From Rhizomicrobium sp. (GTDB lineage Bacteria; Pseudomonadota; Alphaproteobacteria; Micropepsales; Micropepsaceae), in assembly GCA_037200985.1 (NCBI GenBank), contig JBBCGJ010000001.1:968756-1032755 (forward strand): a stretch of 64,000 nucleotides of DNA, read 5' to 3'. The translations under genes were made by a program, and so were the position numbers. Positions 1 through 64,000 of the stretch are shown piece by piece. Below the pieces are notes generated by a model, which did no database searches, was not told the DNA's origin, and saw only the letters and a list, made by a program, of their open reading frames with translations. Position 1 is the first letter of the stretch. Every line of letters begins with the position of its first letter.

Positions 1-65
1 GCGAGACCGAGAAGCAGCGCGACTGGCAGCGCGACAAGGCGCGCCTGATGCGGGACAAGGGATAG
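1..65 (+). CDS. 3' end of an unidentified gene (partial)
   Basis: The first 65 bases read in one open frame to a TAG stop at 63-65 and encode about 20 residues rich in Arg, Lys, Asp and Gln, ending in RLMRDKG. The gene starts outside the window. The charged tail fits the C-terminal helix of a soluble protein, but too little is visible to name a family. The next gene lies on the same strand 69 bases downstream. Confidence 0.5.
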   Translation, partial: ETEKQRDWQRDKARLMRDKG

Positions 66-116
66 CGAGTAGCGAGTAGAGTCGGTCCTGCCCCCCTCTC
101 GCCATTCGCTACTCGC
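65..116. repeat. Intergenic inverted repeat (possible hairpin terminator)
   Basis: An 11-base arm GCGAGTAGCGA at 65-75 is matched by its exact reverse complement at 106-116. The left arm begins at the last base of the upstream stop codon, so the transcript could fold directly after translation ends. The arm is itself partly tandem (GCGAGTA repeated). No clear T-run follows, so it may be an intergenic repeat rather than a true terminator. Confidence 0.45.
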
Positions 117-134
117 CTATGGCATCCTCGCCGC

Positions 135-803
135 ATGAGCGACGACGACCCCACGCTCCTCGGCAAGATCAAGGACAAGCTCATCCGCTCCAAGCAGGAC
201 TGGGCCGCGCAGGGCCGCCTCATCACCGGCCGCCCCGACCTCGGCCACGTCAACCGCCTGCCGCCCGGCCAGAAGGAAGTGAAGACCTGGCCCGTCCTCG
301 ACCTCGGCGTGCAGCCCGACGTCAAGCCGGAGAAATGGCGCCTCCAGATCATGGGCCTCGTGGAAAATCCCGTCGCGCTGACGCTCGAACAGTTCAAGGC
401 GCTGCCGCAGGAGGACATCGTCAGCGATATCCATTGCGTGACGTCGTGGAGCCGCTTCGACAATCACTGGCAGGGCGTCGCGTCCAGGACGATGCTCGAT
501 CTCGTCAAGCCGAAGGCCGAGGCCAAGCACATCGTCTTCCACGCCTATGACGGTTACACCACCAATGTGAGGACGGACGTCTTCGCCGATCCCAATGTGC
601 TGCTGGCGCATTCCTGGGAGGGCAAGCCGATCCCGCGCGATCACGGCGGCCCGGTGCGCGTCGTGGTGCCCGACTGGTATTTCTGGAAGAGCGCCAAATG
701 GGTGACGCGCATCGTCTTCCACGCCGAGGACCGCCCCGGCTTCTGGGAAACCCGCGGCTACAACAACGAAGGCGATCCGTGGAAAGAGGAGCGGTATTCC
801 TAG
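135..803 (+). CDS. Sulfite oxidase-like molybdopterin oxidoreductase
   Basis: The 222-residue protein belongs to the molybdopterin-binding sulfite oxidase/MsrP superfamily. It consists almost entirely of the Mo-cofactor domain. Cys101 in IHCVTSWSRFDN is the expected molybdenum ligand, and residues 169-189 (DHGGPVRVVVPDWYFWKS) form the second conserved cofactor-binding stretch. There is no Tat or Sec signal and no membrane segment, so it is probably cytoplasmic, unlike MsrP. The usual C-terminal dimerisation domain of true sulfite oxidases is absent. The substrate is unknown. The ATG at 135 is used although no strong ribosome binding site precedes it. The next gene is convergent. Confidence 0.88.
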   Translation: MSDDDPTLLGKIKDKLIRSKQDWAAQGRLITGRPDLGHVNRLPPGQKEVKTWPVLDLGVQPDVKPEKWRLQIMGLVENPVALTLEQFKALPQEDIVSDIHCVTSWSRFDNHWQGVASRTMLDLVKPKAEAKHIVFHAYDGYTTNVRTDVFADPNVLLAHSWEGKPIPRDHGGPVRVVVPDWYFWKSAKWVTRIVFHAEDRPGFWETRGYNNEGDPWKEERYS

Positions 804-829
804 CCTCTCCCGCGAGCGGGAGAGGTAAG

Positions 830-1468
830 TCACAGCGCGTGCAGCGCCGCGATCTTCGCTTCCTTCACCGCCGCGTCGAACATCTCCGTCGTCAGGACGC
901 CGGTGTTCGTGTTGTAGCGCGAGCAGTGATAGCTCGACACCAGCGCGATCTTGCCGATCTGATAGGCCCCGCCGTGGCGGAACGGATGCGCCGATTTCTT
1001 CGCGCCCAGCGTGTCGCACACGCTGTCATGCGCGATCTTGCCGAGCGCCAGGATCGCGCGCAGATGCGGCATCGCCGCGATCAGCGCGATGAGGAACTGG
1101 CGGCAGGTCCTGATCTCGACCGGCAGCGGCTTGTTCTGCGGCGGCACGCAGCGCACTGCGTTGCTGATCGCGCAATGCACCAGCTCCAGCCCGTCGTCCG
1201 GCCGCCGGTCGTACACGCCCTTCGCCAGCCCGTGCTTCAGCAGCGTCGCGTAGAGCAGGTCGCCCGCATAATCGCCGGTGAACGGGCGCCCGGTGCGGTT
1301 CGCGCCGTGCAGCCCCGGCGCCAGCCCCACGATCAGGAGCCGCGCGTCGCGGCTCCCGAAGGTCGGCACCGGCGCGTTGAAATAGTCGGGATAGGCGACG
1401 CGGTTCTCGGCGCGGAAATCCGCCAGCCGCGGGCACAGCGGACAAGTCTTCGGCGGTTCGGATGTCAT
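830..1468 (-). CDS. Uracil-DNA glycosylase, family 5-like (UDGb)
   Basis: The protein (212 aa) removes uracil and probably other deaminated bases from DNA to start base excision repair. Motif A is GLAPGLHGANRTGRPFTGD at about residues 48-66, the family 5 form, and motif B is HCSRYNTNTG at 181-190. Family 5 usually has a Pro as the second residue of motif B, so the Cys there is a small variation. Cys9 and Cys12 (CPLC) with Cys107 and Cys122 are positioned to hold a 4Fe-4S cluster, as in family 4/5 enzymes. The gene stands alone and is convergent with the sulfite-oxidase-like gene. Confidence 0.88.
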   Translation of the reverse strand: MTSEPPKTCPLCPRLADFRAENRVAYPDYFNAPVPTFGSRDARLLIVGLAPGLHGANRTGRPFTGDYAGDLLYATLLKHGLAKGVYDRRPDDGLELVHCAISNAVRCVPPQNKPLPVEIRTCRQFLIALIAAMPHLRAILALGKIAHDSVCDTLGAKKSAHPFRHGGAYQIGKIALVSSYHCSRYNTNTGVLTTEMFDAAVKEAKIAALHAL

Positions 1469-1495
1469 GGCGGGCGATTCCCCATCGCCTCAATC

Positions 1496-1595
1496 TGTCA
1501 TGGCCCGCGAATGCGGGCCACCCAGTCGAGACGTGCGAACCGTTGCCGGCAATAGGGCACGCCATCTCGAAGGCCTGCCTTCGCGGGCCGTGACA
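1496..1595. repeat. Family A inverted-repeat element, copy 1 (short)
   Basis: The left arm starts TGTCATGGCCCGCGAATGCG and continues GGCCACCCAG. The right arm is a partial reverse complement ending in GCGGGCCGTGACA. The core is shorter and more diverged than in the other copies at 10797, 17770, 22130 and 46252. It fills the gap upstream of the glycosylase gene and downstream of the NYN gene. It encodes nothing and could form a long hairpin in RNA or act as a non-autonomous mobile repeat. Confidence 0.7.
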
Positions 1596-1611
1596 GTCGT
1601 GTCGTCACCTC

Positions 1612-2205
1612 TTACGCGGTCTGCGCGTAATGCGGGCTCGAACCCGCGGCGGCGTTCGCGGCGGCCGAGCGCGGCCCGCCCTCGCGCGCGATCTGCGGCT
1701 TCAGCTCTTCCAGCTCGATGAAATTGTCGGCCTGGCGCCGCAGCTCGTCCGCCGCCATAGGCGGCTGGGTGCGCACCGTGGAGACCACGCTGACGCGCCG
1801 TCCCTTCCGCTGAGCCGCTTCCACCAGGCGGCGGAAATCGCCGTCGCCGGAGAAGATCACGATGTGGTCGACCTGCTCGGCCATCTCCATCACGTCGATC
1901 GCGAGCTCGATGTCCATGTTGCCCTTCACGCGGCGGCGGCCCTGCGCGTCGGTGAATTCCTTGAGCGGCTTGGTCACCACCGCGAAGCCGTTGTAGTCGA
2001 GCCAGTCGACCAGCGGCCGGAGCGGCGAGAACTCCTGATCTTCCGCCACCGCGGTATAGTAGAAGGCGCGCACGAGGATGCCCTTGCGCGCGAAAAGCTC
2101 CAGAAGGCGCTTATAGTCGATGTCGAACTGCAACCCCTTCGCGGCGCCGTAGAGATTGGCGCCGTCGATGAATAGGGCCAGCTTTTCCTGCGGATAGAAC
2201 AACAT
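1612..2205 (-). CDS. NYN domain protein (LabA/DUF88 family)
   Basis: The 197-residue protein has the PIN-like NYN fold of the LabA/DUF88 family, predicted metal-dependent RNases. Visible acidic positions are Asp14 with Asn17 (LFIDGANLYG), Asp98 and Asp104 (NMDIELAIDVME) and Asp121/Asp123 (FSGDGDF), the expected layout of the active site. The last 30 residues are Ala/Ser/Gly-rich and probably disordered. It is divergent from folK with a 95-base shared upstream region, a pairing often seen in alphaproteobacteria near rpoZ. Its RNA target is unknown. A second, broken NYN gene of a different subgroup lies at 11795-12443. Confidence 0.87.
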   Translation of the reverse strand: MLFYPQEKLALFIDGANLYGAAKGLQFDIDYKRLLELFARKGILVRAFYYTAVAEDQEFSPLRPLVDWLDYNGFAVVTKPLKEFTDAQGRRRVKGNMDIELAIDVMEMAEQVDHIVIFSGDGDFRRLVEAAQRKGRRVSVVSTVRTQPPMAADELRRQADNFIELEELKPQIAREGGPRSAAANAAAGSSPHYAQTA

Positions 2206-2300
2206 ATGTGCTCCTGTTCAAGTAAAGGCCGTACCGGCAATAACCCCCGACCGCCAAATGTTCTTCTACGCCAAGTCGTTTCGTTGGCAAGAGCGAAGGC

Positions 2301-2804
2301 ATGCAAATGATATTGATAGCACTCGGCGCCAATCTTGAATCGCGCGTTGGCGTTCCGGCGCAAACATTGGACGCCGCGCTTACGGAGATTGAACGGCGCG
2401 GCGCGAAGGTCGTCGGCGTTTCGCCGTACTATGTCACGCCTGCCTGGCCCGACCCGTCCGATCCGCCTTTCGTCAATGCGATTGCGCGGGTTGCGACCGA
2501 GCGCACGCCACACGCGCTGATGGCAATCCTGCACGATACGGAAACGGCTTTCGGCCGAGTCCGTTCCGTCCGGAACGCGCCGCGCACGCTCGATCTCGAT
2601 CTCATCGACTATGACGGCCGCGTCGAGGCGGGCCCGCCCGTGCTGCCGCATCCGCGCATCGCCGAGCGCGCTTTCGTGCTCGTGCCGCTGGCCGATGTCG
2701 CGCCGGACTGGATTCATCCCGTCACGGGCAAGGGCGTGGCCGGGCTGATCGCCGCCCTGCCGCGCGACGTGCGCGATCTCGCGCGGCTTACTTCCCGAGC
2801 GTGA
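2301..2804 (+). CDS. folK: 2-amino-4-hydroxy-6-hydroxymethyldihydropteridine pyrophosphokinase
   Basis: FolK (167 aa) transfers pyrophosphate from ATP to the hydroxymethyl group of the pterin, the step before dihydropteroate synthase in folate synthesis. The N-terminal LIALGANL, the central DPPFVNA and RTLDLDLIDYDG at about 95-106 (Asp98 and Asp100 bind the two Mg ions) and HPRIAERAFVLVPL at 117-130 are all present. Length is normal. Two in-frame ATGs, at 2301 and 2307, could serve as start. The 3' end overlaps the convergent gene at 2788 by 17 bases. No folP or folB is nearby. Confidence 0.93.
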   Translation: MQMILIALGANLESRVGVPAQTLDAALTEIERRGAKVVGVSPYYVTPAWPDPSDPPFVNAIARVATERTPHALMAILHDTETAFGRVRSVRNAPRTLDLDLIDYDGRVEAGPPVLPHPRIAERAFVLVPLADVAPDWIHPVTGKGVAGLIAALPRDVRDLARLTSRA

Positions 2805-3351
2805 GCGTGGCGCGTATGCGGTCGAACGCCGCGGTCAGCGTCGCGCGATCGAACGGCTTGACCGTCCCCGGATCGAAATTCTCGATCGCCGAGTAGTGGA
2901 TGAAATACCGCACCGCGAGGCAGGGCGAAGTCCCCTCCAGCACGAAGACCGTCGTCTCATAGCGGTTGCCGGCGCCGGCATCCGCGCTGGTCGCGACGTC
3001 GTAGACGCGGCCGTCGGCATGCAGCGTGTGCACGTTCTCCGCCGGATCGACGAACTGCGCCGGCGCGCAGTCACGGCCCGGCAGGCTCTCGACCGAAAGC
3101 CTGGTGTCGCCGCCGAGATTGGTGCCCGCGGCCAGGCTCGCCGGGATCTGGAATGCGACGCCCTTGATGTCGCGTCCCGGACCGAGCGCGTCGAACACGT
3201 AATGCGTATCGATCGTCCAGTTCGCCGGATAGGCGATGGCGTAGCCGAGCGTCGGCTCGGTGAAATGCCGGGTGGGCGCCGCCGGCGCGGCCGCCGTTCC
3301 GGCCAGGAGGGCCGCGAGCGCAAGACAGGTCAGGACTCTGGCATCGGCCAT
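2788..3351 (-). CDS. Exported protein of unknown function
   Basis: The product (187 aa) begins with a clear Sec signal peptide (about residues 1-22, ending in TAAAPAAP). It continues with a mature part resembling small PsbP/DUF1795-like domains (FTEPTLGYAIAYPANWTIDT), but I do not assign it firmly. Two Cys (CAP and PCLAV) could form a disulfide in the periplasm. I chose the ATG at 3349-3351 because GGGAGA sits just upstream and the signal peptide starts there; the open frame extends further 5' but runs through the neighbouring intergenic terminator. It overlaps folK tail to tail. Confidence 0.7.
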   Translation of the reverse strand: MADARVLTCLALAALLAGTAAAPAAPTRHFTEPTLGYAIAYPANWTIDTHYVFDALGPGRDIKGVAFQIPASLAAGTNLGGDTRLSVESLPGRDCAPAQFVDPAENVHTLHADGRVYDVATSADAGAGNRYETTVFVLEGTSPCLAVRYFIHYSAIENFDPGTVKPFDRATLTAAFDRIRATLTLGK

Positions 3352-3410
3352 CGGCGCGTCTCCCGCATGCGACCGCGCCAGCCTATCGCCGCGCCGGGCG
3401 CAGTCCAATG

Positions 3411-3442
3411 AAAAACCCGGGCGGAGAGCCGCCCGGGTTTTC
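3411..3442 (-). terminator. Rho-independent terminator, possibly bidirectional
   Basis: An 11-bp GC-rich stem (AACCCGGGCGG with its reverse complement, loop AGAG) is flanked by an A-run on the left and a T-run on the right. Read on the minus strand it lies about 25 bases past the stop of the 3467-3841 gene and ends in a U-run. It should keep that transcript out of the next minus-strand gene. Confidence 0.8.
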
Positions 3443-3466
3443 CGGTATTCGAACGGACGCGCTCGG

Positions 3467-3841
3467 CTACTTCCAATGCGCCCAGGTCTTGCCGGTCTTG
3501 GAATTGTAGCTGATCGAAATCTCCGAGATCGTGCAGAGATTGAAATTCTCCCAATGCGCGTCGGTGTCGTCGTCATAGACGACCTTCAGATCCCAATTGC
3601 AGCCGCCCGCGTGATGCGGAAAACGGATCAGGACGGATTGGCCGTCGTCGAGCGTGTCCTGCCCGAGAACGTCTTCTTCCCAGTTGTTCGTGGAGACCGG
3701 CGACACGTAGACTTCCTTGATCGTGTAGCCGGTGTTGTTCACCAGGTTGAAGTTCTGCCGCCCCGCCGCGTCTGCGACCGTCGGAGCAAGCATCGCCAGG
3801 CCGGCCACCATGACGGCAGCCAACATCGTTCTAAAAAACAT
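3467..3841 (-). CDS. Small secreted protein with Cys pair, unknown function
   Basis: The 124-residue product has a Sec signal peptide (about residues 1-25, ending TVADAA) and a compact mature part of about 100 residues. That part starts with the pattern FNLVNNTGYTIKEVYVSP and contains two Cys (GGCNWDL and NLCTISEI) likely to form a disulfide. Similar small periplasmic proteins occur in proteobacteria and are sometimes mislabelled as enzymes; I assign no function. The ATG at 3839-3841 is chosen because AAGGGG precedes it at good spacing. A hairpin terminator follows the gene. Confidence 0.75.
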   Translation of the reverse strand: MFFRTMLAAVMVAGLAMLAPTVADAAGRQNFNLVNNTGYTIKEVYVSPVSTNNWEEDVLGQDTLDDGQSVLIRFPHHAGGCNWDLKVVYDDDTDAHWENFNLCTISEISISYNSKTGKTWAHWK

Positions 3842-3989
3842 AAAGTCCCCTTTCTGAGAGCCCCTCAACGGAGCGATAGTGCAGCAAACCCGTCCCGCAC
3901 GGCAATGGACGCAGTCCAACCGTTCCAAAATAGATCACGACGTGCGACTTCGCCACGGCGTGCCGGCCGCCAAACATTAAGGAACCGAC

Positions 3990-4520
3990 ATGAAAGGTCT
4001 TGCTCCCTATCTCGTTCCGGCGCTGGCGCTGTATTTCATCGTCCGCCGCGGCGCCAAGCCCCAGCGGATCAAGCCGGATCGGCTCTGGATATTCCCTGGT
4101 ATCATTACGTTTCTCGCGCTCTCCGCCATCTGGCGCGGCAAGGCGCCCGGCCTCTTGGAAATCGCGGTTTACGTTGCGGCGATCCTCGCCGGCGGCGTGC
4201 TGGGCTGGTTCACCACCCAGCATGTCGAGCTGACGCTGGACGACGCGACCGGCACGGTGATGAGCCAGCCGACTTGGTTCGGGACCGTACTGACGGCGGC
4301 GGTCTTCGTCGCGCGATTCGCGCTCGATTTCCTGACGACCGGCGACAATGGCGGCGGCGTGAAGGCGCTCGCGCAGCAGCACGGCGCCGGCCTGGTGCTC
4401 GTCGCCAATGCCGGCCTGCTGTTCGTCGCGGCGCGCGGCTTGTCGCGCGCCTGGCACATGGTGGCGCGCATCAATCCCTTGCTGGAACAGCACAAGGCCG
4501 CGCAGCGGCCGCCGGAGTAA
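3990..4520 (+). CDS. Multi-pass membrane protein (DUF1453/CcdC-like)
   Basis: The product (176 aa) has about four or five hydrophobic segments, near residues 1-18, 33-48, 56-75, 96-112 and 130-150. Short polar loops separate them and the tail is basic (EQHKAAQRPPE). The spacing resembles DUF1453/CcdC-like membrane proteins, but the match is from memory only and no function is claimed. AAGGA lies upstream of the ATG. The stop is 4 bases before the thioesterase gene, so the two are probably cotranscribed. Confidence 0.65.
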   Translation: MKGLAPYLVPALALYFIVRRGAKPQRIKPDRLWIFPGIITFLALSAIWRGKAPGLLEIAVYVAAILAGGVLGWFTTQHVELTLDDATGTVMSQPTWFGTVLTAAVFVARFALDFLTTGDNGGGVKALAQQHGAGLVLVANAGLLFVAARGLSRAWHMVARINPLLEQHKAAQRPPE

Positions 4521-4524
4521 GCGC

Positions 4525-4941
4525 ATGTCCAACGACGAAGCCTGGGTCGCAAGGCTCAACGCGGTGAACCAGGACCGGCTGCCCGGCATGGTCGGGATGA
4601 TCGTCACCCATGCCGAGCCCGGCCTGATGCGCGCCCGCATGGAGGCGCGGCCCGCGCTGATCGCGCCGATCGGCTTTCTCTTCGCGCCGGCGCTGGTGAC
4701 GCTGGCCGACACGCTCTGCGCCTACGGCACCGACCTGCCGCAGGGCGCCAGCGGCTTCACCACGGCGGAACTCAAATGCAATTTCATGAGCACGATCCGC
4801 GAGGGCAATGTGCTGTGCGAGGCGCGCCGGGTGCACAACGGCCGCACCACGCAGGTCTGGGACGCCGAATTGACCGCCGAGACGACGGGCAAGCTGATGG
4901 CGCTGTTCCGCTGCACCCAGATCATCCTGTGGCCGAAATAG
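4525..4941 (+). CDS. Hotdog-fold acyl-CoA thioesterase (PaaI family)
   Basis: The 138-residue protein has the PaaI/YdiI hotdog pattern: a long central helix region (LFAPALVTLADTLCAYG) followed by TAELKCNFMSTIREGNVLCEARRVHNGRTTQVWDAEL. The latter is the strand pair that builds the acyl-CoA pocket. Such enzymes hydrolyse small or aromatic acyl-CoA thioesters in the cytoplasm. The catalytic acidic residue is usually an Asp or Glu in the helix region; Asp near residue 62 is the candidate. The ATG at 4525 comes 4 bases after the membrane-protein gene. Substrate unknown. Confidence 0.8.
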   Translation: MSNDEAWVARLNAVNQDRLPGMVGMIVTHAEPGLMRARMEARPALIAPIGFLFAPALVTLADTLCAYGTDLPQGASGFTTAELKCNFMSTIREGNVLCEARRVHNGRTTQVWDAELTAETTGKLMALFRCTQIILWPK

Positions 4942-5024
4942 TTCCGGGCGCGTCGAACGACTTGTTCACGTTTGTCGTCTAGGTCGTGCGGCGGGAGGGC
5001 GATGACCTAGCGTGCGGACCCGCC

Positions 5025-5585
5025 ATGCCCCATCTCCACGATGTCGAGACGCCGGACTTTTCGGTGACGGGGCAGGCGACCGTCGTGGAGATCGCGCCGC
5101 GGGACGTCGAATCCCAGGATATTCGCGACGTCCTCGCCGTCTGGAACGCGCGCCGCGGCGCGCACGCCATGCCGACGCGGGAGGACGTGCTGCCGCGCCC
5201 GCTCGGCCGGCTCTTGCGGAACGTCAGCCTCGTGAAGGTCATCGACGGCGGGGCGGACTACGAATTCCGCGTCGTCGGCGACGTCCATGTCCAGGCCTAT
5301 GGCGTCAATTCCCAGGGCACCCGGATCAGCGAACTGATTGCGTCGCCGACATGGTCGCAATTCGGCGATGTCTTGAAGCGGTCCTACGATCTGGTCCGCC
5401 TCCGGCGCGCGCCGGTGGGCTTTCGCGGTTCGATCCGGCGCGAGGTGGCGCAGGCCCGTTTCGACTGGGCCGAGACGCTTTATATGCCGCTGCGCAACGC
5501 CGCGGACGAGGTGGAATACATCCTGAACGCCAGCGTCTACCGCCCGCGCGACGGGATCTGGCCGGGCAAGTATGTGCTGGGCTGA
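5025..5585 (+). CDS. PAS domain protein (PAS_5-like)
   Basis: The product (186 aa from ATG 5025) matches the alphaproteobacterial pattern of stand-alone PAS_5-type proteins. A helix beginning SQDIRDVLAVWNARRG is followed by REDVLPRPLGRLLRNVSLVKVI, then YEFRVVGDVHVQAYGVNSQG and a long helix and strand. No kinase, GGDEF or HTH output domain is attached, so a sensory or partner-binding role is likely but unproven. The start is uncertain: GTG at 4986 would add 13 residues, and neither start has a good ribosome binding site. Confidence 0.7.
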   Translation: MPHLHDVETPDFSVTGQATVVEIAPRDVESQDIRDVLAVWNARRGAHAMPTREDVLPRPLGRLLRNVSLVKVIDGGADYEFRVVGDVHVQAYGVNSQGTRISELIASPTWSQFGDVLKRSYDLVRLRRAPVGFRGSIRREVAQARFDWAETLYMPLRNAADEVEYILNASVYRPRDGIWPGKYVLG

Positions 5586-5594
5586 CGGGTCGGC

Positions 5595-5622
5595 CTTGCT
5601 TCGCACCGCGACAGTCTATAGC
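5595..5622 (+). promoter_or_regulatory. Candidate promoter for rpoZ
   Basis: CTTGCT at 5595-5600 and CTATAG at 5616-5621 resemble the alphaproteobacterial housekeeping pattern (CTTGAC and CTATAT), but the spacer of 15 bases is short. A transcript from here would have an rpoZ leader of about 70 nt. Confidence 0.3.
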
Positions 5623-5700
5623 TTCCGCCGCCTTCTGCCCGGTCTTGTGCCGATTTGCGCCCCTCCGCGCGGCTAAGACCATAGAAAGACAAGGATTTCC

Positions 5701-6087
5701 ATGGCTCGCGTCACCGTTGAAGATTGCGTCGACAAGGTCCCGAACCGCTTCGACCTGGTTCTGATCTCGGCCTTCCGCGCCCGTCAGCTCTCCGGCGGCG
5801 CCGAGCCGCTGGTCGACCGCGACCGCGACAAGAACCCCGTCGTGGCGCTGCGCGAGATCGCCGCCAAAGAAGTGAAGCCCGACGAGACCAAGGAGGAGTA
5901 CATCAAGTCCCTCCAGAAGCATGCCGATGTCGACGAGCCGGAAGAGGCGCGTCCCGACACCGACGACCAGCGCGAGGACTCGACGTTCCGCGCCGTCACC
6001 GAGGAAGAGCTGCTGCGCGCCCTCACCTCCGAAGCCCAGCGCCGCGCCGAGCCCCAGCCGGAGCCGGAAGCGGACTACGAAGAGTAG
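5701..6087 (+). CDS. rpoZ: RNA polymerase omega subunit
   Basis: The 128-residue omega subunit aids assembly and stability of RNA polymerase by wrapping the C-terminal part of beta'. The conserved core is [20 protein letters not shown], then SAFRARQL, then [12 protein letters not shown] (residues 1-60). The tail is acidic and Pro-rich ([12 protein letters not shown]), longer than in E. coli (91 aa) but usual for alphaproteobacteria. In most relatives rsh follows directly; here a peptidase gene is inserted. A strong terminator follows. Confidence 0.95.
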
Positions 6088-6114
6088 CTCGCAACGCCTT
6101 GCATCGATTGGAAA

Positions 6115-6141
6115 GGCCGGGACTCGCGTCCCGGCTTTTTC
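6115..6141 (+). terminator. Rho-independent terminator of rpoZ
   Basis: A 7-bp stem GCCGGGA/TCCCGGC with a 6-base loop is followed by TTTTT and, after two bases, another T-run. It lies 28 bases past the rpoZ stop and separates rpoZ from the peptidase gene. Confidence 0.85.
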
Positions 6142-6455
6142 GCTTTTTGGCGTCCCCATCTGGGCGGCCGGCGTCCGTGCCGCCATCGCATGCCGGGAGA
6201 GCGAGAACGGCGGCGCGTTTTTTCGGGATCGCAAGCAAGACGCCGGCGACGAGACCTGGCACATGCGACCGCCGCCCGCCGTTCCTGCCTCGATAAAATC
6301 TCCGGAAAGTGGACTCACATTTATTTGGAGGTATTAAGCCATCTGTATTAAGATATCGGCAAATAAACGAAGTAGAGAAAAATATAGTACAAAGATGGAC
6401 GTCCATCGGAATTGCGCGTCTGCCAAGACAAGATAGCGCCGAAGGTGACACTCTC

Positions 6456-8372
6456 ATGACGAACACGTCCGCGGGACGCACCGACCTCAGCCGCAGCACC
6501 CGCGCCGCGCCGCGCGACGCCTCGATCGTCGGTCCGACCCCGCCGCAGAAGGTCATCGCCGTCTCGGTGATCCTCCGCCGGAAGAATCCTCTCCCGCCGG
6601 ACGCGCTCGAGCGACGGATCCCGCGCGAGGAATATCTGAAAAATCATGCCGCCGACCCGGCCGATTTCGACCGGCTTCGTCTGTTCGCGCGCGCGCAAGG
6701 CCTCGCCGTCGACGAGCCGGCCTCCAGCCTGGCGCGCCGGACCGTCCTGCTGCGCGGGACGGTCGACGCCATGCAGCGCGCCTTCGGCGTCACGCTGCAG
6801 GACTACGCGAGCGCCTCCGGCAAGACGTTCCACGGCTTTGCCGGCACGGTTTCGGTGCCCACGGAGATCGCGCCCATCGTCCAGGCCGTCTTCGGCCTCG
6901 ACAACCGGCCGATCGCGAAGCCGGCCTTTCGTCGCGCGCGCGCCGAAACCGCGAGCGGCGGCTCCTTCTACCCCAATGAGATCGCGAGCATGTATGCTTT
7001 CCCGGCCGGCTGCGGACTGGGGCAAACGGTCGGCATCATCGAGCTGGGCGGGGGCTATTGGGATACGGACATCGCGACCTACTTCGCGGGCTTGAATCTC
7101 ACGCCGCCCAACGTCGTCGCCGTTTCGGTGGACGATGGCACGAACGCGCCCGGCGAGCCCGGAAGCATACCGCCGGACAGTCCCGACTATGAGGTGGCGC
7201 TCGACATCCAGGTGATCGGGGCCGCCGCGCCCGGCGTGAACATCGCGGTCTACTTCGCACCCAATAGCGATCAAGGCTTTCTCGACGCGCTCACCACCGC
7301 CGTCGCGGACGAAACGAACAAACCTTCGGTGATCTCGATCAGTTGGGGCGCCTCGGAGACGGCCTATTCGCAGGACTTTCTCGATGCGTTCGACGAAGCA
7401 TGCGAGTCGGCCGGCGCGATGGCCATCACGGTCACCGCCGCTTCTGGCGACGGCGGAGCGACCTATTATGGGACGGCGGACACCGTGCTGTTTCCCGCGT
7501 CGAGCCCCCATGTGCTGGCGTGCGGCGGTACCCGCATCGGCAATGGCTCTCCGGAAACGGTCTGGAACGACGCGCCCGACGATGGCGCGACCGGCGGCGG
7601 CGTGAGCACCCTCTTTCCCGTGCCGGTCTGGCAAACCGGGATTACCGCGACCCCGGCCGGCGGCTCCGCTGCCGCGCTCACCGGCCGTGGCGTGCCGGAC
7701 GTCTCCGGCCATGCCTCGCCGGTGGTGGGCTACAATATCCTGGTTGGCGGCAGCCCGTGCGTGGTGGGCGGCACCAGCGCCGTCGCCCCGCTCTGGGCGG
7801 GGCTGATCGCCATCTGCAACAGGCAGTTGGGCACCGCGCTCGGCTTCATGAACGGCAAGCTCTACAAAGCGCCTGCGCCGCCGCCCCAGTATTTCGGCGC
7901 GACCTTCAACGACATCACATCGGGCAACAACGTGTACGATGCGGAGGTGGGGTACGAGGCGACCCCGGGCTGGGACGCCTGCACGGGCCTCGGCTCGCCC
8001 GCCGGCGGTGCCATCGCCTGGACGTTTGGCGTTCCGACGGCACTCTTTCCGCGCGTCGGCGCTCTGGAGGTGAAGTGCGACGGACCTTTCGTGATCGATA
8101 TCCACGCGCTGTACAAAGGCCCGACCGACAAGAGCTATACGGACCAGGCGAACGACGACCATATCGCGGAGGGCAAAACCAAAACCCTCACGCTCAAGGA
8201 CAAATGCACCGATCCCGACATCGAGCCGGGCGATGTCGTCCAATGCATGGTATGGGTCGAATCGGGCGGCACGGCGACCTGCAACGATCTTTATGTCTAC
8301 GACCCGAATGGGCCGACGCGGAGTTTCAAGGCGACGGGCTCGATATCGAAAAGCAAGCTCGATCCGGACTGA
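6456..8372 (+). CDS. Kumamolisin-like serine-carboxyl peptidase (S53, sedolisin family)
   Basis: The protein (638 aa) is a sedolisin-type acid protease precursor. Residues to about 170 form the prodomain (KVIAVSVILRRK, then the Pro-kumamolisin fold up to AVFGLDNRPIAKP). The catalytic domain follows: Glu246 and Asp250 in YEVALDIQ, Asp332 of the oxyanion site in AASGDGGA, and Ser441 in GGTSAVAP. PGWDACTGLGSP near 510 is the calcium-site region. About 105 further residues after the catalytic domain contain four Cys and are not part of a minimal S53 enzyme. No Sec signal is visible, as in kumamolisin. AAGGTGA precedes ATG 6456. The upstream 150 bases are markedly AT-richer than the surroundings, suggesting later insertion between rpoZ and rsh. 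Confidence 0.9.
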   Translation: MTNTSAGRTDLSRSTRAAPRDASIVGPTPPQKVIAVSVILRRKNPLPPDALERRIPREEYLKNHAADPADFDRLRLFARAQGLAVDEPASSLARRTVLLRGTVDAMQRAFGVTLQDYASASGKTFHGFAGTVSVPTEIAPIVQAVFGLDNRPIAKPAFRRARAETASGGSFYPNEIASMYAFPAGCGLGQTVGIIELGGGYWDTDIATYFAGLNLTPPNVVAVSVDDGTNAPGEPGSIPPDSPDYEVALDIQVIGAAAPGVNIAVYFAPNSDQGFLDALTTAVADETNKPSVISISWGASETAYSQDFLDAFDEACESAGAMAITVTAASGDGGATYYGTADTVLFPASSPHVLACGGTRIGNGSPETVWNDAPDDGATGGGVSTLFPVPVWQTGITATPAGGSAAALTGRGVPDVSGHASPVVGYNILVGGSPCVVGGTSAVAPLWAGLIAICNRQLGTALGFMNGKLYKAPAPPPQYFGATFNDITSGNNVYDAEVGYEATPGWDACTGLGSPAGGAIAWTFGVPTALFPRVGALEVKCDGPFVIDIHALYKGPTDKSYTDQANDDHIAEGKTKTLTLKDKCTDPDIEPGDVVQCMVWVESGGTATCNDLYVYDPNGPTRSFKATGSISKSKLDPD

Positions 8373-8382
8373 CGGCGAAACC

Positions 8383-8450
8383 CCGCCAGGCCGCGCCGCG
8401 CGCGCATCGGGTTTCAGCGGGCGCGGCGTGGCGGTCGTCACGGTTTTTTG
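8383..8450 (+). terminator. Candidate terminator after the S53 peptidase
   Basis: A GC-rich 15-bp stem with one mismatch (8383-8397 with 8420-8434) is followed 9 bases later by TTTTTT at 8444-8449. The gap before the T-run makes it less than ideal. Confidence 0.45.
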
Positions 8451-8528
8451 CGCGGGGCAGGGTGCGGTCGCGAGCCGAGTTGCGGCCGGCGCTATCGCGG
8501 TGGCGGATTTCGCGCCTATATTACGTGC

Positions 8529-10772
8529 ATGAGCACACCGGCAGCGCCCGACACAAAGGCCGCGGAGCAGGTTTCGCCTGCGCCGGAGCCCGTCCGCGCG
8601 CCCGACGCCAAGCCCAAGGTCCGCCGCCGCCTGATGCGCCAGACCGAGCTCGTCGACCGCGTCAAGGCCTACGATCCCGACGCCGATGAGGGCCTGCTCA
8701 ACAAGGCCTATGTCTACGCCATGAAGGCGCATGGCAAGCAGTTCCGCGCCTCGGGCGACCCCTATTTCGCCCACCCGCTGGAAGTCGCCGCGATCCTGAC
8801 CGACCTCAAGCTCGACGTGGCGACCATCGTGACCGCGCTGCTGCACGACACGATCGAGGACACGCTCGCCACCTATGACGACATCAAGGCCAATTTCGGC
8901 GAGGAGATCGCCAATCTGGTCGACGGCGTCACCAAGCTCTCCCAGCTCGAACTCTTCAGCGAGCGCACCAAGCAGGCGGAGAATTTCCGCAAGCTGATGC
9001 TGGCCATCACGTCCGACATCCGCGTCCTTCTGGTCAAGCTCGCCGACCGGCTGCACAACATGCGCACGCTGGGCTTCATCCCCAAGCCGGAGAAGCGCCG
9101 CCGCATCGCGCAGGAGACGCAGGACATCTACGCCCCGCTCGCCGGCCGCATCGGCATGCAGAACATGCGCGAGGAGCTCGAAGACCTCGCCTTCGCCGAG
9201 CTCAATCCCGACGAGCGCAATTCCATCGTCACGCATCTGAAGCGCCTGGAAGGCGACAGCGGCGACCGCATCGGGCGCATCGCCGACCAGATCAAGCGCA
9301 AGCTCGCAGAGCACGGCATCGAGGCCTGGGTCTATGGCCGCGCCAAGCGGCCGTTCTCGATCTGGCGCAAGCTCCAGAGCAAGCAGCTCAATTTCGAGGC
9401 GCTGTCGGACATTTTCGGCTTCCGCGTCATCGTCCGGCACGAGGACGATTGCTACCGCGCGCTCGGCGTGCTGCACACGAGCTGGCAGATGGTGCCCGAC
9501 CGCTTCAAGGATTTCATCTCCACGCCCAAGACCAACGGCTACCGCTCGATCCACACCACCGTGATCGGCCCGGAGAAGCAGCGCGTCGAGGTCCAGATCC
9601 GCACCCAGGAGATGCACGACATCGCCGAGCGCGGCGTCGCCGCCCATTGGCGCTACCGCGAGCACGTCGCCTCGGAAGGCGACGACCGCGCCTATGGCTG
9701 GCTGCGCGACATGGTCGACCTCCTGGAGCGCGACAGCGCCGAGGACTTCCTGGAGAATTCGCGCCTCTCCATGTACCAGGACCAGGTCTTCTGCTTCACG
9801 CCGAAGGGCGATCTGATCTCGCTGCCGCGCGGCGCCACCCCGATCGATTTCGCCTATGCGCTGCACACCGACATCGGCAATTCGACGGTCGGCGCCAAGG
9901 TCAACGGCGTGCATGTGCCGCTGCACACGCCGCTGCGCAACGGCGACCAGGTCGAGATCATCCGCACCAAGGAGCAGACGCCGTCGCCGCTCTGGGAGCA
10001 GTTCGTCGTCACCGGCCGCGCCCGCGGCGAGATCCGCCGCTTCCTGCGTCACGCCCAGCGCGACGAGCACGTCAAGTTCGGGCGCAACATCCTCAAGAAG
10101 GTCTTCGCCGACGAGGGCGCCGAGCTGACCGAGAAGGCCATCGCCGACGTCGCCAAGAAGCTGCATGCGTCGAAGGCCGAGGACGTCTATGCCGAGGTCG
10201 GGCGCGGCGCGCTGCGCGGCCAGGAAGTGCTCGAAGCCGTCTTCCCCGAGCTCAAGAAGGACCCGGAGCGGCGCAAGCGCGCCGCCTTCGCCGAGCCCGC
10301 GGCCAAGCGCCCGGTCTCGATCCGCGGCATGACGGAAGGGATTTCCTACCGCCTCGGCCAGTGCTGCCATCCCCTGCCGGGCGACCGCATCGTCGGCCTG
10401 CCGACGCCGGGGGAGGGCGTGGTGATCCACACCATCGACTGCGCCGAGCTCGAAAAGGCGCAGGATTCGATCGAGGACTGGATCGACGTCTCCTGGGGCC
10501 GCCACGCCGCCGAGGGCGGTCCCTCCATCGCTCGCGTCGCGGTGCGGGTGAAGAACGCGCCGGGCTCGCTGGCGGCGGTGATGAGCGTGATCGCCCACAA
10601 TGGCGGCAATATCTTCAACATGAAGGTGACGAACCGCAATCCGCTGTTCTTCGAGTTCACCGTGGACATCGAGGTCCGCGACCTGCCGCACCTCCAGAAC
10701 ATCCTGGGCGCGCTGCGGGTGAACGCGGCGGTGGAGTCCGTGGATCGCGTGCGGGAGCAGGAGGCGGCTTAG
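8529..10772 (+). CDS. rsh: Bifunctional (p)ppGpp synthetase/hydrolase (RelA/SpoT homologue)
   Basis: This 747-residue enzyme makes and degrades the alarmone (p)ppGpp. The HD hydrolase domain has His82 and HDTIED at 106-111, so it should be active. The synthetase domain contains YGRAKRPFSIWRKL near 268 and TPKTNGYRSIHTTV near 335, also intact. A TGS domain (about 419-478), a Cys-containing linker (GQCCHPLPGDRIVG, about 610) and a C-terminal ACT domain (about 668-745) follow. It is the only RSH in the window, as expected for alphaproteobacteria. TATATT at 8517-8522 lies only 7 bases before the ATG, so a leaderless transcript is possible. pyrE follows after a family A repeat. Confidence 0.95.
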   Translation: MSTPAAPDTKAAEQVSPAPEPVRAPDAKPKVRRRLMRQTELVDRVKAYDPDADEGLLNKAYVYAMKAHGKQFRASGDPYFAHPLEVAAILTDLKLDVATIVTALLHDTIEDTLATYDDIKANFGEEIANLVDGVTKLSQLELFSERTKQAENFRKLMLAITSDIRVLLVKLADRLHNMRTLGFIPKPEKRRRIAQETQDIYAPLAGRIGMQNMREELEDLAFAELNPDERNSIVTHLKRLEGDSGDRIGRIADQIKRKLAEHGIEAWVYGRAKRPFSIWRKLQSKQLNFEALSDIFGFRVIVRHEDDCYRALGVLHTSWQMVPDRFKDFISTPKTNGYRSIHTTVIGPEKQRVEVQIRTQEMHDIAERGVAAHWRYREHVASEGDDRAYGWLRDMVDLLERDSAEDFLENSRLSMYQDQVFCFTPKGDLISLPRGATPIDFAYALHTDIGNSTVGAKVNGVHVPLHTPLRNGDQVEIIRTKEQTPSPLWEQFVVTGRARGEIRRFLRHAQRDEHVKFGRNILKKVFADEGAELTEKAIADVAKKLHASKAEDVYAEVGRGALRGQEVLEAVFPELKKDPERRKRAAFAEPAAKRPVSIRGMTEGISYRLGQCCHPLPGDRIVGLPTPGEGVVIHTIDCAELEKAQDSIEDWIDVSWGRHAAEGGPSIARVAVRVKNAPGSLAAVMSVIAHNGGNIFNMKVTNRNPLFFEFTVDIEVRDLPHLQNILGALRVNAAVESVDRVREQEAA

Positions 10773-10796
10773 ATCGGCGCTGCCCCGCCATAACGG

Positions 10797-10913
10797 TGTC
10801 ATCGCCCGCGAATGCGGGCGACCCTGGTGTCGCCGGAATCGGTTGCGGAGTTTTCCCCGATCCAAATGACGCAGCGACGTCAACTGGGTGGCCCGCATTC
10901 GCGGGCCATGACA
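10797..10913. repeat. Family A inverted-repeat element, copy 2
   Basis: The element starts TGTCATCGCCCGCGAATGCG and ends GCATTCGCGGGCCATGACA, so the outer arms of about 25 bases are near-perfect reverse complements. Between them lie about 65 unpaired bases. It sits between the rsh stop and pyrE and is clearly related to the copies at 1496, 17770, 22130 and 46252. Confidence 0.85.
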
Positions 10914-10941
10914 ATTTGAGTTTGTAAAAGCGAGTCGGACC

Positions 10942-11526
10942 ATGACCCCAGAACAAGTCCTCTCCGAATTCGAGAAGGCCGGCGCCCTGCTCAAGGGCCA
11001 TTTCATCCTGTCGTCCGGCCTGCACGCCGACACCTTCCTGCAGAAGGCGCTCGTCTTCCAGGACGCCAGGCGCACCGCCAAATTGTGCAAGGCGCTGGCT
11101 GCCAAGGTGCGCGAGGAGGTCAAGACGCCCTTCACCGCCATCGTCTCGCCGGCGGTGGGCGGCATCGTGCCGGGCTACGAGATGGGCCGCCAGCTCGGCG
11201 TGCCGGCGATGTATGTCGAGCGCGTCGAGGGCAAGTTCCAGCTCCGCCGCAACTTCCATCTCGAAAAGAACCAGCCGGTGCTGATGGTCGAGGACATCGT
11301 CTCGACCGGCGTGTCGTCGCGCGAATGCATCGAGGCGATCCGCGCCGCCGGCGGCAGGCCGGTCGCCGCCTGCTGCCTGATCGACCGCTCCGGCGGCAAG
11401 GCCAAGGTCGGGGTCAAGCTCGTGGCGCTGACCACGCTGAAGGTCCCGGCCTGGGAGGCCGACAAGCTGCCGCCGCATCTGCGCGACACCCCCGCCATCA
11501 AACCCGGCAGCCGCGGCCTGGCGTAG
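10942..11526 (+). CDS. pyrE: Orotate phosphoribosyltransferase
   Basis: PyrE (194 aa) joins orotate to PRPP to give OMP in de novo pyrimidine synthesis. The PRPP-binding motif [14 protein letters not shown] is at about 113-126. The N-terminal substrate loop ([12 protein letters not shown]) and the catalytic-loop region around [13 protein letters not shown] are present. Length is normal for the short bacterial form. The C-terminus [13 protein letters not shown] is repeated in degraded form about 1 kb downstream, which marks an insertion at this gene's 3' end. Confidence 0.95.
11498..11522 (+). repeat. Left direct repeat (att-like) inside pyrE
   Basis: The repeat contains a 19-base exact match to 12499-12517, then one mismatch, then five more matching bases. 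It encodes the residues KPGSRGL of PyrE and runs to within 4 bases of the stop codon. Confidence 0.7.
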
Positions 11527-11764
11527 TGGCAATATATTTGACCGACTCGGACAAGAATCGGAACTTGCGTCACGTCTTAGAACCTACAATATGACAACCC
11601 CGCGCCGATGGGCATATGTGTGTGTGTTCTCGGCAATTCCGCGTATTTTATTGGCTAATTTCCGCCAAAAAGCTCCTATTTTTGGGGCTCCTTATTGACG
11701 ATTTGGTCAGCGATATGCATCTAGTGTATGGCATTAACCCCCCGTCGGACTTGGCTGCTTGCGG

Positions 11765-11780
11765 CCCCCGGCGGGGTTTT
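11765..11780 (+). terminator. Candidate terminator upstream of the broken NYN gene
   Basis: A short CCCC/GGGG stem (loop GGC) is followed by TTTTG, placed 15-30 bases before the NYN start codon. It could end transcription from pyrE or belong to the element boundary. The stem is short. Confidence 0.35.
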
Positions 11781-11794
11781 GCTTTCTGCTGCTC

Positions 11795-12443
11795 ATGGTA
11801 GACGAGCCAGATCGCAAATTCGCAATGGCCTTTGTTGATGGACAGAATCTCTTTCAGCATGCAAAGGCCGCGTTTGGGCACTTCCATCCAAATTACGATT
11901 TGGTGAAATTGCACGCCGCTGTTTGCGCGGCGAATGGCTGGTCTCCCAATCTCATACGGTTTTACACGGGCGTTCCGAACGCAGCAGAAAGTCAAATGTG
12001 GGCCAGTTATTGGTCTAATCGGATTCTCGCAATGAAGCGTGCGGGGATAGTCACGACGACGCGTCCGCTTCGGTACCGGAAGGACATCGTAGAAATCGGA
12101 GGGGTACAGACCGTGCACACCACACCGCAAGAAAAGGGAATTGATGTTCGGCTAGCTTTGGATGTGGTTTCGTATGCCAGAAAAGGCAATTTCAACGTGG
12201 CTGTGATTTACAGTCAGGACCAAGATTTGTGCGAGGTGGTCGAATTTGTGCGAGGTGGTCGAAGAAGTCAGGCAAATCTCGATCGAAATGAAGCGATGGA
12301 TTAAAGTCGTCAGCGCGTTCCCACATGGTCCGAACGCAAGCTCGAAGCGTGGAATCGACAGGACGGACTGGGTGAAAATTGACGAAGCGATGTACAACTC
12401 ATGCATCGACCCCCGCGACTACCGACCAAAGCCCACCGCATGA
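11795..12443 (+). pseudogene. NYN domain gene disrupted by a 19-bp tandem duplication
   Basis: The first frame (ATG 11795) encodes MVDEPDRKFAMAFVDGQNLF, then GIDVRLALDVVSYAR and VIYSQDQDLCEVVE, the classic NYN acidic motifs. It then runs into an exact tandem repeat of 19 bases (12225-12243 and 12244-12262). This shifts the frame and gives a premature stop at 12304. Removing one repeat restores a single frame that continues EEVRQISIEMKRWIKVVSAF to CIDPRDYRPKPTA, ending at TGA 12441-12443. That gives about 209 residues, the full length of this family. The intact ancestor was probably an RNase-like NYN protein common on genomic islands. Codon use is AT-richer than in neighbouring genes. Confidence 0.85.
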
Positions 12444-12460
12444 ACCTCGAAGCCCGTTGA

Positions 12461-12527
12461 GATAAGTTGTTTTTCGCACTTGAAAGATGTTCTCGCCGTC
12501 AAACCCGGCAGCCGCGGTCTGGCCTGA
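12461..12527 (+). pseudogene. pyrE: Remnant of a pyrE 3' end
   Basis: With one extra base removed, this stretch encodes DKLFF then [16 protein letters not shown] and a TGA stop. It parallels the PyrE C-terminus [21 protein letters not shown]. The last 30 bases are almost unchanged, while the upstream part is T-rich and frameshifted. It marks the right edge of the insertion behind pyrE. Confidence 0.75.
12499..12523 (+). repeat. Right direct repeat (att-like)
   Basis: This is the second copy of the 25-base pyrE 3' repeat, 1001 bases downstream of the first. It lies 62 bases before the next intact gene. Confidence 0.7.
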
Positions 12528-12585
12528 CCCTTGTCACAAATCTGCCGGCTCGCCACCGCAGGATCGCCGTACCCTGGAGGTCTTC

Positions 12586-13026
12586 ATGTCCGCATTCGAT
12601 CCGACCGACGCCAAGGCCATCGAGAACCTGATCGCCGCCGAGGACGCCGCCTGGGGGCAGGGCGATGCCGCCGCCTTTTCGAAAGCCGTTCTCCCCGACT
12701 GCGTCTTCACCAACATCTTCGGCCAGGTCTTCGTCGGCCACGATCCGTTCGAGGACCAGCATGCGCGCATCTTCTCGACCATCTATCGCGGCACCACGCT
12801 GCGCCAGACCGTCACCCATCTGCGCTTCCTGCGGCCGGACGTGGCGACGGTGGACAGCCAGGCGGCGGTCTCGGGCATCGCGCATCTGCCGCCCGGCGTG
12901 ACCAGCCCGGACGGCGCGCTGCACACCAGGCTGCTCCAGGTCTTCGTCAAGGATCGCGGCGCCTGGGGCATCGCCTCCTTCCACAATGTCGACGTGAAGC
13001 CGCCGCCGGGTCCGCCACCGGCGTAA
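12586..13026 (+). CDS. SnoaL/DUF4440-like NTF2-fold protein
   Basis: The 146-residue protein has the alpha+beta cone pattern of the NTF2 superfamily. An N-terminal helix (AIENLIAAEDAAWGQGDAAAF) is followed by DCVFTNIFGQVFVGHDPFE and strands ending VKDRGAWGIASFHNVDV. Members of the SgcJ/EcaC group carry this arrangement, and many are small detoxification or binding proteins of unknown ligand. GGAGG sits 7 bases before ATG 12586. It is the first intact gene after the pyrE-end insertion. Confidence 0.8.
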   Translation: MSAFDPTDAKAIENLIAAEDAAWGQGDAAAFSKAVLPDCVFTNIFGQVFVGHDPFEDQHARIFSTIYRGTTLRQTVTHLRFLRPDVATVDSQAAVSGIAHLPPGVTSPDGALHTRLLQVFVKDRGAWGIASFHNVDVKPPPGPPPA

Positions 13027-13081
13027 GAGCCATGCGCGCGCGACTTATCCAACAGCGCCGAAACCGTCGTACAATCGCGTC

Positions 13082-13390
13082 ATGAGAACCGACCACGACT
13101 CCTTCGTCCTGCCGCCCGCGCTTGCCGCGGCCCGTCTGCGCATGCCGCGATACCGGCGCAAATCGCGCGATCTCGAAAACAATTATATTGCCGAAAATCC
13201 GGTAAACCACGGAAAGAAAAGGAAGAATCACGCCGGCGCGCGACCCGGCAACCGCAACGCCGTCACCCATGGCGCCTATACGGCGGAACAGAGGGCGTTC
13301 CGCGCCCATGTCCATCGTCTCATCCGCGACGCGCGCGAGACCCTGGCGCTGCGCAAGCTGGCGGTCGCACTGCGGGAGCGGGCGCCATGA
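13082..13390 (+). CDS. Small basic protein, unknown function
   Basis: The 102-residue product is strongly basic, with no membrane segment. Its middle contains [19 protein letters not shown], a Gly/Asn/Arg motif found in many short proteins of alphaproteobacteria and phages, some of them DNA-associated. A helical, Arg-rich tail follows ([19 protein letters not shown]). The last four bases overlap the pdxJ start (ATGA), so it is likely translated together with pdxJ. No function can be assigned. Confidence 0.55.
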
Positions 13391-14118
13391 CGAAGCTCCG
13401 TCTCGGCGTGAACATCGACCATGTCGCCACGGTGCGGCAGGCCCGCGGCAGCGCCTATCCCGATCCGGTGCGTGCCGCGCTCCTGGCGCAGGACGCCGGC
13501 GCCGACGGCATCACCGCGCATCTGCGCGAAGACCGCCGCCACATCTCCGACAGCGACATCGAGCGGCTCTCGCGCGAATTGAAAATCCCGCTTAACCTGG
13601 AAATGGCGGCGACCGACGAGATGCACGTCATCGCGCTGAACGCCAGGCCGCACGCCGCCTGCATCGTTCCGGAGAAGCGCGAGGAGATCACCACCGAGGG
13701 CGGCCTCGACGCGGCGCGCCAGCACAATCATCTGGCGCCCATCGTGCGCAGCCTCGGCGCCGCGGAAATCCGCGTCTCGCTCTTCATCGAGCCCGCGCGT
13801 GAGCAGCTCGATGCCGCCGCGTCGCTCGGCGCCCCCGTGGTCGAGCTTCACACCGGGGCCTATGCCAACGCGCAAGGCACGGAGCAGGACCGCATCCTCG
13901 AACGGCTGCACAAGGCCGCCGCCTACGGCGCCTCCATCGGTCTCGAAATTCATGCCGGACACGGCCTGACCTACGACAACGTGGGGCCCATCGCCGCCAT
14001 CCCCGAAATCCGCGAGCTCAACATCGGCCATTTCCTCATCGGCGAGGCGATCTTCGTCGGCCTTGACGCCGCCATCCGCCGCATGCGGGCGCTGATGGAC
14101 GAAGCGCGCGCGTGTTGA
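13387..14118 (+). CDS. pdxJ: Pyridoxine 5'-phosphate synthase
   Basis: PdxJ (243 aa) condenses 1-deoxy-D-xylulose 5-phosphate with 3-amino-2-oxopropyl phosphate to give pyridoxine 5'-phosphate. The TIM-barrel landmarks are [16 protein letters not shown] at the N-terminus, [16 protein letters not shown], the Glu in [16 protein letters not shown], and the C-terminal phosphate site [16 protein letters not shown]. Length is typical. It starts in an ATGA overlap with the small basic gene and its end overlaps the next membrane protein by 7 bases, so it is in an operon leading into acpS. Confidence 0.96.
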
Positions 14119-14879
14119 ATTTCTACATCCTCCTGCCGGTGCTCATCGCCGTCGCCGCGATCCTGCTCCTGTCGCGCCGTATCCCGCGCCGCGTGCTGAT
14201 GATCCTCGGCATCGCCTTCGCGCTTGCCGGCGCCGGCGCCTTCGCGGCGCTGGAGTGGTGGTACGCGCCGTCGCGCACCCAGGCCCTTGCTATGCGCCTG
14301 CCGCTCGCGGAGGCCGGCGCCACGATCGCGAGCCGCCCGTTCACGCTCCGCCTGAGCGGGCCTCACGATCTGCTGCTGCAGCTCGATCGCGGCGACGGCG
14401 TTCTTGCCTTCGGCTGCCTGACCGCCGAGCCCGGTTTCGAGGCGCTGTGCCTCGGCCGCGCGCCCGAGCTCGACGTGGCCTGGACCGTCGGCGAAGCCGG
14501 CACCCGCGTCGCGAGCGGCACGAGCGGCCTTGCCCGCTGGAAAGACGTTCAGGCCGCGACCGATCCCAAGGCGGCGGCCGCCAAGCTGGCGGCGTTCCGC
14601 GCCTATGCCGACCACGCGCAGGAACCGTCCGACCAGACGCCGCTCTATCACGCGCTCGGTACCTTCCGCGGCGAGGCCGGCCACACCTACGAGGTCCGGT
14701 TCCGCGTCGGCCGCGCCGCGCCCACCCTGGCCAGGCTCCACCCCCGCGTCATCGTCGGCCTCGGCGCCGCCGTGACCAGGTCCATCGGCCCCACTTTCCT
14801 CGGCCTCGCCCTGTTGTGCCTGGGCGGCGGAGCTTTCATGCTGCTCCTGTCCTTTTCGAGGCCCAAGACGGCGCCATGA
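14112..14879 (+). CDS. Membrane-anchored protein of unknown function
   Basis: The product (255 aa, GTG start) has two N-terminal transmembrane segments (about 4-21 and 28-46). A large extracytoplasmic domain of about 165 residues follows, then a C-terminal transmembrane segment (about 224-247). The soluble part ([22 protein letters not shown]) looks beta-rich. I do not recognise the family. It overlaps pdxJ by 7 bases and acpS by 4, so translational coupling is likely. Its position next to acpS and lepB hints at an envelope role, but that is inference from context only. Confidence 0.7.
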
Positions 14880-15277
14880 TCATCGGCCTGGGTTCCGACC
14901 TCATCGATATCCGCCGCGTCGACAAATCCATCGAGCGCTTCGGCGAGCGCTTCCTCGGCCGCATCTTCACGCCGCTCGAGCGCGAGAAGTCCGACCGGCG
15001 CGCCCAGCGCTCCGCCTCCTACGCCAAGCGCTTCGCCGCCAAGGAGGCCTGCTCCAAGGCGCTCGGCACGGGCCTGCGGCGCGGCGTCTTCTGGCGCGAC
15101 ATGGGCGTGGTGAACCTGCCGGGCGGCAAGCCCTCGATGAAGCTGACAGGCGGCGCGTTAAAACGCCTTCAGGAGATCACGCCCAAGGGCCACACCGCCC
15201 AGATCGACCTCACCATCACCGACGATTTTCCGCTCGCCCAGGCGGTCGTCATCATTTCGGCCGTCCCGAGCGCCTAA
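14876..15277 (+). CDS. acpS: Holo-[acyl-carrier-protein] synthase
   Basis: AcpS (133 aa) moves the 4'-phosphopantetheine arm from CoA onto apo-ACP. The Mg-binding Asp8 in [12 protein letters not shown] and Glu57 in [16 protein letters not shown] are in place. Length and start (ATG in an ATGA overlap with the membrane gene) are as expected. It is followed within 60 bases by lepB. Confidence 0.95.
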
Positions 15278-15334
15278 ACTAGTTTTCCGACGCCGCCTTG
15301 ACCTTCGCCGGTCGCCCCCGCAAAAGACCGCACC

Positions 15335-16186
15335 ATGTCCGACGAAGACCCCGAAAAGCTGATCGACGAGCTCATCGACGAGCCGAAACCCGTCGAGCCC
15401 GCGCCGCCGCCCGCGCCGGAACCGCCGCCGATCGAGCCGCCGCCGCCCGCCAAGCCGAGCGAATCCTGGGTCGAGACCGCCAAGACCATCGTCTACGCGC
15501 TTCTGATCGCGCTCGTGATCCGCACCTTCCTGTTCCAGCCCTTCAACATCCCGTCGGGCTCGATGGAAGCGACGCTCCTGATCGGCGACTATCTCTTCGT
15601 CGAGAAATTCTCCTACGGCTACAGCCGCAACTCCTTCCCTTTCAGCTTCCCGCCCTTCTCCGGCCGCGTCTTCGCGTCGCCGCCGACCCGCGGCGACGTC
15701 GTGGTGTTCAAGATGCCGAACGAGGCGTCCGACCACTACATGGAGGACTACATCAAGCGCGTGATCGGGATGCCCGGCGACAAGGTGCAGATGATCGACG
15801 GCGTGCTCTATCTCAACGACAAGGCGGTGCCCAAGGAGCGCGTCGCCGACTATGTCGAGCCCACGGCTTTCGGCAGCGTGGAGCGCATTCCGCAATTCAA
15901 GGAGACGCTGCCGAACGGCAAGTCCTATCTGGTGCTCGACCGCGAGACCACGGCGTTCGACAACACCCAGCCCTATATCGTGCCCAAGGGCGAATACTTC
16001 ATGATGGGCGACAACCGCGACAATTCCGACGACAGCCGCGGCGATGTGGGCTACGTTCCGGCCGAAAACCTTGTCGGGCGCGCGGAACTGCGCTTCTTCT
16101 CCATCGATGACACCGCCGTCTGGTACGAACCTTGGACATGGCCCGGAGCGATCCGCTTCAGCCGGATGTTCACCCTCATCGACTGA
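15335..16186 (+). CDS. lepB: Signal peptidase I
   Basis: LepB (283 aa) cleaves signal peptides of exported proteins at the periplasmic face. The N-terminal 45 residues are acidic and Pro-rich, and one transmembrane segment follows (about 49-68). The catalytic Ser76 is in PSGSMEATL, Lys141 in YIKRVIGMPGD, and the box MGDNRDNSDDSR is near the C-terminal end. One membrane span instead of E. coli's two is the alphaproteobacterial norm. The stop codon lies inside or just upstream of the rnc coding region. Confidence 0.95.
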   Translation: MSDEDPEKLIDELIDEPKPVEPAPPPAPEPPPIEPPPPAKPSESWVETAKTIVYALLIALVIRTFLFQPFNIPSGSMEATLLIGDYLFVEKFSYGYSRNSFPFSFPPFSGRVFASPPTRGDVVVFKMPNEASDHYMEDYIKRVIGMPGDKVQMIDGVLYLNDKAVPKERVADYVEPTAFGSVERIPQFKETLPNGKSYLVLDRETTAFDNTQPYIVPKGEYFMMGDNRDNSDDSRGDVGYVPAENLVGRAELRFFSIDDTAVWYEPWTWPGAIRFSRMFTLID

Positions 16187-16841
16187 TCTGGAAGACCGCC
16201 TCGGTCACCGCTTCGCCGACCCGGGCCTGCTCAGGCGCGCGCTGACCCATTCCAGCGCCAACGCGATCGTCTCCAATGAGCGCCTCGAATTCCTCGGCGA
16301 CCGCGTGCTCGGCCTCGTCATCGCGGAGGAGCTGCACAAGCGCTATCCGGGCGACGTCGAAGGCGCGCTCGCCCTGAAGCTCAACGCGCTCGTTCGGGAA
16401 GAGGCCTGCGCCCGCGCCGCCGAGGCGGCGGGCCTGGCCGACAGCCTCATCCTCGCCAAGTCGGAATCGCTCAGCGGCGGCCGGCGCAAGGGCGCGATCC
16501 TCGCCGGCGCCTGCGAGGCGGTGATCGCCGCGCTCTACCAGGACGGCGGCCTCGAAGCGGCGCGCCGCTTCATCGCATGCTATTGGGCCCCGATGATCGA
16601 GACGCTCAGCTCCGACATGCGCGATCCCAAGACCACGCTGCAGGAATGGGCGCAGGCGCGGCGCGGCAATTCCGCCGCGCCGGTCTATGCGCTGGTGAAG
16701 CGCGAAGGCCCCGACCACGCGCCGCATTTCGTCGTGGAGGTCCGCGTCGCCGGCCAAGACCCGCTCACCGGCGAAGGCCGCTCCAAGCGCGAAGCCGAAC
16801 AGGACGCGGCGAAGAAGATGCTGGAAAAGGTACGCGAATGA
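16107..16841 (+). CDS. rnc: Ribonuclease III (start uncertain)
   Basis: RNase III cuts double-stranded RNA, including the rRNA precursor. The signature NERLEFLGDRVL and the double-stranded-RNA-binding domain (TLQEWAQARR to KREAEQDAAKKML) are clear. The second acidic box reads AGACEAVIAALYQDGG, where most enzymes have ADxxEA, so the Mg-coordinating Asp is Gly here. The homology begins at LEDRLGHRF, right after the lepB stop. No ATG, GTG or TTG is in frame there, only CTG at 16188. The nearest in-frame ATG (16107) gives an 80-base overlap with lepB, so the true start is open. The end overlaps era by 4 bases. Confidence 0.88.
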   Translation: MTPPSGTNLGHGPERSASAGCSPSSTDLEDRLGHRFADPGLLRRALTHSSANAIVSNERLEFLGDRVLGLVIAEELHKRYPGDVEGALALKLNALVREEACARAAEAAGLADSLILAKSESLSGGRRKGAILAGACEAVIAALYQDGGLEAARRFIACYWAPMIETLSSDMRDPKTTLQEWAQARRGNSAAPVYALVKREGPDHAPHFVVEVRVAGQDPLTGEGRSKREAEQDAAKKMLEKVRE

Positions 16842-17752
16842 CCCATTGCGGCTTCTGCGCCATCATCGGCGCGCCCAATGCCGGCAAGTCGACGCTGGTC
16901 AACGCCCTGGTCGGCTCCAAGGTCGCCATCGTCAGCCCCAAGGTGCAGACCACCCGCATGATGGTGCGCGGCGTCGCGCTTCTGGACGACACCCAGATCG
17001 TGTTCGTCGACACGCCCGGCATCTTCAAACCGCGCCGCCGCCTCGACCGCGCCATGGTCGCCGCCGCCTGGACCGGGGCCGGGGACGCCGACGCCGTCGT
17101 CCTCCTGGTCGACGCCGCCGAGCTCACCGCCAACCCGAAGGGCCGCGCCGCCGACGACACCCACGCCATCGTCAAGGCCCTGAAGGAAGGCAACACGAAA
17201 GCCGCGCTCGCCCTCAACAAGATCGACGGCATGAAGCGCACCGACCTCTTGCCGATGGTGCAGGCCTTCAACGCCGAAGGCGCCTTCGAGGAAATCTTCC
17301 TGATCTCCGCGCTGAAGGGCGACGGCGTGACCGATCTGCTCGCCTGGGTGGCGAAGCGGATGCCGGAAGGGCCCTGGCTCTATCCCGCCGACCAGTCCGC
17401 CGACATCCCCTCGCGCCTGCTCGCCGCCGAGATCACGCGCGAGAAGATCTATCTGCGCCTGCACGACGAGCTGCCTTACGCCAGCGCGGTCGAGACCGAG
17501 AAATGGGAGGAGCGCAAGGACGGCTCGGCCCGCCTCGAGCAGACGATCTACGTCCAGCGCGAGGGCCAGAAGGCGATCGTGCTGGGCAAGGGCGGCGCCA
17601 CGATCAAGATCATCGGCGAATTGGCGCGCAAGGAGATGGAGGAGATTTTCGCCCGCCGCATCCATCTCTTCCTGTTCGTGAAGGTCCGCGAGGACTGGGC
17701 CGAGCAGCGCGCGCATTACAAGGAAATGGGTTTGGAGTTTCCGGAGGAATAG
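16838..17752 (+). CDS. era: GTPase Era, 30S assembly factor
   Basis: Era (304 aa) is a GTPase that binds 16S rRNA near its 3' end during 30S maturation. G1 GAPNAGKST, G3 DTPGI, G4 NKID and G5 SALKG are in order. The C-terminal KH domain carries GQKAIVLGKGGATIKIIGELA. Length is standard. The ATG overlaps the rnc stop (ATGA), the usual rnc-era coupling. A family A repeat separates it from recO. Confidence 0.96.
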   Translation: MTHCGFCAIIGAPNAGKSTLVNALVGSKVAIVSPKVQTTRMMVRGVALLDDTQIVFVDTPGIFKPRRRLDRAMVAAAWTGAGDADAVVLLVDAAELTANPKGRAADDTHAIVKALKEGNTKAALALNKIDGMKRTDLLPMVQAFNAEGAFEEIFLISALKGDGVTDLLAWVAKRMPEGPWLYPADQSADIPSRLLAAEITREKIYLRLHDELPYASAVETEKWEERKDGSARLEQTIYVQREGQKAIVLGKGGATIKIIGELARKEMEEIFARRIHLFLFVKVREDWAEQRAHYKEMGLEFPEE

Positions 17753-17769
17753 TCCTCTCAAACCCAAAT

Positions 17770-17903
17770 TGTCATGGCCCGCGACTGCGGGCCGCCCGGT
17801 TGGGTTCTGCATGCTGCTGCTCTGTTGAGGGCCATGTCTTGTCGGAAACGTCGTCGGCGTCTCTTGGGATCACCTGGGTGGCCCGCGGTCGCGGGCCATG
17901 ACA
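17770..17903. repeat. Family A inverted-repeat element, copy 3
   Basis: The outer arms TGTCATGGCCCGCGACTGCG and GCGGTCGCGGGCCATGACA are near-perfect reverse complements. The core shares ATCACCTGGGTGG-type sequence with the 10797 and 46252 copies. It begins 18 bases past the era stop and ends 11 bases before the recO start, so it forms nearly the whole recO leader. Confidence 0.85.
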
Positions 17904-17913
17904 CATTGGCACG

Positions 17914-18651
17914 ATGGAATGGACCGACGACGCCCTCGTGCTCAACGTCCGCCCCCATGGCGAAACGAGCGCGATCCTCGAAACGCTGACCCGCGATCAC
18001 GGCCGCCATCTCGGCCTCGTGCGCGGCGGCGCATCGCGCAAATCCAAATCCGTGCTCCAGCCGGGCAACGGCGTGCACCTGCACTGGCGCGCCCGTCTCA
18101 ACGAGCATCTGGGAAATTTCACCGTCGAGCCGGCGAAGGCCCGCTCCGGCGACATGATGGAAAGCCGCGAGGCGCTGGCCGGCCTCAACGCCTTCACCGC
18201 GGTCGCCTCCGCCGCGCTGCCCGAGCGCGAGGTCCATGCCCCGGTGTTCGAGGCCGGCACGCTCCTGCTCGACGCCATCCAGGCGAGCGATTTCGCCCAT
18301 TGGGGCGCGCTCTATGTCCGCTGGGAGGCGGGCCTCTTGGAGGAACTCGGCTTCGGCCTCGATCTGTCGCGCTGCGCCTCGACCGGCGTGTTGGAAAACC
18401 TGATCTACGTCTCGCCGCGCACCGGCCGCGCGGTATCGGGCGAAGCCGGCGCGCCCTACAAGGACCGGTTGCTCGCGCTGCCCGGCTTCCTGCTGGGCTC
18501 GCAGAACGCGACGCCCGACGCCGCCGACGTCGCGGCGGGCCTGAAACTCACAGGACATTTTCTTTTGGAGCGCGTGCTTCGCCCCCATAGCAAGGAAATC
18601 CCCGCCGCCCGCCTCCGCCTGGACGCGCTGGCCCTGGGCGAATCGAAGTAA
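17914..18651 (+). CDS. recO: DNA repair protein RecO
   Basis: RecO (245 aa) helps load RecA onto SSB-coated single-stranded DNA in the RecFOR pathway. The N-terminal OB fold (ALVLNVRPHGETSAILETLTRDHG) and the helical C-terminal part (LFEELGFGLDLSRCA-like segment at about 146-160, then FLLERVL) fit the family. Only one Cys is present, so the zinc-finger version found in some phyla is absent. The ATG lies 11 bases after the repeat element, with no strong ribosome binding site visible, so the repeat may affect its translation. Confidence 0.92.
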   Translation: MEWTDDALVLNVRPHGETSAILETLTRDHGRHLGLVRGGASRKSKSVLQPGNGVHLHWRARLNEHLGNFTVEPAKARSGDMMESREALAGLNAFTAVASAALPEREVHAPVFEAGTLLLDAIQASDFAHWGALYVRWEAGLLEELGFGLDLSRCASTGVLENLIYVSPRTGRAVSGEAGAPYKDRLLALPGFLLGSQNATPDAADVAAGLKLTGHFLLERVLRPHSKEIPAARLRLDALALGESK

Positions 18652-18656
18652 ACCAA

Positions 18657-18817
18657 CCCTCCCGTTCACGGGAGGGTCGACAAAAATGGCGCGCAGCGCC
18701 ATTTTTTCGGGGAGGGGACAGCGTCGCCGACGGAGCTCTTCCGGCGAAGCTGTCCCCTCCCCGAAATTTGCTCCGCTGCGCTCTCGCAAATTTCGACCCT
18801 CCCGTGAACGGGAGGGT
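18657..18817. repeat. Family B inverted-repeat element, left of parC
   Basis: The outer ends read ACCCTCCCGTTCACGGGAGG and CCCTCCCGTGAACGGGAGGG, each itself a hairpin. Inside, CGGGGAGGGGACAGC pairs with GCTGTCCCCTCCCCG. The whole 160 bases therefore form a nested hairpin. A second copy with the same plan lies at 21086-21250, on the other side of parC. Confidence 0.85.
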
Positions 18818-18843
18818 ACGACACCAACGCAAGTGATTTACAC

Positions 18844-21084
18844 ATGCCCGACCTCACAGACGACATCCGCCCCGAACCGCTGGGCAAAGCCCTCGCCGAG
18901 CGCTACCTCGCCTATGCGCTCTCCACCATCACCATGCGCGCGCTGCCCGATGCGCGCGACGGGCTGAAGCCCGTCCACCGCCGCATCCTCTACGGCATGC
19001 GCCTCCTGCGCCTCGACTCGACCTCCGCCTTCAAGAAATCCGCCAAGATTGTCGGCGACGTGATGGGCTCGTTCCATCCCCATGGCGACCAGGCGATCTA
19101 CGACGCGCTGGTCCGCCTCGCCCAGGACTTCGCCACGCGCTACCCGCTGGTCGACGGCCAGGGCAATTTCGGCAATATCGACGGCGACAACCCCGCCGCC
19201 TACCGCTACACCGAAGCGCGCATGACCGACGTCGCCGCCATGCTGCTCGACGGCCTGGACGAGAACGCGGTCGACTTCCGCCCCAACTACGACGGCCAGG
19301 ACGAGGAACCGGTCGTCCTGCCCGGCGCCTTCCCGAACCTGCTCGCCAACGGCTCGTCCGGCATCGCGGTCGGCATGGCGACCTCGATCCCGCCGCACAA
19401 TGTCGGCGAATTGTGCGAGGCGCTGAAGAAGCTCATCGACAACCCGAACACCCGCGACCGCACGCTCTCCGACATCGTGCGCGGCCCCGATTTTCCCACC
19501 GGCGGCATCCTGGTCGACGGGCCGGAGACCATCGCGGAGGCCTACAAGACCGGCCGCGGCTCCTTCCGCGTCCGCGCCAAGTGGAAGAAGGAAGAGGGTG
19601 CCCGCGGCGTCTACCAGATCGTCGTCACCGAGATCCCGTACCAGATCCAGAAAGCCAAGCTGATCACCCAGATCGCCGAGCTTCTGGAACAGAAGAAGCT
19701 GCCGCTGCTGGACGACATCCACGACGAATCCGCCGAAGACATCCGCATCGTGCTGACGCCCAAGAGCCGCACGGTGGAAGCCGAAATCCTCATGGAACAG
19801 CTCTTCCGCTCCAGCGATCTGGAATCCCGCTTCCCGCTGAACATGAACGTGCTCGACCACGGCACCGTGCCGCGCGTCATGAGTCTCAAGGACGTGCTCC
19901 AGGCCTTCGTCGATCACCGCCGCGAGGTGCTGGTGCGCCGCTCGGCGCACCGCCTCGAAAAGATCGCCGCCCGACTCGAAATCCTCGAAGGCTATCTGGC
20001 GGTCTTCCTGAATCTCGACAAGGTCATCAGGATCATCCGCACCGAGGACGAGCCCAAGCCCGTCCTGATCAAGGCGTTCAAGCTCACCGACAACCAGGCC
20101 GAGGCCATCCTCAATATGCGCCTGCGCAGCCTGCGCCGGCTGGAGGAGATGGAAATCCGCGCCGAGCACGACGCGCTGACGAAAGAACAGAAGGACCTCA
20201 AGAAGCTGCTCGCCTCCGACAAGCTGAAGGACGAAAAGCTGATCGAGGAGGTCAAGGCGATCGACGCCAAATTCGGGCCTAAGACCGCGCTCGGCAAGCG
20301 CCGCACCCAGATCATCGAGGCCAGGCATATCGACAAGATCGAGGCCCTGGCCGAAGAAGCCGTGGCGCTGGCGAGCGCGGTGGAGAAAGAGCCGATCACC
20401 GTTGTCCTTTCGGAAAAGGGCTGGCTGCGCTCCTTCAAGGGCCACATGGAGGAGAACGACAGCGTCAAATACCGCGAGGGCGATAAGCGCAAATTCTGGA
20501 TCCACGCCCAGACCACCGACAAGCTGATGCTGTTCTCGACCGACGGCCGCTTCTTCACCCTGGAGGCGAGCAGGCTTCCCGGCGGGCGCGGCAATGGCGA
20601 GGCGATCCGCACCTTCATCGACCTTCCGCCCGACGCCGACATCGTGACGATGTTCGCGCACGTCCCCGGCCGCAAGCTGCTGCTCGCCGCCGAAAGCGGC
20701 CACGGCTTCGTGACGGCGGAGGACGACGCGGTGGCGATGACCAAGGCCGGCAAGCGCGTGATGAACGTGAAGACCGGCGTCGAGGCCAAGGCCTGCGCCT
20801 TCGTGACCGGCGACAGCGTCGCGACGATCGGCGACAACCGCAAGCTCCTGATCTTCGGCCTCGACGAAGTGCCCGAGATGGCGCGCGGGCAGGGCGTCTA
20901 TCTGCAGCGCTACAAGGACGGCGGCCTCTTGGACGCGACGACCTTCGTGGCCAAGGACGGCCTCAAGGACGAGAACAACCGCGAATTTCCCGCCGCCGAA
21001 CTGAAAGACTGGCGCGGCGAACGCGCGCAAGCGGGCCGCCTGCAGCCCCGCGGCTGGGCGAAGAGCGGCAGGTTCGCGCGCTAA
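18844..21084 (+). CDS. parC: DNA topoisomerase IV subunit A
   Basis: ParC (746 aa) is the breakage-reunion subunit that decatenates daughter chromosomes with ParE. The catalytic tyrosine is Tyr122 in AAYRYTEAR. The quinolone-resistance region reads [14 protein letters not shown]. It thus carries Gln and Asp at the E. coli Ser80/Glu84 positions; I believe this is the normal alphaproteobacterial state rather than a resistance change. The length and the lack of a long acidic GyrA-type tail favour ParC over GyrA. The gene is bracketed by two family B repeats. ParE is not in the window. Confidence 0.93.
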
Positions 21085-21085
21085 T

Positions 21086-21250
21086 AACCCTCCCGTTCAC
21101 GGGAGGGTCGACAAAATCCGAGCGCAGCGAGGATTTTTCGGGGAGGGGACAGCGGCGCAGGTCGAGATCAGGCGGCGGGGCTGTCCCCTCCCCGAAATTT
21201 GCTTCGCTGCGCTCTCGCAAATTTCAACCCTCCCGTGAAGGGGAGGGTTA
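21086..21250. repeat. Family B inverted-repeat element, right of parC
   Basis: It has the same architecture as 18657-18817: terminal AACCCTCCCG hairpins, CGGGGAGGGGACAGC paired with GCTGTCCCCTCCCCG, and a shared right-hand stretch CCCGAAATTTGCT followed by CTGCGCTCTCGCAAATTTC. It starts 2 bases after the parC stop and probably forms the 3' end of the parC transcript. Confidence 0.85.
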
Positions 21251-21280
21251 AGTTGGACGCAGACCCCAGGAAAACCGCCC

Positions 21281-22102
21281 ATGCCCTTCCACGACATCCT
21301 CTATTCCACCGACGGCGGCGTCGCGACGATCACGATGAACCGGCCGAAGTTCAAGAACGCGCTCTCCTATCGCCTGCTCGACGAGATCGATGCCGGCTTC
21401 ACCCTGGCGCAGAACGACAAGGCCGTCCGCGTCGTCGTGTTGCGTGGCGCCGGCGGGAATTTCTCTTCCGGCCACGACCTCGGCACGCCGGACGCGCTGG
21501 AATACCGCAAAGCCCTCGGCGCCGAGCCCGGCACGATCGAGGCCTATGACGAGTTCAAGAAATACAATCTCGACATCCACCTGCGCTGGCGCAATTTCCC
21601 CAAGCCGACCATCGCCATGGTCGAGGGCTTCTGCATCTATGCCGGCTGGATGACGGCCGCCTGCTGCGACGTCGTCTTCGCCGCCTCGAACGCCGAATTC
21701 CTCGCCGGCTTCGTCGAATACATGTCGATCCCCTGGGACATCGGCGTCCGCAAGGCCAAGGAGCTCTGCTTCGAGAGCCGCTTCATCTCGGCGCAGGAGG
21801 CGCATGATTACGGCTTCGTGAACCGCGTCGTCGCGCCGGAGACGCTGGAGCGGGAGACCTACGACTACGCCCACCGCGTCGCGGAGAATTCCCCCGACGC
21901 GCTGCGCTTCGCCAAGATCCAGATGAACAAGGCGCAGGACGCGCAGGGCTTCACCAATGCGGTCGAGGATTCCCTGGGCGACTACCAGGCGATGATGTAC
22001 CTGCTGGGCTCCGAGCAGATGCGGGTGGGCGGGCAGCGCCGGCTCCTGACCGTCGATCTGGCCGTCAAGGGCCGCAAGAAGGAACGCCGCGGGCAGAAAT
22101 AG
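21281..22102 (+). CDS. Enoyl-CoA hydratase/isomerase family protein
   Basis: The 273-residue protein has the crotonase fold. MNRPKFKNALSYRLLDEI is the N-terminal box, GAGGNFSSGHDLG the first oxyanion-hole loop and MVEGFCIYAGWMTAACCD the second. The second loop departs from the common GxAxGGG form, so the exact reaction (hydratase, isomerase or other) cannot be told. A basic tail (KGRKKERRGQK) is unusual. It stands alone between a family B and a family A repeat, without other fatty-acid genes. Confidence 0.83.
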   Translation: MPFHDILYSTDGGVATITMNRPKFKNALSYRLLDEIDAGFTLAQNDKAVRVVVLRGAGGNFSSGHDLGTPDALEYRKALGAEPGTIEAYDEFKKYNLDIHLRWRNFPKPTIAMVEGFCIYAGWMTAACCDVVFAASNAEFLAGFVEYMSIPWDIGVRKAKELCFESRFISAQEAHDYGFVNRVVAPETLERETYDYAHRVAENSPDALRFAKIQMNKAQDAQGFTNAVEDSLGDYQAMMYLLGSEQMRVGGQRRLLTVDLAVKGRKKERRGQK

Positions 22103-22129
22103 CAATCTTTGCTGCCGCCACGCCTCGGT

Positions 22130-22257
22130 TGTCATGGCCCGCGAATGCGGGCCACCCAGGTGACGCCCGGCACGGATGGAGGCAGACTGTCGATGCGCGA
22201 AACTGGCGCGATCCAAGAAGATGTCAACTGGATGGCCCGCAGTCGCGGGCCATGACA
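22130..22257. repeat. Family A inverted-repeat element, copy 4
   Basis: The outer arms begin TGTCATGGCCCGCGAATGCG and end GCAGTCGCGGGCCATGACA. The core contains GATCCAAGAAGATGTCAACTG, close to the matching place in copy 2 (10797). It occupies the gap between the crotonase and MFS genes and ends 22 bases before the MFS start. Confidence 0.85.
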
Positions 22258-22279
22258 GGTTGAGCAGGGGGAGAAATCA

Positions 22280-23599
22280 TTGTCGATCGAACGGACCGTC
22301 GCGCGCCCCGCCACCGGTGGCGTCTCGCGCCGCTACATCCTGGTGATGCTGACGCTCGTCTATGTCGTCAATTACCTCGACCGCAACATCCTCAACATCC
22401 TGCTCCCCGCGATCAAAGCCGAATTCCACCTCACCGACGCGGCGCTCGGCCTCTTGTCCGGCACCAGCTTCGCCATCCTCTACGCCATCCTGGGCGTGCC
22501 GCTCGCCTGGCTGGCCGACCGGGTGAACCGGCGCAACGTCATCGCCTATTCGATGATCCTGTTCGCCGCGATGACGGCGGTCTCGGCGCGGGCCGCGAAT
22601 TTCTTCCAGCTCATCGTGGCGCGCATCGGCACCGGCATCGGCGAGGCCGGCACCAGCCCGTCCGTCAACTCGATCATCTCCGATCTCTACGAGCCGCATG
22701 AGCGGGCAGGGGCGCTCTCCTTCTATGCCGCCGGCCTCAATGCCGGCCTCCTGCTCGCCTTCTTCGGCGGCGGCTGGATCGAGCAGCATTACGGCTGGCG
22801 CACCGCCTTCCTCGCCGCCGGCCTGCCGGGCCTGGTGCTCGCGCTGCTCTTCCTCTTCACCGTGCCCGAACCCAAGCGCGGCCAGGTGGACAAGATCGTC
22901 GACGACGGCCGCGCCCCGCACCTGCCCGAGACCATCGCCTTTCTCTGGTCGCGCAGATCCTTCCGCTTCATCGCCTTCGGCACCGCGATGGCGTCGTTCG
23001 GCGGCTATGCCGGCAATTCCTTCGTGCCGGTCTTCCTGGCGCGGACGCACCATATGAGCCCGTCCGAGATCGGCGTGACGCTGGCGATCCTCTTCGGCGT
23101 GGTCGGCGGCATCGGCACCTACATGTCCGGCGTGCTGGCCGACCGGCTCGGCAAGCGCGACGTGCGCTGGAACATGTATGTCGTCATGCTCTTCATCCTC
23201 TGCGCCCTGCCGTTCTTCCCGTTCTATTTCCTCGCGCCGAGCCTTCCCGTGGCGCTCGTCTGCGCCGTGATGCCGACGGCGAGCGGCGCCGCCTATCTCG
23301 CGCCCTCCTATGCGATGGTGCAGAGCCTGGTGCCGTTGCGCATGCGCGCCCAGTCGGCCGCGATCCTGCTCTTCGTGCTCAACATCATCGGCTTCGGGCT
23401 CGGGCCGCTCTCGGTCGGCAAGCTCAGCGACCTCTTGACGCCTGCGCTCGGCAGCGACGCGCTGCGCTGGGCGCTGCTCTCGACGGTCGTCACCTGGATG
23501 ATCGCGGCCTGGTGTTTCTGGATGGCGAGCCGGCGCCTGCCCGCCGAGCTGGCCGCGGCCAGGGCGCCGCGCGCCGACACGGTCGAGATCGGCGCTTGA
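22280..23599 (+). CDS. MFS transporter (Spinster-like)
   Basis: The product (439 aa) has about 12 hydrophobic segments. The MFS signature between segments 2 and 3 is LAWLADRVNRRNV, with the related GVLADRLGKRD in the second half. The N-terminal YVVNYLDRNILNILLPAIKA is typical of the Spinster/hexuronate-like MFS branch. TTG at 22280 is taken as start because GGGGGAG precedes it; no ATG lies before the first membrane segment except one within it. The substrate is not predictable. Confidence 0.83.
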   Translation: MSIERTVARPATGGVSRRYILVMLTLVYVVNYLDRNILNILLPAIKAEFHLTDAALGLLSGTSFAILYAILGVPLAWLADRVNRRNVIAYSMILFAAMTAVSARAANFFQLIVARIGTGIGEAGTSPSVNSIISDLYEPHERAGALSFYAAGLNAGLLLAFFGGGWIEQHYGWRTAFLAAGLPGLVLALLFLFTVPEPKRGQVDKIVDDGRAPHLPETIAFLWSRRSFRFIAFGTAMASFGGYAGNSFVPVFLARTHHMSPSEIGVTLAILFGVVGGIGTYMSGVLADRLGKRDVRWNMYVVMLFILCALPFFPFYFLAPSLPVALVCAVMPTASGAAYLAPSYAMVQSLVPLRMRAQSAAILLFVLNIIGFGLGPLSVGKLSDLLTPALGSDALRWALLSTVVTWMIAAWCFWMASRRLPAELAAARAPRADTVEIGA

Positions 23600-23621
23600 T
23601 CCCTTCGCGCTTTGCGGCAGG

Positions 23622-24605
23622 ATGCGCGCGATGGCCAGACCCGGGATCGGCAGTTTGAGAGGCTTCGCGTCGGCCGCGGCGATCGCGATGGCCGCGATGA
23701 GCATCGCCATGGCGCTTGGCGAGCGGGGCCGACATGCGGCAACGCCGGTTGCGGCTGCCTCGCACCGCGTCGCCGCGCGTGTGCAGAAGCCCGCCGCGAC
23801 GACCTCCACTGCGACGGTCAAGGTCCTCGTTGCGGCGCCGCGCGCCACGCCGCTCGTTCCGCGAACCGTCGCCCGCGCGGTGTCGAAACCGGTCCTGCCG
23901 CCCGAAGCCGTCGCGGCCGCGCCGCTGCCGCCGCAAGCCATCGCGCCGGATCCCGCCATGCCGGCCGAGGAGGCGACCCGCGTCGCCGGCCGCGTCTCCG
24001 CCAAGGTGCCGTCCGCGCTCGCGCCCTATTTCGACACCTTCATCTATGTCAGCAAGGCGGCGAGCGGCCCCTGGGCGCAGCACCTTTTCCTCTTCCGCAA
24101 GCAGGCCGACGGCACGCTCGCCTTCGACCAGAGCTTTCCCGTCTCCACCGGGCGCGAGCGCTCCGAGCAGTATTTCACCGCCACGCCCACCGGCCTGTTC
24201 GAGCTCGACGTGCACCGCTTCATGCCCATGGCCCGCTCGGGCAAGTGGAACAACGCGGCGATGCCCTGGGCGATGTTCCTGAACTACGCCTACCGCACCC
24301 AGATGTCCGGCGTGGCGCTGCACGCCGCCATCGGCCGCCGCGAGCTTGCCGATATCGGCCATCGCGCCTCGGGCGGCTGCGTCCGCCTGCCGCTCGAAAA
24401 GGCCGATCTGCTCTTCCACCGCTTCCTGGCCGAGGAGCGCGGCCAAGTCCCCGTCTTCACCTTCGATCCGGCGCGGGGGACCACGAACACCGACGGAAAC
24501 GTCACCCGCGACGCGGCGGGCAACATCGTCCTCGCCGACGGCCTTCGCGTCCTTGTCGTCATCGACAACTTCGCGGGCGAATCGGCGGCCTCGCCGCAAT
24601 CCTGA
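23622..24605 (+). CDS. L,D-transpeptidase (YkuD domain), paralogue 1
   Basis: The protein (327 aa) has an N-terminal signal/anchor segment (about 10-32) and a Pro/Ala-rich linker to about 115. The YkuD catalytic domain then carries His234 (ALHAAIG), Ser251 and Cys253 in RASGGCVRLP. Such enzymes form 3-3 cross-links in peptidoglycan or attach proteins to it in the periplasm. ATG 23622 is used; ATG 23631 is possible. It is the first of two tandem paralogues that share the segment GPWAQH and the phrase VSTGRE. Confidence 0.88.
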   Translation: MRAMARPGIGSLRGFASAAAIAMAAMSIAMALGERGRHAATPVAAASHRVAARVQKPAATTSTATVKVLVAAPRATPLVPRTVARAVSKPVLPPEAVAAAPLPPQAIAPDPAMPAEEATRVAGRVSAKVPSALAPYFDTFIYVSKAASGPWAQHLFLFRKQADGTLAFDQSFPVSTGRERSEQYFTATPTGLFELDVHRFMPMARSGKWNNAAMPWAMFLNYAYRTQMSGVALHAAIGRRELADIGHRASGGCVRLPLEKADLLFHRFLAEERGQVPVFTFDPARGTTNTDGNVTRDAAGNIVLADGLRVLVVIDNFAGESAASPQS

Positions 24606-24711
24606 GTATCGGCAACCAAATGTCGCGATCCGGAATTAACCGGTATGGTCCCGGAGCGGGACAGACGGTTTATTTTTGGTTATCATCGGGGGAGCCCTGT
24701 TTACGGATTCC

Positions 24712-25839
24712 ATGTCGGCGCTGCGAAAACTGAGCGTGGTCTACCTGCTGTGCGCTGCGGCGTTCGGCGTGGCGGTGGCGTTCGACCGCGACCCGCCGCT
24801 AGAACGGGCCAGCCGCGCGACCGTCGCCGCCGGGTTGCAGGCCACCCGGACTTACGTGATCGACCCGGCCGCCGGCGTCTTCCATGATGCGAGCCGGCGC
24901 GTCGCCGATTTGATCGCCGGACCGGCCGCGCCCAAGGCGCCACCCACGCCCCATCGCGACATCGCGCGGGTCAAGCTGCCGCCACCGGCCCTGCCGGCGG
25001 CACCCGAGCCGGTTCTCGCCGCGCCGCAAGTGCCGGACGTCGCGCCGCCGGATATCCGGACGGCGGAGGACGCGGCACCGGTCGCCGCGGCGGCACCCGC
25101 GGCCGCTCCGCCTCCGGAAGCCATGGCCGCGGCACGTCCCGAATTGTCCCTCGCGCCGCCGCCGCCCTCGCGCGCCGCCGCGAGCCCGGTCGATGTCGTG
25201 CGCGTGTCGATGCGCCTGAAGGAAAGCCTGACGCGCGAGATGTTCGAGAATTTCTCGCTCTTCCTCTACGTGTCGAAGGCCGACACCGGCCCCTGGGCGC
25301 AGCACATGTATGTCTTCCGGAAGGACGATTCGGGCAATCTCGCCATGCTCTACGCCTGGCCGGTCTCGACCGGCCGCGAGAAGGACGAGATCGCGCCCAA
25401 CGGCACGCGCCAGCCGAGCTTCACGCCGCGCGGCTATTACCAGCTCGATCCGGGCCGCTTGTACAAGACGCATTTCTCCGGCCAGTGGCACGAGCCGATG
25501 CCGCACGCCATGTTCTTCAACTGGCAGCATGACGGGCTGCAGACCGGGCTCGCCATCCATGGCGCGGTGGGGATCGAAGTCGGCCAGCTCGGCAGCCGCG
25601 CCTCCGCCGGCTGCATCCGCATCGCGCCGCAGAACGCGGCGCTGCTCTTCAACCTGATCCGCACGCAGTACAAGGGTCTGGCGCCGCGCTTCGCCTTCGA
25701 CCGCCGCACCGCGACGATGAGCAATGACGGCCTGATGATGCACGACGCCGACGGCAATCTTAAGATGGCCGAGGGCTACAAGGTGCTGGTCTTCGTCGAG
25801 AACTACGGCGGCGAGAACATCGTCGCGGCGTTGTACTAA
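24712..25839 (+). CDS. L,D-transpeptidase (YkuD domain), paralogue 2
   Basis: This protein (375 aa) has the same plan as its upstream neighbour: a signal/anchor segment (about 5-20), a longer Pro/Ala-rich spacer (about 75-165), then YkuD with His283 (AIHGAVG), Ser299 and Cys301 in RASAGCIRI. The longer spacer could let it reach further into the periplasm. ATG 24712 is used; TTG 24676 is an alternative in the same frame. The two genes probably arose by tandem duplication. A 173-base inverted repeat follows. Confidence 0.87.
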   Translation: MSALRKLSVVYLLCAAAFGVAVAFDRDPPLERASRATVAAGLQATRTYVIDPAAGVFHDASRRVADLIAGPAAPKAPPTPHRDIARVKLPPPALPAAPEPVLAAPQVPDVAPPDIRTAEDAAPVAAAAPAAAPPPEAMAAARPELSLAPPPPSRAAASPVDVVRVSMRLKESLTREMFENFSLFLYVSKADTGPWAQHMYVFRKDDSGNLAMLYAWPVSTGREKDEIAPNGTRQPSFTPRGYYQLDPGRLYKTHFSGQWHEPMPHAMFFNWQHDGLQTGLAIHGAVGIEVGQLGSRASAGCIRIAPQNAALLFNLIRTQYKGLAPRFAFDRRTATMSNDGLMMHDADGNLKMAEGYKVLVFVENYGGENIVAALY

Positions 25840-25846
25840 GCCCCGC

Positions 25847-26019
25847 TGTCATCCCCGGCGAGGCGCGCGATAGCGCGCCGAGGGAAGGGGACCCAGGCGG
25901 TCAAACGCGGACGGTCTGACAGAAAGTGCAGTTCTTCGCTGCTTGCGGCAGCGAGCCGAGGTTCACCACCTGGGTCCCCTTCCCCTCGCGATGCTTCGCA
26001 TCGCTCGGCCGGGGATGAC
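25847..26019. repeat. Family C inverted-repeat element
   Basis: The outer ends are TGTCATCCCCGGCGAG and CTCGGCCGGGGATGACA. Inner stems (GCGCGCGATAGCGCGC and GCGATGCTTCGCATCGC) and the arms GAAGGGGACCCAGG/CCTGGGTCCCCTTC give a nested hairpin of 173 bases. TGTCAT at the ends and CACCTGGGT near the right arm tie it distantly to family A. It lies between two convergent genes and may end both transcripts. Confidence 0.8.
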
Positions 26020-26031
26020 AGGCGTGCCCTA

Positions 26032-26832
26032 TTACCCCCGCGTCATCTCATACAGCGCCACCGCCGCCGCGTTCGACACGTTGAGGCTCTCCATCGCCGC
26101 CGCGATCGGCACATGCGCCGCGACGTCGCATTTCTCGCGCACCAGCCGGCGCACGCCCGCGCCCTCCGAGCCCAGCACCAGCGCGATGTCGCCCTTGTGC
26201 ATGGCGTCGGCCAGCGTCAGCTCGCCGTCGCCGGCCAGCGCGACGCGCCAGAACTCGCGCTTGCCGAGCTCCTCCAGCGTCCGAGCGATGTTCACCACCG
26301 TGATCACCGGCACGATGTCGAGCGCGCCCGATGCCGCCTTGGCCAGGACGCCGGTCTCCGGCGGCGAGTGGCGATCCTGCACCACCACCGCCGTCACCCC
26401 GAACGCCGCCGCGGTCCGCAGGATCGCGCCTTCGTTGTGCGGATCGGTGATCTGGTCCAGCACCAGCACGATGCGCCGCTTGCCGACGACCTCGTTCAGG
26501 ATCGCTTCGAGCTCCCGCCGGGGCAGGGGCTCGACCAGCAGCGCCACGCCCTGGTGCACCGCGCCCTCGGGCAGGATCTTCGAGACGCCCGCCATGTCGG
26601 CGATCTCGTGCTTGACGCGATTGAGCAGCTTGGCGCCGATCTCCTCCGCCGCCCGCTCCGTCAGCACCGCCCGGCGCGCGAAGCGCTTGGGGTTGGCGAG
26701 CGCGGCGCGCACCGCATGGGTTCCGTAGAGCCACAGCCCGCTTTCGGGCTTGGCCTGCGGCTTGAAGAATTTTCGCTCCGGCTTGCGCTCGGATTTGCCG
26801 GACGGGCGGCGCCCGCGTTCTGGTCGTGCCAT
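26032..26832 (-). CDS. rlmB: 23S rRNA (guanosine-2'-O-)-methyltransferase RlmB
   Basis: RlmB (266 aa) methylates the 2'-OH of a conserved guanosine in domain V of 23S rRNA using SAM. The SPOUT knot motifs are all present: DPHNEGAILRTAAAFG, LGSEGAGVRRL and MESLNVSNAAAVALYE. The N-terminal substrate-binding domain (WLYGTHAVRAAL) is preceded by about 30 basic residues. In many alphaproteobacteria rlmB lies next to the tRNA-Tyr/tRNA-Gly/tuf block; here about 5.4 kb of metal-uptake genes intervene. Confidence 0.94.
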   Translation of the reverse strand: MARPERGRRPSGKSERKPERKFFKPQAKPESGLWLYGTHAVRAALANPKRFARRAVLTERAAEEIGAKLLNRVKHEIADMAGVSKILPEGAVHQGVALLVEPLPRRELEAILNEVVGKRRIVLVLDQITDPHNEGAILRTAAAFGVTAVVVQDRHSPPETGVLAKAASGALDIVPVITVVNIARTLEELGKREFWRVALAGDGELTLADAMHKGDIALVLGSEGAGVRRLVREKCDVAAHVPIAAAMESLNVSNAAAVALYEMTRG

Positions 26833-26937
26833 GGCGGGCGCTTATAGGCGAAACGCGGGCCGCGCAAGTCGTCGCAGCTTTGCCGATCACGGCAAATTGG
26901 CTTTCCTGCTGCATTGCGGTAGGCTCAACTCCGAGCC

Positions 26938-27330
26938 ATGCAGCAGATTCCGCACCCGAGACCGAAGGTCCGCGCCGCCGCGCGCGGGATGTTCTCGCAT
27001 GCGCTGCTGCTCTTGACGCTGCTGGCCTTCACCTTCCAGGGCTTCGTCACCCAGACCCATATCCATGCCCGCATCGCCGGCGCGCCCGCGACCCTCGACC
27101 TGTTCGACGGGATCAAGGCGCCGGCCAAGAACGCGCCCTCCAAGAACGACGAGGCGAACTGCCCGCTCTGTCAGGCCTTCGCGAATTCCGGCCAGTTCCT
27201 CACGCCCGCGGCCGCCGCGACGCTGCTGCCGACCTTCTCCGTTTCCGTCATCGAACTCGTCCCGCTCGCGACGAAGTTCGTCCGCTCCGCCAGCCATGCC
27301 TGGCGCGGCCGCGCACCGCCTCTCGGTTGA
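26938..27330 (+). CDS. DUF2946-like small protein next to metal receptor
   Basis: The 130-residue product has one hydrophobic segment (about 20-40, signal or anchor). A His-containing stretch follows (TQTHIHARI), then the signature ANCPLCQAFANSGQFLTPA, which is the DUF2946 pattern with a CxxC pair. DUF2946 proteins often sit beside TonB-dependent copper or zinc receptors and are thought to act in metal handling; no reaction is known. The 116-base gap to the receptor gene shows no clear Zur or Fur box. Confidence 0.72.
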   Translation: MQQIPHPRPKVRAAARGMFSHALLLLTLLAFTFQGFVTQTHIHARIAGAPATLDLFDGIKAPAKNAPSKNDEANCPLCQAFANSGQFLTPAAAATLLPTFSVSVIELVPLATKFVRSASHAWRGRAPPLG

Positions 27331-27446
27331 TCCCTTCCCAGTGATCGCGTGACGCGACGGCAAATATTCGCCGCCGCTTCGCATTCCATTTTCGTCTCGT
27401 CCGGTCCGTCACTGCGCGCCGGCGAGCCCCGAATGCCGAGGGCACC

Positions 27447-29456
27447 ATGTATCGTTCCTATCTTCTCGCCACCGCTGCGGCCGTGGCCGTTTCCGCCATT
27501 CCCCTGTCTTCCGCGCGCGCCGACACGGCGACCGCCAGCCAGGGCATCGAGACCGTCGTCGTCACCGCCTCGCCGATCGCCGGCGACATCGACCGCTTCG
27601 CGACCATCGTCGCCAAGGTCGACCGCGACGACATCATCCGCCAGGGCGGCGGCACCCTGGCCGACGCGCTGTCCAACGTTCCGGGCGTCGCCTCCAGCGG
27701 CTTCGCCGCCGGCGTCGGCCGTCCCATCATCCGCGGCATGGACGCGGTCCGCGTCCGCGTCCTGGAGGACGGCACCAGCAGTTCCGACGTCTCCGATGTC
27801 GGCCCCGACCACGGCGTGCCGATCGATCCCCTGTCGGTCCAGAGCATCGAGGTGGTGCGCGGCGCCGCCACGCTGCGCTATGGCAGCCAGGCGATCGGCG
27901 GCGTGGTCAACGCGCTGAACAACCGCGTGCCCACCGCCTTGCCCGACAAGCCGTTCTCCGCCGAGGCCGACGCCGCCTATGACAGCGTCTCCGACGCCGG
28001 ACAGACCGCCGTCATGGCCGACGCTCGGGAAGGCGACTTCGCCTTCCACGCCGACGGTTTCTACCGCCACGCCGATGACTACGACACGCCCATCGGCACC
28101 CAGGCCAATTCCTTCCAGCGCGGCGACGGCTACACCGCCGGCGCCTCCTACTTCCCCGACGACGACACCCATTTCGGCATCGCCGCCATCCACTACGATT
28201 CCAAATACGGCATCCCGAGCGACACCACCTTCATCGACATGCGCCAGACCAAGGTCCTGGCGCGCGGCTCGATCGGGCTGGGCGGGCCGCTGTTCCAGAC
28301 CCTCAATGTCGACGCCAGTTACGCGACCTACACCCACAACGAGGACGATCCTCTGGGCGGCGGCGCCTTCGACGTCGTCTCGACCTTCAAGAACCGCGAA
28401 TATGACGGCCGCGCCGAGCTGGTCATGGGCCCGATCGGGCCGCTGGCCAGCACCGCGGTCGGCATCGAGCTGCAGAGCCGCGAATATTCCGCCCTGGGCG
28501 ACGACAGCGCCTTCCTGTTCCCGACCGTCACCCACACCGCGGCGGCCTTCGTCTTCACCGAGCTGCCGGTCGGCGACGCGCTGCACATCCAGGGCAGCGC
28601 CCGCATCGAGAACTCCGACATCAACGGCACGCCCGCCTCCAACGTCTTCACCCAGCGCAGCTTCGTGCCGATCAGCGGCGCGATCGGCGTGCTCTACGAC
28701 GTGAGCGATGCGGTGAAGGTCGGCGTGACCGCGTCGAGCACGGCGCGCTCGCCGGCGATCACCGAACTCTTCGCCCGCGGCGCTCATGACGGCCCCGCGA
28801 CCTTCGAGACCGGCAATCCGGCGCTCCACATGGAACGCGCGAACTCGGTCGAGACCACGCTGCGCCTGCGCCTGGACCGGTTCCGCTTCGACGCCAGCGC
28901 CTATTACACCTCGTTCGACAACTACATCTTCGGCCAGTTGACCGGGCGGACCTGCGACGACGACGGCGTCTGCGTCGCCGGCCCCGGCGAGGAGCTGAAG
29001 GAACTCAACTACGAGCAGGCCGGCGCGCATTTCTACGGCGCCGAGGCCCAGGGCTCCTATGAAGTATGGCGGACCGGCACCGGCGGCCTGACGGCCGACG
29101 TCCTGGCCGATTCCGTCCACGCCAAGCTGACCGGCGGGCTCAACGTGCCGCGCATCCCGCCCTGGCGGGTCGGCGGCGGCTTCTCCTGGAAAAGCGACAT
29201 GATCGACGCCTCGCTCCGGGCCTTCTATATCGGCGAGCAGACCGATTTCGGCTCCTTCGACACGCCGACCGCCAGCTATATCTCGCTGGACGCCAACCTG
29301 GCCTGGCGGCCCTTCGTCAGCCATCCCGGCTACGAGATCGCCCTGGTCGGCCACAACCTGACCGACGACCTGCAGCGCAACGCCGCCTCGTTCAACAAGG
29401 ACGTCGTGGCGCTTCCCGGCCGCGACATCCGCGTGGTCCTGCGGATCGCGACGTAA
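27447..29456 (+). CDS. TonB-dependent outer-membrane receptor (ZnuD-like)
   Basis: The protein (669 aa) has a signal peptide (1-25), a TonB-box-like ETVVVTA, the plug domain (QGGGTLADALSNVPGV to GGVVNALNNRVP) and a beta-barrel ending in VVLRIAT. Two stretches resemble zinc receptors of the ZnuD type: DVGPDHGVPIDPLSVQSIEV in the plug and ITELFARGAHDGPATFETGN in the barrel. The neighbours (DUF2946, LolD/FtsX-like ABC pair, DUF3299, thioredoxin-like) are the usual companions of such receptors. Zinc is the best guess; copper cannot be excluded. Confidence 0.85.
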   Translation: MYRSYLLATAAAVAVSAIPLSSARADTATASQGIETVVVTASPIAGDIDRFATIVAKVDRDDIIRQGGGTLADALSNVPGVASSGFAAGVGRPIIRGMDAVRVRVLEDGTSSSDVSDVGPDHGVPIDPLSVQSIEVVRGAATLRYGSQAIGGVVNALNNRVPTALPDKPFSAEADAAYDSVSDAGQTAVMADAREGDFAFHADGFYRHADDYDTPIGTQANSFQRGDGYTAGASYFPDDDTHFGIAAIHYDSKYGIPSDTTFIDMRQTKVLARGSIGLGGPLFQTLNVDASYATYTHNEDDPLGGGAFDVVSTFKNREYDGRAELVMGPIGPLASTAVGIELQSREYSALGDDSAFLFPTVTHTAAAFVFTELPVGDALHIQGSARIENSDINGTPASNVFTQRSFVPISGAIGVLYDVSDAVKVGVTASSTARSPAITELFARGAHDGPATFETGNPALHMERANSVETTLRLRLDRFRFDASAYYTSFDNYIFGQLTGRTCDDDGVCVAGPGEELKELNYEQAGAHFYGAEAQGSYEVWRTGTGGLTADVLADSVHAKLTGGLNVPRIPPWRVGGGFSWKSDMIDASLRAFYIGEQTDFGSFDTPTASYISLDANLAWRPFVSHPGYEIALVGHNLTDDLQRNAASFNKDVVALPGRDIRVVLRIAT

Positions 29457-29519
29457 GTCCGGACGGCGCGGGCGATCCGTCGCCCGCGCCGGCGCATCTT
29501 GCGAACGGATAGGCTCGCC

Positions 29520-30191
29520 ATGACTGACGACCGAAAGCCGGACAACGCCGTCCTGACGACCGCCGGCGTGCTCCTGGAGCGCGGCGGAAAAGCGTTCGCG
29601 CGGCTCCCCGATCTCGGCGTCGCCGCGGGGCGGTCCGCGGCGATTATCGGCCCGTCGGGCTGCGGCAAGACCACGGCGCTGATGGCGCTGGCTGCGATCC
29701 GCGCCCCGCGGCACGGCACGATCCGCATCGAGGGCACCGAGCTTTGGTCCCTGGGCCGGGGCGGACGCGACGGGTTCCGCGGCCGCCGCATCGGCCTCGT
29801 GTTCCAGTCCTTCCATCTGATCGACGCCTTGAGCGTTCGGGCGAACATCCGCATGGCGGCGCAATGCGCCGGCCATCCGGTCCACGATCCGCAGCGCCTC
29901 GAAAGGCTGATGGAGCGCCTCGGCCTGACCGCGATCCAGTCGCGGCGCGCCGACCGCATCAGCCACGGCCAGGCGCAGCGTACCGCGATCGCGCGCGCCC
30001 TGATGAACCGGCCGGCCGTCATCCTGGCCGACGAGCCGACCTCGGCGCTGGACGATGCGAACACCCGGGCGCTGATGGCGCTGCTGGTCGAATGCGCCGT
30101 ATCGGAAGGCGCCGCCCTGGTCGTGACGACGCATGACCGCCGCGTTCTGGACGCCGTCGACACCGTCGTCGCCATGGAGGCGCTGCCATGA
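29520..30191 (+). CDS. ABC transporter ATP-binding protein (LolD/MacB-like)
   Basis: The ATPase (223 aa) has Walker A GPSGCGKTT, the Q-loop VFQSFHLIDAL, Walker B VILADEPTSALD and the switch His in VTTHD. The signature is SHGQAQR instead of the usual SGGQQQR, so the second Gly is His. ATG 29520 is chosen; TTG 29499 would add seven residues. It overlaps the permease gene by 4 bases (ATGA). LolD/MacB-type ATPases usually power extraction or transenvelope work rather than import through a pore, so its role in metal uptake is inferred from the neighbours. Confidence 0.87.
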   Translation: MTDDRKPDNAVLTTAGVLLERGGKAFARLPDLGVAAGRSAAIIGPSGCGKTTALMALAAIRAPRHGTIRIEGTELWSLGRGGRDGFRGRRIGLVFQSFHLIDALSVRANIRMAAQCAGHPVHDPQRLERLMERLGLTAIQSRRADRISHGQAQRTAIARALMNRPAVILADEPTSALDDANTRALMALLVECAVSEGAALVVTTHDRRVLDAVDTVVAMEALP

Positions 30192-31399
30192 TGCCGCTCA
30201 CGCTGGCCTTCGCCTATCTGCGGCGGCGCTGGGGACAGGCGCTGCTGTCGATCCTGGTCGGCGCGCTCGGCGTCGCCGCGGTGGCCATCGCCTATGTCGG
30301 ACTCGATGCTTTTCCGGCCGCGGCGGAGCGCGCCTGGGGCGGCGTCGACCTCGTGATCGGGCCGAAAGGCTCGGCGCTGGATCTGGTGCTCTGCTGCGCG
30401 CTGCACGTCTCCGATCCGCGCGGGCTGGTGTCGGAAAAGGCGGCGATGGCGGCCGCGTCGCATCCCCTGATCCGCGTCGCCGCGCCCATCGCGCTGGGCG
30501 ACAATGTGGATGGCTGGCGCATCGTCGGCACCACGCCGCGGCTTCTCTGGGTCTATCGCACCGACGTGGCGCAGGGCCGCGTCTGGAACAAGCCGCTCGA
30601 AGCGGTGCTCGGCGCGGACGCGGCGGATGCGCTGCATCTCGCGATCGGCCAGACCTTCATCGGCGCGCACGGCCTCAGCGCCGGCGGCGAGATGCATTCC
30701 CAGTTTCCCTACCGGATCGTCGGCATCCTGCCGCGCACCGGCTCGGCGCTCGACCGGCTGGTGCTCTGCGACATCGCAACCGTCCGCTACATCCACAAGA
30801 TGCACCAGGAGGACGAAGCCGCCGAGACCGGCGTGGCCGAGACCTATGTCAACCTCCCCGACGCCGCGACGGCCGTCATCGCGTCCTACAAGAGCCCTGT
30901 GGCGGCGCTTCTGGTGCCGCGCCTGATCGATGCCAGCCCGGATCTCACCGCGGCGAGCCCGAGCTTCGAGATCGCCCGGCTGATGAGCTATCTGCGGCCG
31001 CTGACCCTGGCGGCGACGGCGCTCGGCATCCTGCTCGTCGCCATCGCGGCGGCGGCGGCCGCCGCCGGCCTGATGGCGACGATGAACGCGCGGACCCGCG
31101 ACCTCGCCCTGCTGCGCGCGCTCGGCGCCGGGCCCGCGACCATCGCGGCGGTCGCGATCGCGGAGGCGGCGATGATCGCGCTCGCCGCGCTGCTGCTGGG
31201 CGCCGGCCTCGCCGCGCTCCTGTTCCAGGCGGGCGCCGGCCTCCTGGAGGCGCGCACGGGCCTTGTGATCGCGCCGCAGATCGATCCCGACGCGGTTCTC
31301 TATCTCGTTCTCGGCGCCCTCGGCACGGCCCTGGTCGCCGCGCTTTTCCCCGCCATCCGTGCCGCGCGCACACCCATAGAGGAGCTGCTCCAGTCATGA
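30188..31399 (+). CDS. ABC transporter permease (FtsX-like)
   Basis: The product (403 aa) has one N-terminal transmembrane segment (about 16-38), a periplasmic domain of about 220 residues, and three more segments (about 270-297, 313-345 and 362-385). This is the FtsX/MacB layout. Conserved stretches include TMNARTRDLALLRALGA, the coupling-helix region, and a tail AALFPAIRAARTPIEELL. It is translationally coupled at both ends by ATGA overlaps with the ATPase and the DUF3299 gene. It should form the membrane half of that transporter. Confidence 0.87.
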   Translation: MMPLTLAFAYLRRRWGQALLSILVGALGVAAVAIAYVGLDAFPAAAERAWGGVDLVIGPKGSALDLVLCCALHVSDPRGLVSEKAAMAAASHPLIRVAAPIALGDNVDGWRIVGTTPRLLWVYRTDVAQGRVWNKPLEAVLGADAADALHLAIGQTFIGAHGLSAGGEMHSQFPYRIVGILPRTGSALDRLVLCDIATVRYIHKMHQEDEAAETGVAETYVNLPDAATAVIASYKSPVAALLVPRLIDASPDLTAASPSFEIARLMSYLRPLTLAATALGILLVAIAAAAAAAGLMATMNARTRDLALLRALGAGPATIAAVAIAEAAMIALAALLLGAGLAALLFQAGAGLLEARTGLVIAPQIDPDAVLYLVLGALGTALVAALFPAIRAARTPIEELLQS

Positions 31400-31899
31400 T
31401 CCGCAAAATGCTGACCTTGGCACTCGTCATCCCGGTCTTCCTGCTCGGCGCGGGCTTCCGCCCGCAGCAGAAAGTCCTGACCACCGATCCCAACGCCCAG
31501 CCCGCTGACGAGCGCGCGCTGCAGGACCGCCTGCCGAAATCGCACGATGCCCTGTGGTCGAAGCTGCTGGACAGCAAGGTCGCCTACGACAACCGCACCG
31601 GCATCTACAGCATCACGGTGTCGCCTGGGATCAAGGCGCTGGCGAACCGCCAGGTGACGGCCAGCGGCTGGGTCCTGCCGCTCGACGGTTCCGACCGGAC
31701 GAAGCATTTCCTGCTGACGCGGCGCACGCCGGTCTGCATGTTCTGCCCGCCCGGCGAGCCCAACGAGGTCGCCGAGGTCGTCAGCCCCACGCCGATCGCC
31801 TGGACCGACAAGCTGGTGACGGTCACCGGCCAGTTCAGCCTCGTGAACAACGGCGAGAAGGGCATCTTCTTCAGGATCGCGGCGAACGCGATCCGCTGA
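31396..31899 (+). CDS. DUF3299-like exported protein
   Basis: The 167-residue product has a signal peptide (about 1-20). Its mature domain includes VTASGWVLPLDGSDRTKHFLL and TPVCMFCPPGEPNEVAEVV, the DUF3299 pattern with two Cys (CMFC) that could bind metal or be redox-active. The strand TDKLVTVTGQFSL follows. Proteins of this family accompany LolD/FtsX-type ABC pairs near zinc receptors. It is probably periplasmic. Its 3' end overlaps the convergent thioredoxin-like gene by 29 bases. Confidence 0.78.
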   Translation: MIRKMLTLALVIPVFLLGAGFRPQQKVLTTDPNAQPADERALQDRLPKSHDALWSKLLDSKVAYDNRTGIYSITVSPGIKALANRQVTASGWVLPLDGSDRTKHFLLTRRTPVCMFCPPGEPNEVAEVVSPTPIAWTDKLVTVTGQFSLVNNGEKGIFFRIAANAIR

Positions 31900-32248
31900 C
31901 CCGGCAGGCGGCGAGCAGCGCCCTGGCCCGCGCCATCGTCAGCCCGCCGCGCCAGGCGGCGCAGGTCCCGCCCGCCAGCGCCCGTGCATAGGGCAGGATG
32001 GCGTCCGTGTCGCCGGCGGCCAGCAGCGCCTTGCGCGGCGGCTGCGTAGCGGCCCGGATGGCGAGCCGTTCCAGGGCCGGCGACACGGCGCCGATGGTCG
32101 CGCGTGCCCGGCTCTCCTGATCCAGGATGACGATCCGCAGCCGCCGGCCGTCCTTGTCGAGCGCCGCCAGCACGGGAAGTTCCATCCGGCATGGGATGCA
32201 GGTCGGCGAATAATAGACTTCGAGAATCGGCGGCGGCGGAACGGGCAT
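31871..32248 (-). CDS. Thioredoxin-fold protein with CxxC
   Basis: The 125-residue protein begins with a beta strand and an active-site-like motif, ILEVYYSPTCIPCRMELP, followed by VLAALDKDG. This is the start of a thioredoxin fold with CIPC as the redox pair. No signal peptide is visible, so it is probably cytoplasmic. The second half is Ala/Arg-rich and less conserved. It is convergent with, and overlaps by 29 bases, the DUF3299 gene. It may maintain cysteines in that cluster, but this is inferred from position only. Confidence 0.65.
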   Translation of the reverse strand: MPVPPPPILEVYYSPTCIPCRMELPVLAALDKDGRRLRIVILDQESRARATIGAVSPALERLAIRAATQPPRKALLAAGDTDAILPYARALAGGTCAAWRGGLTMARARALLAACRVSGSRSPRS

Positions 32249-32579
32249 GGCGGAAATCCTAGCCGGGCAGGGGGCCATTCGCCATCGCCGTGCGCCTCCG
32301 TGCCCGAATCTGCCGCGCCGGCTGTCAAGCAATCAATTTGCTTGCGCCGCCCGCCGGACCGGGAATAGCTTTCCGCCAAGCTGTTGTTCGCGGGGGCAAA
32401 TTCGGGCCTGTTCCGCGCTAATAAACTGTTGACAGCTTGATCCTCTTAGCCAATAACCCGCGATCCGCAGCCAACCCTTTCGAAAGGCACGTACACACGT
32501 TCGTTCCACAAAAACGGACGCGCATCGGTGCCGCCTCGGAACTGGCGCGTAAGCATTTGAGCCGGTTGAACATTCTAAA
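32249..32579. other. Intergenic region before the tRNA-Tyr/tuf block
   Basis: No gene is visible in these 331 bases. They contain a 7-bp palindrome (CAAGCAA/TTGCTTG, 32326-32344), the promoter described separately at 32429-32457, and about 120 bases of leader before tRNA-Tyr. Confidence 0.6.
32429..32457 (+). promoter_or_regulatory. Sigma70-type promoter for the tRNA-Tyr - tRNA-Gly - tuf operon
   Basis: A perfect -35 TTGACA at 32429-32434 and AATAAC at 32452-32457 are separated by 17 bases. Transcription should start about 32464, roughly 115 bases before tRNA-Tyr. No other good promoter is seen before the tRNAs. Confidence 0.6.
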
Positions 32580-32664
32580 GGAGGGGTGCCCGAGTGGCTA
32601 AAGGGGACGGACTGTAAATCCGTTGGCTACGCCTACGCTGGTTCGAATCCAGCCCCCTCCACCA
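32580..32664 (+). tRNA. tRNA-Tyr (anticodon GTA)
   Basis: The acceptor stem GGAGGGG pairs with CCCCTCC, the anticodon loop is CTGTAAA, the variable arm is long as in class II tRNAs, the T loop is TTCGAAT, and CCA is encoded. It is followed 47 bases later by tRNA-Gly and then tuf, a conserved trio. Confidence 0.97.
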
Positions 32665-32711
32665 GCCGGCTGGAACGAGAAGAGAAGAAGAGAAGAAGGA
32701 AGTCGAATAAG

Positions 32712-32785
32712 GCGGGTGTAGCTCAATGGTAGAGCAACAGCCTTCCAAGCTGATGACGAGGGTTCGATTCCCTTCACCCGCTCCA
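32712..32785 (+). tRNA. tRNA-Gly (anticodon TCC)
   Basis: The acceptor stem GCGGGTG pairs with CACCCGC, the anticodon loop is CTTCCAA, the T loop is TTCGATT, and CCA is encoded. It is 74 bases long and lies between tRNA-Tyr and tuf in the same direction. Confidence 0.97.
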
Positions 32786-32901
32786 ACATTTCGGCTTCGC
32801 CGCAATGTTGTCACGCCGAAGTCCGAAGGACCGGGCGGACGGACGAGAGAAAGAACTGAGTGCCGTTCAGGCGGCATGTGAAGAACGAAGGATAACAGGT
32901 T

Positions 32902-34092
<1,191 letters not shown>

Positions 34093-34099
34093 CTCGGCC

Positions 34100-34179
34100 G
34101 TCATCGCCCGCTCTATGCGGGCGACCCGATTTTCTTCTTGGAAGAGAAATTGGGTCCCCCGGACAAGCCGGGGGATGAC
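34100..34179 (+). repeat. Inverted repeat between tuf and tRNA-Trp
   Basis: GTCATCGCCCGCTCTATGCG begins an element that ends CCGGGGGATGAC. Inner stems are CGCCCGC/GCGGGCG and the AT-rich CCAATTTC-type arms around TTCTTCTTGGAAGAGAA. The TGTCAT/ATGAC ends resemble families A and C. It may act as a transcription attenuator or processing site in front of tRNA-Trp. Confidence 0.65.
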
Positions 34180-34218
34180 GGAAGAGGAAAGTGGAAGAAG
34201 CAGGAGCTTGGTGCATCT

Positions 34219-34294
<76 letters not shown>

Positions 34295-34325
34295 GTACCT
34301 TTTAGGATCGAACGAAGAAAGTCTG

Positions 34326-34583
34326 ATGGCGGACACGACAAAAAAGACGGCGGATGCGGCGGGCAAGGATTTGCCGGCGCCGGCACGCCGGCGCACCAAT
34401 CCGCTGGCCTTCATCGGCGAGGTCCGGCGCGAGGTTTCCAAGGTCACCTGGCCCTCCTGGAAGGAGACCTGGCTCACCTCGGCGATGGTTTTCATCATGG
34501 TGGGCCTCACCATGGTGTTCTTTTTCGGCGTCGATGCGCTGCTCGCCTATGGCGAGAAGCTGCTGATCGGCGCGGCGAGCTAG
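34326..34583 (+). CDS. secE: Preprotein translocase subunit SecE
   Basis: SecE (85 aa) stabilises the SecY channel. It is the short form with one transmembrane segment (about 50-75). The conserved amphipathic region FIGEVRREVSKVTWPSWKET precedes the span. The first 25 residues are Lys/Ala-rich and variable. It is followed by nusG after 4 bases. Confidence 0.95.
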   Translation: MADTTKKTADAAGKDLPAPARRRTNPLAFIGEVRREVSKVTWPSWKETWLTSAMVFIMVGLTMVFFFGVDALLAYGEKLLIGAAS

Positions 34584-34587
34584 AGCG

Positions 34588-35148
34588 ATGAGCGAAGCAG
34601 GAACCAAGACCGTCAACGCCAACGCGAAGTGGTACATCGTCCACACCTACTCGAATTTCGAGAAGAAGGTGGCCGAGGAGATCAAGCGCCAGGCGAAGAT
34701 CCAGAGCCTCGAGGAAGAGATCGTCGACGTCGTGGTGCCGACCGAGGAAGTCCTCGAAGTGCGCCGCGGCCAGAAGGTCAAGGCGGAGCACAAATTCCTC
34801 CCCGGCTATGTGCTGCTGCACGCCCATCTGACGGATCACTGCTACCACCTGGTCAAGAACGTCGCGAAGGTCACGGGCTTCCTCGGCCAGAACAACAAGC
34901 CGATGCCGCTCCGCCAGGCCGAGGTCGACCGCATCCTCAACCAGGTCAGCGAAGGCGCCGAGAATCCGAAATCGACGATCACCTTCGAGATCGGCGAGCA
35001 GGTCCGCGTCGCGGACGGTCCCTTCACCTCCTTCACCGGCACGGTGGAAGAGGTCGACGAGGACCGCAGCCGCGTGAAGGTCGCGGTCTCGATCTTCGGC
35101 CGCGCGACGCCGGTCGAATTGGAATTCACTCAGGTCGAAAAGGTCTGA
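34588..35148 (+). CDS. nusG: Transcription antitermination/elongation factor NusG
   Basis: NusG (186 aa) binds RNA polymerase and couples it to Rho or to ribosomes. The NGN domain starts WYIVHTYSNFEKKVAEEIKR and includes PGYVLLHAHLTDHCYHLVKN. The KOW domain is FEIGEQVRVADGPFTSFTGTVEEVDEDRSRVKV at about 131-163. Length is normal. It follows secE directly and precedes the L11 operon by 64 bases. Confidence 0.97.
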   Translation: MSEAGTKTVNANAKWYIVHTYSNFEKKVAEEIKRQAKIQSLEEEIVDVVVPTEEVLEVRRGQKVKAEHKFLPGYVLLHAHLTDHCYHLVKNVAKVTGFLGQNNKPMPLRQAEVDRILNQVSEGAENPKSTITFEIGEQVRVADGPFTSFTGTVEEVDEDRSRVKVAVSIFGRATPVELEFTQVEKV

Positions 35149-35212
35149 GCGACAACGCGGGAGGGGCTGCCAGCTCCGTCTGCACCGCAAACCGCTAAGG
35201 AGGCGGATTTAA

Positions 35213-35641
35213 GTGGCAAAGAAGATTACCGGTTACATCAAGCTGCAGGTGCCCGCCGGCGCGGCCAATCCGTCGCCGCCGATCGGCCCTGCGCTCGGCC
35301 AGCGCGGCCTCAACATCATGGAGTTCTGCAAGAGCTTCAATGCGAAGACGCAGGACCAGGAGAAGAGCACCCCGATCCCCGTGACCATCACCGTGTTCTC
35401 GGACAAGTCCTTCACCTTCGAGATGCGCACGCCGCCGGCGTCCTTCTTCCTGAAGAAGGCCGCCAAGCTCACCTCCGGTTCGAAGTCGCCCGGGCTCACC
35501 TCCGCCGGGTCGGTGACCAAGGCGCAGGTCCGCCAGATCGCGGAAGCGAAGATGAAGGACCTGAACGCCAACGACGTCGAGATGGCGATGCTCATGATCG
35601 AGGGCTCCGCGCGCTCGATGGGCATCGAGGTGAAGGGATAA
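35213..35641 (+). CDS. rplK: 50S ribosomal protein L11
   Basis: L11 (142 aa) forms the GTPase-associated stalk base with 23S rRNA. The N-terminal Pro-rich segment ([19 protein letters not shown]) and the C-terminal RNA-binding domain ([20 protein letters not shown]) are standard. The start is GTG at 35213, preceded by AAGGAGG, a strong site that offsets the weak start codon. rplA follows after 5 bases. Confidence 0.97.
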
Positions 35642-35646
35642 CCGCC

Positions 35647-36351
35647 ATGGCACTCTCCAAGCGATTCAAGAAAGCGATCGAAGGCGTCGACGCCGCCAAG
35701 GCCTATCCAGTCGAGGAAGCCGTCAAGCTGATCAAGTCGCGCGCCACCGCCAAGTTCGACGAGACGATCGAGCTGTCGATCAATCTCGGCGTCGATCCGC
35801 GCCATGCCGACCAGATGGTGCGCGGCGTGTCCTCGCTCCCCAACGGCACGGGGCGCAAGCTGCGCGTCGCGGTGTTCGCCAAGGGCGCCAAGGCCGACGA
35901 GGCCAGGAAGGCCGGGGCCGACATCGTCGGCGCCGAAGACCTCGCCGCCGAGGTCACGGCCGGCAAGATCGACTTCGACCGCTGCATCGCGACGCCCGAC
36001 ATGATGGGCATCGTCGGCCGCCTCGGCAAGGTGCTGGGTCCGCGCAACCTGATGCCGAACCCGCGCGTCGGCACGGTGACGATGGACGTGACCCAGGCGA
36101 TCAAGGACGCCAAGGGCGGCGCGGTCGAGTTCCGCGTCGAGAAGGCGGGCATCGTTCAGGCCGGCGTCGGCAAGGCGAGTTTCACCGAGGACGCCATCGT
36201 CCAGAACGTGAAGTCCTTCGTTGACAGCGTGATGAAGGCCAAGCCGACCGGCGCCAAGGGCGTCTATATGAAGAAGGTTTCGCTGTCCTCGACGATGGGC
36301 CCGGGCGTGAAGATCGCGCTCTCCTCCGTCGGCGCGGGGTCGGAGGCCTAG
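35647..36351 (+). CDS. rplA: 50S ribosomal protein L1
   Basis: L1 (234 aa) builds the mobile L1 stalk near the E site and, in many bacteria, represses its own mRNA. The family box [29 protein letters not shown]-type region is present near 116-144, as is the start [11 protein letters not shown]. It ends 270 bases before rplJ, the gap that holds the L10 leader. Confidence 0.97.
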
Positions 36352-36621
36352 AGGAATTGCAGAATTCCGGCGGACGATCGCCGGAACTGTCCGAGACCGC
36401 TGGAGTGCTTCGGCACTTAAATGTCCAGCGCAGACAGGGAAGAGAACCGGAATTCGGGGGCGAAAGCTCTCGCGCATCGGGTTTGAGCCCTGGGACAGGA
36501 ATTGTGTGTCACAGGGCAGGGCTCCGGATCGTCACGGAGACCTGTTGAGAACTGGTCTGGACGCCAAGCTACGGCCTTTTTGGCCTCAAGTAGCGAAGCG
36601 ATAGGCCAAAAAGGAGCAGAA
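36352..36621 (+). promoter_or_regulatory. rplJ leader with L10-binding-type structure and RBS-sequestering hairpin
   Basis: The 270 untranslated bases before rplJ are highly structured. A UUCG-capped hairpin (AGTGC TTCG GCACT, 36404-36417) sits inside a GCTGGA/TCCAGC stem (36399-36404 with 36424-36429). A second stem pairs GAGCCCTG (36485-36492) with CAGGGCTC (36517-36524). A perfect 12-bp stem, CCTTTTTGGCCT (36575-36586) with AGGCCAAAAAGG (36603-36614), covers most of the Shine-Dalgarno AAGGAG at 36611-36616. L10-L12 binding to this leader is the known mode of autoregulation in other bacteria. Confidence 0.75.
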
Positions 36622-37137
36622 GTGGACAAAGCAGAGAAAGCGGAAGTCGTCGAGGAGCTGAAAGGCGTCTTCGCGAATGCCGGCTCCCTGGTTGTCGCCC
36701 ACTATACCGGCATGACGGTGGCCCAGATGAACGATCTTCGGGGGCGCATGCGCGCCGCCGGAGCGTCCTTCCGGGTCTCGAAGAACCGTCTGGCGGTGCG
36801 CGCGCTCCAGGGTACGCCCGTGGAAGGCATCTCCCACCTCTTCAAGGGTCCGACCGGCATTGCGTACAGCAACGACCCGGTCGCGGCTTCGAAGGTGGCG
36901 GTCGCCTACGCCAAGGACAACGAGAAACTCGTGATCCTGGGCGGTTCGGTCGGAACGACGGCGCTGGATGCCGAGGGCGTGAAAGCCCTTGCCACCCTGC
37001 CGTCGCTCGACGAACTGCGGGGCAAGCTCGTGGGCCTCATTCTGGCGCCCGCGACCAAGATCGCCGGGGTGGTTCAAGCCCCCGCCGCATCGCTGGCCCG
37101 CGTCATCGCGGCGTATTCCAAGAAGGAAGCCGCTTAG
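36622..37137 (+). CDS. rplJ: 50S ribosomal protein L10
   Basis: L10 (171 aa) anchors L7/L12 dimers on the ribosome. [20 protein letters not shown] is the N-terminal rRNA-binding part, and the C-terminal helix [14 protein letters not shown] carries the L12 sites. The start is GTG at 36622, 6 bases after AAGGAG, which is buried in the leader hairpin. rplL follows 104 bases later. Confidence 0.96.
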
Positions 37138-37241
37138 GAGCAGCGGCCGCCGCGAAGCGGCGTCCGGACGTGCGACCAAACAAAGTGGACGACAACCTCA
37201 ACATCAGCATCGAACCCGAACCAACTGAAGGAACTACTGAA

Positions 37242-37616
37242 ATGTCGAAGATTGAACAGCTCGTCACCGATCTCTCGGGCCTCACCGTGCTCGAGGCCGC
37301 GGAACTCGCCAAGCTTCTCGAAGAGAAGTGGGGCGTCTCGGCCGCCGCTCCGGTTGCCGCCGCTGCTGCCGCGCCGGCCGCCGCCGCTGCCGCCGCCGTG
37401 GAAAAGACCGAGTTCACCGTCGTCCTGACCGACGCCGGCGACAAGAAGATCAACGTGATCAAGGAAGTGCGTCAGATCACGGGCCTGGGCCTCAAGGAAG
37501 CCAAGGACCTGGTCGAAGGCGCGCCGAAGGAAGTGAAGGCGGACGTCTCCAAGGACGAGGCCGCCAAGATCAAGAAGCAGCTCGAGGACGCAGGCGCGAA
37601 GGTCGAGCTCAAGTAA
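37242..37616 (+). CDS. rplL: 50S ribosomal protein L7/L12
   Basis: L12 (124 aa) is the mobile stalk protein that recruits translation GTPases. It has the dimerising N-terminal domain ([20 protein letters not shown]), an unusually Ala-rich hinge (about 35-52, nearly all Ala/Pro/Val) and the C-terminal domain with [19 protein letters not shown] 37242 is clear; the open frame extends 24 codons upstream without homology. Confidence 0.97.
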
Positions 37617-37777
37617 GGAGGCGAGGAGGGTTGAAGAACCCACCCCGCGTACATATTTCGTTCAACCCACCCCCTTCCGGCGATTCGCGCGCCGGGAGGG
37701 CCGGTGGAACTCGTCATTGGTTTAGCAATTACTCGCACACCGCAGCGGTCAATTAGGACCGCAAGAAGGACGCAAGA
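37617..37777 (+). other. rplL-rpoB spacer with hairpin
   Basis: No gene is seen in these 161 bases. A stem of CCCTTCCGGCG with CGCCGGGAGGG (about 37671-37699, containing a G-U pair) lies midway. It could be the attenuator or RNase III site that separates ribosomal-protein from polymerase expression, as in other bacteria. No T-run follows it. Confidence 0.5.
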
Positions 37778-46109
<8,332 letters not shown>

Positions 46110-46114
46110 TTTTC

Positions 46115-46172
46115 CTCCCCCGCCTTCGCGGGGGAGGTGCCGCTGGAGCGAAGCGACAGCGGCGGAGGGGGG
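46115..46172 (+). repeat. Short nested hairpin repeat after rpoC
   Basis: CCTCCCCCGC/GCGGGGGAGG forms one hairpin and is followed by GCCGCTGGAGCGAAGCGACAG and GGCGGAGGGGGG. The pattern CCTCCCCCGC ... GGCGGAGGGGGG is a common kind of proteobacterial intergenic repeat and is related in style to family B. Confidence 0.6.
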
Positions 46173-46194
46173 AAGTCTCTCTCCGAACGATACG

Positions 46195-46225
46195 AAAAGG
46201 GCCGCTGGCGACAGCGGCCCTTTTT
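46195..46225 (+). terminator. Rho-independent terminator of the rpoBC operon
   Basis: A perfect stem of GGGCCGCTG with CAGCGGCCC and loop GCGA is preceded by AAAA and followed by TTTTTGTTTT. It is 86 bases past the rpoC stop and is the strongest terminator in the window. Confidence 0.92.
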
Positions 46226-46251
46226 GTTTTCCGTCATGTCTCAAAAAGAGC

Positions 46252-46402
46252 TGTCATGGCCCGCGAGTTGATAGCGACAGCGTATCGACGGGCCATCCAG
46301 TTGGGCTCTGCACATTCTTGGCAGGCGTTGGTACGTCCGTTGCGAAAAACCGACGGCGCCATCTTGCGTCACCTGGGAGGCTTGCAGTCGCGGGCCATGA
46401 CA
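46252..46402. repeat. Family A inverted-repeat element, copy 5 (longest)
   Basis: It starts TGTCATGGCCCGCGAGTTG and ends GCAGTCGCGGGCCATGACA. The left arm is interrupted by an insertion relative to the other copies. The core matches copy 3 (GTTGGGCTCTGCA versus GTTGGGTTCTGCA) and contains TTGCGTCACCTGGGAGG. Confidence 0.8.
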
Positions 46403-46438
46403 TGCGGATTGGCGACCGGCGCGCTTGCGCGCCAAAGA

Positions 46439-46487
46439 TTCACGCGGAGAACGCGGAGGTTCGTCGAACTCCGCGCCTCCGCGTGAA
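46439..46487. repeat. Inverted repeat upstream of ogt
   Basis: TTCACGCGGAG (46439-46449) and CTCCGCGTGAA (46477-46487) are exact reverse complements. They enclose a second, imperfect CGCGGAG/CTCCGCG pair. This is another short palindromic element in the 448-base gene-free gap between rpoC and ogt; apart from the repeats and terminator listed, I see nothing else in that gap. Confidence 0.7.
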
Positions 46488-46557
46488 AAATTACGGAGTC
46501 CGAATCCGGCGCAAGAACCGGGTGGCACGCCGCGCCGCGCGGAGTCATTCTCCCGCC

Positions 46558-47073
46558 ATGTCCGACGCCCAACACCGCTGGTCCGCCTTCGACACGCGCT
46601 TCGCCCGCTTCGCCGCCGCGATCGACGCGGACGGCCGCGTCGTGCGCTTCTGGCTGCACGCGGACAAAGCCCACCCACACGGCATCGAGGACGCCGCCGC
46701 GCTCGCCCCTATCCGTGCCCAGGTCGCGGACTACTGCGCCGGCACGCGCCGGACTTTCGACCTCGCCATCCACGCGGAGGAGGGCAGCGCCTTCGAACGC
46801 GCCGTCTGGACCGCAATCGCGCAAATCCCGTTCGGCGAGACCGTCAGCTATGGTGCGATCGCCAAGAGCCTCGGCGGCGGCCCCGAAACGGCGCGCGCGG
46901 TCGGCGCGGCCTGCAACGCCAACCCGATCCCGCTGATCGTCCCCTGCCACCGCGTCGTCGGCGCGAACGGCGCCCTGGTCGGTTTCGGCGGCGGCCTCGC
47001 CCTCAAGCGCGCGCTGCTCGACTTCGAGAGCGTCGTCGTCGGGCGCCCCCGAGACCTGTTTGCCACGGCCTGA
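46558..47073 (+). CDS. ogt: Methylated-DNA-[protein]-cysteine S-methyltransferase
   Basis: The protein (171 aa) removes alkyl groups from O6-guanine onto its own cysteine, a one-use repair reaction. The active-site motif IPLIVPCHRVVGANGALVGF is near 125-144 with the acceptor Cys in PCHRV. The DNA-binding helix region FGETVSYGAIAKSLGG precedes it. The N-terminal domain is short and matches Ogt rather than Ada. ATG 46558 is the first start at which homology begins. It is monocistronic. Confidence 0.93.
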   Translation: MSDAQHRWSAFDTRFARFAAAIDADGRVVRFWLHADKAHPHGIEDAAALAPIRAQVADYCAGTRRTFDLAIHAEEGSAFERAVWTAIAQIPFGETVSYGAIAKSLGGGPETARAVGAACNANPIPLIVPCHRVVGANGALVGFGGGLALKRALLDFESVVVGRPRDLFATA

Positions 47074-47091
47074 CCTGCGGCAGATTTGCTC

Positions 47092-47108
47092 TTGCGAATA
47101 AGTTGCAA
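47092..47108 (+). promoter_or_regulatory. Candidate Fur box upstream of hemP
   Basis: TTGCGAATAAGTTGCAA has palindromic ends (TTGC and GCAA) and the TTGCGAAT half-site typical of alphaproteobacterial Fur operators. It lies 54-70 bases upstream of hemP, at the head of the iron cluster. The inner part is imperfect. Confidence 0.5.
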
Positions 47109-47161
47109 CTGCGGTCCCGCCTCGCTATGGTCCGCGTCCGAACATTGGGGATTCGTAATCT

Positions 47162-47329
47162 TTGTCCGACCTGCAGCCCTTCGAGCCTGTTCCTGCGCCC
47201 GTGCGTCCGCCGCGGCGCATCGACCTGCGCGATCTGCTGAAGGGCGGACGCGAGGCGATCATCCTGCACGACGGCCAGGAATACCGCCTGCGTCTGACCG
47301 CCAATTCCAGACTGATCCTGACCAAATGA
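47162..47329 (+). CDS. hemP: Hemin uptake protein HemP
   Basis: This 55-residue reading frame starts with TTG 47162 and ends TGA 47327-47329. After a short Pro-rich start it encodes RRIDLRDLLKGGREAIILHD, then GQEYRLRLTANSRLILTK. That is the HemP family pattern, including the final LILTK. HemP proteins are iron-repressed and help haem uptake by an incompletely known mechanism. A Fur-type site lies upstream and a siderophore-type receptor gene downstream. The start codon is not certain. Confidence 0.82.
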   Translation: MSDLQPFEPVPAPVRPPRRIDLRDLLKGGREAIILHDGQEYRLRLTANSRLILTK

Positions 47330-47420
47330 GCGCACGCCGTTTCCGTCTGCGCTCCGTCCCAACCGTGACCGAGCCAGCCCTTCCGCCAGCCAGGTTTTTC
47401 CACCGAGCCGAGGGGTAGCC

Positions 47421-49838
47421 ATGTTTAGTTCCAACTCATCCAAGCCGTTCGTCGACCGCGCGCGCGATAATGCGTCTCAGTTCGTCCTTGCCGGCATCCT
47501 GATGGCGGCCGCGGGGCCGCTCTTCGCCGCGCCCGCCCATGCCGAAGACGCGCCGATCGTGCTCGGCCCCGTCAAGGTCGAGGACCAGAACCAGCGCAAC
47601 AACAACCTTCAGCACGACACGCATGTGCCCGGCCTGCCGACCGCCAGCGTGCAGGACACGCCGCAGGCGGTGACGGTGGTGAGCGGCGAGGTCATGCAGC
47701 AGCAGGCGACCACCACGCTGGGCGATGCGCTTAAGAACGTGCCGGGCATCACCATCGCGATCGGCGAGGGCGGCACGCTGGCCGGCGACCAGTTCAAGAT
47801 CCGCGGCTTCGATGCCAAGGACGACGTCTATCTCGACGGGATGCGCGACTTCGCCGCCTATACGCGCGACAGTTTCGCTTACGAGGAAGTGCAGGTGCTG
47901 AAAGGCCCCTCGGGCCTGATGTTCGGCCGCGGCACGACCGGCGGCGCGATCAACACCATCACCAAGACGCCGCATCTGGGCGACAGCTATATCGTCAACG
48001 GCGAGATCGGCAACGGTGACCACTACCGCGCCACGGGCGACGTCAACTACCAGCTCGGCGACACCAGCGCGGTGCGCGTCAATCTCATGTACACCGACAC
48101 CGGCGTGGTCGACCGCGATCTCGTCCATTCCACGCGCTTCGGCATCGCGCCGACCATCGCTTTCGGCCTCGGCACCGACACCACCTTCACGCTCGGCCTG
48201 ATCCATCAGCAGACCGCGGCGCGCCAGGACTACGGCCTGGTGGTCGCCTCGCCGCCCAACTCGATCTACGCCAAGCCGGTGTCCGAATTCGGCGTGCCGC
48301 GCAATACCTACATGGGCTTCAAGGCGGACCACGACAAGAACACCGCGGACCTCGTGACCGCCAAGCTCGTCCACACCGCGGTCGACTGGCTGACGCTGGA
48401 GAACGACACCCGCGTGGCCGTCTATTCCCGCGACTTCCGCTATACGCCGACCGATTCCTGCGACAACACGATCACGACGCATTACTGCAATCTGCATCTG
48501 TTCGGCATCGATCACCCCGGCGCGGCGCCGGGCTCGTTCGATCCGACCCAGACGCTGGTGCGCACCGGCGGCAGCGGTCCCTATCATCAGGCGAGCTGGG
48601 GCGTGCAGGATATCGCCAGCGCCAATGCCGACTTCCACATCGGCCGCTTCCACAACGTGCTGATCGTCGGCCTCGACGCCTCGTATCAGACCGCGGATCG
48701 CACGGTTTACGCCTATTCGCTGCCCGATCCGGCGACCTATACCTACCAGCTGAGCCCGCCCGGAACGAACGTTGCCTCGCGCGGAAATATCGGCTTCCCG
48801 CTGTTCGGCTTCAATCATCAGACGCCGCCGGGCTATGCGCCGATCCTGCCCACGCCCACCAATCTGGGCAGCGATACCGCCACGAGCGTGCTTTATTCCA
48901 GCGCCGCGGCGACCGACCTGGCGGCGTTCGCCACCGATCGGCTCTGGTTCACCGATCAGCTTTCGCTGATCGCGGGCTTGCGCGTCGACCAGTATCGCGC
49001 CAACTGGAAGACGGTGACGGTCGGCACGCCGGGCGCGCCCTATCCCTTTGCCAACCTCAAGATGCCGTCCTTCCTGTTCGATCCGCGCGCCAGCCTGGTG
49101 TTCGAGCCGGATGAGACCCAGACCTATTATTTCTCCTGGGGCAAGGCGGCGACGCCGCAAGGCACGTCGGTGGTCGGATCGCCAAACCCGCCATCCGCCG
49201 CCGTATCGGCGCTCCGGCCCGACAAGAGCGAGAACATCGAGCTCGGCGCCAAATTCGCCCTGTTCGATGGCGCGCTGGGTCTCTCGGGCGCGGTGTTCAA
49301 GGAGACCAAGTCGAACGCGCTGCAGATCGACCCCGCCACCGGCGACGTCCTGCTGCAATCCAGCCAGAAGCAGCGGGTGCAGGGCTTCGAGGGTTCGGCG
49401 ACCGGCGAGGTGGTGGAGCACCTGTACGTCACCGCATCCTACACCTATCTCGACCCGGTCGTGACCTTCGACACCACGACGTTCAACATCGGCAAGCAGA
49501 TCACCTTCGTGCCGAAGAATTCCGCCTCGCTGTGGGTCGACTACAACGCCGTCGAGCTGCTGCGGGGCCTGTCCTTCGGCGGCGGGTTGTTCTATCAGAG
49601 CCATCTTTTCAACGGCTATACCGCGCCGAACCCGGCGACCTATCCGCTCGGCCGCGTCGTCGAGATTCCGGAGACGGTGGAGCTCGACGCGGTCGTGGCC
49701 TACACGATCGACAAGGTGCGCCTCCAGCTCAACGTCAACAATCTGGCGGACCGGCTCTACTATTCCCAGTCCTTCGGCAACCGCGGCACGCCGGCGGCGG
49801 GCCGCACCTTCATCTTCTCGGTGGGCTGGGCGCAATGA
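47421..49838 (+). CDS. TonB-dependent siderophore receptor (Fiu-like)
   Basis: The outer-membrane receptor (805 aa) has a long signal region (cleavage after about residue 40, PAHA), a plug with [20 protein letters not shown] and [20 protein letters not shown], and a beta-barrel ending in FIFSVGWAQ. The plug phrase [19 protein letters not shown] resembles catecholate receptors of the Fiu type. PiuC, PepSY and TonB-like genes follow in the same direction. The ligand is probably a catecholate iron chelate. Confidence 0.9.
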
Positions 49839-49854
49839 AGAAGGCCGCCTCCCG

Positions 49855-50535
49855 ATGATGGTGCGCGTTCCCGCCGTTCTCACGGCCAAGGAAGTCGCCC
49901 ATTGCCGGGAGGTGATGGCCGCCTCCGACTGGGTGGACGGCAAGGTGACGGCCGGCGAACAGTCGGCGGGCACGAAGAGAAACCTTCAGCTCGCGGAGAA
50001 TTCGCCGGCCGCCCGCGAGCTCGGCGACCTCGTCCTCGGAAAGCTCGGCCGCAACCCGCTGTTCACCGCCGCGGCCCTGCCGCTGCGGGTCTTTCCGCCG
50101 CTGTTCAACCGCTACGACCCCGGCATGACCTTCGGAACCCATATCGACAATTCGATCCGTTTCGCGGCCGGCACGCCGCTGCGCTTCCGCACCGACATCT
50201 CCGCGACGCTCTTCCTCACCGCGCCGGACGACTATGACGGCGGCGAACTGGTGGTCGAGGACACCTATGGCAACCAGTCGGTGAAGCTGCCCGCCGGCGA
50301 CATGGTCCTCTATCCGGGCACCAGCCGACACCATGTCACGGCCGTCACGCGCGGCAGCCGCTGGTCGTCCTTCTTCTGGATTCAGAGCATGGTGCGCGAC
50401 GACGTGCGCCGCGCGCTGCTGTTCGATCTCGATATCGCGATCCAGAACCTGCGCAAGTCCATCGGAGACAACGCCGAGGTCGTCCGTCTGACCGGCGTCT
50501 ATCACAACCTCATCCGTCAATGGGCCGACACATGA
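49855..50535 (+). CDS. piuC: Fe(II)/2-oxoglutarate-dependent dioxygenase, PiuC (PKHD-type)
   Basis: The protein (226 aa) has the iron triad His96-x-Asp98 (THIDNS) and His159 (TSRHHV), with Arg169 (TRGSRWSS) for 2-oxoglutarate. PiuC/YbiX proteins are nearly always next to Fiu-type receptors and are thought to modify siderophores or the receptor pathway, although the substrate is unproven. It follows the receptor by 16 bases and overlaps the PepSY gene by 4 (ATGA). Confidence 0.93.
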
Positions 50536-51692
50536 TCCGCCGCATCCTGTTCCAGGTCCATATGTGGATCGGCCTCGTCCTGGGCGTGCTGTTCGTCGCG
50601 CTCGGCCTGTCGGGCAGCGTGCTCGTCTACCACGAAGAGCTGGACGGGCTGTCCGCCCCGCCGCCGCGTGCCTCGGCGACCGGCGTGCCGCAGCCGCTCG
50701 ATGCCGTTCTCGCGGCGGCGCGGCAAACGGCGCCCGACGCCAAGGGCAACGTCTTCCTCACCCTTCCCCAAGAGCCGGGCGATCCGGCCATGATCCGCTT
50801 CCTGCCGGCCCAGCGCGACGGGGCAGGGCGCGGCGCCGCCCGCCGCCCCCAGCAAAGCGCGACCGTCTTCGTCGATCCGGTCTCGGCCAAGGCGATCGGC
50901 ACGCGCGCCTCCGCGATGTCGCCGCTGGTGCAGTTCGCCCACGACCTGCATGGCGGCCTCCTCCTCGGCCGCGACGGCCGGCCGCTGGTCGGCTGGCTCG
51001 GCATCGGCATGGTGATCCTGGGCCTCACCGGCCTGGTGCTGTGGTGGCCCAAGCCGCATTTGTGGAAATACGCCTTCCTCGTGCGCCGCACCGCCCGGGG
51101 CCTGCGCTTCCACCGCGAACTGCACGCCGCCGTCGGCATCTGGGGCTTCGTCGTCTTCATCCTGGTCAGCTTCACCGGCGTCGGCATCGCCTTTCCGGAG
51201 ACGCTGCGCGCCGCGACCGGCGGCGGGGCCACGCCCGCCTTCAACCTGCGCACCGGTCCCGAAGTCGAGCCGGTGCACGGCGCGCCGCGCATCGGCGCCG
51301 ACGAGGCGGTCCGCGTCGCGCTTGCCGCGGTGCCGGGCGGCGTCCCCCGCTCGGTCATGCTGCCCGGCCGCAAGACCCAGGCGATCAGCGTCGCGCTCGC
51401 CTCGACCGCCGGCAGGACGCCGCTGCAGACCATGGTCTATGTCGATCCCTATCGCGCCACGGTTATGGCGGTGCGCGATCCGGGATCGCTGTCCTTCGCC
51501 GACGGCTTCGTCGCCTGGCAGCGCCCGGTGCATGACGGCGATCCGCTGCTCGGCCCGGTCTGGCGCTTCCTCGTCTTCCTCAGCGGTTTCCTCCCGCTCG
51601 TCTTCGTCGTCACCGGCGTGACCATGTGGATCAAGAAGCGCCGGGCCCATATCGCGATGGACGCGCCGCTGGCGGAAGGAGCCGCGCCGTGA
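50532..51692 (+). CDS. PepSY-associated membrane protein (iron reductase-like)
   Basis: The product (386 aa) has transmembrane segments at about 8-30, 150-173, 205-230 and 345-368. A PepSY-type extracytoplasmic domain lies between the third and fourth. The His pairs [10 protein letters not shown] and HRELHAAVG resemble haem or metal ligands in PepSY-TM proteins associated with siderophore iron reduction. It is coupled to piuC and, through GTGA, to the TonB-like gene. Reduction of imported ferric siderophore is a reasonable inference, not shown. Confidence 0.85.
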
Positions 51693-52378
51693 ACATGCAC
51701 GTCGCCATGGAGGAGAAGCCCCTCGACATGGAGCACCTGCCGTCCTTCCTGCGCACGCAGCCGCCGCGCGGCTTCGATGCCGGCCGCGCGATCGGCCTCG
51801 GCTTCACCATCGCGCTGCATGTGATTGTCGTCGCGGTGATCGTGTTCGCGGGCATCAAGGTGCGGCAGGCGGTGGCGCCGCCGCCGATCATGGTCAGCGT
51901 CGCCGAGGACAAGCCGACCAAGCCGCCTGAGCCGCCCAGGCCGCTGCCGCTCGTCCGGCCCCGCCTCGACATGGCGCCGATGCCCGAGATCGACATCGCG
52001 CCCGAGACGCCGACGCAATCCATCCACATTCCCGTCGCGCCGCCGCCGGCCGCGCCCGCCGAGCCGGTGCCGTCCGTCGCGCCGGCGGAGACCCAGCAAA
52101 GCTATCTCGCGCAACTTCTGGGCTATCTCAACCGCTACAAGCACTATCCGCCCGCGGCGCGCGCGGCGCGCATCCAGGGCGTCGTGATGCTGCATTTCGT
52201 GATGGACAAGACCGGCCATGTCACGACCTTCGACATCAGCCGCAGCTCGGGCAAGCCGGCGCTGGACGAGGAGGCGCTGGCCCTGATCCAGCGTGCCCAG
52301 CCCCTGCCGCCGATCCCCGCCGATTTCGGCAAGGACACGATCAACGCCGTCGTCCCGATCGAGTTCTCGCTGCATTAG
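51689..52378 (+). CDS. tonB: TonB-like energy transducer
   Basis: The protein (229 aa) has one N-terminal transmembrane segment (about 33-55), a Pro-rich periplasmic spacer (about 65-145) and a C-terminal TonB domain (YPPAARAARIQGVVMLHFVM). It passes proton-motive force from ExbBD to outer-membrane receptors. No exbB or exbD is in the window, so it must use those encoded elsewhere. GTG 51689 overlaps the previous stop; ATG 51695 is an alternative start. Confidence 0.9.
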   Translation: MNMHVAMEEKPLDMEHLPSFLRTQPPRGFDAGRAIGLGFTIALHVIVVAVIVFAGIKVRQAVAPPPIMVSVAEDKPTKPPEPPRPLPLVRPRLDMAPMPEIDIAPETPTQSIHIPVAPPPAAPAEPVPSVAPAETQQSYLAQLLGYLNRYKHYPPAARAARIQGVVMLHFVMDKTGHVTTFDISRSSGKPALDEEALALIQRAQPLPPIPADFGKDTINAVVPIEFSLH

Positions 52379-52387
52379 AAGGACAAC

Positions 52388-52413
52388 TGTCATGCCCGCG
52401 CAGGCGGGCATCC
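52388..52413. repeat. Half-copy of a TGTCAT-type repeat after tonB
   Basis: TGTC is followed by ATGCCCGC and its exact reverse complement GCGGGCAT with loop GCAG. It looks like one arm of the family A plan without a partner arm. It may serve as a weak terminator of the iron operon. Confidence 0.55.
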
Positions 52414-52487
52414 GGCGGCGCCGCAGATCGGCCTGATGGCGATGGCGATGCGTGAGGTCGTGGCGCTGAGCTGAACCGCCGGCGGGC

Positions 52488-52742
52488 CTAAAAGTCGACC
52501 ATCTTGAGGACGAACGAGGCCGCCAGGAGAAATGCACCGCCGAGCAGGCAAAGCGCCTCCCATCCTGCGACCGAGGCGCGGTTCTCGTCGTAGACCTGAA
52601 GCGTGACCTCCCGGATGGAATCGAACAGCTTGGAGCCTTCCTTTTGCCGGGCCCGCTCGATCCGCTGCCTGAGATCGTTCAGGGGCGGGATCGCGAGCGC
52701 GATACCGCCGACGGCGCCTGCCGCATCGGACAGCGAGATCAC
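52488..52742 (-). CDS. Small membrane-anchored protein, third gene of the XRE cassette
   Basis: The 84-residue protein has a soluble helical first part (RQRIERARQKEGSKLFDSIR) and one C-terminal transmembrane segment (about 60-80, GWEALCLLGGAFLLAASFVL). The N-terminus is also weakly hydrophobic. It starts with GTG in a GTGA overlap with the XRE gene, so the two are translated together. I do not recognise the family. A small membrane effector or anchor is possible. Confidence 0.6.
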   Translation of the reverse strand: MISLSDAAGAVGGIALAIPPLNDLRQRIERARQKEGSKLFDSIREVTLQVYDENRASVAGWEALCLLGGAFLLAASFVLKMVDF

Positions 52743-53383
52743 TTCAATTCCGCGAGATAATGATCGATCTGCGCCGCGACCTGCTTCTTCAGCTCCTTGG
52801 CGACGCGATTATGGGCGCTGCCGGATGCGGCATTGCCGGCGGAAGACTGCAACTTGGCGACCGCTTCCTGAAGCGTCGAGACCACGGTCCGGTGCGGAAG
52901 GCCGGTCTCCCGCGCGATCCTGGCAGCCGGCACGCCGTCGACGCTCAGAAGGACGCATTCGATCAATTGGGGACGGACCGTCCGGTATTTCGCCCAGCCA
53001 ACGGCATGCGCCGGCGCCGCGGGACGGGGATGTTGCGAGGGGGCGTCGGGTTCCGAAAATCCGACCGAAAGCTCGCCCTCCAGCGCCGCCGCATAGCGCA
53101 GGAGCGTCTTTATTCCGATGTCGCCGTCGCCGTTTTCGATCTTGTTGATTGCCGGCTGCATCACACCCATCCTCGCCGCGAGATCGCCCTGTGTGAGGCC
53201 CTTCGCCTCGCGCTTTCTGCGAAACATGGCGCGTATGGCTTTGCATTGGGCATCGACCGACGCCTCGGCCTCGCGCTCCGCGGCCAGTGCCTTGGCATAG
53301 CCGGGCACGTCGACGGCGAGGTCTTCGTCGAACGCTTGCAGCGCGCCGGACAATCCGGGAGGCTTATTCTTGTTCTTGGTCAT
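52739..53383 (-). CDS. XRE-family HTH regulator with extra C-terminal domain
   Basis: The protein (214 aa) has a Cro/C1-type helix-turn-helix at about 60-95 (GLTQGDLAARMGVMQPAINK). A second possible DNA-binding segment at about 150-175 (VPAARIARETGLPHRTVVST) is followed by a basic helical tail. The N-terminal 40 residues resemble antitoxin leaders. The ATG at 53381-53383 is chosen because GGAG lies 8 bases upstream; two further starts are possible. It overlaps the upstream gene by 20 bases and the downstream membrane gene by 4, so all three form one cassette. Confidence 0.75.
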   Translation of the reverse strand: MTKNKNKPPGLSGALQAFDEDLAVDVPGYAKALAAEREAEASVDAQCKAIRAMFRRKREAKGLTQGDLAARMGVMQPAINKIENGDGDIGIKTLLRYAAALEGELSVGFSEPDAPSQHPRPAAPAHAVGWAKYRTVRPQLIECVLLSVDGVPAARIARETGLPHRTVVSTLQEAVAKLQSSAGNAASGSAHNRVAKELKKQVAAQIDHYLAELK

Positions 53384-53747
53384 CGTCATTCTCCGGATAG
53401 GCAAGGGCCGCCTGGATCAGGCGCGCGAATTCGTCGGCGAAGGGTGGAAGCTTGTCGGGCTCGCTGACATGTCCGATGCACACCGTATTGCGCGTATGAT
53501 CGACACGGACGAGCGCGAACATGGCGCCGTCATACGGCCCGTGGAACCGCGGCGGAACGTGGAAAATCTCGACGCCGCCGGGTGAAGGGTGCACGCATTC
53601 AACATCCTCGAGCTCCGCCGCGGCAAAGCCGTCGAGCTGCAGCCGCAGCTTGGCCACGGCCTTCAGGTTCCTACGGGCATATTTCTTCAGCAAACGCAGG
53701 ATCTTGCCGTTTGTCCGGTTCGTAAACCGATAATCGTCAAAAGGCAT
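53364..53747 (-). CDS. Possible RelE-like toxin paired with the XRE gene
   Basis: The 127-residue product begins with a helical basic part (NGKILRLLKKYARRNLKAVAKL). A beta-rich region follows: GGVEIFHVPPRFHGPYDGAM, then VRVDHTRNTVCIGHVSEPD. The order helix-helix-strands, the basic N-terminus and the overlap with an XRE-type regulator resemble type II toxin genes of the HigB/RelE kind, but no decisive motif is seen. The tail is acidic (ENDDDQEQE). Treat the toxin idea as a hypothesis. Confidence 0.5.
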   Translation of the reverse strand: MPFDDYRFTNRTNGKILRLLKKYARRNLKAVAKLRLQLDGFAAAELEDVECVHPSPGGVEIFHVPPRFHGPYDGAMFALVRVDHTRNTVCIGHVSEPDKLPPFADEFARLIQAALAYPENDDDQEQE

Positions 53748-53917
53748 ATAGGCGGCACCCCCGACCAGTCAATAACCTATACGGAATATTTGGATAGTAG
53801 CCCCACGCGATTTTGCCCCACGCCGCGCGGGCCACAACCTTAGGACGCGAGTTTTTTCCCTCCGGGATCGTCCGAGGAGCGGGCCAATTGCCCGCGAAAT
53901 TTCCTGTCGTCCCGCGC

Positions 53918-53946
53918 TTGACGCCCCCATGCCCCCCGAATATAAG
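53918..53946 (+). promoter_or_regulatory. Strong sigma70-type promoter of the rpsL (str) operon
   Basis: TTGACG at 53918-53923 and TATAAG at 53941-53946 are separated by 17 bases, with C before TTGACG as favoured in alphaproteobacteria. Transcription should start near 53953, leaving a leader of about 248 bases. This is the best-matching promoter in the window. Confidence 0.85.
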
Positions 53947-54200
53947 GCGCGACCTTTCAGGGACAGGTCGTTGGGCGCAAATCGCCCAAAACGCTGTCGG
54001 AAAGCCAGTTTAGAGCGTTAAACGCGCGACTCAGGGGCCACCCCTCAGTCCTCCGCGCTCAACCGGGGCGGGCCTTCAGGCCGGCACCGGATTTTGTTTC
54101 GGCTTTGGCGATGGTCGCCAAGGCTCGTCGAAGCCGGACGGTGAAAGCCGTCCAAGTTTGGAAGCCCGCGCGGCATAGCCGCGCAAAAGTGGGAATAGGT
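53947..54200 (+). promoter_or_regulatory. Structured rpsL mRNA leader
   Basis: The gene-free gap 53748-54200 holds the promoter and this 250-base leader. Several hairpins are visible: GTTTA/TAAAC near 54008, AGGGG/CCCCT near 54034, GGCC TTCA GGCC near 54071, ACGG/CCGT near 54138, and GCGCGGC ATA GCCGCGC at 54168-54184. The last lies just before the ribosome binding region. A regulatory role (for example S7 or S12 control) is possible but not demonstrated. Upstream of the promoter (53748-53917) I see only AT-rich sequence shared with the cassette's own upstream region. Confidence 0.45.
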
Positions 54201-54572
54201 ATGCCGACGATCAATCAGTTGATCCGCAAGCCCCGCGGCGAGAAGCCCAGGCGCAACAAGGTGCCGGCGCTCCAGGAGTGCCCGCAGAAGCGCGCGGTCT
54301 GCACCCGCGTCTATACCGTGACGCCCAAGAAGCCGAACTCGGCCCTGCGCAAGGTGGCGAAGGTTCGCCTGACCAACGGCTACGAAGCCCTCTCTTACAT
54401 CCCCGGCGAAGGCCACAATCTGCAGGAGCACTCGGTCGTGCTCATCCGCGGCGGCCGCGTGAAGGATCTTCCCGGCGTTCGCTACCACATCATCCGCGGC
54501 GTGCTCGACACGCAGGGCGTCAAGGACCGCAAGCAGCGCCGGTCCCTGTATGGCGCCAAGCGTCCCAAGTAA
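54201..54572 (+). CDS. rpsL: 30S ribosomal protein S12
   Basis: S12 (123 aa) sits at the decoding centre. The streptomycin-related Lys43 ([12 protein letters not shown]) and Lys88 ([12 protein letters not shown]) are both present, the drug-sensitive form. ATG 54201 matches the conserved start [12 protein letters not shown]; the open frame runs 32 codons upstream without homology. It is the first gene of rpsL-rpsG-fusA-tuf. Confidence 0.98.
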
Positions 54573-54585
54573 GGAGCACTGATCG

Positions 54586-55056
54586 ATGTCACGCCGCCGC
54601 CGCGCCGATAAACGCGAGATCACCCCGGACGCCAAGTTCGGCGACCTCGTCCTCGCCAAGTTCATGAACAGCCTGATGTATGACGGCAAGAAGTCCGCCG
54701 CCGAAGGCATCATCTATGGCGCCTTCGACACCATCCAGCAGAAGACCAAGACCGATCCGATCCAGGTCTTCCATGAGGCGCTGCGCAACGTCGCCCCGGC
54801 GATCGAAGTGAAGTCCCGCCGCGTCGGCGGCGCCACCTATCAGGTGCCGGTCGAAGTCCGCACCGACCGCGCCCGCGCGCTCGCGATCCGCTGGCTGATC
54901 ACGGCGGCCCGCGGCCGCAACGAGCCGACCATGACCGGCCGCCTCTCGGGCGAGTTGATGGACGCCGCCAACAACCGCGGCACCGCCGTCAAGAAGCGCG
55001 AAGACACCCACAAGATGGCGGACGCCAATCGCGCGTTCTCCCATTACCGCTGGTAA
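54586..55056 (+). CDS. rpsG: 30S ribosomal protein S7
   Basis: S7 (156 aa) nucleates assembly of the 30S head and contacts the E-site tRNA. The start [20 protein letters not shown] and the region [20 protein letters not shown] are typical. It begins 13 bases after rpsL, with AAGGAG upstream. Confidence 0.98.
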
Positions 55057-55077
55057 AGCTCCGGAAGAGTTAGAACC

Positions 55078-57150
<2,073 letters not shown>

Positions 57151-57178
57151 TCACGCGCCACATCGACCGGAGAATAAA

Positions 57179-58367
<1,189 letters not shown>

Positions 58368-58369
<2 letters not shown>

Positions 58370-58407
58370 CCTGCCGATAGGCAGGTCATCCCCGCGAAAG
58401 CGGGGAT
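58368..58407 (+). repeat. Double hairpin directly after tuf copy 2
   Basis: GACCTGCC GATA GGCAGGTC (58368-58387) is followed at once by ATCCCCGC GAAA GCGGGGAT (58388-58407). The first arm shares the stop codon of tuf. The second is the common CCCCGCGAAAGCGGGG intergenic repeat. Together they could stall or process the mRNA between the str and S10 parts; no T-run follows. Confidence 0.7.
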
Positions 58408-58447
58408 CCAGAAAATAAAGCGTTGAGAACGGAATCGAAGGTCTAAA

Positions 58448-58756
58448 ATGCAAAATCAGAACATCCGCATCAGGTTGAAGGCCTTCGATCACCGCATCCT
58501 CGACAATTCGACGCGGGAAATCGTCAACACGGCCAAGCGCACCGGCGCGCAGGTGAGGGGCCCCATTCCGCTCCCCACCGGCATCGAGCGCTTCACCGTG
58601 AACCGGTCCCCGCATATCGACAAAAAGAGCCGCGAGCAGTTCGAAATCCGGACCCACAAGCGTCTCCTCGACATCATCGATCCCACGCCGCAGACCGTCG
58701 ACGCTTTGATGAAGCTCGACCTTGCGGCCGGCGTCGACGTCGAGATCAAGCTTTAA
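58448..58756 (+). CDS. rpsJ: 30S ribosomal protein S10
   Basis: S10 (102 aa) is a 30S head protein and also the NusE antitermination factor. The start [16 protein letters not shown] and the signature [22 protein letters not shown]-type loop are present. It is the first gene of the S10 operon and lies 78 bases after tuf. Confidence 0.97.
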
Positions 58757-58768
58757 GGAGTGAGCGCG

Positions 58769-59476
58769 ATGCGCACAGGCGTCATCACGCAGAAGGTCGG
58801 CATGACCCGTCTGTTCCTGGACGACGGACGGCACGTGCCCGTCACCGTCCTCAAGCTGGACGGCTGTCAGGTCGTCTCCACGCGTACGGAAGACAAGGAC
58901 GGCTACACCGCGGTGCAGCTCGGCTCGGGCTTCGCCAAGCCGAAGAACCTGACTAAGGCCGATCGCGGCAATTTCGCGAAGGCCGAAGTGGAGCCCAAGC
59001 GCAAGCTTGCGGAATTCCGCGTCGACGCGGGCAACCTGCTGGAAGTCGGCGATCTGATCCAGGCGGATCATTTCGTGGTCGGCCAGAAGGTGGACGTCTC
59101 GGGCGTCACCATCGGCCGCGGCTTCACCGGCGCGATGAAGCGGTGGAATTTCCGCGGCCTGGAAGCCTCCCACGGCGTCTCGATCTCGCACCGCTCGCTG
59201 GGCGGCACCGGCGGCCGCCAGGATCCGGGCAAGACCTTCAAGAACAAGAAGATGCACGGCCATTACGGCGTGGACAATGTGACGACGCAGAATCTCGAAG
59301 TCGCGAAAGTCGACGTCGAGCGCGGCCTGATCATGATCCGCGGCGCGGTCCCGGGCCACAAGGGCGGCTGGGTCATGGTGCGCGACGCGGTCAAGCGTCC
59401 GCACAAGGACATCCCGCTGCCCGGCTCGGTGAAGAAGCGCGAAGCGGCCCCGGCCGTCGCCAAGGCGGAGGGCTGA
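58769..59476 (+). CDS. rplC: 50S ribosomal protein L3
   Basis: L3 (235 aa) is an early assembly protein near the peptidyl-transferase centre. [19 protein letters not shown] starts it, and the extended loop contains [20 protein letters not shown] and [18 protein letters not shown] 58769 is chosen over GTG 58760 because AAGGAG lies 8 bases before it. The tail is Lys/Ala-rich. Confidence 0.97.
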
Positions 59477-59478
59477 AC

Positions 59479-60129
59479 GTGAAGACCAAGGTCCTCAAAC
59501 TCGACAACACATCGGGCGGCGACGACGTCGAGCTCAACGACGCCATTTTCGGCCTTGAGCCGCGCGCCGACCTGATCCAGCGCGTCGTCGTCTGGCAGCT
59601 TGCCAAGCGCCGCTCCGGCCAGCACAAGACGCTGACCCGCGCCGAGATCAACCGCACCAAGCACCGCTTCGGCAAGCAGAAGGGCGGCGGCACCGCCCGT
59701 CACGGCGCCCGCTCGGCTCCGCTGTTCGTCGGCGGCGCCAAGGCGATGGGTCCGGTCAGCCACAGCCACGAATTCGACCTGCCCAAGAAGGTCCGCGCGC
59801 TGGGCCTGCGCCACGCGCTGTCGGCCAAGGCGAAGTCCGGCTCGATCGTCGTGCTCGACGAGGCAAAGTCCGCCGCGGTCAAGACCGGCGCGCTGGCCAA
59901 GCAGTTCGCGGGCCTCGGCCTGTCGAAGATGCTGATCATCGACGGCACCTTCGACCGGAATTTCGAGTTGTCGGCGCGCAATCTCAACCATGTCGCGCTG
60001 CTGCCGGCCGCCGGCCTCAACGTCTACGACATCGTCCGGAGCGACAAGCTGGTCCTGACCAAGGCCGCCTTGACCGCGATCGAGGAGCGCCTCGGCGCGG
60101 AGCGCCGGCAATCGGAGTCGACTCCATGA
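59479..60129 (+). CDS. rplD: 50S ribosomal protein L4
   Basis: L4 (216 aa) lines the exit tunnel and in enterobacteria represses the S10 operon. The tunnel loop [20 protein letters not shown] and the C-terminal [18 protein letters not shown] are intact. It starts with GTG 59479, two bases after the rplC stop, and overlaps rplW by 4 bases. Confidence 0.96.
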
Positions 60130-60413
60130 CCTATCATCACGACGTCATCCTCTCGCCGGTGATCACCGAAAAGGCGACCAAGCTGACCGAGACCAACCAG
60201 GTCGTATTCCGCGTGCCGCTCTCCGCCACCAAGCCGAAGATCGCCGCCGCGGTCGCCGAGCTCTTCAAGGTCAAGGTCAAGGCGGTGAACACGGTCACGG
60301 TCAAGGGCAAGAAGAAGCTCGCCCGCGGCAAGCCGTACAAGCGCAGCGATTTCAAGAAAGCGATCGTGACCCTCGAGCCGGGCCACCAGATCGACATCAC
60401 GACGGGACTCTGA
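60126..60413 (+). CDS. rplW: 50S ribosomal protein L23
   Basis: L23 (95 aa) sits at the tunnel exit and is the docking site for trigger factor and [23 protein letters not shown] and [19 protein letters not shown] are the conserved parts. It overlaps rplD by ATGA and precedes rplB by 1 base. Confidence 0.97.
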
Positions 60414-60414
60414 G

Positions 60415-61251
60415 ATGGCGCTGAAACAATACAAGCCCACCACGCCCGGCCAGCGCCAATTGGTGCTGATCGACCGCTCCGGCCTGCACAAGGGCGGACC
60501 GGTGAAGGCCTTGACCGAGGGCAAGCACTCCCATGGCGGGCGCAACAACACCGGCCGCGTCGTCGTGCGCTGGCAGGGTGGCGGCCACAAGCAGCGCTAT
60601 CGCATCGTCGATTTCAAGCGCCGCAAGTTCAACGCGCCCGCGACGGTCGAGCGCCTGGAATACGATCCCAACCGCACCTCCTTCATCGCCCTCATCAAGT
60701 ACAAGGACGGCGAGCTCGCCTACATCCTGGCGCCGCAGCGCCTCGCCGTCGGCGACAGCGTCGTCTCGGGCGAGAAGGTCGACGTCAAGCCGGGCAACGC
60801 CATGCCGCTCTCGGCCATGCCGGTCGGCACCATCGTGCACAATATCGAGATGAAGCCGGGCAAGGGCGGCCAGATCGCCCGCTCCGCCGGCACCTATGCG
60901 CAGTATCTCGGCCGCGACGCCGGCTACGCGCTGATGCGCCTCAACTCGGGCGAAGTGCGCAAGGTCGCGCTGACCTGCATGGCGACGGTGGGCGCGGTGT
61001 CGAACCCCGACCACATGAACGAAGTCATCGGCAAGGCCGGCCGCAACGTCTGGAAGGGCAAGCGCCCCTCGGTCCGCGGCACCGCGATGAACCCGATCGA
61101 CCATCCCCATGGCGGCGGCGAAGGCCGCACCAAGGGCGGCCGCCATCCGGTCACCCCCTGGGGCAAGGGCACCAAGGGCAACAAGACCCGCACGAACAAG
61201 CGCACCACGAAATTCATCGTGCGTACGCGCAAAGGCAAGGCACAGGGCTAA
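60415..61251 (+). CDS. rplB: 50S ribosomal protein L2
   Basis: L2 (278 aa) is needed for subunit joining and peptidyl-transferase activity. [19 protein letters not shown] is the start. [20 protein letters not shown] contains the conserved His of the active-centre region. The C-terminal part is basic ([20 protein letters not shown]). Confidence 0.98.
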
Positions 61252-61254
61252 GCA

Positions 61255-61539
61255 ATGACGAGATCTGTTTGGAAAGGCCCGTTCGTCGACGGCTATCTGC
61301 TGAAGAAGGCGGAGACCGCGCGCAATTCCGGCCGCAAGGACGTGATCAAGACCTGGTCGCGCCGCTCGACGATCCTGCCGCAATTCGTCGGCGTGACCTT
61401 CGGCGTCTACAACGGCAAGAAGCACATCCCGGTGCTCGTGACCGAGGACATGGTCGGCCACAAGCTCGGCGAGTTCTCGCCGACCCGCACCTTCTCCGGC
61501 CATTCCGGCGGCGGCGACAAGAAAGCGAAGAGGGGCTAA
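61255..61539 (+). CDS. rpsS: 30S ribosomal protein S19
   Basis: S19 (94 aa) lies at the tip of the 30S head and forms inter-subunit bridges with L5. [17 protein letters not shown] and [20 protein letters not shown] are standard. Its stop shares one base with the rplV start (TAATG). Confidence 0.97.
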
Positions 61540-62002
61540 TGGGCAAGCAATCCCGCGCGCGCGTATTGCCGGACACCCACGCCAAGGCGGTGGGCCTGAT
61601 GATCCGCACGAGCCCGCGCAAGCTCAATCTCGTGGCGCAGACGATCCGCGGCCAGAAGGTCGAGAGCGCGCTGAACACGCTGACGTTCTCGCCCAAGCGC
61701 GTCGCCAAGGTGGTCAAGAAGGTCCTCCAGTCGGCGATCGCCAATGCCGAGAACAACCACGACCTCGACGTCGACGATCTCATCGTGTCCGAGGCGTCGG
61801 TCGGCAAGAACCTCGTGATGAAGCGCTTCATGGCCCGCGCGCGCGGTCGCGGCGCGGGCATCCAGAAGCCCTTCTCGCAGATCACCATCGTGGTCCAGGA
61901 GAAGCGCGAGGAAGCCGAAGACAAGACAGCGAAGGGCAAGGGCAAGAAGAAGTCCTCGCCCAAGAAGCCCGCGGCCAAGGCCGCGGCTGAGGAGACCGCC
62001 TA

Positions 62003-62003
<1 letters not shown>
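61539..62003 (+). CDS. rplV: 50S ribosomal protein L22
   Basis: L22 (154 aa) reaches into the exit tunnel. [20 protein letters not shown] and [22 protein letters not shown] are the conserved parts. The C-terminal 30 residues are Lys/Ala/Pro-rich and extend beyond E. coli L22 (110 aa), a feature of many alphaproteobacteria. It is joined to rpsS and rpsC by one-base stop/start overlaps. Confidence 0.97.
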
Positions 62004-62731
<728 letters not shown>

Positions 62732-62754
62732 GTAGAGCCCGGTAAGAGAAACCC

Positions 62755-63168
62755 ATGCTTCAACCGAAACGCACCAAGTTCAGAAAGCAGTTCAAGGGCC
62801 GCATCCATGGCGCCGCGAAGAAGGGCACCGCGCTCAACTTCGGCGCCTATGGCCTGAAAGCCATGGAGCCCGAGCGCGTCACCGCGCGCGAGATCGAGGC
62901 GGCCCGCCGCGCCATCACGCGCCAGATGAAGCGCGCCGGCCGCGTCTGGATCCGCGTCTTCCCGGACGTTCCGGTGTCGAAGAAGCCGGCCGAAGTCCGC
63001 ATGGGCTCCGGCAAGGGCGCGCCGGAATTCTGGGTCGCCAAGATCAAGCCGGGCCGCATCCTGTTCGAGGTCGACGGCGTCGACCTCGCGACCGCGAAGG
63101 AGGCGATGCGCCTGGGCGCCGCCAAGCTTTCGATCGCGACCAAGTTCATCGCGCGCATGGGTGCTTGA
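62755..63168 (+). CDS. rplP: 50S ribosomal protein L16
   Basis: L16 (137 aa) helps position the A-site t[23 protein letters not shown] starts it. [22 protein letters not shown]-like sequence and [20 protein letters not shown] are present, including the Arg that is hydroxylated by YcfD in some species. It precedes rpmC by 2 bases. Confidence 0.97.
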
Positions 63169-63170
63169 AG

Positions 63171-63410
63171 ATGGCAAAGGCGAAGAAACAGAAACTGTCC
63201 GCGAAGACCTCGTCGAAGGCCGACGATATTCGCGGCAAGACGCCCGACGAGCTGGGCACCGAGCTGGTGAAGTTGAAGAAGGAGGCCTTCAACCTCCGCT
63301 TCCAGCGCGCCAACGGCCAGCTCGAGAAGACGCATCGCGCCCGGGTGGTCCGCCGGACCATCGCGCGCATCGAAACGGTTTTGACGGAGCAGCGCCGCAA
63401 GGCCGGCTGA
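63171..63410 (+). CDS. rpmC: 50S ribosomal protein L29
   Basis: L29 (79 aa) sits near the tunnel exit beside L23. The signature is [20 protein letters not shown] and [20 protein letters not shown]. The first 18 residues are a Lys/Ser-rich extension beyond the usual 63-70 residues. ATG 63171 is used; TTG 63165 is less likely. Confidence 0.94.
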
Positions 63411-63432
63411 CGGAATAGAGGACTTAAGGGTT

Positions 63433-63672
63433 ATGCCAAAGCGCGTGCTGCAGGGTGTCGTGGTCAGCGACAAGAACAAGAAGACGGTGGTGGTGAAGGT
63501 GGAACGCCGCTTCACCCATCCCGTGATGAAGAAGACCGTTCGTCGGTCGAAGAAATACCACGCCCATGACGAAGCGGGCGAATACAAGTTGGGCGACATC
63601 GTGCGCATCCGCGAGTGCCGGCCGCTTTCCAAGCTGAAGACCTGGGAAGCGTTCGAGCGCGTGGCCAAGTAA
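63433..63672 (+). CDS. rpsQ: 30S ribosomal protein S17
   Basis: S17 (79 aa) is a primary 16S rRNA-binding protein with an OB fold. [20 protein letters not shown] and the signature [22 protein letters not shown] are typical. It follows rpmC by 22 bases. Confidence 0.97.
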
Positions 63673-63697
63673 GCGCCCAGGACCGGAGTTTTTCACA

Positions 63698-64000
63698 ATG
63701 ATTCAGATGTCCACCGAACTCGACGTCGCCGACAATTCCGGCGCGCGCCGCGTCATGTGCATCAAGGTGCTCGGCGGCAGCCACCGCCGCTATGCCGAGG
63801 TCGGCGACATCATCGTCGTGTCGGTCAAGGAAGCGATCCCGCGCGGCCGCGTGAAGAAGGGCGAGGTCCTCAAAGCCGTCGTCGTGCGCACCGCCCATGG
63901 CGTGCGCCGCCCCGACGGCTCGCTGATCCGCTTCGACGGCAACGCGGCGGTGCTGATCAACGCCCAGGGCGAGCCGATCGGCACGCGTATTTTCGGGCCC
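63698..64000 (+). CDS. rplN: 50S ribosomal protein L14 (partial, cut by window end)
   Basis: The visible 101 codons encode [20 protein letters not shown] at the start and the family signature [20 protein letters not shown]. They end at [11 protein letters not shown], about 21 residues short of the usual 122. L14 contacts the 30S subunit. ATG 63698 is the only reasonable start. Confidence 0.97.

Follow-up and report, generated by a model that had tools for sequence, protein, structure and literature searches.

How did about 1 kb of AT-richer DNA come to lie between an intact pyrE gene and a second copy of the end of that gene? The question is raised by a locus in a contig of Rhizomicrobium sp. 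(JBBCGJ010000001.1), of which a stretch of 64,000 nucleotides was analysed and is referred to here as the window. Downstream of pyrE come ~930 bp of AT-richer DNA and the second pyrE 3′ end; a gap of 58 bp separates the latter from a SnoaL-like gene, which is followed by a small ORF and then by pdxJ. The pyrE gene (10942–11526, plus strand) is intact, encodes 194 amino acids and matches PF00156 at 47.1 bits. The SnoaL-like gene (12586–13026, plus strand; PF13474, 23.2 bits against a cut-off of 22) and a gene at 13387–14118 (plus strand), which we take from its sequence to be pdxJ, are native neighbours. The reading favoured below, with a probability of about 0.45, is that a decaying mobile cassette was joined to the 3′ end of pyrE via a donor that carried a pyrE end of its own.

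The ~1-kb segment is a foreign insertion at the end of pyrE, a conclusion supported by base composition and by comparison with relatives. A preliminary description of this DNA had called the spacer AT-richer than its surroundings, and the measurements agree. The insert (11527–12460) has a GC content of ~0.52: windows of 500 bases within it lie at 0.516–0.522, those straddling its borders at 0.59–0.60, and those in the rest of 8000–18000 at 0.62–0.74. Codon usage, proposed in the same description as a check alongside G+C content, also marks the segment as foreign, with a GC3 of 0.56 in its NYN-domain gene versus 0.93 in pyrE. This gene (PF01936, 31.1 bits) is the foreign coding sequence that the description had placed in the spacer. 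It was found in 1 of 69 genus genomes; homologues at E 1e-20 are found in 53 of the 69 for pyrE and in 67 for pdxJ. The related genome G084 lacks the insert and represents the empty site, the TGA of its pyrE overlapping the ATG of its SnoaL gene. The possibility that all close relatives might share the same spacer, with no empty allele among them, did not hold. Close SnoaL homologues stand beside pdxJ only in the window genome, in G084 and in the sister genome G028. In G084, ~1 kb lies between the SnoaL gene and the small ORF before pdxJ (L034, ~4945–5980), where the window has 55 bp. Phage and plasmid collections searched by DNA contained no copy of the insert. Six ORFs of the insert were scanned, and the NYN domain alone was recognised; the earlier statement that no integrase is left is borne out for these six. 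One minus-strand ORF gave a sub-threshold match to a plant domain.

The second pyrE 3′ end begins as a simple repeat. Positions 11498–11522 recur at 12499–12523 with an offset of 1001 and 24 of 25 bases identical, exactly as first described. The likeness extends to 11493–11522 (copy 1, the last pyrE codons, plus strand) and 12494–12523, with 28 of 30 bases identical, and its local-alignment score of 24 exceeds the best of 100 shuffles (13). The longer degraded tail suggested around copy 2 (12461–12527, plus strand) is indeed present, but it cannot be read without a shift of frame. It consists of DKLFF (12461–12475), a one-base shift and 19 residues; DKLFF is thus one base out of frame with the rest, and a 16-residue stretch of the PyrE end is readable in frame at 12477–12527. 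Ahead of the shared core, 45 nt align with pyrE tails above all 2000 shuffles (p 0.0005), and with the window's own pyrE tail alone at p 0.0015. The tails compared number 46, namely 43 from the genus (the window's included) and three from outside it, three duplicate genomes having been dropped; the set of 49 that retains these duplicates was used for the p values and for the count of V given below. Chance was considered as the origin of the repeat and is ruled out by the shuffles and by the alignment of the copy 2 tail, so the likeness is not a coincidence limited to the 25 bases.

Both repeats switch composition at the shared core. To its left, the GC content is 75% in copy 1 and 35% in copy 2, the latter below the lowest of the 46 pyrE tails (47%). 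Identity between the copies is 17/36 in the left part, with one base skipped, and 27/30 in the right part, with a sharp GC change between the two. The last 30 nt of copy 2, on the other hand, match such tails. Copy 1 has I and TAG, copy 2 V and TGA. The commoner states are those of copy 2 (V in 40 of the 49 tails, TGA in 22 of 26 other loci of the genus), as expected if its right end is the native one. When tails from different genomes, close relatives among them, are compared in pairs, 30 of 1035 comparisons equal or beat the 27/30 match of the copies over the last 30 coding bases, so that their identity is partly explained by conserved codons and high GC. The tail of G068 matches the two copies at 30/33 and 31/33, and the copies match each other at 28/33.

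A change of composition at the core of both repeats is what attL and attR would show, and it argues for integration at the pyrE end. The proposed course of events is as follows. (i) An AT-richer source would have supplied the insert, consisting of the cassette (a promoter, a gene of the ribonuclease-like NYN type and, between them, a leader RNA of 37 nt with a bulged, terminator-like form) and ~165 bp of extra AT-rich DNA ahead of it. (ii) The donor sequence would itself have carried a pyrE 3′ end. (iii) Crossover probably fell within the codons for KPGSRGLA at the 3′ end of pyrE. (iv) It would have been made by a recombinase from elsewhere. (v) The outcome would be an intact pyrE on one side of the insert and a mosaic second tail of the gene on the other.

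As in site-specific elements generally, a direct repeat of a gene end stands at both borders with pyrE left intact, and a relative has the empty allele. Elements that integrate into a protein-coding gene at its 3′ end include e14 and phage 21, both located in icd. The locus resembles these in the duplicated end of the host gene, the intact gene, the foreign DNA between and the empty allele in a relative. It differs in holding 1 kb only, with no integrase recognised, in its mosaic, AT-rich second tail, and in that no other cargo allele was found. Site-specific integration, already proposed in the preliminary description, is the leading mechanism and likely but unproved. The foreign insert, the empty allele and the second tail all stand; the mechanism itself is left short of proof because other pairs of pyrE tails match as well as the two copies, and because a reading built on a pyrE remnant is a close rival. 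Further observations run against integration. The arm of a strict attP is free to differ from pyrE upstream of the crossover, yet copy 2 resembles it there; copy 2 can also be aligned with what is left of pyrE in the sister genome G028, as the remnant reading predicts. A counterpart bearing an integrase at the pyrE site was sought in relatives, and none was found. Direct repeats flanking other NYN loci did not rise above shuffles in 16 of the 17 testable loci; L053 alone stood out, and L055 is too short downstream for this test.

Copy 2 may instead be the remnant of another or older native pyrE, the NYN-bearing DNA having entered with allele exchange or loss and with no attachment site involved. 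We regard this as a serious possibility, if a less probable one. In G028, which is close to the window genome (spoT 97%, pdxJ 94%), tblastn finds no pyrE at the locus. Before its SnoaL gene lie a decayed pyrE start (21/23 nt), which scores 19 where 300 shuffles reach at most 15, and a decayed pyrE tail, which scores 25 where 100 shuffles reach at most 21. These decayed parts sit behind 1.3 kb of unrelated ORFs, in which no Pfam match above cut-off was found. Copy 2 aligns with the G028 remnant at a score of 24 (maximum of 300 shuffles 12) and copy 1 at 21 (maximum of 300 shuffles 17). This likeness is not proof of shared descent, however, since in the left part it ranks 2/47 from the side of copy 2 and 22/47 from the side of the remnant. 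Survival of an old native end would also suit the degree of identity between the copies, which approaches that seen between two tails of the genus, but the decay of copy 2 is uneven, with little identity on the left and much on the right of a sharp GC change. Moreover, the intact pyrE of the window is sister to that of G084 with a support of only 0.64.

The remnant account is further favoured by signs of pyrE turnover in the genus. G028 carries a pyrE of another type elsewhere, at 125 bits to TIGR00336. In the pyrE tree, G022 and G068 lie far from the window, although they are near by spoT (a tree of 20 genomes), and the clade of 17 to which the window belongs (support 0.92) includes genomes that are far by spoT. 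The disagreement of the two trees indicates that pyrE has moved within the genus, so that the descent of the window's own gene is not certainly vertical. It stands beside the gene of G084, inside a clade that the spoT tree does not show, and has possibly moved too. Its identity of 71–73% to the genes of G068 and G022 had led to the suspicion that it might be foreign; the tree makes G068 and G022 the odd ones, although, given the support of only 0.64 and a clade not seen with spoT, a foreign origin may still apply. The spoT-linked pyrE of G028 has been lost (L033, 13560–15010, G028:C1), the TIGR00336-type gene lying at G028:C1:2031112-2031597. Among ten chosen genomes, six that score above the TIGR00336 cut-off and G013, just below it, are all without a spoT-linked pyrE; the three that have one (G000, G084 and G022) give no strong TIGR00336 match. 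The pattern is one of non-orthologous replacement of a housekeeping gene. The pyrE gene of this genus is unusually fluid, with an insert behind it here and decay in a sister genome that has another type.

The suggestion that pyrE is an insertion hotspot, with larger cargo in other strains, is not supported. Counting the window genome, 51 of the 53 genomes with this pyrE have pdxJ on the same contig within 1.9 kb. The exceptions are G008, whose contig ends 96 nt past pyrE, and G064, in which pyrE is followed not by pdxJ but by 17.9 kb of other genes. No second tail above shuffles was found in that 17.9-kb stretch. The locus of G064 is rearranged (L116, G064:C22:3000-21600), and the first ORF downstream of its pyrE is presumably ABC-transporter ATPase-like, as judged by eye. 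A second pyrE tail beyond 60 shuffles was found in 0 of 26 other genomes with a pyrE–pdxJ interval or available stretch of more than 80 nt, three of these genomes being from outside the genus. A degenerate pattern of the pyrE end is found in 31 of 385 class genomes and occurs twice only in the window genome. Comparison of the pyrE–pdxJ interval across relatives, which the preliminary description had proposed, yielded one empty allele (G084) and no cargo-bearing alleles. In Synechococcus RS9917, tRNA-Met/pyrE is reported to be an island and IS hot-spot (PMC2784084); PMC5537653 and PMC2647930 coincide with the subject in wording only. Among the papers listed by literature searches, none describes a pyrE-end element of the present kind, as judged by titles and the beginnings of abstracts.

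The cassette carried by the insert comprises the NYN gene and its leader. The 5′ part of the gene (11795–12304, plus strand) includes the PF01936 match, which is above the gathering cut-off of 24.2 and is the sole Pfam match of the protein. The motifs FxDGQNL, EKGxDxR..LD and DQDLxE are present, all before a 19-bp tandem duplication (12225–12262, plus strand); FxDGQNL, EKGxDxR and DQDL presumably form the active site. Past the duplication this frame is lost, and the 3′ part is read in another one (12246–12443, plus strand; ..RGIDRTDW..CIDPRDYRP), as judged from the reading frames and from relatives. The window's copy of the cassette is thus broken by the duplication. Comparison of 141 codons between the window and L053 places 90 of 142 base differences at third positions, which indicates that the NYN family has been kept as a protein. 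A protein search gave 20 NYN loci, 17 of which are good relatives (50–72% identity). L070, L071 and L072, which are short matches of at most 42 residues without the hairpin, are outside the 17; L059 and L069 are among them, and towards the end their NYN frames look interrupted. The 17 come mostly from alphaproteobacteria, with two gammaproteobacterial MAGs (we take Arenicellales to belong to the gammaproteobacteria). The NYN protein found no match in phages, nor relatives in viral contigs when used as a protein query; among plasmids it matched four records at 24–49% identity. A search of solved structures with the L053 protein gave none at E 0.1. In the Acidovorax plasmid pACP3.1 (L109), a distant NYN gene has a tyrosine recombinase on one side and an IS481 transposase on the other, and no hairpin was found with it at default filters.

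Upstream of the window's NYN gene are a promoter-like TTGACG N17 CATCTA with a weak −10 (11695–11723, plus strand) and a bulged hairpin followed by TTTT (11740–11776, plus strand). The hairpin has a 9-bp stem, a 5′ bulge ACUU and a 5-bp inner stem; its fold is at −24.9 kcal/mol (z −2.8), and it scores 68.5 bits with model R1, being in the training set of that model. In the 330 nt upstream of the genes of the window and the 17 relatives, the shared elements are the TTGAC box (17 of 18 aligned sequences, L064 having TTGAT), a −10-like box and the hairpin; nothing else was seen. The shared hairpin, ATTAGCyCCCCGYCGGACTTGG...CCCCGRCGGGGTTTT, stands directly before the start codon and occurs upstream of all 17 good relatives, which were found by protein sequence alone. 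The 17 and the window match R1 at 56.6–75.4 bits; R1 was built from 28 sequences, and L064 alone of these loci is outside its training set. Other matches from outside the training set are L085, L086, variant units of L079–L081, an edge unit of L080, and L108.

Members of the family have a 9-bp stem, a 5′ bulge ACUY, at most 5 bp of inner stem, a single 3′ C and a T-run. Across the 28 sequences 95.9% of cells pair, compared with 35–56% in slid versions. Eight of the 14 pairs change on both sides, as many as in 0 of 500 shuffles, and all five sequences folded take the bulged form. A more distant relative in a Methylobacterium record (L108) keeps this plan in a diverged hairpin, which scores 14.9 bits (E 0.0004 in 401 bases) with filters off and is missed by default filters. 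The covariance models of Rfam 15 gave no match up to E 1 in 10750–13450.

Five of the 385 class genomes, among them that of the window, contain a strict hairpin pattern, and 0 do so in the reversed control; the figure is a lower bound, as the pattern detects only 10 of the 17 NYN loci. In the other four genomes it marks an unbroken NYN gene (L077), a broken NYN start (L074) and arrays in G242 and G337. The arrays have TATAAT-type promoters and lie ahead of a methylase-like gene (PF07669 below cut-off; PADLOC MTase_II, E 1.1e-6). In L075 and L076 the ORF after this gene is, by eye, presumably hisB-like. The arrays of L079, L080 and L081 (G337, G242), likewise upstream of the methylase-like gene, include units of variant sequence, which score 21–41 bits with R1, so that there is no clean score gap. 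Three IMG/VR contigs match the hairpin, one with a broken NYN-like start and two in other settings; in one of these two the hairpin is ahead of an ORF that we take by eye to be tyrosine-recombinase-like. Scans with R1, whose filters lose weak matches, gave 11 other matches at E 1e-4 in 398 phylum genomes (at most 35.7 bits) and 18 others in the genus genomes (at most 30.4 bits). Of these 29, the 13 that were read look like plain terminators without the bulge.

The cassette also resides in elements that resemble IS1-family transposons with passengers. L055 is a contig of 3627 bp with the terminal inverted repeat (TIR) GGTAGTGTCTCAG at both ends and an IS1-like transposase, the hairpin and NYN inside; in L054 this arrangement recurs as part of a longer contig (5289–8690). 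The transposase calls are weak, with Pfam matches below cut-off and, for L054, 66.9 bits to NF033558 against a cut-off of 100. Both transposons (in L055, positions 1–3627) also carry further ORFs. In L053, NYN is flanked on both sides by a copy of the right end of the IS1-like transposon, the two copies being in direct orientation. Exact TIR cores are present in L053, L054 and L055 and absent from the 64-kb window, which indicates that the cassette is not tied to one kind of element. Residence in such transposons, and the bracketing in L053, would suit a third account of the insert, in which transposition or illegitimate joining unrelated to pyrE brought it in and a repair event duplicated the pyrE tail. 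This account is improbable for the window, which is without that terminal repeat; local duplication of the tail would, besides, yield a GC-rich copy and not one of 35% GC.

From its position, the hairpin is read as the leader of the NYN message. It would most likely end or meter transcription before NYN, by attenuation or as a form of nuclease self-control. A bolder and rather doubtful proposal is that hairpin and NYN form an undescribed mobile two-part system. A ~45-nt RNA with the ACUY bulge would hold the nuclease, as a bound partner or as a cut site, in an RNA-controlled defence or addiction module found on transposons and other elements, and the same kind of RNA would govern the methylase-like gene elsewhere. 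If true, this would be a small RNA family, carried among proteobacteria by transposons and other DNA, that regularly accompanies one protein and, for the stretch tested, has no counterpart in Rfam 15. It would also allow a direct test of RNA control over nuclease expression in a setting other than the known type III toxin-antitoxin families. No hairpin–NYN unit is described in the papers listed by literature searches, as judged by titles and abstract beginnings.

However the insert arrived, the hairpin might be an ordinary intrinsic terminator, without a separate role, that travels with NYN. Its G+C-rich stem and the T-run after it have this form, plain GC-rich terminators in other genomes reach 35.7 bits with R1, and two of the three IMG/VR matches are not before NYN. 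The NYN-linked hairpins nevertheless score far higher, from 56.6 bits upwards, and they keep GGA and the ACUY bulge where the stems change with compensation. The hairpin also sits between promoter box and start codon, its plan is kept in the diverged L108, and similar units stand in arrays before the methylase-like gene. A plain terminator is an unlikely explanation.

The leader arrangement invites comparison with type III toxin-antitoxin systems, to which ToxIN belongs (PMC5772629). The likeness, by sequence only, lies in a structured RNA with a terminator-like hairpin between the promoter and an RNase-type gene. In contrast to ToxIN, there is one hairpin, the ~45 nt from the TTGAC box to the hairpin hold no tandem RNA repeats, and the protein matches NYN in Pfam and nothing else. 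A type III-like RNA–nuclease pair is possible, with the odds well against it. PMC11346440 describes a CRISPR-associated NYN protein as a Mn-dependent RNase; the window shares the NYN domain and has a leader hairpin ahead of its gene where that protein has a CRISPR setting. HEC-09, a PADLOC candidate defence family, is a distant match (E 1.3e-8 for the window, 2.1e-9 for L053) at only 31–35 bits (window 32.8), with a model that gives no cut-off.

The window also contains four palindromic repeat pairs like GGCCCGCGAATGCGGGCC (at most 2 mismatches), at 1502–1589, 10803–10907, 17776–17897 and 22136–22251. We take them to be REP/BIME-like. The starts within a pair are 70–104 bp apart, and one pair lies directly before pyrE, where G084 has one as well.
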